Below are positions 1 through 64,000 of a stretch of 64,000 bases of DNA, piece by piece. Origin of the DNA: Pelecanus crispus (Eukaryota; Chordata; Aves; Pelecaniformes; Pelecanidae); contig NC_134654.1 of NCBI RefSeq assembly GCF_030463565.1, positions 14,896,202 to 14,960,201 of the forward strand, written 5' to 3'. Every line of letters starts with the position of its first letter. Positions within the stretch are counted from its first letter, which is position 1. Under the pieces are notes generated by a model. That model was not told the origin of the DNA and did no database searches. It saw nothing but the letters and a program-made list of their open reading frames with translations. A program made the position numbers and the translations under genes.

Positions 1-1090
1 GGCGTACTGGGTAAAAAACTGGTTGGGTGGTTGAGCCCAGAGAGTAGTGGTGAATGGAGTTAAATCCAGTTGGCGACCAGTCACGAGCAGTGTTCCCCAG
101 GGCTCTGTTTTGGGGCCAGCCTTGTTTAATATATTTATCGATGATCTGGATGAGGGGATTGAGTGCACCCTCAGTAAGTTTGCAGATGACACCAAATTGG
201 GCAGGAGTGTCGGCCTGCTCAAGGGTAGGATGGCCCTGCAGAAGGACCTGGACAGGCTGGATCGATGGGCTGAGGTCAGTTCTATGAGGTTTAACAAGGC
301 CAAGTGCTGGGTCCTGCACTTGGGTCACAACAACCCCATGCAACGCTACAGGCTTGGGGAAGAGTGGCTGGAAAGCTGCCTGCCGGAAAAGGACCTGGGG
401 GTGTTGGTTGACAGGCGGCTGAACATGAGCCAGCAGTGTGCCCAGGTGGCCAAGAAGGCCAACAGTATCCTGGCTTGTATCAGGAATAGCGTGGCCAGCA
501 GGAGCAGGGAGGTGATTGTCCCCCTGTACTCGGTGCTGGTGAGGCCGCACCTGGAATACTGTGTCCAGTTTTGGGCCCCTCAACACAAGAAGGACATTGA
601 GGTGCTGGAGCATGCTCAGAGAAGGGCAACGAAGCTGGTGAAGGGTCTGGAGCACAGGCCTTATGAGGAGTGGCTGAGGGAACTGGGGTTGTTTAGCCTG
701 GAGAAGAGGAGGCTGAGGGTGGACCCTATTGCTCTCTACAACTACCTGAAAGGAGGTTGTAGTGAGGTGGGTGCTGGCCTCTTCTCCCAAGTAGTTAGCG
801 ATAGTACGAGAGGAAATGGGCTCAAGCTGCGCCAGGGGAGGTTTGGGTTGGATATTAGGAGAAATTTCTTCATGGAAGGGGTAGTCAAGCATTGGAACAG
901 GCTGCCCAGAGAGGTGGTGGAGTCACCATCCCTGGAAGTGTTCAAAAAAGGGCTAGATGTGGCACTTTGGGACATGGTTTAGTCTAGTCTACCCTTGATT
1001 GGCTTAGTGTGGACTTGGTAGTGTAGGTTAATGGTTGGACTGGATGACCTTAAAGGTCTTTTCCAACCTAAACGATTCTATGATTCTATG
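1..1090 (+). mobile_element. CR1 LINE, 3' half, cut by window edge
   Basis: The C-terminal part of a CR1 reverse transcriptase frame runs into a short 3' UTR and ends in two copies of the ATTCTATG octamer at about 1075-1090, the usual CR1 terminus. The left end is the window edge, so its true 5' end is unknown. The protein is almost the same as those of the copies at 13427-14662 (minus) and 17506-18235 (plus), which marks a young subfamily. It has a single tail, unlike the copy at 13185. Confidence 0.95.
47..982 (+). pseudogene. CR1 ORF2 reverse transcriptase, C-terminal fragment
   Basis: The open frame of 311 codons holds the RT motif B region ([18 protein letters not shown]) and motif C (KFADDTKL, both catalytic aspartates kept), then the thumb and C-terminal part. 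Upstream in the same frame, at about 32, a TGA interrupts the stretch before the frame; the 13427-14662 copy reads through at that site. The frame ends TTTAG near 982. CR1 ORF2 is normally about 900-1000 residues, so this is only the last third. It is a retrotransposon remnant, not a host gene. Confidence 0.9.
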
Positions 1091-1924
1091 TATGCTGGCT
1101 CCTCTAGGTGAGTATTCTCAGGCTTTTCATGATCTCAGTCACGCAGATGAGACTGAACACGTGCAATGTGGCACAGGAATAATGCCTCAGCATTCAGGGC
1201 CTGGATGCCATACCATGCCATTTCTTCCAGAATTAGGATCTGAGCACCAAGACTGAGGCCAACTGCAGTTTAACTATCCCTTAGAAAATCATGCGAGTCC
1301 TCTATAATGGTTTTGTTCCTTCTCTCCTCAATCCAACCCCATATCCCTTTGAAGTCTCTGTAGATATAGGCAGATCCTGGAGAGGGACACGCCAACAAGG
1401 GCCCTTGCTGAGAGCCCTGCCGCTGCAGGCTGCCCCTCTGGCTGGTGCACAGCTTGTTTCAGAGTGCAGCCAGCAGCTACAGGGGTCCTTTACTCTGGAA
1501 ACTTGTCCCAGAGAAGTAAGAAGGGAGAGCAGGAAGAGGTACCTCCTAAATGTTAGTAGGATCCCCAAGGGATGAAGGTATAAAAACTCAAAGTCCAGTG
1601 ATCACACTGTGCTCCAATGAGGGTTCCTGGTAATGCTGGCACTGTTGACCTCAAGACTTAGAGGAACAGAAGAGGAATGAGCACAGCTGCAGAGAATGGG
1701 GTGGATACCAGGGAGCACGTGAAAAACAATCACAACTATCTTTATTATCAAAACTTCTTCTGTTATAGTACCCTGTATTTTGTTTTTCTTTCTTTTTCTG
1801 TAATGATTACATCAGGATTTACAGTGATTCTTGGGGAGGACTGTTACCACTTCAATTATACCAACAATGAAGTCTTGGCCTTATATGTAAGATATGTTTC
1901 CCTTTGTGCCTCTAGGACGATTGT
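1091..1924. other. No gene recognised
   Basis: Mixed-composition sequence with only short open frames on both strands. I see no exon, RNA gene or clear repeat in it. Confidence 0.5.
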
Positions 1925-2110
1925 TTAAAATAACCCAGCCAGGATGTCTTCCACAGGGGCAGGTTCTGCTTGCTTAGCCTGACAGCCCTCTCTCAGGAGG
2001 TGACTGACTGTGTGCACAAGGAGAGACTGGTGGATCTTGTTTGCCTTGACTCCAGCAAGGCCTTCAGCAGAGATTACTACAGGATCCTGTAGCTGTATCT
2101 GTGAGGTGGG
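1925..2110 (+). repeat. Old CR1 fragment (RT region)
   Basis: The stretch aligns by eye with the CR1 RT segment that reads 'GGCAGGT-CTGCTTG ... GACTTCAGTAAGGCCTT' in younger copies, for example CAGCAAGGCCTTCAGCA here. It is highly diverged, with stops, and both ends are uncertain. Confidence 0.55.
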
Positions 2111-3491
2111 GACTGGGGAAGTGGCCTAACTTCAAGCCAGGCCACAGACATCTGTGTGAACTTGTTCTTTCACCCTGATGCGCCATAAGTGGCAGGGGCT
2201 GTCACTGCTGATGAGGGTGGCCAGTCTGTCTGCTGAGCCAGCTCCATGGGGCTGAAAGCAGAGCTGCAAACTGCTTCCACACAGCCAGTGGGCATGGCAA
2301 TTCCTACAGCATGGCTTGCAGGATTTCTTCATGTGCAGAGCTGCTGTGAGAGGGGGATGCTGTTGCCCCCTTAGAGTCCACCAGGTTCAGCCCCTTCCCT
2401 GGTTTGTCCTGTTTAGGTTCTGGTGGTATATCTCCCATCCCTTCCCTGTGACTGTGTGGAGCATCAAGTCAAGGTCCCCATGGGGCCCATGGGATACTGG
2501 ACATCCAGCACAGGCGTGACACACTGCTCCCAGGTCAGCCATCAAGCCACTCTGCAGTGTAGGGTTCACCAGGTGGGAAACACCATCCTGAAACCTCCTC
2601 AGCAGTTAACTAAGGCAAATCTTACTTCAGCCCATGCTCAGGGTCCCCTTAAGTCTGTTCCTCATGTATTTTTCAAATCTAAGGCCAATACCAAATCCTG
2701 TTTCTGACATCTGCTGAGGGCATGTGAGGTCAAGTTTTTCCTCTCAGGTGTCCTAATGGCTCTCTTGTCATCCACCAGATTGCACTTCGGATGTCTGGAG
2801 ATCCAACACTATCAGCTGTACAGAGAAGCTGTCTTAGGTCACCCCAGTCCCATGCTGCTGCCCAAGGATCCCTTACCCGCAGTTAGCTCCTTACCCAGAC
2901 TGCAGCAATGTCATTACTGGGGTTTAGTCCCTGTCTCTCAGGGCTGCTCAGGTTTCTTCTGTGATCAGTTCTTGTCTCTGAACTCTGCTAAGGGGGCACC
3001 TATGGACAAAACCTATCTCTTTGCCTCTGCTGCCAACAGGGGCAATCCTCTGATGCACACTGACTTTCTGGAGACATGGTATGTCAAATCTCCCTTCACT
3101 GTAGTGGGTGGTGGGGTCATCCTAGGTGAAACTAAGCTCCCATGTGCTGTCAGTGGTGTCAACTTCTGCGTCTGCAGGGTTCACTGGAAGGCAACTACTG
3201 ACACAATCTCACACCTTCCTCAGGAGCCACACAATATCAGTCAGCCCAGGATTGCTGTGCTGGGGTTGCTGGAGGTTAGACCCTCCCAATTAGCAGCATG
3301 CAAGGGACAAAGCAAGCCCAAGTATGTTGCTAAGGGACTTTCCAAAGTCAAATGCTGCCTCTGAAACTTGCCTGAGGTCAGCTGAAATCTCAAAGCTCTT
3401 TAAAACTCTATTCCAGGCTCAAGGGATTGTAAAGGCAGGTCCTGAAGCAGCTTATGGCACATGAATGTCAGGTTAATTGAAAGCTCAGTTC
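2111..3491. other. No recognised gene; one 203-codon open frame
   Basis: The longest frame is 2756-3364 plus (202 residues). It shows no domain, signal peptide, repeat or membrane segment that I recognise. Cysteine, histidine and proline are scattered, as in a chance frame in moderately GC-rich DNA. No splice context or poly(A) signal supports it, so I do not call it a gene. Confidence 0.5.
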
Positions 3492-3496
3492 CTGAG
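3492..3496. repeat. Target site duplication CTGAG, left
   Basis: Identical to CTGAG at 5412-5416 just beyond the 3' LTR. It fixes the LTR start at 3497, where the usual TG is now TA. Confidence 0.8.
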
Positions 3497-4032
3497 TATC
3501 TTGGTTTCGGCTGGGATAGAGTTAATTTTCTTCCTAGTAGCTGCCATAGTGTTGTGTTTTGGATTTAGTATGAGAATAATGTTGACAACGCAGTGATGTT
3601 TTAGTTGTTGCTAAGTACTGCTTATGCTAGTCAAGGACTTTTCAGCTTCCCATGCTCTGCCAGGTGCACAAGAAACTGGGAGGGGGCACAGCCAAACAAA
3701 CTGACCTCATGACGTCATGCTCAGTATATAAACTGGAGGGAGTTGGCCAGGGAGCAGCGATCACTGCTCGGGAACTGGCTGGGTGGTCAGCTGGTGGTGA
3801 GCAATTGTATTGTGCATCACTTGCTTTGTATATTATTATTACTGTTATTATTATATTGTTTTTATTACTACTCCTATTTTACTTTATTTCCATTATTAAA
3901 CTGTTCTTATCTCAACCCAGGAGTTTTTTCTCACTCTTACTCTTCCGATTCTCTCCCCCATCCCATTGGGGTAGGGGGAGTGAGTGAGCAGCTGCGTGGT
4001 GCTTAGTTGCTGGCTGGGGCTAAACCACGACA
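3497..4032 (+). repeat. 5' LTR
   Basis: The LTR starts TATCTTGG (usual TG changed) and ends CCACGACA. It carries a CRE-like TGACGTCA, a TATA box (3725), an ATT-rich stretch (3831-3900) and a conserved U5. The end 'GGCTGGGGCTAAACCAC' is repeated in the partial 3' LTR and, inverted, in the solo LTR at 18236. It is about 536 bp long. Confidence 0.88.
3710..3730 (+). promoter_or_regulatory. LTR core promoter: CRE palindrome plus TATA box
   Basis: The perfect palindrome TGACGTCA (3710-3717), the consensus CREB/ATF site, lies 7 bp before TATATAAA (3725). The same pair is kept in the related solo LTR (18571-18578, minus). The promoter role is inferred from these motifs. Confidence 0.6.
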
Positions 4033-4040
4033 GTCCTTTC

Positions 4041-4060
4041 TGGCGCCCAACATGGAGCCC
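4041..4060 (+). other. Primer-binding site, tRNA-Lys type
   Basis: TGGCGCCCAACATGG lies 8 bp after the 5' LTR end. It resembles the primer-binding site complementary to tRNA-Lys1,2 used by many class II retroviruses, with changes in the 3' half. The tRNA assignment comes from the TGGCGCCCAAC core. Confidence 0.65.
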
Positions 4061-4484
4061 GAAGGGTTTGAGATAATAACAGATTAAACAGAGGGTATTA
4101 AGGAATCTGTTAACAGTTGCCGGTCACGATATTAGTTCATCTGATCTGCACCATGTTCTTTTTTTTGCAGTACATATTAAAGCTTGGTGTTGGTTTGTGC
4201 GGTGTGCTATGCTCTGCAGTGTTTGATCATATTTTGCTTGGGAGGTTCCTTATCAAAACCCTGACTTTGAGCATTCTTTGGTGTTTGAGTTTCATACAGA
4301 AGTCATTACTGTACTTCGGGTACCACTTCATGGAGAGAGTTAGCAATTATACTTCTTCCTCTGAGAGGTTTGTTGTGGAGGAAACATAGAATGGCACCTT
4401 CGCTGCTTTCTTCTAAATGTTTCCTCCTTCATTGCAACAACTTTTCAGTATCTTGAACATCCCTGGGCAGTTAAGATACTTCTA

Positions 4485-4778
4485 TTGATACTTCTTGGCA
4501 ATACTGTTTTGGTTTTGACAAAGGTTAGTAAGCAATTTAAGAATATCATCCAGAGATTTGCCCCAAGGCTGGATAGTTATGAGTGGCAGGGTGTGTGGGA
4601 TAGTATGGGCAAGTACCTAGGACAGTGGGCACCTCCAGTGTTTTGGAACTTCACCCCTGAACAAGTGCAGAATCCTGAAAAACTAGTAAAGTATTTGGGA
4701 AAAGTATGTTGTCACCCTGTCAACTCGAGAGAGACACAAATCATTGCAACATGCTGGGGGCTGGCCCATGCCTATTGA
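4485..4778 (+). pseudogene. Gag-like remnant
   Basis: The open frame of 97 residues lies where gag is expected. It is rich in W and P (for example WQGVWDSMGKYLGQWAPP) and ends at a stop at 4776-4778. An overlapping frame, shifted, continues into the 30-bp repeat block. I recognise no zinc knuckle or protease. The gag label rests on position after the LTR and primer site, and its family is unknown. Confidence 0.45.
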
Positions 4779-4860
4779 GCCGTGGTCAACACTATTCAGT
4801 ACCCTCAAAAGAAAGAGGGTCTCTGGATCTGATGACAAAACAACAAGCACTGTGGCTACT

Positions 4861-5040
4861 CAAACCCCCGCCACAGGCACTGCAGCTACTCCAACCCCGG
4901 CCACAGGCACTGCGGCTACTCCAACTGCAGCCATGGGCACTGCGACTACTCAAACCCCTGCCACAGGCACCTCTGCCACTCCAACCACAGCCACAGGCAC
5001 TGCAGCCACTCCAACCCCAATGACAGGCACTGTGGCTAAA
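4861..5040 (+). repeat. 30-bp minisatellite, six units
   Basis: Exactly six 30-bp units start at 4861, 4891, 4921, 4951, 4981 and 5011. Each holds GGCAC-TG--GCTACT-type sequence. They read in frame as a 10-residue repeat of the type ATPTPATGTA, rich in Thr, Ala and Pro. The units differ by only a few bases. Confidence 0.9.
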
Positions 5041-5074
5041 CCAGAGAACAAACCCATGCCAGTATCAGTTGCCC

Positions 5075-5265
5075 CTGATAATAATATTATTGTGATTGCC
5101 CCTAACAATATTATTATTATTATTAATATTATTATATAGTATATATTATATTTAATAACAAAATTGTTATTTATCGATTTATTATACATTTATTATATTG
5201 ATATTATACATTTTTATATTATATATTTATTATATTATTAATTATTATTATTATTATAATACTTA
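5075..5265. repeat. AT-rich simple repeat, (ATT/TAT)n
   Basis: Almost pure A and T with many ATT triplets. A similar ATT-rich run lies in the 5' LTR (3831-3900). The 3' LTR is truncated right at this block, so it probably formed the deletion junction. Confidence 0.85.
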
Positions 5266-5411
5266 ATTTCATTTATTAAACTGTTCTTATCTCAACCCAG
5301 GAATTTTTGTCACTCTTACCCCTCCGATTCTCTCCCCCATCCCATTGGGGTAGGGGGAGTGAGTGAGCGGCTGCGTGGTGCTTACTTGCTGGCTGGGGCT
5401 AAACCACAACA
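5266..5411 (+). repeat. 3' LTR, truncated (last ~146 bp only)
   Basis: From ATTTCATTTATTAAACTG to CCACAACA it matches the end of the 5' LTR (3886-4032) with few differences. The U3 promoter part is absent. It is followed at once by the CTGAG target duplication. Confidence 0.85.
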
Positions 5412-5520
5412 CTGAGAAACATTGGAAGTGCAAGACAAGGTATCAATTGGGGCTTTCAGGGTAGAGGAGAAATAGATAAATACACACATTTGCACACATA
5501 AAATTATATACACACATACA

Positions 5521-5565
5521 TATCTAGAATCACAGAATATCTCAAGTTGAAAGGGACCCATAAGG
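5521..5565 (-). repeat. Short CR1 3' tail
   Basis: Begins AGAATCACAGAATATCTCAA and runs through GGGACCCATAAGGATCA, the inverted CR1 3' end. Only about 45 bp remains. The rest of 5417-5900 shows no gene. Confidence 0.65.
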
Positions 5566-5900
5566 ATCACACATATATACATACGTATATATAAAAGATA
5601 AAAAAACTAGCCTGACAGTAAAGACATAATTTTTCTCTGTTTTAAATTGATAGAAAATCTTGCTAGAAAATTAGGCAAGTATTGAGAGGGACTTTCCAGC
5701 AGAAGTGATACCAGCATGCAAGCTAATGTAACTGCTGGTATCAGTGGAACTACAGCTACACAGCACTGACAGCATGGTAACCAGGAGGCTGTAGCTGTTT
5801 GTTTGTTTTCTTTTGTTTTCAGTGATTATTTACTGCTCATTTTTCATATTGTTTCCTGTTCATTTTCTGTGCAATAATGTCTCTTTTGGCCACTTGCAAC

Positions 5901-6155
5901 AGGTTTCGTGGGCGTGATGGTGTTGGGTTGATGGTTGGACTGATGATTTTAGAGATGCTTTCCAACCTTAATGATTCCTAGTTTTTACTTTCATTAAAAA
6001 GTAATCCAGCCACCAAGCCAGGAAACATGAAATTATTACTCTACCCTTAATTGTTTTAGTGGTGGACTTGGTAGTGTTAGGTTAATGGTTGGACTGGATG
6101 ATCTTAAAGGTCTTTTCCAACCTAAATGATGCTATGATTCTATGATTCTATGATT
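5901..6155 (+). mobile_element. CR1 3' end with two tandem tails
   Basis: A first CR1 tail (to about 5980, ending TTAATGATTCCTA) is followed by a linker of about 60 bp containing AATCCAGCCACCAAGCCAGG. Then comes a second CR1 tail ending in ATTCTATG octamers. The same tail-linker-tail order is present inverted at 13185-13440. The element is 5'-truncated and non-coding. Confidence 0.85.
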
Positions 6156-7350
6156 TTGTGTAATAATTGCTGTTAACTCACAGCTTGTGTTGTGTCCCTT
6201 CATCTTAACCGCTCCTTCTGCTTATTAGCTTATAATTTAATTTTCATTTCATTTATATTTTTATTTATACTGTTGTTTAGTGGTGTTCCTGCTAGTTGGT
6301 CATTTCGCTCTAGCAAAGAAGTACTCAATATTTTATACACTGTTTTTTTGTTCATTTCTGCTTGAGAGAGTAGGATTCATTTCTGATGTTTGTGATTCAT
6401 TAACAATGTTGCTCTTCATTAACACAGTACTTACTGGTCATGTATGGCACTTCTTGCTGTACTTTCTTTGCCTGATGCTTATTTTGCTCTTTGCTCTTAA
6501 TCTTGCTTGAAACAGTTTATTGCTACTTGCTAATTTTCCTTTCCTTTTTTTTTTTTTTTTTTTTTTGAGTGATGGTCTTTGTTCATGTGCTGTCTGGTTT
6601 CTCACAGGGTGATCATTATCTCTATTTTCCTTTTTTTCCTGCTATTACCTGATTTCATGGTTAAATGCTTTCGTTTGTCTTTGCATCATTTCCTCACTGT
6701 AATTTATTTTGCCACCCACTAATTGCTCATTTTTCTCTTCATTTACTGTTCCTGTTATTTCAACACATATTTTTTAATCCTTCTGCTTTTATAATTGCTA
6801 GTAGGAATTTGTTTAGTATTTCTTGTTCTTCCTTACTGTTTTTGTTCATGTGGCTGGCCAATTACTCATTGCTTTTCAGTTTTCTTTAAAGTTCGAACTT
6901 TGCTATAGGCTTTCATTTTTTTTTCTTTTTACTTGTTTTGGGAAAACTGTTGTTCGTCTAGCCTACCACTCACTGCTGATCTTATTTGAGGTATTTGTTC
7001 AATATTTTTTTCTTGTCTCAATTAATGGGTTTTCTTTTTGCTCATTTTCTTTGATGCTGACTGGGGTTTCTCATCTCTTCCTTTTTCATTATGATACTAT
7101 TTAGGTATTGATTTTATGAAGATCAGTATAAAAATATTTAAGATGGATAATTTCTTTTGTTTCTGATTAATTTTCTTACTTTTATATATACTCTTCTTTT
7201 TGTTGGTTTTGCTGTTATCACAGTTCTTCTCCTGTCTTTCCTTTCCAGTGGAATATTGTTCTGCATCTTTCTCATGTATTAGTTCTTTTTTTTCCCCTAA
7301 TTTATGTTCATGGACTTTTTAGTTATCAGACATCAGCTTTAATTTTATAT
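6156..7350. other. T-rich tract, no gene
   Basis: The plus strand is strongly T-rich, including a T run near 6547-6566. Short motifs of the type TTGCTCATTT recur (about 5831, 6349, 6722, 7039). Open frames here are Phe/Leu-rich by composition only. Confidence 0.6.
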
Positions 7351-7351
7351 T

Positions 7352-7420
7352 TCATAGAACCATAGAAAGACTCAATTTGGAGGGGACCTGTTAAAGACAT
7401 CTTGTGCATGAACTTCCTTT
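7352..7420 (-). repeat. CR1 3' tail fragment
   Basis: CATAGAACCATAGAAAGACT followed by TTTGGAGGGGACCTGTTAAAG matches the inverted CR1 terminus. It is short and diverged. Confidence 0.5.
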
Positions 7421-7793
7421 TTTTTCAACCACAGATATTTTATGCACGTATTTGCCCATTTGCAAACCCCACTGTTGTGCTGTAACATGTAAGCTGCATA
7501 TGCAATATTGCTTTTCCTTTATTTGTATACAATTTTGGAACACTTACTCTCTCCCTGTCCCTCTTTATACAAAACTTCTCTTTAAAAAACAAGATTTGAC
7601 AGATACTCATGGAACAGAAAAAAAAAAAAAAAAGAAAGAATTACCTGGAATTTTTTGAGTCATGCAGGAAGAAAAAAAAAAAAAACTTATATTTTAGCTA
7701 GAAAGACATGAGCAGATCCACATTGGTGGTGAGCAGCCACGTGCACGCGGGGAGTTCTGCAGATGCTCTGACCACAGATCTGTAATCTGATAC
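7421..7793. other. Two A-runs, no gene
   Basis: Contains poly(A)-like runs at about 7616-7633 and 7669-7685 and no recognised coding sequence. They may belong to nearby retroelements. Confidence 0.45.
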
Positions 7794-8215
7794 TGTTACC
7801 TGGAAATAAAGCTCCCGAAACCAAAAATGGTTTTGAAAGGAGACACTTCTTTATTCTGCACAGGGTGCAAGGTGGAAGAATTCCTCAAATCAAGCACACC
7901 AAGTTTGGATTCTATTCCCTTATTTATACATTGAATATACAATCTCCACACCTTTCTAATATATAATCATTAACCTGTCTTCGTGCGCTCATCTTCATTG
8001 GTTAACAGTTTACTCACATAGTCTTTAAAGCTATAGTGTCTTTTTAATTCACAGGAGGGGGGGGGGGGGTACTTTCTTCAGTCCTTAGTTGGGTCGGTGG
8101 TTGCGATCTCCCCCTGCCCGAATTACCTCTTACCCAGTTTCTCCTATTTTGTGCATGCCCGTTTGTTTTACTGTCCCCTTATCTTTGAAGGTCAGCAACC
8201 AGTCGTTTAGCCATC
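7794..8215 (-). repeat. 3' LTR of the retrovirus (limits inferred)
   Basis: On the minus strand it starts TGGCTAAACG right after a purine run and ends CCAGGTAACA, so TG...CA ends fit. It holds a TATA box (TATAAATAAG, about 7929-7920) and AATAAA (about 7850). No second LTR is present to confirm the limits. Confidence 0.6.
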
Positions 8216-8232
8216 CTCCCTTCCTCCTTCAG
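8213..8232 (-). other. Polypurine tract
   Basis: On the minus strand AAGGAGGAAGGGAGGA sits directly before the proposed LTR start. This is the expected plus-strand primer site, and it supports the LTR boundary. Confidence 0.55.
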
Positions 8233-8336
8233 TGTAGCAAAATATGCATTACTTCACTACTACTCAAGGACTATATTTCATTAGTATAACAAGATCTACT
8301 GCTTAAAGGCAACAATAGCTGTCTGTGAGAACATAC

Positions 8337-9277
8337 CTATACAGTTTCAAGCGGTGCAGGTAGCATTGTGGCACAAGTACTGTTTGCTATTTCGCTATGC
8401 AAAGAGTGCCCATTCTCATAATGTCTCATAGGAATTCTACATTTACTAGCATTATTGACTGACCAGATGGTAATGTGGTCAGGATCCACCTCCTTTTTAG
8501 AACCTAGTGCTGGCTCAGGGATTGTAGCCCTATAATTATGACACAGACATATACTCCTTAAGGCATGATAGAGGTCTGAGGCAAACCATACCCATAGATA
8601 ATCATCAGTATTGGAGCAATTTATCTTGTTGGCACAATTCCATAGTCTGACTGGTCCAACAGTGTTGTATATTGAGGTCTTCTCACCCATTTTTTAAAAT
8701 GTTTTTGATGATCCGAATTGGTCCATATGCAAGATGAATTATTAGATTGTGGGCCACATTCAGATCCATACTTGGAGGGAAAGTCAATACACTATTCAGC
8801 ATTTATTGGGATACTATATTTGAATGTAATGGGTAGGCCCCAGAATGGTCAAGGAGGTTGGTTAAGCCAAGGCACCTCAGTGCAACTGATATTTGTAAGT
8901 GCATTGTATGAGTTTATCCAGCGGTTTTTTGGCCAATATTGCATAGTGCAATTGGTATTCCATATGTTGCTAAGGTTAAGGTCCAAAGGATATGTATAAT
9001 TTAAAGTAGTAGTATTCTCTACACCCATCCATGTTAAGTCTTGTGTTAATGTGTCATTTCTTTTCCATAAATCAGATAGTGCTCCACTCAGGTCAAGTGG
9101 AATCACCAGAAAAGGAAGTCCCTCCACAGGGGTTGTTGGCATCATTAGGCAAGTAGTATCCTGGGTCCAATTCATCATCCTAAGAAATCCTTGTAACATC
9201 TTAAAAGCTGTATTTTCTTGCAGCATTTCTGAGGTTCTCTTACCTCTTTGATCATCATCTCTATGGATCACGCACAC
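8337..9277 (-). pseudogene. Env-like glycoprotein remnant
   Basis: Two minus-strand frames (8849-9277, 142 residues; 8337-8690, 117 residues) lie between integrase and the 3' LTR, the place of env. Together they hold about ten N-glycosylation sequons (NWT, NDT, NTT, NYT, NLS, NCT, NIS, NCS, NAS, NST) and several cysteines, as in a retroviral surface subunit. A transmembrane subunit with fusion peptide and anchor was not found; fewer than 130 bp remain before the LTR. The frames are broken between 8849 and 8690. The env call rests on position and sequon density, not on a recognised family. Confidence 0.55.
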
Positions 9278-9722
9278 AATTACTGTACCTAATGCATGTT
9301 AAACATACACACCTTCCTAAAACTATTCACACATAATAATAGGCTCATACTGATGCACTCAACAATCAACAGTACAAACAGAACAACAGTAATGATAAAT
9401 GCAGCTAACCTTGGAATATATTCCAAATTAACATCTCAGTAAACACAAGTTATTTCAACTATGGAAAATGGTGGTATTGCTTCTGATTCTCACACTTATC
9501 TGGAAACCAAAGCACCACACCTGGGGATTAGAATCTTGGCTTCCAGACAAGTATGAGGGCTAGAAACAAAAATGCCCAACAAATAAAAATTAGTAATCCT
9601 TGAGGGCACTCTAGATCAGTATAGGGGAGTCGTTGATTCCAGGTGCAGTTTTCTGGCATTTGGAGTACCTGTGAACACAAAAGAAGAGGTCCTCAGTTGT
9701 TAGTTAACTGGCAGACATTAGG

Positions 9723-10401
9723 TTAGAAGGAGGGTACTACCCATATAGTACTGATTCGATGGAGTTTTCCGGAGCTATCTTTCGCTTCCAAAGCGTAAAT
9801 GTTCTTTGGGGTTGTTAATACCATTGCCACTGTCCCAATCTGAGGTATTTTAACCAGCACAGACTGGCCTGCATAAAAGCCAGTAGGGTATTCCCCCAGT
9901 TTATATCTGCCTTCGGCACCAAAATTGTGGCAGAAGCGCAGAAAGCTTTCATCTTTGGACAACCCTCTCTCTGCTTCATCTATTGTTTAATTGATAGATA
10001 GCATTGGACAATCACAGATGCCACCCAGATTCATGGGTTTTAGCAAATTGTTTGACCAATCCATTTGTTTGCTCAACAATACTGTTGGCTTGGGGGTAGT
10101 ATGGAGTATGGAGTACTCATCATATTCCTTCTTCCTTTGCCCAGTCTTGTACTCTTGTAGCTGAAGAATGCAACCTGTTATCACTTGGAATCTCTTCAGG
10201 AAGGGGGAGTGTACTAAACCATTCCTTCAGACTACGGACTGTATTTTCCCCAGTGGCAGCTCTAACGGCTGTAGCCATGGTAACTCCTGAAATGAATTCC
10301 ACTTCTACCAGTATGTATTTTTTGCCTCCTGAGGGCCATAGTGGGCCTATGCAGTTGATCTGCCAGGTATGCCACAACATTTTCCTGTTCTGGATATGCA
10401 T
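9723..10401 (-). pseudogene. Retroviral integrase remnant
   Basis: The core begins with TWQINCIGPL, where the first catalytic aspartate position holds asparagine. It continues to PSDNRLHS, where the second aspartate is kept (10401-10120). A shifted frame (10184-9987) carries the following part, and the expected glutamate is not clear. The SH3-like C-terminal domain follows at 9962-9723 (GQSVLVKIPQIGTV...). Stops and frameshifts separate the parts, so no functional enzyme can be made. Confidence 0.8.
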
Positions 10402-10741
10402 GGGAGGTGCCTTACTTGGATGGTCTTTCTTAAGTCACAACCGATATTGTGAACAGGCAGTTACCACTTGTTCACACAGTTTTACCAATACAGGCCTTCC
10501 TCAGTCTATACCTTCTCGATACAAATTGGCTCGTCCAGTGTGGCCTCATTTTATGTGCAACCATTTGAGTAAGCGTTCCCATTCATGGTGATCACTCACA
10601 ACATCAATTTTTTGTAGTCATGTGAGGCTATCAACTTGTTGATTAAACTGGGCAGCGACAGAAGCTGACCTGTCATGCCCTTTTACCCAACCAATATGCA
10701 GCACCCTTTGTTCCCCTATTTTCAGCAATTGTTTCCAATGG

Positions 10742-11302
10742 TCAGTTTGCCAGACTGGGACTCTTATTTACCTGCCAGTCGGCTGCCCAGTCGCCTACCC
10801 ACTCTGTGGATCCCTTAAAAACAGTGTATGAGTCAGTATAGATACAGATGACCCCCTGTTGTACAGCTAGTAGGACTGCCCTAAGTTCCCCTACTTGTGC
10901 ACTTCCCTTGCCTGTTTCGCTTAACTTTTCCCTCATCACCAATTCCAGTGCCACAGCCTTATAATTCCACTCATGGTTTTGCCTGTAAGATGATGCATTG
11001 GTGAACCATACCCCCTTAAGGTCACTGTCTTTCCTCAGAGGAGGTGCCTCCTGAATTGGAGATGGTTTGCTTGGCGGGGTTTGAAATAACAAAGTGTTGT
11101 CTGTATCTTTCTGCAGTTTAGATATTTTAATGTTGCCTTCTTTAAGGGGCATAATTTCATTGATAGGGATAGACTTACAGACTGTAGATTTCTGGGCAAT
11201 ACCTGCAGGTGGCGCCGTACCTTTGTGAACTGTATCTGGGAGACTCAAAGGCCTCCAAATGATCATGCACTGTCCTTTTCTTATCTGTTCCACTCGCTTC
11301 AC
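10742..11302 (-). pseudogene. RNase H domain remnant
   Basis: The 186-residue frame follows RT with a stop between. WFTNASS occupies the first active-site position, with the usual aspartate changed to asparagine. GELRA supplies the glutamate and IYTDSYTVF the next aspartate. The spacing fits retroviral RNase H. The enzyme is dead by substitution and by the flanking stops. Confidence 0.75.
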
Positions 11303-11305
11303 TGC

Positions 11306-12300
11306 TCACACTAGGGACAGCAAGCCTTTTTCAAAATCTGAATATCTCATTTCAGTGTCATTGAAAGAGTGGGAGCTAAACTCTAGTGGTGTCTCCAGCC
11401 CTTCTAGTCCCTTTTGCCGTAGATTACAATGGGAACCATATTCACTGAATCCCCATTCTACATGGATAGGGTCGGTCAGGTGTATGGGGCCTAACAGTTG
11501 GAATAGCCTCAGTTCTCTTATTAATAATTCTAAAGCTTTCTCGTGCTGTCTAGTCCATTCCCATGATTTTTCTTTTCTGAGCAAATTGTATAAGGGACAG
11601 GCAATAATAGAAAAAACAGGGATATGTTCATGCCAATAGCCTAAAGTTCCCAGAACTTGCTGTAACTTCTTAATGCTAGATGGGTTCTGCTCATGCACTA
11701 TTTTTTCCAGGGTATCTGGCGGAATAGAAACGGCTCCTTTGATCCACCAGACCCCCAGGAACTTAACTTCCTGTGTGGGTCCCTGGCATTTGGATGGAGG
11801 AATGTCTAGTCCCAAGGTTATCAATTTTTCTCATACACCTTTCATGGTATACCTGACTTTTTCTGAGTTTTCTCCTCCTGTCAGTATGTCATTGAAATAT
11901 TGATATATCATGACTCCTGGTGGGGGTGGAAAATTGCTGTTAAAACTTTGCCAAGGCATTGTGGGCAATGGTGGTGGTGGGGGTGTTTATATACCTATGG
12001 CAGCCTGTTAAAGGTGTACTGTATCCCTTTCCAAATAAATGCGAATTGGACCTTATCGTGTTCCTGGAGTGGGATCATGAAAAACATATCCTTTACATCT
12101 AGGGTTGCTACCCATGAGTGAGATGCTCCCAGAATTTGAGTTACCAGTTCCACGATATTTGGCACAGAGGCAGTTAAAGGTGTGGTATTGGCATTCAGTT
12201 TCGTGTAATCAATTGTAAGTCTCCATTGTCCATTTCATTTTTTCACTGGCCAGACAGGAGAGTTATATGGGGAGTGTGCACAGGTAATGATGTCTGTTTT
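11306..12300 (-). pseudogene. Reverse transcriptase remnant
   Basis: On the minus strand the fingers/palm motif WRLTIDYTKLN (about 12225), motif A VATLDVKDMFF (about 12110), a motif near IQYTFNRLP (about 12020) and the active-site box YQYFNDIL (about 11900) appear in the right order. The open frame 11824-11306 then covers the thumb/connection. The first aspartate of the YxDD box is asparagine, and an in-frame TGA lies near 11832. Motif style resembles ERVL-type RT. Confidence 0.82.
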
Positions 12301-12659
12301 CTAAATCTTTCACCACCCTGTCAACACATGATAGTGTGGATGCTGGCAAGGGGTATGGCTTTATATTTGTAATTTTTGATGGGGGGAAAGGTATAGACAC
12401 CTCTAACAAATATATAGTTTTAGGCTCATCACCCTCAAGCCATGCTATTCTTCCATCACTTCATCCAGCAAAACTCCAGACTGACCCATCAGGGAGTTTC
12501 CATGTTCTACCGTACAACAAACCAAACCCTAAAATATTGGTATTAGCAGCACCAATCTACACTTCAGCATGAGATAATTTCTGCTCACCAGGGAACCATA
12601 AGGTGATTTTTGCTGTGGGGCATTCTCTTATAATTCCATCGATCCCTGTAAATTTAATT

Positions 12660-12848
12660 TTACAGTGACCAGACCTTATATTTAGGTCCTTGGCTGTTTT
12701 TTTTAGTAATTACTAACATCTGTGCCCCTGTGTCAACAAGAAAGTCTAGAAAAATTCTCTTTGGTCCTATTGGGATGGTAATAACAGGTTCATGGTGTTT
12801 ATCAAAGAGCCATTGTATAGCTAACACCCAACAGGCAGGGAGGCTCAC
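12660..12848 (-). pseudogene. Retroviral aspartic protease remnant
   Basis: A 62-residue frame has the active-site motif FLVDTGAQMLVI, a typical D-T-G-A protease core, after a beta-strand-like VITIPIG. The flap and the second half of the domain are lost to stops. Its position between the gag remnant and RT fits pol order. Confidence 0.75.
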
Positions 12849-12959
12849 TGCCCTCCCTGGGGATGAAAGGATTTTGTTAGGGTATCTGCTAGATCAATTA
12901 AATGTTGTTGCAGGGCTGAGGGCATCGGTCTGATAGTAATCAATTTATTTCCTGCCATT

Positions 12960-13184
12960 TTACTTTTCCCTGCTGAATCTATTCTTTTGGCTTAGCGATT
13001 GTACCAGAGCTCGGAGGTCAGTGGTAGATATGCCATACAGTAACTGTTGTGGCATTCCCATTGCCAAGGCTCTATGCCAAAGATCGTTGCATTCCTTGTC
13101 AAACTTTGGTTGAAAGTCTGGTTTATGCTTAGTGGTGTGGACCTGACGAACCCGTCGTGGGGGTTCTGGTGGTTTCCCAGCAGT
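12960..13184 (-). pseudogene. Gag C-terminal remnant, cut by CR1
   Basis: The frame encodes a hydrophilic stretch rich in R, K, Q and P (PPEPPRRVRQVHTT, then a helical-looking C-terminal part). No CCHC knuckle is visible. The upstream part is lost where the CR1 at 13185 inserted. It is called gag by position before protease. Confidence 0.45.
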
Positions 13185-14675
13185 CATAGAATCATAGAAT
13201 CGTACAATCATTTAGGTTGGAAAAGACCTTTAAGATCATCCAGTCCAACCATTAACCTACACTACCAAGTCCACCACTAAACCAGTTAAGGGTAGAGTAG
13301 CAATTCCATGTTTCCTGGCTTGGTGGCTGGATTAATTTTAATGACAGTAAAAACTAGGAATCATTAAGGTTGGAAAGGACATTTAAGGTCATCAGTCTGA
13401 CCATCAACCCAACACCACCATGTCCACTAAACCATGTCCCAAAGTGCCACATCTAGCCCTTTTTTGAACACTTCCAGGGATGGTGACTCCACCACCTCTC
13501 TGGGCAGCCTGTTCCAATGCTTGACTACCCCTTCCATGAAGAAATTTTTCCTAATATCTAACCCAAACCTCCCCTGGCGCAGCTTGAGCCCATTTCCTCT
13601 CGTACTATCGCTAACTACTTGGGAGAAGAGGCCAGCACCCACCTCACTACAACCTCCTTTCAGGTAGTTGTAGAGAGCAATAGGGTCCACCCTCAGCCTC
13701 CTCTTCTCCAGGCTAAACAACCCCAGTTCCCTCAGCCACTCCTCATAAGGCCTGTGCTCCAGACCCTTCACCAGCTTCGTTGCCCTTCTCTGAGCATGCT
13801 CCAGCACCTCAATGTCCTTCTTGTGTTGAGGGGCCCAAAACTGGACACAGTATTCCAGGTGCGGCCTCACCAGCACCGAGTACAGGGGGACAATCACCTC
13901 CCTGCTCCTGCTGGCCACGCTATTCCTGATACAAGCCAGGATACTGTTGGCCTTCTTGGCCACCTGGGCACACTGCTGGCTCATGTTCAGCCGCCTGTCA
14001 ACCAACACCCCCAGGTCCTTTTCCGGCAGGCAGCTTTCCAGCCACTCTTCCCCAAGCCTGTAGCGTTGCATGGGGTTGTTGTGACCCAAGTGCAGGACCC
14101 AGCACTTGGCCTTGTTAAACCTCATACAACTGACCTCAGCCCATCGATCCAGCCTGTCCAGGTCCTTCTGCAGGGCCATCCTACCCTTGAGCAGGCCGAC
14201 ACTCCTGCCCAATTTGGTGTCATCTGCAAACTTACTGAGGGTGCACTCAATCCCCTCATTCAGATCATCGATAAATATATTAAACAAGGCTGGCCCCAAA
14301 ACAGAGCCCTGGGGAACACTACTCGTGACCGGCTGCCACCTGGACTTAACTCCATTTGCCACAACTCTCTGGGCTTGGCCACCCAACCAGTTTTTTACCC
14401 AGCGAAGACTACACCCATCCAAGCCATGAGCTGCCAGCTTTCCCAGGAGAATATTATGGGACACGGTGTCAAAGGCTTTGCTGAAGTCCAGGTAAATGAC
14501 ATCCACAGCCTTTCCATCATCTACCAGGCGGCTCACCAGGTCATAAAAGGAGATCAGGTTGGTCAAGCAGGACCTGCCTTTCATGAACCCATGCTGGCTG
14601 GGCCTGATCCCCTGGTTGACCCGCACTTGCCTGTTGAGTTCACTCAATATGAACCTCTCCATAATCTTTCCCTTC
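13185..14675 (-). mobile_element. Young CR1 LINE with double tail
   Basis: On the minus strand a 5'-truncated CR1 starts near 14675, reads an open RT frame of 411 codons, passes through a first tail, a linker of about 60 bp (to AATCCAGCCACCAAGCC) and a second tail, and ends in ATTCTATG octamers at 13185. It sits inside the retrovirus gag region, so it is younger than that insertion. The same tail order occurs at 5901-6155. Confidence 0.93.
13427..14662 (-). pseudogene. CR1 ORF2 reverse transcriptase, N-truncated, open
   Basis: A 411-codon frame without stops shows RT motif A ([14 protein letters not shown]), motif B ([18 protein letters not shown]) and motif C (KFADDTKL) with its catalytic aspartates, then the C-terminal region. 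The endonuclease domain and the first RT fingers are absent through 5' truncation. The intact frame points to recent insertion. A large plus-strand frame across the same DNA (13619-14689) is its antisense shadow. Confidence 0.9.
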
Positions 14676-14679
14676 TAGG

Positions 14680-16205
14680 CGTGTTTTGAGACAGAAAAAT
14701 ATCTTTGGCCAAGATGGTATTCAAAGCCATGCACTGTTTATTAGCTGTCACAATAACTTCTTGGCCATCATGTGTTGTTCCTGTCATACCACATTAGGAC
14801 TCCAATTGTTTAGAGACCTGAGCTGGAACTGCCCCCCCTTTTGTTTCAGAAGAGTACACAAAAAGATGCTGAAGGGTCTTTGCTCTTCAAAGATACATTT
14901 TTATAAAGACAAACTAGAACAGAACAACACTGTAAATAGATAAAACTCAGATCTGAGGCAGACAGATTAAAATAAAAATGTCTGAAAATCATTATTTCTC
15001 TGCCATCTGGAGCCAATACATCAACTTGCACGCTTGAGCAAACTTAATTCAGTCATCACTAGGAACCTTCTCTTCCACTTGGCTGTAGTTTGGCTGCAAA
15101 TCTGCCCTCTGCTTCAAATAAGCCCTTTGCTCTTCCTGCAATGTCCCAGTTGCAATCACACTGCAGCTCTCCTGTCTGCTCTCCCCTCACCTCCAGTCAG
15201 CCCAGTCCTGCCCCTTCACTCCCATGATGTGCCTGCCAAGCTGTTTTGGGGAAATCAACAAACTCCTCTCCCTCCACAGGGGTGGTTCAAACCCCCAAGA
15301 ACAGCCAGGAGAAGCCAACCAGGCAGCCTCCTGTTTGTGAACAACAGCTTTTCAACAGAACAAGGATAGGATTTTATCCAGTCCACTCTAAGCAAATGCA
15401 TTAAAAAAACATGTATTTTTTTTCCCAGGCCTGGCAGATTGTTCCTTTAACAAGTGCTCTCCTCATTTTTCCTGAGTGAAAGATGTTCCCTAATGCCATT
15501 AGGGTTTCACATCTATCTATGCAGATATCTATACAGATGGGGCGCCAAAAGTATCTTACAGTTGTGAGTTCTTCCTATACATCCAGTGAAATTATGATTA
15601 TTATAAATGAAAATGAAAGCTCTTCAACTTTTGGAGGTTTATTGCAGTAATAGTTCACACAATTCACCTGCTAGAATTTTATGGTAAACTATGAGTAACT
15701 TTTTCTAATTTATTATAATAATTCCTGTAACATACCAAGTAGCAACTTGGTCTGAATGCTTCTAAATTTTACTACTTACTTTTATAGAACTGTAAATAAC
15801 TCTGCTTATTCCAAGAATATTTACTGAGTTAGCCCAACAATCTTTAAAAATGTCTAAGACTGAAATCTTCCAGATTTACAGAAAGCTATGTTGACCATTC
15901 ATGCAGAGTTCTGGGTAATTCTGAAAAATAAAAAGAAAGAGTATATGCTTGATTTATTCTAATTCTATGTTATGAAAGCCTCTGTATCTTTTAATTTTCA
16001 GCTGAGTTCTGCTCATCATTCTCAAAGAATGCTGCAGCTTCTGGGGCATATCTTGTCTCTCAATTTTTCCCAGGCCACTTGATACATGCAAAACATTTAA
16101 AAGCTTCTGAAGCTTTTGTGAATACTTTTCCTTTTCTTAGAGTATATTTATGCAGTTGTATTCATTTAAAAAAATATTTATGTTTTGCTAGTTCAGTATG
16201 ACAGC
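14680..16205. other. No gene recognised
   Basis: A C-rich run sits near 14831-14840. An AT-rich part (15560-16180) looks distantly related to 20034-20240. No exon or structured RNA was recognised. Confidence 0.5.
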
Positions 16206-16525
16206 ACTTTGTCAGATTTTGCAAAGCTTTTACCTCTACCGTAGGCTAACTGTGTCCTGGGCTGCATTAGGAGGAGTGTTGCCAGCAGGTTGAGGGAGGT
16301 GATCCTTCCCTTCTGCTCAGCACTGATGAGGTCATACCCAGAGTACTTGTTCAGTTCTGGGCTCCCCAGTACAAGAAAGACATGGTCATACTGGAGAGAG
16401 TTCAGTAAAGGGCCACCAAGATGACTAATGGACTGGAACATCTCTTTTATGAGAGAGCTGGGACTGTTCAGCCTGGAGAAGATAAGATTCAGGGGGAATC
16501 TTATCAATGTATATAAATATATCTC
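16206..16525 (+). repeat. Old CR1 fragment
   Basis: Diverged CR1 RT C-terminal sequence, with recognisable stretches such as AGGAGTGTTGCCAGCAGGTTG and GGGACTGTTCAGCCTGGAGAA. It is directly followed by the 5' end of a younger CR1. Confidence 0.8.
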
Positions 16526-16790
16526 CTTCTATGATCTGGTGATCCACTTAGTGGATGAGGGAAAGGCTGTGGATGTCATCTACCTGGACTTTAGTAAAGC
16601 CTTTGACGCTGTCTCCCACAGCATTCTCCTAGGCGAGCTGGCGGCTCATGGCTTAGGTGGGTGTACTCTTTGCTGGGTAAAAAACTGGCTGGATGGCTGA
16701 ACCCAGAGAGTTGTGGCAAATGGAGTTAAATCCAGTTGGCAAGTGGTCACAAGCGGTGTTCCCCAGGGCTCAGTTTTGGGGCCAGGCTTG

Positions 16791-17503
16791 TGTTTTAGAG
16801 TGGTTTCGAGGATGCCCGGGGAAAGAATGGCACGCACACAGACTATCTAGCAGCACAAAAGACTTTATTAACTACACTACAAGCGTTTAGCAAAGCAATA
16901 GTCTTACTGACCTGAGGACTGTGAGGAAGATGGTCCATCCGTACAATCTTGTGCTGTCTTGCGCTGCAAGCTTGGCCCAGCAGTTGGTAGGTGCCAGCTT
17001 TACATGGGCGTCCCCATGGAGGCAATGGTGACCTCGCCGTACACCTGCCAAGCCCTCTTCAGTAAATCCCGGTATTTGTATGGCAGAGGAAACCTGTTTC
17101 GACACAGGTGGCCAGCGAGTGCTGAAAACACGCCTCGGTTGCAACAAAGGGAGCCTATGGCACATGCGCCCGCTGGCCAGGCGCGCTGCACGTGACACAG
17201 TCATCCCGTCTATTAGTTCATGGGATTTGTTCACACGGCATATTACCATAATCCAGCAGTCACGTATCGTCTATGCTCAAGCCAATAACAGGATGCTTGC
17301 AAAGCAAGCAAAATTGTGAGCTGTACCTTGTATCTTCACAGCTGCACATCCTCCCTAACATTTCTCTGCTTTTTATATCTATGGTCAGCATTTCAAACAA
17401 TTAGTTATCTGTCTCTTGTGCTAACTGCATTCTTTGGCTATCCACTTCTCACCCAGTGTCCATCCATGAACCAAAATTGCATCTTTTAACCCTTCCATAC
17501 ACA
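16791..17503 (-). mobile_element. Solo LTR with target duplication GCTTG
   Basis: The element starts TGTTTTAG and ends CATACACA, with GCTTG on both sides (16786-16790 and 17504-17508). On the minus strand a TATA-like ATATAAAAAG (about 17377) and AATAAA (about 16868) give it orientation. It is about 713 bp long. Open frames inside are composition effects. It interrupts the CR1 RT frame just before FNIFI. Confidence 0.88.
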
Positions 17504-17505
17504 GC

Positions 17506-18235
17506 TTGTTTAATATCTTTATCAATTATCTGGATGAGGGGATTGAGTGCACCCTCAGTAAGTTTGCAGATGACACCAAATTGGGCAGGAGTGTCGGCCT
17601 GCTCAAGGGTAGGATGGCCCTGCAGAAGGACCTGGACAGGCTGGATCGATGGGCCGAGGCCAACTGTATGAGGTTTAACAAGGCCAAGTGCTGGGTCCTG
17701 CACTTGGGTCACAACAACCCCATGCAACGCTACAGGCTTGGGGAAGAGTGGCTGGAAAGCTGCCTGCCGGAAAAGGACCTGGGGGTGTTGGTTGACAGGC
17801 GGCTGAACATGAGCCAGCAGTGTGCCCAGGTGGCCAAGAAGGCCAACAGTATCCTGGCTTGTATCAGGAATAGCGTGGCCAGCAGGAGCAGGGAGGTGAT
17901 TGTCCCCCTGTACTCAGTGCTGGTGAGGCCGCACCTGGAATACTGTGTCCAGTTTTGGGCCCCTCAACACAAGAAGGACATTGAGGTGCTGGAGCATGCT
18001 CAGAGAAGGGCAACGAAGCTGGTGAAGGGTCTGGAGCACAGGCCTTATGAGGAGTGGCTGAGGGAACTGGGGTTGTTTAGCCTGGAGAAGAGGAGGCTGA
18101 GGGTGGACCCTATTGCTCTCTACAACTACCTGAAAGGAGGTTGTAGTGAGGTGGGTGCTGGCCTCTTCTCCCAAGTAGTTAGCGATAGTACGAGAGGAAA
18201 TGGGCTCAAGCTGCGCCAGGGGAGATTTAGGTTGG
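17506..18235 (+). pseudogene. CR1 RT fragment between two LTRs
   Basis: The reading frame continues the CR1 RT from motif B onward (FADDTKL intact) for about 240 codons. It then runs into the inverted LTR at 18236, which adds foreign residues up to 18360. It is identical or nearly identical in protein to the other young CR1 copies here. Confidence 0.9.
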
Positions 18236-18821
18236 TGTCGTGGTTTAGCCCCAGCCAACAACTAAGCACCATGCAGCCGCTACCTAACTCCCCCTACCCC
18301 GATGGGATGGGGAAGAGAATCGGAAGAGTAAGAGTGAGAAACACTCCTGGGTTGAGATAAGAACAGTTTAATAATTGAAATAAAATAAAGTAAAATAATA
18401 ATAATAGCAATATAATAATAACAGTAATAATAATATACAAAGCAAGTGATGCACAATGCAATTGCTCACCACCCGCTGACCGATACCCAGACAGTTCCTG
18501 AGCAGTGATCGCTGCTCCCCGGCCAACCCCCCCCAGTTTATATAACCCCCCCCAGTTTATATACTGAGCATGACGTCATATGGTATGGAATAGCCCTTTG
18601 GTCAGTTTGGATCAGCTATCCTGGCTGTGCCCCCCCCTCAGTTTCTTGTGCACCTGGCAGAGCATGGGAAGCTGAAAAGTCCTTGACTAGCATAAGCAGT
18701 ACTCAGCAACAACTAAAAACATCAGCGTGTTATCAACATTCTTCTCCTACTAAATCCAAAACACAGCATTATACCTGCTACTAGGAAGAAAATTAACTCT
18801 ATCCCAGCTGAAACCAGGACA
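18236..18821 (-). mobile_element. Solo LTR, same family as 3497, target duplication GTTGG
   Basis: It starts TGTCGTGG, ends CCAGGACA, and is flanked by GTTGG on both sides (18231-18235 and 18822-18826). It is inverted relative to the LTR at 3497 and shares its ends, the TGACGTCA site (18571-18578), the ATT/AAT-rich block and the TATA region. The TATA segment is duplicated (see 18530-18565). Confidence 0.92.
18530..18565 (-). promoter_or_regulatory. Duplicated TATA segment in LTR
   Basis: Two tandem copies of CCCCCCCCAGTTTATATA (plus strand) put two TATATAAACTGG boxes in a row on the minus strand. The related LTR at 3497 has one. Confidence 0.7.
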
Positions 18822-19091
18822 GTTGGATATTAGGAGAAATTTCTTCATGGAAGGGGTAGTCAAGCATTGGAACAGGCTGCCCAGAGAGGTGGTGGAGTCA
18901 CCATCCCTGGAAGTGTTCAAAAAAGGGCTAGATGTGGCACTTTGGGACATGGTTTAGTCTAGTCTACCCTTGATTGGTTTAGTGTGGACTTGGTAGTGTA
19001 GGTTAATGGTTGGACTGGATGACCTTAAAGGTCTTTTCCAACCTAAACGATTCTATGATTCTATGGTTCACACATGCATATACACAGACAT

Positions 19092-19113
19092 GAATATATA
19101 TATATATATATAA
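19092..19113. repeat. (TA)n microsatellite
   Basis: About ten TA units just after the CR1 terminus. Confidence 0.9.
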
Positions 19114-19680
19114 AAATGGTATACTTGTTAAAAATTCCCCTCGAGTTCAGTGAAATACTCACATCAAATGTCTTGGCATTTCTCAACGGGAAAGGCTTGA
19201 GCCTCAAGGAGTGATGGGTTTCAGCCCAGGCTCCACTGTTGGTCTTTGGCAATGGACCTCTGATTTTTGAAATTTTAAGAGTTTGCTAGTTCTGAGAGGA
19301 GTCCCACTCAGAGGGAGGTGCTGGCGTAGCCCACTGCAGTCCAGGAGAGCTCAAAGGACCTCACTTAGGACTGCTGTTTTATAGGATCATGAGATGATTT
19401 GCTTTAGTCATTGTAAATCTCCATCCGAGCCACAATCCGGGTCAGTAATTACTGCTCTGTTTCAAAGCTGTCAAGGGTAACTTGATTGTTCTCACTCCCC
19501 ACTTCAACCACGGAAGAGTTTCTCCTAAGGACAAGGCCTCTCTCCACTTCAACCATGTAGGAGTTTCTGGTACAATTAAGGGGCACCTAACTGACCAACT
19601 CACTACACAAGGTTGCAGTCTGGCAGGAATCCCTGAGGTTGTAAAGCGGTTGAAGAGAGAAAAGGTGGGGGGGATGCACC
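19114..19680. other. No gene recognised
   Basis: Mixed sequence. A short near-repeat 'CCACTTCAACCA' occurs twice (about 19499 and 19545). No coding or RNA signal was seen. Confidence 0.45.
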
Positions 19681-19845
19681 ACCACAAGAGGTTGTGGAGT
19701 ATCCACCCCTGGGGATATTCAGAAGCCATCTGGACATGGTCCTGGGCAACTGGCTCTAGGTGTCTCTGCTCGAGCAGAGGGATTGGACCAGATGACGTCT
19801 AGAGGTCCATTCCAACCTCAGCCATGCTGAGATTCTTAAAGTCTG
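19681..19845 (+). repeat. Old CR1 3' end
   Basis: GGTTGTGGAGTATCCACC, GGACATGGTCCTGGGCAAC and GGATTGGACCAGATGACGTC are the usual steps of a CR1 3' end. The octamer has decayed. Confidence 0.85.
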
Positions 19846-22800
19846 TAATACCCAGACATCTAGGGGAGATCTGGCAATCTTTCTAATAGTAGGAAGTAAA
19901 TAATCACAAAATACAATGGATTTACACCTTGAGATCAGACCTTTCAGTAATTCCGAGACAGCTGTAGCTAATTTTCTTTAATATTAGCCATATTTTTTTC
20001 TCTTTTTTCCCTTGACATTACTTTCAATATGTCATGTGCTGCACATGCCAGGGTATGTCAGTAATGTCACTAATTCAGGGGCATTTTGCTTATTACAGAT
20101 TTATTCTCACAGTTCTTTCCATATGTTCAGATATTGGGAAGCTATTGAATTTACAAGAACATTTTTCCATTAGTCATGAAGAATTCTGGGCAGTTCTAAA
20201 TAGTTACCTTTTTTCTAATGTATTCCAATAATCCCTTGCAAAAGCTAACATGATAGTTATTAGGTTATGGCGTGTATCTGTTAATATTTTGTAGGAATTC
20301 AGAACAATATAAAATACAGCTACATTTTAATGATTTAGTCCTATGTTCATTTATTATGATGGATAGCTATTACAGAGTATTTATTGTAACAGTGCATTCT
20401 TTCTGTAAGATGGGGATAAATGCTTTATGGTGGTAACTCTGATGTTTATGAGGCATATTTAATTCTTGAGCTTAATTCTTTTCGCTCATTTCCTGTATGT
20501 CAAGCACTACAATACTTTAAAGTTTATGGTAACATCTTCCCATCTTTTTGGGAAACCAATAATAATTCTGACTTTTCTGAGAAGTATTTGTAGTTTGCTG
20601 GATTTGTGTAGGCTACATACACAGAACATTTTCACTCGTGGTGAGTTCTTATTTTGGGCAATTTCAAGATCTGTTTTCCTCTTAGTGGTACACTTCTATT
20701 ATCCTAATGAATACCCTATGAATAAGTCATCTTTCCCTGCAATGCATTAATTCCATAATTTCTATTAACCCAACTTTAAATAATTATTTCAATTCTAAAC
20801 AGTTCGTTGTATTTCAAGGCTCACTTATGTTTGCCAGCTTGAATATGGCCATATTTCTGATAACTATGCTGAAACTTTTGAAGTTGTGAAGAGTTCTTTC
20901 TCCCAGCCAAAGGGATCTTGGACTAATTCTGACATGTACTTGGCTAGTAATAACACATCCCAGTTATAGGCACCCAGTTAGTCCTATGCAAGGAAGTATC
21001 TTGAAGTTCAAGGCAAATTTATCATATCATCCTTAAGAACTTATTTATAGCTATCTATTTTTTTTCCTGTGCCTTTTATGTCAAATACTGTAGTAATTTT
21101 CCCATTTGTTTTTTATTCACTCCCATGGAATTGTGAAGATTGGGCCTGCTGCTGACTCATTTCAACATCTGTTCGATAGCACATCATAGATATATTTTGT
21201 ATGAGTTTTCACCTTCATTCCTCAAAAATGCCAGTAACTACATATATTGCAGCGCATACTTGCTTTTGCTGATTCATTTCCACATTGTTTATATCTTCTG
21301 GGTTTCTGGTGAGATTTTCTCTTCCTATCAACTTGGTAGAATTGGAGATCATTCTACCCATGGGCAAAAGCATACTTGTCTAATGATATTTTTTCCCTAC
21401 AGAACATTTGCATATGCCAAGTATTTTAGCTCATAGTGAGTTCTTCTGTGCATGCCTAGATAATTCACAGTTATCAGTACTATCTCAAATATCCCTTCCA
21501 ATTATTCTGTATTTGAAATCTTTTCCATAGCTGGATGAGGCCTTTACAGACACCAGGAAATGAAGAAAGCATTCAAGTCCTTTTTGGCATGGACTGAGAC
21601 CTGCAGAAGATGCCACAGTGCTGTTTAAAAGATGTATGTGTTTTACAGGAACTCTCTGGGTATTACATTTGCACTGGGAAGATTTGAAAAAGCAACTGAA
21701 AACTTCATGAGAAATATAATACAAGCTTCATTTAATTGTTTTCTTAACTGTTGTCTTAAGGAGAAACGCAGGGACAGGAGAAGTGAAAGTAACCAGGACC
21801 TTAAACCCAAATGAGCGGTCTAAACCTGAGCTAGTCATCCTCAGTTCCTCTTCTAGTCAGTGGAGAGAAGGGCATCTCCAAGGGACTTCTTATCAGATCT
21901 AGCTTAGAGGCCTGTTCTTGGGTTAAAGAAATTGCTTTGATTAATTGAAGTTAACTGCATCACAAAAGTATTTTTAGATGGAAAAGCATTTTTTTCCTAA
22001 TTGAGAATTTTTAATTTGACCTAAGAATAGGAACACCTTTGAAGGCTTTTCTGAAATGCCATGTCCTCCCTATTTTGCTGATTATGGGATCTGGGGTCAC
22101 TTTTCCTTATGGGAAGCTGAAGGGAAAGGAAAGAATTGCTGCCAGTGTTCATCACTGAGAAGTTCTCAACACTTACCTTAATGGCTCTTGAAACACTTCT
22201 CTCCTGACCTCACATGTACTTCTAATAATATCCACTGAGGCACATTAGGAACATTCTTTAAGTACAATAATTAAAAAACTTTTCAAGAAATTTTGTCTAT
22301 TAAAGCCCAATGCACACAGCAGCATCCGTATGGAGCTGTGTATCATTACCACAGAAAAATCATAGTCAATGGTTTAGCTAATTTGTTTACTGACTCTCCA
22401 TTCTGTGTGCTATATGTTCACATACATGTGTCCTAGTGCTGCTGAACTCCAGGCCATGTACTCCTGCCTGCATCTCCCTAAGCTAACTCTGTCACCACAC
22501 TGCAGAAAGCTTTTCCCACACTCATACTTGCTGTTCCTGGCACAGAAATGCTCATTCCAAAACCTAACCAGATATTACTGTCTGTATTGGCTAATGGCTA
22601 TAAACAGTACACTGGTTTCTAAACCAGGCACCAACAGACCAAAAATACTGCATCACTACACTGCTGGGGAATACAGCATTGCCATCAGAGTAAGAGCCCA
22701 CAGCTCTGTTCGGCATAAGCAAGACCTCAGGACTAAGGCTTGTCTGGCTTTGTCTGAAGTTGCCTTGCCTCCCGGGATCTTTCTTTTCTTTGGTTAGCTG

Positions 22801-25800
22801 TAACAGCAATTTTTGTAATCACCTGGCTATGCCTGGTTTGTTTTAGTTCTGCTGAAGCTTTGTACAGTATAGACATATTTTTATGCAGCTGCCAGTAACA
22901 AGTAGTCACTCTGCGTAGAATATTGATATGATATTGATATGATATTATGATATTGATGACTCCAGCACCATGATGCAGTGTGGAGGTACAGGCCCTTATT
23001 CTGAATAAGTAAGATACAGAATATAGACATAAATTATATTCTATGTGCAGAAAATACAGAATAAAGGCTGACAGAGAGCATGTGCCTGTACTCTGTTCCA
23101 GCTCCTGGTGTAGGAGTACAGGCCTCAAAGCAGAGAGCTGGTATGTAGCATAGAAGAGTATACATATGGGATCAGAAAAGGGACAGCAGGGATGAACACT
23201 GGACATCTCTAGGCACTAAACAATTCAGCAACAGTCAGTTAAGGAAATGCAGACCTCTGAGTGAGGCAAAACCATTTCTACCAGTAAAAAAAGAGAACGC
23301 AGGAAAGTAACTAGCAATTTTGAATATGCCATATAAGGTAAATTTTAATTTAATGTGGAGTTGCAAACCACTGAAGAAAGAAGAAAGGGTAAAGCATGTT
23401 TAGGAATGTATAATAAGATTGCTAAGCGGTCCCTAGGTGAGGAGGAAGAAACCACCACCAGGACTGGCACTGCAGGCCACAGGCCAAGACGGGCAGGGGC
23501 AGACACTTTTCTGTAATGATCAGATCAGTGGGATTTTTTTTGCTATATGTGCAGAGTCAGTGCTGTAGGATATCATTTGCTGCAAGAACCCAGTTCTCCA
23601 AGGACCTTTTGGCTTGACAGGCTGATCACCCAGGACTGGTATGGATGTGATCATGAATGTGTCCGAGTGAGGGTTTTCTTCCTGAACTCCATACTTTTCT
23701 TCCCTCTGATTTTATCAGCTACTCTCAATACAAACTACACTGAGCTGTGGCTTGTACCTGATTAGTTATTGTGTTGGATAATAGTCTCATGTCATTTTGA
23801 AATAAATAAATAAAATTCTTAAAGCTTTTTCAGCAGTGAAATCTCTAAAGCACCACCAGACCTTCCGGCTAATGTCAGTATTCTGCATTTTTCTTAAATG
23901 TACCCAGCTGCAAGAGTTACCAACTGGCTTGTTCTGAAAACTGAACTTACTTTCCAGATTTTCCAAGGAGGATATTCCAGACGCGGAGACCACCAGGTGC
24001 TTTTTTACAGCAGGAGACATCACTGTCTGTGAAGGTAAACAGTCTGCCTCTTGCCATCCTTCAATAAACCATATGACGGTTAAAAAACAAGACCAGAACT
24101 AACTTCCAAGCTCATGCATATTGGATAAGCCTCATGTATGCTAGTTCCTACACTTACTTGGTGTAGTGTGGAACTGAATTAAACAGTCCCTAAATATAGT
24201 ATTGAAAGCACAGTGTGACCTGCAGTCTGGAACACAGTAGCAGAGACCATGTCCTGAACTTCTAGCCAAGATAGAAAAGTTTTTTAAAAGACGTGGAAGA
24301 GAAAGGAAGAGGAGGTTAAGATGATCTTTTTTTTTCATAGAGTTTGGGGAAAAAAAAACTCGAGGGAGAGGCGCAGAGCACTGAAATTCTTGAAGGAACG
24401 GAGACTTGGTTATACCATGGAAAAACACTATACTGCCAATCTACAGGTTTCCCATAGGTGCTGGTAGGTTATGAGAGACACCAGAATTTGAAAGCCATGA
24501 AAAATGTTTAGTCTCGTGCTGATAATAGTAGACCAAAAATACTATCTGACCGGTTATGACAAATTGTGCACAGTGAGAACTGATCTCTTTCCTTAAATCC
24601 ATAAGATGGAGTCTGTGAGCAAAAATTCCTTCAGGCCTTATGACCAGCCAAACCCTGTGCAGGGAGCCATGACAGTGACTGAGAAAATTCCAGGGCAAGG
24701 ATGCTGTCTGGTCACATCAGAGTATGAAAAACATATTCGATTGCTCTAGTGTGCAGACTGTCTGCAGCCAGGATACAAAACTCCTTGTTTTCAGATGAAA
24801 CTAGGCAGAGGAATGAAGGCCACTGCTGTGGATGTGTGGGAAGAGAACATCAAATAAATAATAATTGCATGGACTGAGGAGTGGTTTTGACCTTGAGCAG
24901 GCAGTGTGTCTGACTTGAACTAGATGTTCTTCTGTTGACACTGTGTTTCTGATTCAAAGGTTTCTGGTTCTTGCATTGTGATCACAGGACTTTTCAAAAA
25001 GTTTTTGAGTCTGAAATTGTTAAGATTATTTTTTTTTTACATTGAAAATGGAAATACCATATGTATCTGCTGCTCCCAGGACCAAACATGGTGCTGACTG
25101 CTTTTTCGAGCAAGAATTTCTGTGCTTTGCAAGGCTTGAAAATATTCATAGTAGTATTATGAATATATGATGGGCTAATCATGAAACAACAGTTCTAGGA
25201 ATAGGTGGAGACTATTCACCGATGGTTATGAAATAGGTATAAACATAGGAATAGAAATGCCAAAAATATCTTTTAGTAGAAACTGTACTGTCAGTATGCT
25301 CAGTGATCTCAAAGCTATCAGAAGAAAATATGAGGAGAATCAATAAAATAAGAATGGGAGTAAACAGAAACAATGGCTGAGGAAAAAAAGGTAAATTTCA
25401 TCTAACTGTGAAAATAATGTTGTCACAGCAAATACCCTGCAATGTCATGTGGCTAAGACAAATGGGGAACACAGGACTTGCTACAGCCTATATGTGCCAT
25501 TATTAGGAGCATAAGAAGCACAGAACTAAAGCACTTCACCTGACTACTGTTAGTATTAAAAATGTCTCTGGCTTTGAGTGCTAGACACATATCCTCTCAA
25601 AGTATATGAAAATCCATATGGCTTTCCATTTCTACTCAAAGGGAGAACTGTATTCTTAGATGTTAGGCAGCCACTGGTTAAAATAGTGAGCTATGCTGTG
25701 AACAAGAATATGGCCATGCATAGGGAGTTCACAACCCCTAGAAATGACAGCTGTAAAGCTAGTACCATCTTTTGGGGGCAGACATGGATTTGAAATCTTT

Positions 25801-28547
25801 GTTTCTTCTTCCTGGGTGAATGCTTTAATCACCAGTGCCCCTAACCATTGCTTTATCTATAGTGTGTTAAAGTCTTGATTCCTCCAATAAACAAACAAAA
25901 CCAAACAAAACTACAAACAAGACATCAAAGAACACCCACCCACTCAATGCTATGTCCAGCATTTCTGAACAATGTGAAATGTAAGTAATGTAAATATATG
26001 TAAGTGCATGTTCATGCTCTCAGATAGCCTCTTGGGTTGAGCACTTCAGGGAATTAAGCCCTAGCTCTCCCTCAAGTTTCAGGTTTGGACAAACACTGTT
26101 CAGCTCTGGTGTCATCTGGGACAGTTCCTGGAGCTCTGCTCTGGACAAAGGAGTTGGGAATGTAGAGACTTTCAGAGCTAGCTGAGGGAGAGTGAGGGAC
26201 TCACTTTTGTTCAAGTTTCCCTGCAGATGACTTACCCTTTCTACGGGATCTACCCTCTGAAACAATTTAGAATTATTCTTGTTTCTATGGTGTTTCCAAT
26301 GGTGCTCTGTAGGTGGCAGTGCAGAATACATTTCTCTGGTGCTTCACCCGATTGAGAGATTTTTGTTTGGAAAGATTTGGGTGTTTTGGTTATTGCAGTC
26401 ACTGTATGTCTGTATTTTTCCAGATGACTCAGGCAGTCTTCCTTTACAACTGTTCATTATTATTAATAGCCATGCTAGCATTTTATTATTACAATCTTAC
26501 ACATTGTTGGTTGTCTAGTTCTTCCAATTCACTCTTTCCTATTCTTGCTCTTACATTACTTGTACCATTGCTCTGGTTCATTTGGGAACAAAGCAAACAA
26601 ATCACTTGGAACTCCTATAAATCCTTCCTTTTTAGTGTGCACTTTTTTTGATATTTCAGCTTCGCATAAAAATGTTTCCAGAACCCAGAAGAAATTAAAT
26701 GAACAACACATCCTGTTCCATTTGACGTAATGTTTTTACATTCCCCTGTGGAAACTGATGTAAATTTCAGGACACCATGACCATTTTGTGTTGGAGAACA
26801 GGTATTTATTCATATCTGTCATTCACTGTGGAGTCGTCTTAGCTAGAAGTGTATACAATGCTTCAAACATTGGCACGTTATACAATTCTGTGGTTTGGAA
26901 ATCTTAAATCATGGGTTCTTTGGCAGGCAACTTCAACTTTCACAGTCAGGAATATGCATCTTGATTCCCGATGTCATTAGCTTCTAGAGCAAGTTAGGTT
27001 TACAAACTATGTCTAAGAGTCTCCTCTTATGCCCTCTTGAATAACCTTCTATCCTTTCCCACCATTGAAAGCTAACACTGTCCTGGTACCTGCAGACCTA
27101 ACCATGAAGTCTTTGTTCCTTGTTACAACACTCCAGTATCAATGACTCTCTACCATTTGTAGACTTGTCATTCTCTCATTGGACATGAAAATTAGAACAT
27201 AGAATTTAGATGACCAGTTACACAGCACGAACAGGAGTACTGAATCTGGTTGTCAAAACTTACAGTTTTAAGACTGATACAATTTTTTGAAACAGCAAAA
27301 AAGGAATGATTTATGGTAAACCATTTGTTTCCCTAGAACCCCAAAGGGGAACATACAACTGTATTGTCAGGTTAACAGATAATATCTCTCTTCAGGAAAT
27401 GTAAAAGTTAGATCACCTACCTAAAGTTGTTATGGTCCTGAAATTGCTGGGAAAGAGGCACATCTGCCTTGCAGATACCAAGAGTGGAAAGCAGCCTGTA
27501 GCACCTGGAAGCACAATATGCCAGCCTGGTCTGTGTTCCAGCACTTAGCTCCCAAGCAAACTTGCTCAAAGATCTGATCCTGACACTTACATACATCATT
27601 CATATTGCTGAACAGTGATTTTTTTAAAGTGGCAAATTCTTTATGGTACCTTTTGCTTGCTTTTGAAGATGACCTATTATTATCATGGAGTTTATACAAA
27701 TGTTTTTATGTGTAAAGTTAATTGAAGGCCAATGACAAGAAATTGAGACAGTCCTACGAACAACTGCAACCGAAGGCAAGATAGAGAGATAGATTTTTTT
27801 TGTACAATTGAATTGATACTGTACTAAGCGCTTTTACATGACTGTCCAGCCTGTTGGACTAGATAGGTCAGGCATGCGAATCGCACTGTAGATGCTATAT
27901 TTACTTGTAAAGTATCACTGTCACATGGCTATACATAGCCATTCTCATTCAGGGCAAGCAGCCTCAACAAAAGCAATGCTCTATGAAATTGCTAAAGGGC
28001 TTTAATCAAACCTGTAATATAAAAATTTACAAAAATATAAAAGAATGCTTTATCTGTACCCAGAGTCTTCATAGCCATAGTAAGTGATTCTATTTTCTCT
28101 ATATTTTAGAACAGAAAACACTTCTATTATGTGTTTTGTCTGCAATTAGGGTTAAAAGCTTTTTATCTATTTTCTTACAGTAGCAACATAATTAAAAGTT
28201 CAGTGTTATATTTTAGCTTATGTTTTGCCTCAAGGCAATATTTGCACTAAAATTTTACTATGTTTTTGCCAATGTAGAGTAATTTTGAATAAAAGGAATT
28301 CAGATTTGGTTAGACCATGCAATGATGAGGAAAACAGACAAACAAACAATATTACCCTGTTTATTAAATAATAATATTAAGCCACTGATTGGAAAGCAAG
28401 CTTCCCACTGCTTCAAGCCTTTGGCATGTGATTACTAGATTTTCTATATATGAAAACATTGTTTTTATACATAAGAATAATTTGAAAAATAATGAATGTT
28501 TATTATGATTACTGTTACTCTCATATGGTCTTTTGTTTCCCTCAGAG
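19846..28547. other. Gene-poor region upstream of DHRS7C
   Basis: No exon of a known gene was recognised on either strand. The 20.0-21.5 kb part is T-rich with faint repeated segments. A small (GATATTGAT)n run lies near 22919-22960 and an A/C-rich run near 25890. The promoter and any non-coding first exon of DHRS7C probably lie here, but I cannot place them. Confidence 0.5.
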
Positions 28548-28701
28548 ATGGGTATTCTTGCTGTACTTGCTCTACCGTTGCTTCTCTTAGGGATCAGTGG
28601 ATTTATTCATATTTACCAGTCAGTCAGGTGGCTATTGTCCAAGTCAGCCGTGCAAAACAAGGTGGTGGTGATCACGGATGCGATCTCTGGACTGGGCAAG
28701 G
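28548..28701 (+). CDS. DHRS7C: DHRS7C coding exon 1
   Basis: The ATG at 28548 begins [18 protein letters not shown], a membrane anchor, and the exon reaches the glycine-rich motif (TDAISGLGK). The donor GTGAGT follows 28701 and the exon ends in phase 1. Just before the ATG, TTTTGTTTCCCTCAG looks like a splice acceptor, so the 5' UTR probably starts in an upstream exon. Confidence 0.9.
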
Positions 28702-31700
28702 GTGAGTTGTCTCATTTCTTCTTGGTGTCAGAGAACAGAAACAGCCAGAGAACCACCCTCTAATAAATGTGCATACATTACCTTGTATATATTCATAACT
28801 GCCTGGATGAAACAGAAGTTAAGAAATATATTTTTAAACAAATCCTGTGATTTTTAAATGTACATTTTTAGTCTCAGCCACAGGGAGTGCTGGTAAACTT
28901 TTAGGAACTGCTGAGCTGTGTATTTATTTAATTCAATAGAACGAGAGGTTTTGTAAGCACATTAAGAGGACTATTATTAGCATGTTGCTACTATGAGATC
29001 TTATTACATAGGCAGTTGCTGCAGGGTAGCAGCAAATCGGTATAAACAGGTGTCACCTTACCCTTTACATGTTCCTTTTCAGCCCTTAAAGACTTCAACA
29101 TTTCCTATTCCCTGTAAACAACAGTGCTCACTCTTCTGTCCCCGTTAATATCTCTGCCCCCTCTATCACCAGTGTTACTCCTCTTCCCTTGACATCCTCC
29201 AGTACCTCCAACTGGGCTGCCTGGCTATATGTAACGGTGGGTTCAGTGGACAGAAGGACAGGGTATGTGGTAATTTATCTATTTATATAAGCTGATTGCA
29301 CGGGTGACCAGCCACTTAGCATATACATCTTGGCTTGTGTTTCCTGCCTACATGGTGCTGCCAGATTAAAGGTACGGGGTCATATATTGCTTATGTACAG
29401 TCCTGCTCTAGGTATCGCTCGAGGGGCAGTAGATGCAAGTGCCTGATAAAGCAAACATAGCTTGAGGCTACGTTTTGGCGTTTTCAATGAAGACTTGCTG
29501 TATGTTGGAAACCTTGCACTCCCAAGCAGAAAATAGATGGGGAAAGGGAATGCTCTTGCAGAATTTTTCCTTAGCAGAACAGAGCAGAGACCTGCAGTAG
29601 AAATACATACTATGCTGGAAAGGAGTGGTCTTTATCAGAGCCTGTTAGGACATGCTATGAAATAATTCTGACCTCCATATCCCACCTGGTCTTTCCCTTT
29701 CCCTGACACACTTCAGTTTCAGTTGAAGATAATATTAGCATGCATTTTCTTGGATTCATTGTATTTCAGTATTTTTATTTGGAGAGGCATGATTTAGAGT
29801 TCTCCAGCTGAGACTGGGTGTCTCATAGAATCATAGGATGCCTGGAGGTTTCTAGAGAAAAGTCCTGCTTGGAGCAGGAACATCATCAGTGCTAGATCTG
29901 GTTGGGTGTGGCTTGAAGCCAAATCTTGGAAACCTCCAAGGATAAAGAACATTTATTGAACATTTCTTCAGGTATCTTGCTCCAGCACTGCATGACCCCT
30001 GGGGAAGATTTTCGTAAGTTCAATTTCCTTCTTAAAATTTTTTTTTGTGACTAGCTGCTGCCTGTCTCTTGAAGCTACAAAGGCAAGCATCTCCCCCCCG
30101 CCCCCGTCCCTGCACCCTTTTTGACATAGATGAAGAAGGAGGTAACTCAAAGCAATTTTATTTTATTATCCTAAACATATCTACTGCCAGTATCCCATAG
30201 GGTGATACTGAGAAGTTATTTGCAGGCTTGAATTATTCCAAATCATGCAGAATTTACTGTGCAGTCCACTCATGCACATGTGATGGCCATTCATCCAGAG
30301 CTTTAAAATACCAGCTGTCTGGCCAGCTGCTGCATATTTGAGCTCTTAAGCAACAGCCAAATTCCTTTTCCCACATGCCAGAATTTCTGGACTAAAGATG
30401 ACATTCATCAAAGTTAAAAAAGAGAAACAAAAACTATCATGATTGAAGATGTCTGCAATGGTTTATGGTTGTTAATTAAACCTGATTCTTGTTTCTTCTC
30501 AGTGCTATAAATCAGAAAAGTCCAGGATAGTTCTAAATGAGAACATTGTTGGTTTCCCTTTTTCCCCTTTTATTGCTGTTCACACAGTAGTCTCATTTTA
30601 TTCACAAGGTTGCCCCAACTGTTATGTTTATAGAAAAAATACTGGTATAGTTGTTCTAGTACTGGCAAATAATCTTTTGGGCTTTAAATCAAAAATCTTT
30701 CTGTGCTAGAAAAAAGAAAATGAAAGACATTCATAAAATTACTGTTGTAAATAATGAAAAAGATTATGTAAATAAAAGTCTCCAGCTGCACAGGTTTACA
30801 AATATAGAAAAGTGGATCCAGAAGTGCTCCCATACAGATACTAAGAGTCTAACATGGGCATTCAGGAAATCTAACATGGGCACATTAGCATAACTGGATT
30901 TGCCTGTGAATATTGAAATCTGAAGAAAATGCTTTTTGGAGGACAGACAGCTATAGCACCAGGGTTGTACTGTTGTCCATTCAACAAAGGTCATAGGAGC
31001 TAAGACAAATCAAACAGACTTGAAAGGCATAAGAGTAATTGTAAGACCATATTCCTGTTCTTCGCATGCTGAATATGTAACTGTCATACAGATTTGATTT
31101 AGGGACCAAATATGGGGGCTCCAAGGCTGAGAGCTTTTTGGAAAACCTAATCAGGAAGAAAGCCATGAGAGGAAAAACAACTCTTAATTTCTAGTCTTAC
31201 CAGCACACATAAACCACGGTCAACTGATTGTCTGGCTGCACCCAAACCAAATCTGTGGTTTGGGGCACAGTGGGCACATCATCAGCTGCATTCTCAGGCC
31301 TAGAGGCAAGACATTATTTATTCCAAGAAAGAAAAGGCAGGCAATTGTGTACTTTTCCTGGTCAGGAGGACAACCTTGACAGATTCCTTGGCTAAAAGCC
31401 AGTTTCAGTTCAGCTGAGCTAGAACATCCACCCTGTAGCAGCCTATAATAGCCAGAGGGATACAACTGACTATTAATTCCTAAAAGATGTCCATAAGATA
31501 TCTATGCTCCATGTTTTTAAACGCCTTTCTTTAGTCAAACTGACAGAACAGTGAGGAATATATTCTCCCTCAACACCACCTAGAGAAGAAAATAGACCAG
31601 ACACATGCTGTCAAGATGATCCAGCCTGGTATTCCATCACATGGATTGAGTGGATCACATACTACCATGAAGACCTAAACTAATGAGTTGGCTGCAGTCT

Positions 31701-34700
31701 TGTAGCTAGTGCTGAGGTGGGATGATGGGTAACATTGACTGCCAGTTCCTCTTGTTATACGAGTCCCCACTTTCAAAAAAGCACAATCATAGTTCACTTA
31801 CATAAGAAAAGGAGAAGAATCCTCCCCAGAGACCTAGCTTAAACTGGGGTGAACCCCTAGCTCAGAATATCCCTGAATAGATGGAGAAAAAGCAGTGCCA
31901 GCCCAGCATACCCAGAAACTTCTCAGTAGCCTTCTCAGGAAGGCTTCAGGGAATGTAGCTGAAAAAGAGGCAGCTCAAGCTCGTCCCTGGTGCCTCTGCT
32001 GACTACTGGGAAGGTCTAATACTCAGGAGTTAAAGATCTTGGGATTGATTACATGTGAGGGAAGAGTCTGTAAAGGAAAGGCCTCTCTCATTGGTGCTCC
32101 ATCTGTAGGTCAGTGGGTAGTAAGTTTCTCTGTATTGCTCTTTCACAAAACTGTAGACAAGTTTCATGTTGCCAAGAGTTTCATGAAGGTAGCGTACAGA
32201 GCTAGTTTTAGTATTTACTAGAGTTGCTTGGTTTCTTCGTTGTACTGCAGCAGACATGAAGATTTGCAAAAGATGCAGTTTGTATTGTAAAAACCTTAAG
32301 CGTATATTTTTGTATGTATTTTTCTTTATAGCAAGTGTGTCTGTGGGTGGAGAAAGTTAAGGAACAAAGATAATCAGAATAATTTTTCTAACTCAAACCC
32401 ATCATCCATTAACTGGCATATTGTTCTTTTCTTAATTAAATTTGTATTAAATCCCATGACTAAACTGTACCATTGTGCTGTAACTGTGCATTATACCATT
32501 ACATTAATTTTTAGTTTATTACTCATATATTATATTATTATATTAGTGCTTCCTTTTTTCTCATATATATTTATTCTTTCAAAATTAATGAATTTTAAAG
32601 CATAAATTCAACATCACTAGCAAAAACAACATCCCATTTCAAGCAAAATAAATAAAATCAGATTGTTGTTATTGTTATTATTTCTTTTGAACACATTTCT
32701 CTCCTAGAATGTTCTCGGGTGTTTCACACAGGAGGAGCAAGGCTTGTGTTGTGTGGCAGGACGCTGGAAAAGTTAGAAGCCTTGTATGATGCTTTAATTA
32801 GTGTGGCAGATCCCAGTATGGTAAGTATATCCTCACTCTGCTTTGAAAATTCACAATTTGAGGTAAACACCTTGTTCATGTACACAAAGTGCTTTTAAAT
32901 CCAATAAAACAAGGTACATGAAACATGATTGATTATTAATGGTGATTTTGATCACCCAGGTAACACACCCAACACAGTCCAGAGAGAGAGAGAGAGAGAG
33001 AACCACCTCTGAAGGTCTTCAGAGCATGATGCCAGAAGTATAAGTCAGAAATCCTGCTCTCTTGAGCTAATTCAAGGCAGTTACTGTAAAGCAACTGAGT
33101 GGTCCTGCATTTTGAATAAGCCATCCAACTAGAAATGCTAGGCAGAATAATTTGCCTGTTAATTTGGATGAAAAGGATCCAAAGTGCTTCATTTAATCAC
33201 AGGAACTATCACCCATTGTCCGCATAATTAGAGTGCTCAAGGAGTGGGAGATGAGTCTAAAGATTGAATTAATTTTGAGTTTCTCCTCTACTTTGAGAGA
33301 AGTCCCAGCTAGAAGGGCATGGGAGCATGTGAATAAGAATGCCCTTTCCTCATTACCACTGACTAGGTCACCATGCAAGTACACATGTAAGGCTGCCCCT
33401 GCTGCCAGTTCTTTGGAAGGTGTTTCTTTGATGCTCATGGGAAAGCTTTCCTTCTGTGACCAACAGATAGCTGACTCATTTCAGGGCACAGATGTTCTTG
33501 AAGGCATCACACAAATTCTACAGCCATTGCTCAGCAGACCAACAAATATTTGCGTTTGACCCTTTTTTTGCATCGAGCTTCATTCATCTGCATAAATAAC
33601 CAGAAAAGTAGTGTGTTCATGTCAGTCTGTGCAGACTCAACTAGGAAAAAAATATTAAGTATGACTAAGGGGTCTGCATTACATCATCGTTGTAATACAG
33701 TAAGAGAAGATACTCAGAGTTCATTCCTCTGTCCCATAGCCGATAAAATCCACATCTTTGCAAAAAATGTACAAATGTAAACATTTGGATAACCTATACC
33801 TGAACAAATCATTCCTACCTTCCAATTGCCCCCCATGTATAAGTAAATTATCTGTCAAAGCACCATATCCTAGACTGTATGGTCAGCAAAGTTCTCCAGA
33901 GGGCTGCTTACAGAAAGACCATAACTTGGAGTTGTAGGAGTCACCCCTGTGTCTATTATCTGTCTCCACTGATTACAAGAGAGACAAACTCAATAGTAGA
34001 GCTCAATGTGTAAAGCTAGTCCAGCTTACCCTTCCCATGGTGTTCTGCCCCATCTGAATTTCAAAATCTATGAATACCCATTGCTGAACTACCTACTTTC
34101 TAGAGTAGGTTAAAAGAACAAATCAAAGTTTTGTGAGAATGATAAAAACACTTTCTTCAGATATCAAGGTAAATTAATTTATAAGACAAGTAAATAGAAA
34201 TACATTTTTATATAACAGGTATCCTTGAAATAATTATTTTCTTTATTAGACATATGCACCAAAGCTCCTACTTCTGGATATCTCAGACATAAACAGCATT
34301 CAAGATGTAGCTAAGGAAATCCTGAATTGCTATGGCTGTGTGGATATACTGATCAACAATGCAAGTATGAAGGTGAAAGGAGCAGTGCAGAGCATCTCAT
34401 TGGAACTTGATAAAAAGATAATGGATGCCAACTATTTTGGACCTATAACATTAACCAAAGGTATCTTAATTTTTTTTCCTGTTTTGCTGTTGCCACTTAA
34501 AGCTTGAGATCCAAGTCATTGGCATCACACTGTTTCATTTGCACTTATTTTTGCCTTCTTCACTATAATCAAAGACAATTCTGTGAAAATCAATGGACTG
34601 AAATTGAGGTGAAGAAGATCAAAATCAGAGTGCCTGGGTTTGGAAATAGATTGGTCAAGAAATATATAAGCAGATGTTTGAAAGACAAACATTTTTCAAA

Positions 34701-37700
34701 ATGTCTGCTTATTGTATTTTGCATATGGTGACTCCTTTATTTACATGATTGCTGCCTTTGTTACAAAGACAATTGTTTTCAAAGCCCTTGCAAGGATACA
34801 GACAGGCTGACAATTAAATGTGATAATACTGCACCAAGTCTGCATGTAGAATCCAAGTGAAGTCTAAAGACACTCAATTTCCAGCTACTAGATTTTGTGA
34901 TATTTTTAATTGCAGTATGGAGACAACCTTCACTGAAGTTTTGCTATCTACACTTCACTTGTCATTTCTTTTCACTAAATACATTGAGGTCCTTTACTTA
35001 TGTGGCTCTTTCTTGTCTTTCTTTTTTTTTCAGCCATTCTTCCCAATATGATCTCAAGAAGAACTGGCCACATTGTTCTAATTAATAGTATCCAAGGAAA
35101 AATAGGAATCCCTTTTCGTGCTGCTTGTAAGTTATATATAGCAAAAATGTACATTCTAATGCATAAATTGTGAGTATTCCATAGTGCTGATAATAGGTTA
35201 TAAAAAGTGTTAATTTGCATCCTAAGTCAGTAAACTATTAACACAGTATTTGGCTGAAAAATTTTCAAAGTAGAATTCAAGAAGAAATAGTTAAAATACT
35301 ATCTTTGAAGTATGACTACTGCCTAAGGTACTTGAGGTACTTGAGGACAAGAGGATAGGAAATGTGACAGCAAGGTTTTTTTATGGTCTTAGGAGGCATT
35401 CAGGAAACAGCAGACTTGTAGGTCTAACATCTGTACTGGGCATATTAGTAGAAATCATAATGAAGAATGAAGTAACATACTGGTAGATACTAGCTACTGC
35501 TTTGTAAAGGGAGACTCAGGCACTTAATGGATTTATGTGCAGGAGTTTAAAAGGACATGTAGTAATTGTATTCTCCTTAGCTTTCCCGAAAATTTTCAAG
35601 GTCTTTCATCGAAAGCTCCTGATGAAACTAATCTGTCCTGAATTATGATAAGAGGTCTTGGCATTAATAAAATGCAAATGTAGTGGACAGAAAATATAGG
35701 ATAGATGTAAATAGACATATTTAACTGTGACAGGAGGTCAGAGTATATGGGCTCTGAATTAAAAGGCCTGTGAGACCTCAGGATTGTGACTTACAGTTCC
35801 AAAACCACAGCAAAACACAGTGACAGAAACTGTAAGGAAAGCAGCAGAGAAAAAAATTGAATCCTGTGTTTATGCCTTTGTATAAATCTATGCAGTGCTG
35901 ACATCTTGAAAATTGTGTGCAATTCTGGTCCCCCATCTCAAAAGAAGTATAAAGACTACAAAAAAGGCTCAGAAAAGAAACAGCACATTGAAGGGACATC
36001 TGGAATGATTTCCACCTAGGACACAGCTGATTGTGTCAAGATATATTGTATGTGTATAAAATCATGATCATGAGTAGCAGAAGAGCTAACAGAGAGAGTT
36101 TTTACAATGCCTCTACCAATATCTATGTTGCATGAAATGAAGCTGCCAGAAGAAGCAATTTCAAAATGCATGAATGGAGAATCTTCTTTCCATTCCTGGA
36201 GCCCACCTGCCTTTTTTTAGATTATATTATGCACCAGCTGATTTTCACTGCAAACTGAGTCAAATACAAAGTGGACAAGTACTTTGCAGCTCTGCTGCAC
36301 TTAACACACAGTTCTGTTTTTTGGCCAAGGTTCACATACTATCATCCTTCTTTAATATCATTCTCAATAAAAAGGCATTAAGAGCAGATGAAAAAGTTCT
36401 TAACATTCATTTACTTTAAAACTAACTTTAATATTAAAAGCATCTTGGATTGCTGCTGCAGGGCAAAGGCCTAATTAGTTTACAAAATATTAGTACTCCT
36501 GCATTTCAGAAATGGACATGTATTGCACTGCATTTTATTGAGGTGTCATAAACTGCAGCAACAGATGGCATAGAGACTCGCCTCAGGGACAGCTGTCCAC
36601 CCACCAAAGACATTTGTAAACTGTAGATATAATGGAATCATAGATTTGTAGAATTATAGAATGCTTTGGGTTGGAAGGGACCTTTAGACATCATCTAGCC
36701 CAACCCCCCTGCACTGAGCAGGGACATCTGTCCTTATTCTTTACAGCATACCCAGTATTCTGAAACTGGCACCTTCAATTCTGCAGATGAACAAAGCAGT
36801 TGCTAAGAGAGTTTGTATACACTCCAGTAGAAGCAGTCTCAATCCCTTGACCAGAACAGAAGGTCTTGATTCCTTCCATTTGTTTCATGTATTTCTTTGT
36901 GATAGAGATGTTTCTAACATATTCACTGACAGAGGAATTATTTCCTCTGGCCTTCTGCTTTTCTTCCTTTATAATAACTGTGGTCTTTTTACAATAGATT
37001 ATTACCCAGCTTATCTTGTTTCTGGGTGCCACCAATGAATTTCCACCTCATCCAGGAACATACTTGGTTGGTGTCTACAAGATTTTTAAAAGATCTAATT
37101 TAAGCACCTTAATTTTTTTCTTAGCCTGCAGTTCATAAACACAGACTGGTAGTCTCTACCATATGCTCTTTCCTCAGGATTGTTTCTCACTGTGGTTTGC
37201 ACTCATATAAGGTGCTGTATGCAGACAAGAGCTTTTAAATAATTATGCAATAGGACCCCCATCCTGACCAATTCTTAAATCTGGTTTTCACATGCTAACC
37301 ATTCAAGAAGGTATGTGTCTTCTGCCAGATGTCTGGTAAACAAATTCACCCCACAAAATGCAAGACTTCTTAACCATATTTGGAACCCATGATTTCACAT
37401 TCTGGCCCTTATTTTAACTTTTGACTCCCAGTTTGTAGACATTGATAATTCTGGGGTAAGTTGAAAGCAGGCAAAAAAAAAAAAAGCTTATCAAATCATA
37501 GAATCATAGAATCATAGAATCATAGAATCATAGAATGCTTTGGGTTGGAAGGGACCTTTAGAGATCATCTAGCCCAACCCCCCCTGCACTGAGCAGAGAC
37601 ATCTTTAACTAGATCAGGTTGCTCACAGCCCCATCCAAACTGACCTTAAATGTTTCTAGGGATGGGGCCTTCACTACCTCTCTGCGCAACCTGTTCCAGT

Positions 37701-39689
37701 GCTTCACCACCCTCATTATAAAAAATTTCTTCCTTACACCCACTTTAAATCGACCCTCCTTTAGTTTAAAACCAATATTCCTTGCCCTGTCACAACAGGC
37801 CTTGCTAAAAATATTGTACCCATCCTTCCTATAGGCCCCCTTTAAGCACTGAAAGGCTGCAGTAAGGTCTCCCCGCAGCCTTCTCTTCTCCAGGCTGAAC
37901 AACCCCAACTCTCTCAGCCTGTCCTCGTAGGAGAGGTGGTCCAGCTCTCAGATAATTTTTGTGGCCCTGCTCCAGCAGGTCCATGTCCTTCTTGTGCTGA
38001 GGGATCCACAGCTGGATGCAGTACTCCAGGTGAGGTCTCACCAGAGCAGAGTAGAGGGGCAGAATCACCTCCCTCAACCTGCAGGTCATGCTTCCTTTGA
38101 TGCAGCCCAGGATGTGGTTGGCTTTCTGGGCTGCAAGCGCACGTTGTTGGCTCATGTCCAGCTTTTCATCCACCAGTACCCCCAAGTCCTTCTCCGCAGG
38201 GCTGCTCTCAATCCCTTCATTCCCCAGCCTGTACTGATATCGGGGGTTGCCCCGTCGCAGGTGCAGGACCTTGCATTTGGCCTTGTTGAACCTCATGAGG
38301 TTCACACAGGCCCACCTCTCCAGCTTGTCCAGGTCCCTTTGGATGACATCTCGTCCTTCTGGCATGTCAACCGCACCACTCAGCTTGGTGTTGCCTGCAA
38401 ACTTGCTGAGGGTGCACTCGATCCCATTGTCTATGTCATTGATGAAGATATTAAACAGCACTGGTCCCAGTTCGGACCCCTAAGGGACTCCACTTCTCAC
38501 CATAATAGAAGTATTATTCCTTAATCAGGGCTTAATATTTCTGATTGGGAAATTCAGACACATGCTCTTTGACATGTATCGGGAGACTGACTACATACCT
38601 CATGCATAATTGTCCTGTACAAATAATTCTTTTTGTTTGTTTTAAATATGTCGCATGATAATTTCACTGGGTGAAATAATTCAATGTTCCTTTGCCTTTT
38701 GGCTAGTCATTCCATGCTCAATTTTCCAAACATTCATGTTTTATGGAGCTCTGTCATACATCTATATCCATGCATTCATATATCCAAACATGCGTATGTG
38801 GGTTTTTTTCTTTATTTTAGATGCTGCTTCTAAGCATGCTGCTGTAGGCTTTTTTGATTGTCTTAGAGCTGAAATGGAAGAATTTGATATTTCTGTCAGC
38901 ACTGTGAATCCAACCTTCATCTGTTCATACCATCACCAACTAGCACCTGGCAACTGGGAGGCATCTATTTGGAAATGTAAGGTTTGATGCATCAAGAGAG
39001 AAAGTAGATGAGGCCCATATAGCAGTATGGAGGCTTTTCCCAGGGAGAAGAAGGGAGCATAGGGAAAAGAACGGAAATGACAGAAACGATGAACAGGTTG
39101 GGGGATCAAAAGAGAAGAGCGATTGGAGACATCAATTGACAGTGGTGAAAAGAGAAGAAACATGGAAAGGAAACATTATGTGAGAAAATAAATACACCAG
39201 GACATGGGGAGTGGAGGTAGAACAGAGCATAAAAGGTCCCAAGGGATACTTCTAGTGCGTTCAAGTTGCTCCTTCTCTTAGGCACTGTGAGGATTTTACT
39301 CCAAAATTGTAAAAAGATCTTAGGGACTTACTGATGAGGGGAAGGGAAGGGATAAGGGATTGAAAGTGTGTAGGAATTTAACTAATTTGGCCGATGCACT
39401 AGCTGTGTATCTTTTCACCACCATTCCCTCAGATGTGTGTCTGTCTGTCTGTAGCTCTCACTCCTCTGTTTGATTTACAGTCTTTTTCAGAAAGGTGGCA
39501 TATGGTGTGCACCCAGTGGAGGTGGCAGAGGAAGTCTTGCGCACAGTGAGCAGCAAGAAGCAGGAGGTACTTCTGGCCAACCGTATCCCCAGAGCAGCAG
39601 TTTACATTCGCACCTTCTTCCCTGAGCTGTTTTTTGCCATTGTTGCCTCAGGAATTAGGGAAAAGCTGAAGACAGAAGAAGAAAATTGA
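28548..39689 (+). CDS. DHRS7C: DHRS7C, SDR-family dehydrogenase/reductase 7C (six coding exons)
   Basis: Exons 28548-28701, 32708-32820, 34250-34460, 35034-35126, 38821-38976 and 39481-39689 join with GT-AG introns into 936 bp, or 311 residues plus stop. The N-terminus is a signal-anchor-like hydrophobic stretch (residues 3-20). Then come the cofactor-binding motif [14 protein letters not shown], the INNAS motif, a catalytic serine in NSI and the catalytic YAASK. The family (also called SRP-35) sits in muscle sarcoplasmic/endoplasmic reticulum and has been linked to retinol oxidation and calcium handling. Length matches the vertebrate protein. No stop or frameshift was seen, so it looks functional. 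Intron 4 carries one arm of a large inverted repeat. Confidence 0.93.
28702..32707 (+). other. DHRS7C intron 1
   Basis: 4.0 kb. It contains an old CR1 tail (29823-29950) and a C-rich run near 30092-30108. No other gene was recognised. Confidence 0.8.
29823..29950 (-). repeat. Old CR1 3' end
   Basis: CATAGAATCATAGGATGCCTGG is the inverted octamer tail. The body is strongly diverged. Confidence 0.5.
32708..32820 (+). CDS. DHRS7C: DHRS7C coding exon 2
   Basis: 113 bp after TCTCTCCTAG. With the split codon from exon 1 it encodes [17 protein letters not shown] and on to ADPSM, the second beta-strand/helix of the Rossmann fold. The donor is GTAAGT, phase 0. Confidence 0.93.
32821..34249 (+). other. 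DHRS7C intron 2, with (AG)n microsatellite at 32981-33001
   Basis: 1.4 kb. About ten AG units lie at 32981-33001. No other feature was recognised. Confidence 0.8.
34250..34460 (+). CDS. DHRS7C: DHRS7C coding exon 3
   Basis: 211 bp after TTTATTAG. It encodes [11 protein letters not shown], the INNAS motif in place of the classical NNAG, and [11 protein letters not shown], where the asparagine of helix 4 is kept. The donor is GTATCT, phase 1. Confidence 0.94.
34461..35033 (+). other. DHRS7C intron 3
   Basis: 573 bp, ending in a long T tract (CTTTTTTTTTTCAG). No embedded element was seen. Confidence 0.8.
35034..35126 (+). CDS. DHRS7C: DHRS7C coding exon 4
   Basis: 93 bp. It encodes [20 protein letters not shown]; the serine of NSI lies in the usual place of the SDR catalytic serine. 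The donor is GTAAGT, phase 1. Confidence 0.94.
35380..36120 (+). repeat. Ancient CR1-like LINE fragment
   Basis: Stretches such as TGTACTGGGCATATTAGTAGAAATC, TTTGTAAAGGGAGA and GTGTGCAATTCTGGTCCCCC match, in order, conserved stretches of CR1 RT. It is very diverged and the ends are approximate. Confidence 0.6.
36636..36727 (-). repeat. CR1 3' tail abutting inverted-repeat arm
   Basis: On the minus strand it reads ATGTCCCTGCTCAGTGCAGG to decayed ATTCTATA octamers, the last about 90 bp of a CR1. It touches the left arm with no gap. Confidence 0.85.
36728..38494 (-). repeat. Inverted repeat, left arm (1767 bp)
   Basis: The reverse complement matches 46985-48753 almost base for base. Coordinates map as x+y=85479 in the CR1 part and 85481 after one 2-bp indel (GGTTTTCACATG here, GGTTTTCTCACATG in the other arm). 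One mismatch was seen, at 36733/48748. It consists of a CR1 3' part (37497-38494) and about 770 bp of non-CR1 sequence (36728-37496). Confidence 0.95.
37609..38461 (-). pseudogene. CR1 RT C-terminal remnant in left arm
   Basis: Two frames (210 and 99 residues) overlap out of register. The active-site box reads KFAGNTKL, so both catalytic aspartates are replaced. The frames are residue-for-residue the same as those at 47018-47870. Confidence 0.92.
38821..38976 (+). CDS. DHRS7C: DHRS7C coding exon 5
   Basis: 156 bp. It completes the catalytic YAASK, then encodes [19 protein letters not shown] and ends at IWK. The exon lies between the two inverted-repeat arms. The donor is GTAAGG, phase 1. Confidence 0.93.
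39481..39689 (+). CDS. DHRS7C: DHRS7C coding exon 6 and stop
   Basis: 209 bp after TGATTTACAG. It encodes [20 protein letters not shown], a hydrophobic C-terminal stretch ([13 protein letters not shown]) and ends EEEN with TGA at 39687. Confidence 0.93.
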
Positions 39690-39775
39690 TTTTGTCTGGT
39701 TCTTTTCCCTGCTTTTGATCTGCAAAAAAGTTTATGTTTCAAATGTCAATGATACCTGCTTCTCACTATGGGCAG

Positions 39776-39781
39776 AATAAA
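39776..39781 (+). terminator. Candidate DHRS7C poly(A) signal AATAAA
   Basis: AATAAA lies 87 bp after the stop codon. It is the first candidate, and its use is inferred. Confidence 0.5.
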
Positions 39782-42700
39782 GCAGGAGGCTTTATTAAAC
39801 ATGAACCAACAAATGTCTCACTTAGTGATTCACTACCATTGACACACATTCGTCTGTGGGACTTCTACTCTTCTGGATTTAGTGAATATGACAAGATGTC
39901 ATTGTTTGCATTACAACAGTATGGTAAAAACTCTACTAGGAACTCTATCACTGTTATAAGAGAGTGATTGCCAATCTAAATAGGTAGATCAATGTTTGGG
40001 GACCTGCAGCAACTTATCAGAACAGTCTGTCAGTGCTAGGACTGACGGGAATTTACAGGAACAAAGTAGGGAGGTGTGAGAGAGAAAGGGGTAAAAATCA
40101 GTGGAAAATGGGATTAGAGCCTGTTCCTCAGATGTGCTTTTTGGAAGTACTTGCAGGATATGCAAATGGTGAGCCCAAATAAGGGCTTATCTAGTTTATA
40201 AGAATAGGCCAATAATATGGAGAGACTCCCTATATATACTCTCCCAGGTCCTGGTAATCTACTACATAGTGTGGAGCAGAATCTGTCTGCATCTTATTAA
40301 ACTATCCGTTTTTCACACAAATTTTTCAAATTCCTATTTGAAACATTCCAGCCCTGAGGAAAGGAACTAATCAAATATAAAAAAAGACTTCCTTTTCTTT
40401 ACTTTAAACCTGGTGTCTGGTAATATTCTCTGATATCTCCTACTTCTTTTGCTGAGAGAGACAAAAAATAACGGTACTCAATTCATTCACTCCCAGTCAC
40501 CTGTGCCCATCAATCATACTTTCCATGCAGTTACCTCTTTTCCAAGTTGGAGAGCCCTGGTATCTATTCACTCTCTCTTTGTGAGAAGTCCAGATTATTA
40601 TTCTTGTTCTTCTTTATATCTTTTCTTGGTTTACCTTATCTTTTCATTTGTTTGTTTTAAGATGGACAGGCCACAGCTGCACACAGCATTCAAGACAGAT
40701 AAAAAATCAGGATTCACACAGGCATACAGATGCTTCCTGGGTTTTTCACTTCTTTTCTTCTTTTGCATGTCTTATGCAAATTCCTGGTTTTGAGGGATTT
40801 CTCTGACTGCTACTGAGCATTGAGTTCTCTTGTCCACACTGCTACATGTGGTAATTAATTATCATGTCCAACATGAGTGTGGCCATTACTCGTGTCACTT
40901 GTGTAAATTCCATATATTCCCAAAGTTATCTCATTCCTAGCCATTTCAGGCTTCTCTTCCCTATCACATTTTCCCAGTTCATGCTGAGGACTTACCCCCT
41001 TTTTGTCTGATCTTGTGAGCTGAACCAGAATATAAATAAAGCTAATGCAAGGGTGTCCTGATCTTCAGTTTTACATCTAAGAGCTTAAATTCTGTCTCCC
41101 AAACCCTCCCCTGGCCTGTCCTGTGTCATCAGTCAGTACTCACAGAGATCATGACTACCTGCTTTTTTGCAGATGCTGTCAAAATGCGTTCTTTGCAGAA
41201 TACAAAGGAAATACCTGCTCAGAAAGCATGCAACCAAACTGCACTTGCTGCTACAAGTCCCATTGCTCATATAACTTTCAACACCATCTGCACTTATCTA
41301 CCTCTTTCTCTCAGTAAAAATCACCAAACATGAAAGGAATTATCAGTGCAAGGAAATAGACGGTTATCATCTTGCAGGGACATTAACCTTTTCTTGTATC
41401 TCTAATTCAATTGTCCTGGCTTCAAGAAACATGCATGCATCTCCCTCACTCAGGGAGGTAGTTCACAACTAGTGAGAAGTAGCCAGTTCCTGCAGTACCT
41501 GCTGGAGCTCCGTCTATTTTCTGTTGTAGCACTGGGCTTTTATTGTTGTTTGAATGACTGTACCTTAACTGTGAATTCAAACATCCACTTTGTCCAGAAT
41601 GTTCTTGCTCCTTACCAGAACTCTACTCCCTCAAACAAATGGGCTTTTGTTGTGGTCTCAGTTATACTTGTGTCTGTACCTCAGCAACAGCCAAGTCCTC
41701 CACAGCTCAAAACCAAGATACAGAGTAACTGGGTAATTTCATCAGAAAGGGATCAGGGAATCATAGGATATCACAGCTAAACATGAATCAACATTGTCTT
41801 GATTTGTTGTAAAAACAAGTAGATTGCATGTTAAAATAAGCTAAATAATCATTCTGCTCCATTTTGCACTTTCTAGATATCAGCAGAAATTCTTCATTGG
41901 TTTTGAGTATTACACTTTAAAAATGTGGAACAGATCAAGAAAACACAGTGAAAAGCAGTGAGTGACAAAAGTAAAATAACATCGGTGATCTATAAAGAAA
42001 TTTTTAAAGAACAAATGTATTTTAATCTAGAAAATAGAATAAAGGTATATCTAAAGAGTTTTCAAATATCTAAAATGTACTGCCAAGAGGATAGAATTAA
42101 ACCACTCTCCATTTCTCCCGTAGTAGGACAATGTGCTAAAATTACAAAGGAGATTTACAGGGAAAGAATTTTCTGCTAAGAATAGTTAAGCACGAAGGAT
42201 AAATTGCCACAGAAATTTCAGAATGCCTGTCTTTGGAAGCTTTAAAGAAGAGATTAATGAAACATCTGTAAAAAAGCACTGTAGCTTTAGTTTATCCTGC
42301 CTAGAGGAAAAGAAGGATTAAGTGACCTTTTAAATGGGTCACACTTTTCTATAACTGTGTGGGTTTTTCTCATATTGAGAACTCATATTGAGTTTCTCCA
42401 GCGGTATTTCTGAAGTAACATATTTTTCTCAGGGGAAATCTAGTATTTAATCTGAAGTTTTCTATTTCATTTGTCCATCTCTGCCTCACTGTCTAAATGC
42501 CTGTGGATATATGTTCCATGTAAAAGTATTATGATAATAAAAAGAAATATTATGAGGAGTTCATTAAGAGATATTTTCTGTAAGCCTCACTCAGCCATAT
42601 TTTAATCTATGTAGATTCCTTAATAATACATTTATAAATGACAAACTAGGCCTGCAGATTTAGTTGTAGAAGTCACAGAAGATATTCAGCTACAGATCCT

Positions 42701-43248
42701 TTAATTTTTTTTTAAGCTTCTTACATGCCTAAAGGGCACATAATTTTCTTTTAATGTAAGCTGCAGTTGTACTATTTTAAATTTACATTTTTTTCTGCTG
42801 AAATCAACTATTTCTTAGTGTTGGCCAAGAAAATTGACATTGCTGGATACAAGGGCCTTTGAAGTAAGGAAGAATTTAAAACAATGCTAAGACTGGAAAG
42901 TCTTAGAAGTGAGGAGACTCTTGTCTAATTTTAGACATCTGTCCTAGATACAGCCTACCAGCTGAAGGCTGGTCCTAGATACAGCCTACCTACTACAGCT
43001 AACCTCCCAAATCCCCTTCTTAAGAAGTGGAAAAAACCAGTTGCCTGTAACCTGTGATTTATCTGACATACAGCTTAGGATAACATGAATTGCATCGTAG
43101 AAGTGCCTATTTCTCTCATTAACTTTCACTGGACTGTAGGTAACCAGCACAACTGTAGATCTGTGTATCTGTGCCACAGGCATCTGAAGTTTACTGAGAT
43201 GCCACATTGATTGGGTCAAATGAACTAGAATAAAAATGCCACGATATT
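39782..43248. other. No gene recognised; DHRS7C 3' flank
   Basis: No exon was recognised. AATAAA also occurs near 41034. A 19-bp direct repeat (GTCCTAGATACAGCCTACC) lies at 42941-42959 and 42972-42990, a 31-bp tandem duplication. Confidence 0.5.
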
Positions 43249-43317
43249 TTCCCCTTCTGAGGGGAAATTATCCCCTCAGGATATTATAAGGGGAATATTA
43301 TCCCCTTCTGAGGGGAA
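43249..43317. repeat. Cluster of short palindromes
   Basis: TTCCCCTTCTGAGGGGAA (43249-43266) and TCCCCTTCTGAGGGGA (43301-43316) are near-identical hairpins with a TCTG loop. The DNA between them adds TCCCCT and AGGGGA in inverted order. It lies just upstream of the long CR1. Confidence 0.8.
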
Positions 43318-43391
43318 TGGAGAGTCCAATATGCTGGGCAGACCCTTCTCATAGTGAAGTCCACTGACTCCCAGGAGCCCGGGTCAGAGAT

Positions 43392-43787
43392 ATCACTAAA
43401 AGACTTCCCAGCCTGGTACATCCCTCAGACTACTATCCATTACTGCTTTTCCACGTGGGTGGTGACAAAGTTGCAGTATGTAGCCCACGGGTGACTAAAA
43501 GGGACTTCAGGGCCTTGGGACGGTTAGTGAGGGAATCTGGGGCACAGGTTATTTTTTCCTCTCTCCTTCCAGTTGTCAGCGGTGACATTGGAAGGAACAG
43601 GCAGACCCAATCTATTAATAGATGGCTCCATGGCTGGTGCCACCATCACAACTTTGTGTTTTTTGACAATGGGATGGCCTACACAGCACCAAGCTTGCTG
43701 GTGTCAAATGGGAGCCACCTTTCTCAAAGGGAAAAGAGGGTCTTTGCTCAGGAGCTTGCAGGACTCATTGACAGGGCTTTAAACTAG
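43392..43787 (+). pseudogene. CR1 ORF1, C-terminal esterase-domain fragment
   Basis: The frame reads through DYYPLLLFHVGGDKVA, VIFSSLLPV, FVFFDNGM and NGSHLSQREKRVFAQ to a TAG at 43785. These match the SGNH-esterase blocks of CR1 ORF1, with the late D/H block as NGSHLS. The N-terminal half is missing. It is not a host enzyme. Confidence 0.75.
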
Positions 43788-44009
43788 ATGTGAAGGAGCA
43801 GGGGGAATATATCAGGCTTGCCTGTGACAAGCTGTGGTACACTGGTTAGAGGGATGGAGTGCTACTATGAGTCCTCAACCTGTTGCCCAGAGGTGTGCTG
43901 GGAACACTGCAGCACAGTTGAAGTCTTGCAGAGGTGAGCTGGGGGCTCCTGAGGTAGTAGGAGCCAACAAGGAAACCTCTGTGAAACACCTCAAGGGAAA
44001 CAAGGGGTG

Positions 44010-44236
44010 TTCCACTAAGAAGGTTGCATGGCCAACAGCCCAGATCAAATGCCTCTACACGAACATACACAGCATGGGGAACAAACAGGAGGAGTTGGAA
44101 GCTACTGTGCTACTAGAAAGCTATGACCTGATTGCCATTACTGAAACATGGTGGGATGAATCCCATGACTGGAATGTGGCTATCGATAGCTACAGGCTGT
44201 TCAGAAAGGACAGGTGCGGAAGGAGGGGCGGAGGTG
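44010..44236 (+). pseudogene. CR1 ORF2 endonuclease, N-terminal part
   Basis: IKCLYTNIHSMGNKQEEL starts the AP-endonuclease-like domain, and IAITETWWDE carries the catalytic glutamate. The frame is cut by the LTR at 44237 in the stretch GRRGGG and resumes after it with VALYIKK (45209). Confidence 0.85.
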
Positions 44237-45203
44237 TGTCACAACCCGAACTGGACTGTCCAGAGGGGATTGTGGAGGTTCTGTGATTCCCTTGGGCTAA
44301 ATTAAGGTGGAACAACACCAAACGATCAATTAACACTTTATTGACATTAAACACCAACCTGAACTTGGAAAGCACCATGATATGCAGGGGTTGAGTCACA
44401 AGGTTCAGAATAGACCCCCTTGCTTTCTAAACTCCTTTCCAGACAGGAGTCTAGGTGCGGCTAGGTCTAATCTTAGTCTCAGACTTGGTCAACGGTTTAT
44501 GTGAAATAAGGAGGCAACTCAAACCAGGAAAGCACCACAATAAGCAGCGTGGGTTCTAATCCAAATGCTTATAAAAGGAAAGGAAAAGGAAGGAAGAGGA
44601 GAGAGAGATACTACCACCCTTGGATCCTGCCATGTTGATGATAAACAACGACAGTCCTCCAGCAGTGGGTGCACTTCTGCCGGAGCACGGGGCCTCCGGC
44701 TGCACTGGCAGTGGGGGGGGGGGGGGGGGGGCAAGGGGCGGGGGGGGGGTAGGTGTGGGCTGGGGGGGGGGGGGCGGTTTGGGGCAGGGGCGGCAGCAGC
44801 GTGGGATCCTCTGATCGTGGGGTGCACCGCGTGGCTCCTCGAATTGTGTCTTTTATAGGCCAGTCCCTGCCTCTAGTCTCGCCCCCCTTGAGGCTTATTC
44901 CAGAATGTTCTCCAACTTCTGCGCAGGCACCACTGTGGGGGGGGTTGGTCGCAAGAGGTCTTTCAGGTAGTCGTGAGCCCCTTCCTCAAATGAACTCTGC
45001 ATGACCTTTGGCCACCAGAGGGCAGAACTGCGAGTCCTCTGACACGCCTCCTGGCTCCGTGCCAACTCTGCACCAATCGGCTTCTCACCTGTGGTGCTAT
45101 GCAGACCCCAATTTATCACTATGGAGACCTTAACTTGTCTCTTTGCAGACCTTAACTTGCCTCACCACAATGTTTGAGGCATTAACTCTTTCAGTCCCTC
45201 ACA
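44237..45203 (-). mobile_element. Solo LTR with 5-bp target duplication
   Basis: It starts TGTCACAACC and ends CCCTCACA. The flanks are AGGTG (44232-44236) and AGGCG (45204-45208), one C/T apart. On the minus strand a TATA box CCTATAAAAG (about 44862) and AATAAA (about 44340) set the orientation. A very G-rich block lies at 44712-44790. It is about 967 bp long and unlike the other LTRs here. It splits the CR1 endonuclease frame. Confidence 0.85.
44712..44790 (+). repeat. Poly-G tract with G-quadruplex potential
   Basis: Runs of about 19, 10 and 13 consecutive G are separated by short spacers. The proline-rich minus frame over it is an artefact of the C runs. Confidence 0.9.
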
Positions 45204-45208
45204 AGGCG

Positions 45209-46135
45209 TTGCCCTCTACATAAAGAAATCACTACAGTGTGAAGAGCTGTCCCTGAAGAATAGCCACGATCAGGTCTAAAGCTTATGGGTAAGAATTAGA
45301 GACAGAGGCAACAAGGGGAACCTTGTGCTTGGTGTCTAACTACAGGCTGCCTGATCAAGGAGAGCCTACTGACAAAGCCGCCTTCCTCCAGTTCCAGGAG
45401 GCTTTGCACTTGCAGACTTTCATTCTTACTTGGTTTAGTGGTGGACTTGGTAGTGTTAGGTTAATGGTTGGACTGGATGATCTTAAAGTCTTTTCCAACC
45501 TAAACGATTCTATGATTCTACTGGGGGACTTCAACCACCCCAACATTTGCTGGAAAAGCAACATGGCAAGCTCTAGGCAATCCAGGAGATTCGTAGAATT
45601 CATTGAGGACAACTTCCTAAGCCAGGTAATAGACACCCCTACCCGAGGGGATGCAATATTGGACCTGATGGTCACCAATGCAAGTGAGCTCATTGGTGAC
45701 ATCAAGACTGGAGGCAGACTGGGCTGCAGTGATCATGCGTTGGTGGAGTTCACGCTCCTGAGGGACATGAGAAAAGCAAGGAATACGGTCAGGACCCTGA
45801 ATTTTAGAAAAGCAAGCTTCCAGCTCTTCAAGGAGTTAGTCAGAAGGACCCCCTGGGAGACAGTCCTCAGGGACAGGGGAACGGAACAGAGCTGGCAGAT
45901 CTTTAAGGACACCTTCCATAGAGCGCAAGAGCTCTCAGTCCCCAAGTGTAAGAAATCAGACAAGGAAAGGAAGAGACCAGCATGGCTGAGTCAAGACATG
46001 CTGGTCAAACTAAAGAGTAAGAGGGAACTGCAAGAGGGCAGTGGAAGCAGGGACAGGTGTCCTGGGAAGACTACAGGGAATCTGCCCGGTTGTGTAGGGA
46101 GGGGATCAGGAAGGGCAAGGTACAGCTGGAGCTGA
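45209..46135 (+). pseudogene. CR1 ORF2 endonuclease, C-terminal part, with inserted tail
   Basis: The frame holds VALYIKKSLQCEEL, YRLPDQGEP, then foreign residues from a CR1 tail, then ILLGDFNHPNICW (catalytic D and N) and SDHALVEFTLLRDM (the SDH motif). The open frame crosses the inserted tail without a stop. It ends at 46135 after a frameshift in the linker to RT. Confidence 0.85.
45431..45519 (+). mobile_element. Nested ~90-bp CR1 3' tail
   Basis: The insert runs from TTTAGTGGTGGACTTGG to GATTCTATGATTCTA and interrupts the endonuclease codons before LLGDFNHP. The host sequence at the site (CATTCTA) resembles the tail octamer. Confidence 0.85.
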
Positions 46136-46223
46136 ATTTGTCAAGGGATGTAAAGAATAACAAGAAGGGCTTCTACAGGTATGTCAACCAGAAAAGGAAG
46201 GTTAAAGAAGGCGTACCCTGCCA

Positions 46224-47870
46224 ATGAACAAGAATGGTGACCTAGTAGCAACAGACGAGGAGAAGGCTGAGGTACTCAACAGCTTCTTTGCCTCAGTATT
46301 TACCGGCAACCTCTCTCCTCACCCCTCCCGAGTCGATAGACCACAAGATGGGGACGAGGCGGGTAAAGCCCCTCCCACCACAAGGGAAGATCAGGTTCGA
46401 GACCACCTGAGGAACCTGAATGTACACAAGTCTATGGGACCTGATGACATGCATCCTAGAGTCCTGAAGGAAATGGCTGATGTAGTTGCCAAGCCACTCT
46501 CCATAATATTTGAAAAGTCATGGCAGTCAGGTGAAGTCCATGCTGACTGGAAGAGGGAAACTTTGTGCCCATTTTTAAAAAGGGAAGAAAGAAGTACCCT
46601 GGGAACTCCTGACCTGTCAGCCTCACCTCTGTGCCTGGGAAGATCATGGAACAGATCCTCCTAGAAACTATGCTAAGACACATGGAAGACAGGGAGGTGA
46701 TTTGAGACAGTCAGAATGGCTTCACCAAGGGCAAGTCCTGCCTGACCAACCTAGTGGCTTTCTATGAAGGAATGACTGCATCAGTGGACAAGGGAAAAGC
46801 AATGGATGTCATCTATCTGGACTTCTGTAAAGCCTTCAACACAGTCCCCCACAACATCCTTCTCTCTAAATTGGGGAGATATGGATTTGATGGGTGGACT
46901 GTTTGGTGGATAAGGAATTGGCTAGATGGTCATATCTAGAGGGTCGTGGTCAATGGCTTGATGTCCACATGGAGACTGGTGACCAGTGGAGTCCCTTAGG
47001 GGTCCGAACTGGGACCAGTGCTGTTTAATATCTTCATCAATGACATAGACAATGGGATCGAGTGCACCCTCAGCAAGTTTGCAGGCAACACCAAGCTGAG
47101 TGGTGCGGTTGACATGCCAGAAGGACGAGATGTCATCCAAAGGGACCTGGACAAGCTGGAGAGGTGGGCCTGTGTGAACCTCATGAGGTTCAACAAGGCC
47201 AAATGCAAGGTCCTGCACCTGCGACGGGGCAACCCCCGATATCAGTACAGGCTGGGGAATGAAGGGATTGAGAGCAGCCCTGCGGAGAAGGACTTGGGGG
47301 TACTGGTGGATGAAAAGCTGGACATGAGCCAACAACGTGCGCTTGCAGCCCAGAAAGCCAACCACATCCTGGGCTGCATCAAAGGAAGCATGACCTGCAG
47401 GTTGAGGGAGGTGATTCTGCCCCTCTACTCTGCTCTGGTGAGACCTCACCTGGAGTACTGCATCCAGCTGTGGATCCCTCAGCACAAGAAGGACATGGAC
47501 CTGCTGGAGCAGGGCCACAAAAATTATCTGAGAGCTGGACCACCTCTCCTACGAGGACAGGCTGAGAGAGTTGGGGTTGTTCAGCCTGGAGAAGAGAAGG
47601 CTGCGGGGAGACCTTACTGCAGCCTTTCAGTGCTTAAAGGGGGCCTATAGGAAGGATGGGTACAATATTTTTAGCAAGGCCTGTTGTGACAGGGCAAGGA
47701 ATATTGGTTTTAAACTAAAGGAGGGTCGATTTAAAGTGGGTGTAAGGAAGAAATTTTTTATAATGAGGGTGGTGAAGCACTGGAACAGGTTGCGCAGAGA
47801 GGTAGTGAAGGCCCCATCCCTAGAAACATTTAAGGTCAGTTTGGATGGGGCTGTGAGCAACCTGATCTAG
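46224..47870 (+). pseudogene. CR1 ORF2 reverse transcriptase, broken
   Basis: Pieces in order are KSMGPDDMHPRVLKEM (46224-46664), [15 protein letters not shown] (motif A, 46754-46939, then TAG), [22 protein letters not shown] (47018-47650) and the C-terminal frame (47571-47870). Motif C reads FAGN where active copies have FADD. Several stops and shifts are present. Confidence 0.88.
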
Positions 47871-48753
47871 TTAAAGATGTCTCTGCTCAGTGCAGGGGGG
47901 GTTGGGCTAGATGATCTCTAAAGGTCCCTTCCAACCCAAAGCATTCTATGATTCTATGATTCTATGATTCTATGATTCTATGATTTGATAAGCTTTTTTT
48001 TTTTTTGCCTGCTTTCAACTTACCCCAGAATTATCAATGTCTACAAACTGGGAGTCAAAAGTTAAAATAAGGGCCAGAATGTGAAATCATGGGTTCCAAA
48101 TATGGTTAAGAAGTCTTGCATTTTGTGGGGTGAATTTGTTTACCAGACATCTGGCAGAAGACACATACCTTCTTGAATGGTTAGCATGTGAGAAAACCAG
48201 ATTTAAGAATTGGTCAGGATGGGGGTCCTATTGCATAATTATTTAAAAGCTCTTGTCTGCATACAGCACCTTATATGAGTGCAAACCACAGTGAGAAACA
48301 ATCCTGAGGAAAGAGCATATGGTAGAGACTACCAGTCTGTGTTTATGAACTGCAGGCTAAGAAAAAAATTAAGGTGCTTAAATTAGATCTTTTAAAAATC
48401 TTGTAGACACCAACCAAGTATGTTCCTGGATGAGGTGGAAATTCATTGGTGGCACCCAGAAACAAGATAAGCTGGGTAATAATCTATTGTAAAAAGACCA
48501 CAGTTATTATAAAGGAAGAAAAGCAGAAGGCCAGAGGAAATAATTCCTCTGTCAGTGAATATGTTAGAAACATCTCTATCACAAAGAAATACATGAAACA
48601 AATGGAAGGAATCAAGACCTTCTGTTCTGGTCAAGGGATTGAGACTGCTTCTACTGGAGTGTATACAAACTCTCTTAGCAACTGCTTTGTTCATCTGCAG
48701 AATTGAAGGTGCCAGTTTCAGAATACTGGGTATGCTGTAAAGAATAAAGACAG
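46985..48753 (+). repeat. Inverted repeat, right arm (1769 bp)
   Basis: It matches the reverse complement of 36728-38494. The CR1 part (46985-47982) continues upstream without a break into the long CR1, so this arm keeps the original context. The remaining ~770 bp is non-CR1 flank and contains a 13-T run (47994-48006) that is also 13 long in the other arm. Confidence 0.95.
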
Positions 48754-49117
48754 TCTTTTCTAAGGATGAAAGGGGAAATCTTATTGCTGTCTACAGCTAC
48801 GTAGTGTGATGGTGTAGAGAAGATGGAGCCAGACTCTTCTCACATGTGCACAGTAGAAGAAAAAAAAGGTATTGGACAGAAATCGGAACACATGAAATTC
48901 TGGTTAGATATTAGGAAATATTTTTTCCACAATTACAGTAGTCAAGCATTGGGACAGGTTGCCAATGAGGTCAGGAAATGTCACTTCTTGAATATATTCA
49001 AAACTCAACTGCTTAAGGCTCTGAGCAACATCATCTAATTGGTCTGGTTTTGAGAGAAGGAGGAGGGTCCAGAAACCCCCAGAAGTACCTTCTAACTTAA
49101 ATTATTCTATAATTCTA
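48754..49117 (+). repeat. Old CR1 3' part
   Basis: GGGGAAATCTTATTGCTGTCTACAGC, then ATTAGGAAATATTTTTTCC and a decayed octamer (ATTCTATAATTCTATG) form an older CR1. It starts exactly where the right arm's homology ends. Confidence 0.85.
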
Positions 49118-49934
49118 TGTGAATTTATAGGTATAGGTGAGTCTTGCAGCTGGTCTCCAGCCAAGATAATTTTGATATTAGTGAGAGAATGTGATTCTGT
49201 CAGTTTTCCCACTGGAAGGGAAAATTTGCATGAATACCAAATGCTAAAAATGCTGAAAATTAATGAAAGTGCAGATAAATTAGGCAGAGTAAAATACAAA
49301 ATCAAACAAACCCCGGTGAAGGTACCAGGAGATGACTTTGGGTATAAATACCTGACTGACATCCTTTAGCAAGTCCCACAGTGCTCTGTGCAATAAGGTG
49401 TCAGCTGGTAGGACACAGTCTACCCCAGTCACTATTCAGAGATGCCACTTTACATTGTTTGTTTGTTTGGTTGGTTTTAAGGTGTTCATGAGTGTTTAGA
49501 AACTGGGAATATGTTAAATTAATAAGGATAATACTATGGCAATTGTTCTTTCTAAAGTTTGTGTGAATGAAGTGATGGTGCACAATGACCATAAATTAAT
49601 CAATTATAAAGCTAGTGGACTGCATATAACTTATGATATCTCCACAGGATGTGAAAAGCATGAAGAAATTATCATGCTAATTTTAAGTTGTACACAGTCA
49701 GATACTGTTATAGGACAGGAGCCAACAGCTGATTGTAGGAAAATATAGGCTGATGAAAAGGAATTTCTGCTTTTGGGTAGAGGGACAAAACTTGAACCTT
49801 GAAAATAAAAGTTCATTCAGTATTTGAAGTGTACAGAAAGAAGCAATCAGTACAAAAGAGAACAGGAGAATGAGGTTCCAAATATTTCCAAATATTAGAA
49901 TCAATTTTGGGGAGGCAGCAGGGGAAGGATTGTA
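49118..49934. other. No gene recognised
   Basis: Mixed, AT-rich sequence with only short open frames on both strands. Confidence 0.5.
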
Positions 49935-50640
49935 GAGTAACTCAGGTGGGAAGGTACGTCAGGAGGTCTTTGGTCCACCCTCCTGTCAGCTATGAGGTAA
50001 GACCAGATCGCTCAGGGCTTTACCTAGTCAGGTCTTGAAAACCTCCAAGTAGGAAGACTGCACAGCCTCTTCTGGGCAGCCTGTTTCACTGCTTGACAGT
50101 CCTCATGATAAGAAAGTTTCTCCTTATATCTAGTCCAAGCCTCTCTTATCTGAACCTATGCTCAGTGTCTGTCATTCTCCTACCATGCACCAGTGTGAAA
50201 AGCCTGGGTCTGTGTAATAAATAACCTTCTTGTAGAAACTGGAAGTCTGCTAAACATTGTAGATATTGGCAGGCTTCAGGTCCCTCTGAAGTCTCCTCTG
50301 CAGACAGCAAAAGCCTCAGCCTCTTCTCATAACACATGTGCTCCAGCCCCCTCACCATCTTGGTGGCCATCTGCTGAACTTAATCCACTTTGTTTCTGTG
50401 TTTCCTGTGTTGTGGAGCCCAAAACTGGACACAGTATTGTAGATGTCATCTAATGAGTGCTAAATGGCAAGGAATAATCACTCTCCTGGATCTATTGGGT
50501 ACGTTCCTGTTAATACAGCCCAAGATGCTGTTGGCTTTCTTACTGCCAGGCACATTTTCAGCCTGCTGTAGTCTCAGTTCAACAAGATTCCCAAGTCCTT
50601 CTCCACAGTTAATCTTCAGCAATCACAGCAGCCCAATTGT
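49935..50640 (-). repeat. Old CR1, RT C-terminus and 3' region
   Basis: On the plus strand GGGCAGCCTGTTTCACTGCTTGAC, TTTCTCCTTATATCTAGTCC, CCAAAACTGGACACAGTATTG and CAAGATGCTGTTGGCTTTCTT are inverted CR1 steps in the right order. Confidence 0.85.
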
Positions 50641-51155
50641 GCAACCACATCTCTTATTCCAGTGATATTGCAGCTCATTGACTGCATGTGGAGATCTAGT
50701 TCCTCCCACTTGTTTCCCAGGCTGTTTGCATTTGTGTACATACACTTGAGGTGGGTTTTTCTTTATCCTGTTTTATCATTGCTGGAGTCTCATTTTTTCC
50801 TATCACCTTGTACCTTTTGCTTTCCATCACTGTTGACTTCTACCCCATGACAAAATCTCCCTCCTCCATTATTCCTAGTTTAAAGTATTTCTCAACAGGT
50901 TGGCCAGCCTGATCACAAAGATGTTCTTGTCCAGCTTTGCAAAGTGCACCCTGTTTCTACCCAGCAGTTCCTCATCCTCTGAGAGAGACCTATGGTTGTC
51001 AAAGCCAAACCCCTGTCACCAGGACCAGCTGTGCACAATCAAGTGTTGACCCACAGGATCCATGTCCTACTCCCAAGCCTTGTCCTTGCAAGATCAATGA
51101 GAATGCCACCTGGGCCCTCATGTCCTACACCTTCACTCCCCCAGAGTAACTGTTA
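50641..51155. other. No gene recognised
   Basis: C/T-rich stretch with short frames only. It may hold decayed repeat sequence. Confidence 0.4.
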
Positions 51156-51590
51156 CAGAATTACAGAATCGTTTAGGTTGGAAAAATCCCTTTAAGATCT
51201 TCAAGTCCAGCCATTAACCTAGCACTGCCAAATACACCACTAAACCATGTCCCTAAGCATATCTACACATCTTTTAAGTACCTCCAGGGATGGTGACTCA
51301 ACCACTTCCCTGGGCAGCCTGCTCTAATGCTTGACAACCCTTTCAGTGAAGAATTTTTTCCTAATGTCCAATCTAAACCTCCCCTGACACAATTTGAGGC
51401 CGGCCATTTCCTCTTGTTACTTGGGAGAAGAGACTGACACCCACCTTCCTACAACCTCCTTTCAGGTAGTTGTACAGAGCGATAAGGTCTCCCCTGAGCC
51501 TCCTCTTCTCTAGGCTAAACAATCCCAGCTCCCTCAGCTGCTCCTCATAAGACTTGTTCTCTAGACCCTTCACCAGCTTCTTGACATGCC
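51156..51590 (-). repeat. CR1 3' end and RT C-terminal part
   Basis: From ACAGAATCGTTTAGGTTGG through the 3' UTR into [21 protein letters not shown] (minus). It is moderately diverged from the young copies. It joins directly to ORF1-like sequence instead of the rest of RT. Confidence 0.88.
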
Positions 51591-52750
51591 GAAGGTCTCC
51601 CCAATAGTATCATTGCTGTCCACATGGATAATCAACATGGAATCATAGTCTGAGTACTGGACAGGCTTCAGCAGTCTCCCTGAAATATCTCAGATCTAAG
51701 CCCCCAACAAACAACAAACATCCCTGGATAGCAAGTCAGGTCACCAGAAGTGGCCTCCAACCCCTGAAGGGTATAGTTTCCTGCTACTGTCACTTGCCAT
51801 GCTCCCCCAGTTCTGCTTCATGTTTCAGGCTCAGCTGGCTCTGAATGCTCCCCAGACAGAGCTGGCAGCCTCTTGCCTGCTGCCAGAGAACAAAACTATT
51901 CTGCAGTTGTAGATCTGCCAATGCACAAAAAGTCGTCCTCTTGCCAGAAGCCACAACATCCAGTGAGAGTCTCCAGTGAGTGCAGTCTCTGGCTGCTCTT
52001 CCTTCTGTGCATGACAGGGGTTCAGCCTCTTATCTTTGCAGCATTTCTGTGAAGATCTTGTCAATCTCTTTTTCATCATCCCTTGTTCTATGCAGCTTTC
52101 TCACCTCCTCCTACAGCTCCTTAACTTCAATAGAGCTTCTCAGTCACAGCACACCTTCTACAGGTAAGGAAGCTGCCTTCACTTTCTCCAGCTTCAGCAA
52201 GTGGCCCCAGGCACTCCCTGCAGCCCCAGACCCAGAGAGTTGCATCCTTCCTCAGGAGGCTAGTCTGCACAACCTCTGCTGTGCCTGGGACAGTTGCTCC
52301 AGTTGGTGCTGGGGGCAAGGCCCACTGACATGTGCCCACTCACCACCACCAATGCTGAGCGCTCACATGCTGCCTTCAGCAGAGTTTCTGCTGCTTTGAA
52401 GAGCAATGCTTTGGGCCCTAGGCTTGCAGTCCAGCAGTCATATATCTCTCTCCCTGGCACTAGTGGCATAAGTGCTTGAAACTCTCTGATTGGGAGTCAC
52501 TTTCTCCCACCTGCAACCTGGATCTGAGGAGCCTTGAACTTGCTCCCAGAAAAGCTAGAAGCAGAGCCCAGAACTTTTTCACAAACTGCAAGCACCAACA
52601 GCCAGGAAGAGTCCAAGCATTGTTTGAGGCCCCTGCCTGCATCCTGTGCACAAACTGACTGTCCTAAGGTCACAGCACTCCCAAGGGCCAGTTACATAGC
52701 AGATGGAGGCTGGGCACAGGTGCCTGCCACCGCTTAGTGGGCTTCCCGCC
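51591..52750 (-). repeat. CR1 ORF1 / 5' region, likely
   Basis: On the minus strand a hydrophilic, coiled-coil-like stretch (LKEEVRKLHRTRDDEKEID) and a stretch with DSNDTIGET-like codons resemble CR1 ORF1. Stops are frequent. If this belongs to the same CR1 as 51156-51590, most of ORF2 has been deleted. The right-hand part (52280-52750) may be CR1 5' UTR and is uncertain. Confidence 0.45.
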
Positions 52751-53955
52751 ACCCACCACCTCCCTTCTGAGGAGACTGGCTTATGTGTTGCTTTGCTATC
52801 TTACCTTATTGTTTCACAGTTTTCCTCTCTTGCAACTAATGGCCCATGGTTTCCTTCTGAGCTAATTGTTTTTAATTGTGCTACTCTATGATCAGCTCCA
52901 CCTTACCACTGGCCATAAACTGACCTACTGTGGATCCTGCTGGCATAACGAGTTCAGACTATATTTATGCTATAATTGTTTTGCCTGAAAAAAATGTATA
53001 GTGATTTTTCTAAAGCCCAGAGCTTCTTGGTATACTGTGTAAGGCCTCTGCCACCCAGCATTCACAAATGCAGATCCTAGCGGGCTCATTAGCTGGAGGA
53101 CTCATGCAACAATGAAGAAAAAATGATGTCCAACAGAGTAGGCACACATAGCTCAGTTGCATGGGGAAGCTCCACATTGGACCTCAGAGTGGAGCAGCTG
53201 TGTATTCCTGATCTATGAGGACTGTAATAATTTCTACTTTCCCATCTTTAATGTGACTGTAGTTATTCTTCATGTATAATAATCACAAATCAAATTTTGA
53301 TTTTTTTTCTGACACTGTTGTCAGAATGATACCTAGAGAATTTCATAGACGAATTGTATGCTGTCTACAATCATGTATCTTCCAGATTTCTGTTTGCCTT
53401 CCTAGCCATTTCAAATTAGTAGTATTTACATTGAAAGCCTCTTCCCTCTATCAGCCTTTCATTCACAGCAAATTCTACCGTTATGCATATCATGAAACTC
53501 TTGAATCCTAAGCTGTTAATACACAGATTTTCCTGGAGAGATTGTACCTTTAATAACAAACAAATTACCCAGCCATGCACCACATTTGGGCTGCCTTATT
53601 TTCTGCCCTGCTCTTTGTGGAGTTTAGTTTTGGGATGGGATTTTTTACAGTCTTTATTGAAAAGAATTAAGGTGGAAATCCATAATGCTCTAACAAACTC
53701 ACATACTTTGTATTAGCATTAGAGGCTGCTTAAAAATCAGAGCAGTTGAGGACCTGTGTCACTGTCTTTTCTGAACTGAGACATCTGAATCTACTTTTTC
53801 AATACTAAGGCTTGCTTGAAACATCCATGGAAGTATCATTTCTTTATTAAGAAAAATAACTAATGCTACACAAATGTACATTTTTTATTAATTAAAACTG
53901 TTTCATTCTAATCTAGTATTATGATTTACAGGATGCCTTGAGATACGGTTGAAAT
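52751..53955. other. GSG1L2 3' flank and UTR
   Basis: No separate gene recognised. AATAAA on the minus strand at 53884-53889 and 53843-53848 are candidate poly(A) signals for GSG1L2, 67 and 108 bp after its stop. Confidence 0.5.
53884..53889 (-). terminator. Candidate GSG1L2 poly(A) signal AATAAA
   Basis: First AATAAA downstream of the stop at 53956 on the minus strand. Its use is inferred. Confidence 0.45.
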
Positions 53956-62114
<8,159 letters not shown>

Positions 62115-64000
62115 CTGGAAAACCAAATCAATAGCACTAATATTATAAGCAGTCATTCAGTATTTTCACCATTTCTTTCTTCATTTAATTGTTTACATAA
62201 CATTCAACAAAAGCTCAAAGGCTATGAGGATGCTATTATAACATCTATAGGAAGACTTCAAGGTCACCCTAAATTATAATTCCTTCTAGTGATTTGGCCA
62301 TTTAGTGGAAGAGCATTTGCACATTCCTGCCCTACACTTAAGAAGCTTACAGTACAAGGTGGGGCAGTATGGTTTTATACTCAGTAGCTGCCCTAAAATT
62401 GCCATGAACGAAAGTTAATATAAAAAGAATTTCTACCCAATTATCTAGTTGTTGACATCACAGTGGCTGAGTCGAGAGAGAAGTGTACCAAAACAGAAGA
62501 CCATGTTACCCAGCTAACAAACTGCAAGGCCATGCACGCAGCCACATGGACTGAGAGTCTAGTCGTTAAATAAAATCTTCCATGTGGGCTTAATTTTCCA
62601 CCAAACAGGTTCTTGATTTTTTGGACAGAGAAACTTTCATGAGCCCAGACGCTCTCCAGGTTTCACTGAGATTAATTGCTCTGGTTATCTGGTAATTCAT
62701 CTGTTTCTGGATATCTGTTAATTACATGTTATATGCAAGAAGGTAATCTTCCCATTAAAGTTTCTCAGCCTGGTGTTTTACGTTAGCATGCTGATGTCCC
62801 ACAGTCAGGAGCAGGAGGTCTTCTTGCGTCCAGATCACAGCAAGAACTGGCCAACAACCTTCCCAACCCTTATTAAAAACAAATAAGTGTGTCCTGAGAC
62901 ACCTGGCTGTAGATTAAAATAGTGATTTCATGTGAAGGTATATACTAACAATCATAACTTAAAAATAGAAACATTGCTAAGAAATGTAATTGAATACTGA
63001 ACACTACATATGGCAGTAAACAGTGTTCGTGTGGTAAATAACCCCTACTGCAGGCTTTGACAGTGTCTGTGGGACTTCTCTGATTCAAAGGCCATTTAGA
63101 GATTAAATTCTTTGGGCAGACTATGTGTGGGTGTTCCTGGGCAAGATTTATTTCTCCAGCAAATCCTTGTCTCAGTAAAAGATTCTGATTTTGTTCAGGA
63201 GTTCCAGATGTTAAGATGCCCAACAGTATTGGCTGCTCCAGCTATGACAGCTTGCATCTTAACATTTTTGATAAGTGAGCCATCACTACATGTGCACTGA
63301 ACAACTGTGATAATGCCTGTGTATGATGCCTAGGGACGATAAGTTCAGGAAGGGTGATCTTGATGCATCCTGAGTTTTGTGCACACAGCAGCCATATGCA
63401 TGTGCAGTACACAAACTCACTCTTCTCCTGTGCAGAGCAGGAGTTTATTTCCACACAGGATTTCACTACCCAGGGAGAGCTTCTCAGTGTGGTTATCAGG
63501 TACCTAGATGCTGTCTTAGGTGTCTTGATCTGACCTGCAGGTGCCTGTGGAATTTGCCAATGCTGTTCACTGGTTTAGTTTCAGCACTATGCCCACCAGT
63601 GGTTTCCTGTGTAAGGAACTCTCAGGGCAGGGCCCATGATCCACCCCTCCTTTCTGAGGACTGTGTCTCTGTGACTAAGAACCACATCTCATATATATAT
63701 ATTTTTTCATATTATGAAAATCTTGTCTTATTTATGCACAGTGACAAGCTGCAATAGAAGGAAGGAGGACTAGCCTTCAGATACTGAGTCTTCTTCCCCA
63801 AGGGGCTGAAACTGCATATCCAGGAAAGTACTCCAGTCCAGTATCCGGGACATACAATTTTAACCCCCTGGGGAAGAAGGAAGACATTTTTTTCTGGATC
63901 AGCCACTTGCAAAGTGATTGGTCTAACCATGTCAGTGATAGGGTTTACATTGGAGGGGGAGCACTTAACAGCATCTGCAGGCAAATTTTATAAGATCATG
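62115..64000 (-). other. GSG1L2 upstream intron; first exon not found
   Basis: The exon at 62114 begins mid-codon, so at least one more coding exon lies at higher coordinates. I could not recognise it before the window end. No other gene was seen. Confidence 0.55.

Follow-up and report, generated by a model that had tools for sequence, protein, structure and literature searches.

The question raised by this locus is how two almost identical, oppositely oriented copies of a 1.77-kb segment came to lie on either side of exons 5 and 6 of DHRS7C, and what such an arrangement could mean for the gene. Within the window, i.e., the whole 64-kb stretch of Pelecanus crispus DNA that was analysed, self-BLAST aligned positions 36728-38502 with 48753-46977 on the minus strand at 99.7% identity (1777 columns, 3 mismatches, 1 gap), and a repeat finder returned the same arm pair as two parts split at the indel. 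Base-by-base alignment of the left arm (36734-38494, 1761 bp) with the reverse complement of 46985-48747 (1763 bp) revealed 0 substitutions. The sole difference inside the arms proper is one 2-bp indel, placed at 37287 on the left and 48192-48193 on the right, and deletion of the latter 2 bp renders the arms identical. All three self-BLAST mismatches are located at the match edges, namely, at 36733, the sixth base in from the outer match limit, and at 38495-38496, the inner limit. The near-perfect inverted arms of about 1.77 kb described in the initial annotation were accordingly recovered by all three approaches, and its coordinate sums are right (38494 + 46985 = 85479; 36734 + 48747 = 85481). 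The same applies to the claim of a shared homopolymer and shared octamers, since a run of 13 identical bases (37473 on the left, 47994 on the right) and an octamer array of 5.4 copies (37494-37536 and 47943-47985) were found in each arm. The inverted repeat is genuinely present in the supplied sequence, and chance is no issue at a length of 1.76 kb. The three parts of the structure are as follows.

36734..38494, minus strand: left arm, probably a derived inverted copy, in DHRS7C intron 4; 0 substitutions, one 2-bp indel
46985..48747, plus strand: right arm, probably the source copy; the 3' 1.0 kb of a CR1 element plus about 760 bp of flank
38495..46984, no strand: spacer of 8490 bp; contains exons 5 and 6, which code for residues 191-311, as well as upstream sequence of the putative source CR1

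The position of the arms relative to the gene follows from its exons, which were located by tblastn with a human DHRS7C protein sequence serving as the query.

28548..39689, plus strand: DHRS7C coding region in six exons, based on tblastn, the joined CDS and homologues
28548-28701, 32708-32820 and 34250-34460, plus strand: DHRS7C exons 1 to 3
35034-35126, 38821-38976 and 39481-39689, plus strand: DHRS7C exons 4 to 6
39776..39781, plus strand: possible polyadenylation signal, the first AATAAA after the stop, 87 nt past the stop codon

The joined CDS of 936 nt encodes 311 amino acids plus a stop, and every intron is bordered by canonical sites, with GT after exons 1 to 5 and AG before exons 2 to 6, so that the earlier description of an otherwise intact gene holds. 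A protein search yielded 2646 matches; among the 120 matches listed, the first six are bird DHRS7C proteins, and the best homologue listed (P0001, Alca torda) is identical at 295 of 311 residues. YxxxK is the active-site motif of the SDR family, and the Tyr codon of the corresponding YAASK is split across the exon 4/5 junction. Exons 5 and 6 both lie between the arms, in agreement with the proposed spacer of about 8.5 kb containing two coding exons, and have the same orientation as exons 1 to 4. Pfam searches of the spacer in three frames per strand detected no short-chain dehydrogenase exon at E 0.001, and Rfam returned 0 matches at gathering scores for the whole window. The spacer also contains a G-rich tract of about 84 bp (44707-44790). 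The coding sequence ends in exon 6, AATAAA follows shortly after it, and the right arm starts 7296 nt past the stop codon. The left arm is accordingly placed within intron 4 (3694 nt; 1933 nt minus the insert), whereas the right arm comes after the gene. Judged by the last coding exon and the AATAAA motif, the right arm would thus be outside DHRS7C, provided that the 3' untranslated region is of ordinary length.

Which of the two arms came first is indicated by a transposon that spans the inner edge of one arm but not that of the other, and it is this configuration that reveals the direction of the duplication. The right arm contains the 3' part of an old, degenerate CR1 element.

45494..47985, plus strand: body of the putative source CR1, with endonuclease and reverse transcriptase remnants and an octamer tail; 5' limit approximate

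With stops read as X, Pfam detected Exo_endo_phos_2 and RVT_1 matches in this element (remnants at 45494-45745 and 46583-46933); its frames are interrupted by stops and shifts, and its octamers end at 47985. Three alignments with other CR1 copies of the window run across the inner edge of the right arm at 46985 (13677-14600 versus 47620-46708, 16550-16785 versus 46783-47018, and 39-732 versus 46938-47620), whereas the corresponding self-BLAST matches on the left stop at 38457-38469. A single CR1 copy (1-1090) illustrates the asymmetry, as it matches 46938-47620 on the right and reaches only 38469 on the left, i.e., 71 bp less. No CR1 remnant and no other match within the window were detected in the 326 bp beyond the left arm (38495-38820). 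The element being continuous on the right and cut on the left, the right arm is probably the source and the left arm the derived copy, a test of direction that covers the inner edge. The flank of the right arm (47990-48747, 758 bp) has no match in the window apart from the two arms, and the copied piece consists of part of a CR1 plus flank rather than of a mobile element as a unit.

The surroundings of this CR1 contain further remnants. A weak GDSL-lipase match (43368-43784, E 0.0017, below the curated cut-off) is located upstream of it, and a tail belonging to the younger CR1 family (45425-45520) lies between this match and the ORF2 part. CR1 elements carry an ORF1 esterase, and the match may represent that of the source CR1, which may once have been longer. 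Diverged plus-strand CR1 pieces just past the right arm (48900-49120, short matches of 72-84%) indicate that the source region itself is rich in CR1.

The continuation of the CR1 at the right arm, together with exons 5 and 6 standing in line with exons 1 to 4, argues that the spacer of the assembly is in its ancestral orientation. This bears directly on an origin by inversion through staggered breaks. In an arrangement inverted in this way, the breakpoints are marked by inverted duplications (PMC5080602, partial text), and the arms would then be such a breakpoint duplication. A single event of this kind predicts that the CR1 of the spacer runs into the left arm and that exons 5 and 6 are reversed, but the CR1 runs into the right arm, the exons are in line, and the spacer appears to have kept the ancestral orientation. 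This scenario could be saved only by assuming a second flip, and we regard it as extremely unlikely.

The absence of substitutions in 1761 bp corresponds to a 95% upper bound of 0.17% per site. At avian substitution rates of 2-4e-9 per site and year, this bound translates into an age of less than about 0.2-0.4 million years, provided that gene conversion is absent. The arm pair would accordingly be very young, and the insert may still be polymorphic. One indel combined with zero substitutions is a slightly odd ratio for copies that age neutrally. Nearby, near-identical arms can undergo mutual gene conversion, and an old inverted repeat whose arms were kept identical in this way would mimic youth. 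However, identity reaches within about 6 bp of both match limits and the edges are not graded, and there is no positive evidence for conversion, so that we consider such an old origin very improbable. Inversions and duplications made up less than 0.2% of structural variants in haplotype-resolved vertebrate assemblies according to a 2026 preprint, which names technical difficulty as one reason for this share (PMC13320814, partial text).

The least explained point of the locus is the outer edge of the left arm, which directly adjoins a fragment of another CR1 element.

36624..36729, minus strand: CR1 3'-tail fragment, apparently old, with degenerate octamers; abuts the outer edge of the left arm
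36728..36733, no strand: outer junction of the left arm; five bases in common with the source, a 2-bp overlap with the CR1 tail, mismatch at 36733
38495..38502, no strand: inner junction of the left arm; two mismatches, then 6 bp in common with the source

Both joins of the left arm are abrupt and non-homologous. If the present flanks were once contiguous, overlaps of 2-3 bp can be read by eye, which are too short to carry weight. The tail fragment (106 bp) is 90.7% identical to the source tail at 47875-47980 over 107 columns and 78-82% identical to seven other CR1 tails of the window over 33-70 bases; its degenerate octamers look like those of an old resident fragment. At most about 5 bp separate the start of the copy from the edge at which this tail is truncated. 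Either the rest of the CR1 was lost when the arm was inserted, or the CR1 edge was the site of the break, or tail and arm were inserted jointly.

Joint insertion would point to the CR1 machinery itself. CR1 reverse transcription needs a tail with a hairpin and octamers, and a template switch has been suggested in the case of a bird SINE (PMC5729268, partial text). On this reading, the reverse transcriptase would have started out on RNA of the intron 4 tail, switched over to RNA from the source region and broken off at 46985, yielding a chimeric retrocopy. Tail and arm do adjoin in the same CR1 sense, and the inserted unit would end in an octamer-bearing CR1 tail, as priming of the CR1 reverse transcriptase requires in the partial text of the same source. 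Moreover, the putative unit is flanked by a 9-bp near match with 8 of 9 identical bases (ATAATGGAA at 36629-36637 and ATAATAGAA at 38502-38510). As a target-site duplication for a joint insertion this near match is no better than chance, since matches as good occurred in 169 of 3000 random pairs when 31-base pieces were drawn from 28.7-44 kb (6% with 30-base pieces), and it carries a mismatch though the arm has none. The tail also differs by about 9% from the source tail and has the degenerate octamers of an old resident copy. With a genome size of about 1.1-1.2 Gb, the chance that a random genome insertion falls this near (8.5 kb) to its source would be in the range of 1 in 10^5, which speaks against a trans-acting RNA and favours a local DNA event. 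On balance, a retrocopy made by the CR1 machinery is in our view quite improbable.

A fairly recent activity of CR1, which would suit a retrocopy, is suggested by copies in the window that are 98.5-99.6% alike, and recent CR1 expansions have been described in several bird lineages (PMC8665684, partial text). The copies 1-1090, 13184-14600 and 17505-19069 belong to one family, are 95-99.6% alike over matching stretches and retain long open frames of 296-415 amino acids, which likewise indicates that CR1 was fairly recently active in the lineage. Independently of the arms, the window contains a 586-bp insertion (18236-18821) in the CR1 copy 17505-19065 that is flanked by a 5-bp direct repeat, present as a single copy in an uninterrupted CR1 (847-851); the insertion is 84% similar to 3499-4032 and looks like a solo LTR. 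Minus-strand frames at 10745-11830 match RNase H and RT_RNaseH and represent retrovirus-like pol remnants.

The abutment on a CR1 edge is also relevant for the possibility that the left arm is an assembly artefact, in which a gap-filling or haplotype error placed a reversed copy of 46985-48747 at the CR1 edge in intron 4. A CR1 tail could be a likely site of a gap, the arms lack any substitution, and the 2-bp indel could reflect two alleles. Against this, there is not a single N in the 64 kb, and CR1 stretches that are 98.5-99.6% alike over 244-731 bp were resolved in the same window. Both joins are clean, and a mis-join driven by repeats should fall in CR1 homology, which the outer join does not. 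Finally, the copies differ by a 2-bp indel that is not in a homopolymer. We consider an assembly error unlikely, yet serious enough to be kept in mind.

The explanation that we regard as probable is a very young, local, inverted dispersed duplication generated by DNA template switching. Two copies, their near identity, a copy with the ancestral context at its inner edge and an intact gene were observed, and a second, reversed copy of a nearby segment is present with the source in place. In the proposed event, 1763 bp of sequence located about 7-9 kb downstream of the gene, comprising the 3' kilobase of an old CR1 and its flank, would have been copied once, and the copy would have been placed in reverse in intron 4, next to the older CR1 tail. 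The mechanism that we infer is template switching at the DNA level during replication or break repair, of the FoSTeS/MMBIR type. What counts against it, besides the slightly odd ratio of indels to substitutions, is that a duplication into a random site of the intron does not explain why the arm starts near the truncated edge of a CR1 tail, an adjacency that needs the loss of the remaining CR1, coincidence, or a role of CR1. Among the matches listed for DHRS7C in one open-access library, no title refers to an inverted duplication, and a search of this library for CR1 inverted duplications in birds found nothing on the subject by title.

Since every DHRS7C splice site is left intact by the insert, little or no effect on the normal transcript is predicted. 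In principle, recombination between the arms could invert exons 5 and 6 and would thereby inactivate DHRS7C. In a human study, 11 of 16 analysable repeat-mediated inversions had signs of recurrence (PMC3961182, partial text). A live switch, with exons 5 and 6 segregating in both orientations and a DHRS7C null allele recurrently made and unmade, nevertheless seems highly unlikely to us. A long RNA duplex is likewise possible in principle. It would require transcription more than 7.3 kb past the stop (a read-through of 7-9 kb), because a transcript ending near the AATAAA at 39.78 kb holds one arm. A search of one open-access library for read-through combined with inverted repeats and editing found nothing. 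Exon circularisation by flanking intronic repeats was considered as a further candidate and rejected, given that no coding exon follows exon 6 and the right arm lies 7.3 kb past the stop.

If the duplication is real, it represents a very young structural change within a muscle gene that is conserved, and it offers a small substrate, easy to genotype, for determining the rate at which flips between short inverted repeats occur in birds. Should it instead be an assembly error, it calls for caution in surveys of inverted repeats.

Among known systems, the inferred event resembles human templated inverted duplications of the FoSTeS/MMBIR type, in which a copy of a nearby segment enters a new site in reverse orientation through an abrupt join. 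In one F8 case, an intron received a nearby duplicated segment, and one of the breakpoints showed 2 bp of microhomology; unlike in that case, as far as the partial text of the source (PMC7507428) describes it, the segment here measures 1.76 kb instead of 119.5 kb, the gene is unbroken, and the change was not seen as a new mutation. The juxtaposition of an octamer-bearing CR1 tail at one end with other sequence upstream is reminiscent of PittSINE, a CR1-mobilised bird chimera (PMC5729268, partial text), but the tail at the DHRS7C locus looks old, the source is only 8.5 kb away, and no significant target-site duplication was found. The nearest parallel is the pair int1h-1/int1h-2 of F8 (PMC7507428, partial text). 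These copies are about 126 kb apart and their inversions are documented in patients, whereas the DHRS7C arms are separated by 8.5 kb and known from the sequence of one assembly. In both pairs the copies are near-identical, one being intronic and the other outside the gene (for DHRS7C according to the last coding exon and AATAAA, and with the arms inverted), and just as a crossover between the int1h copies separates exons of one gene, a crossover between the arms described here would separate exons 5 and 6 from exons 1 to 4 of DHRS7C.
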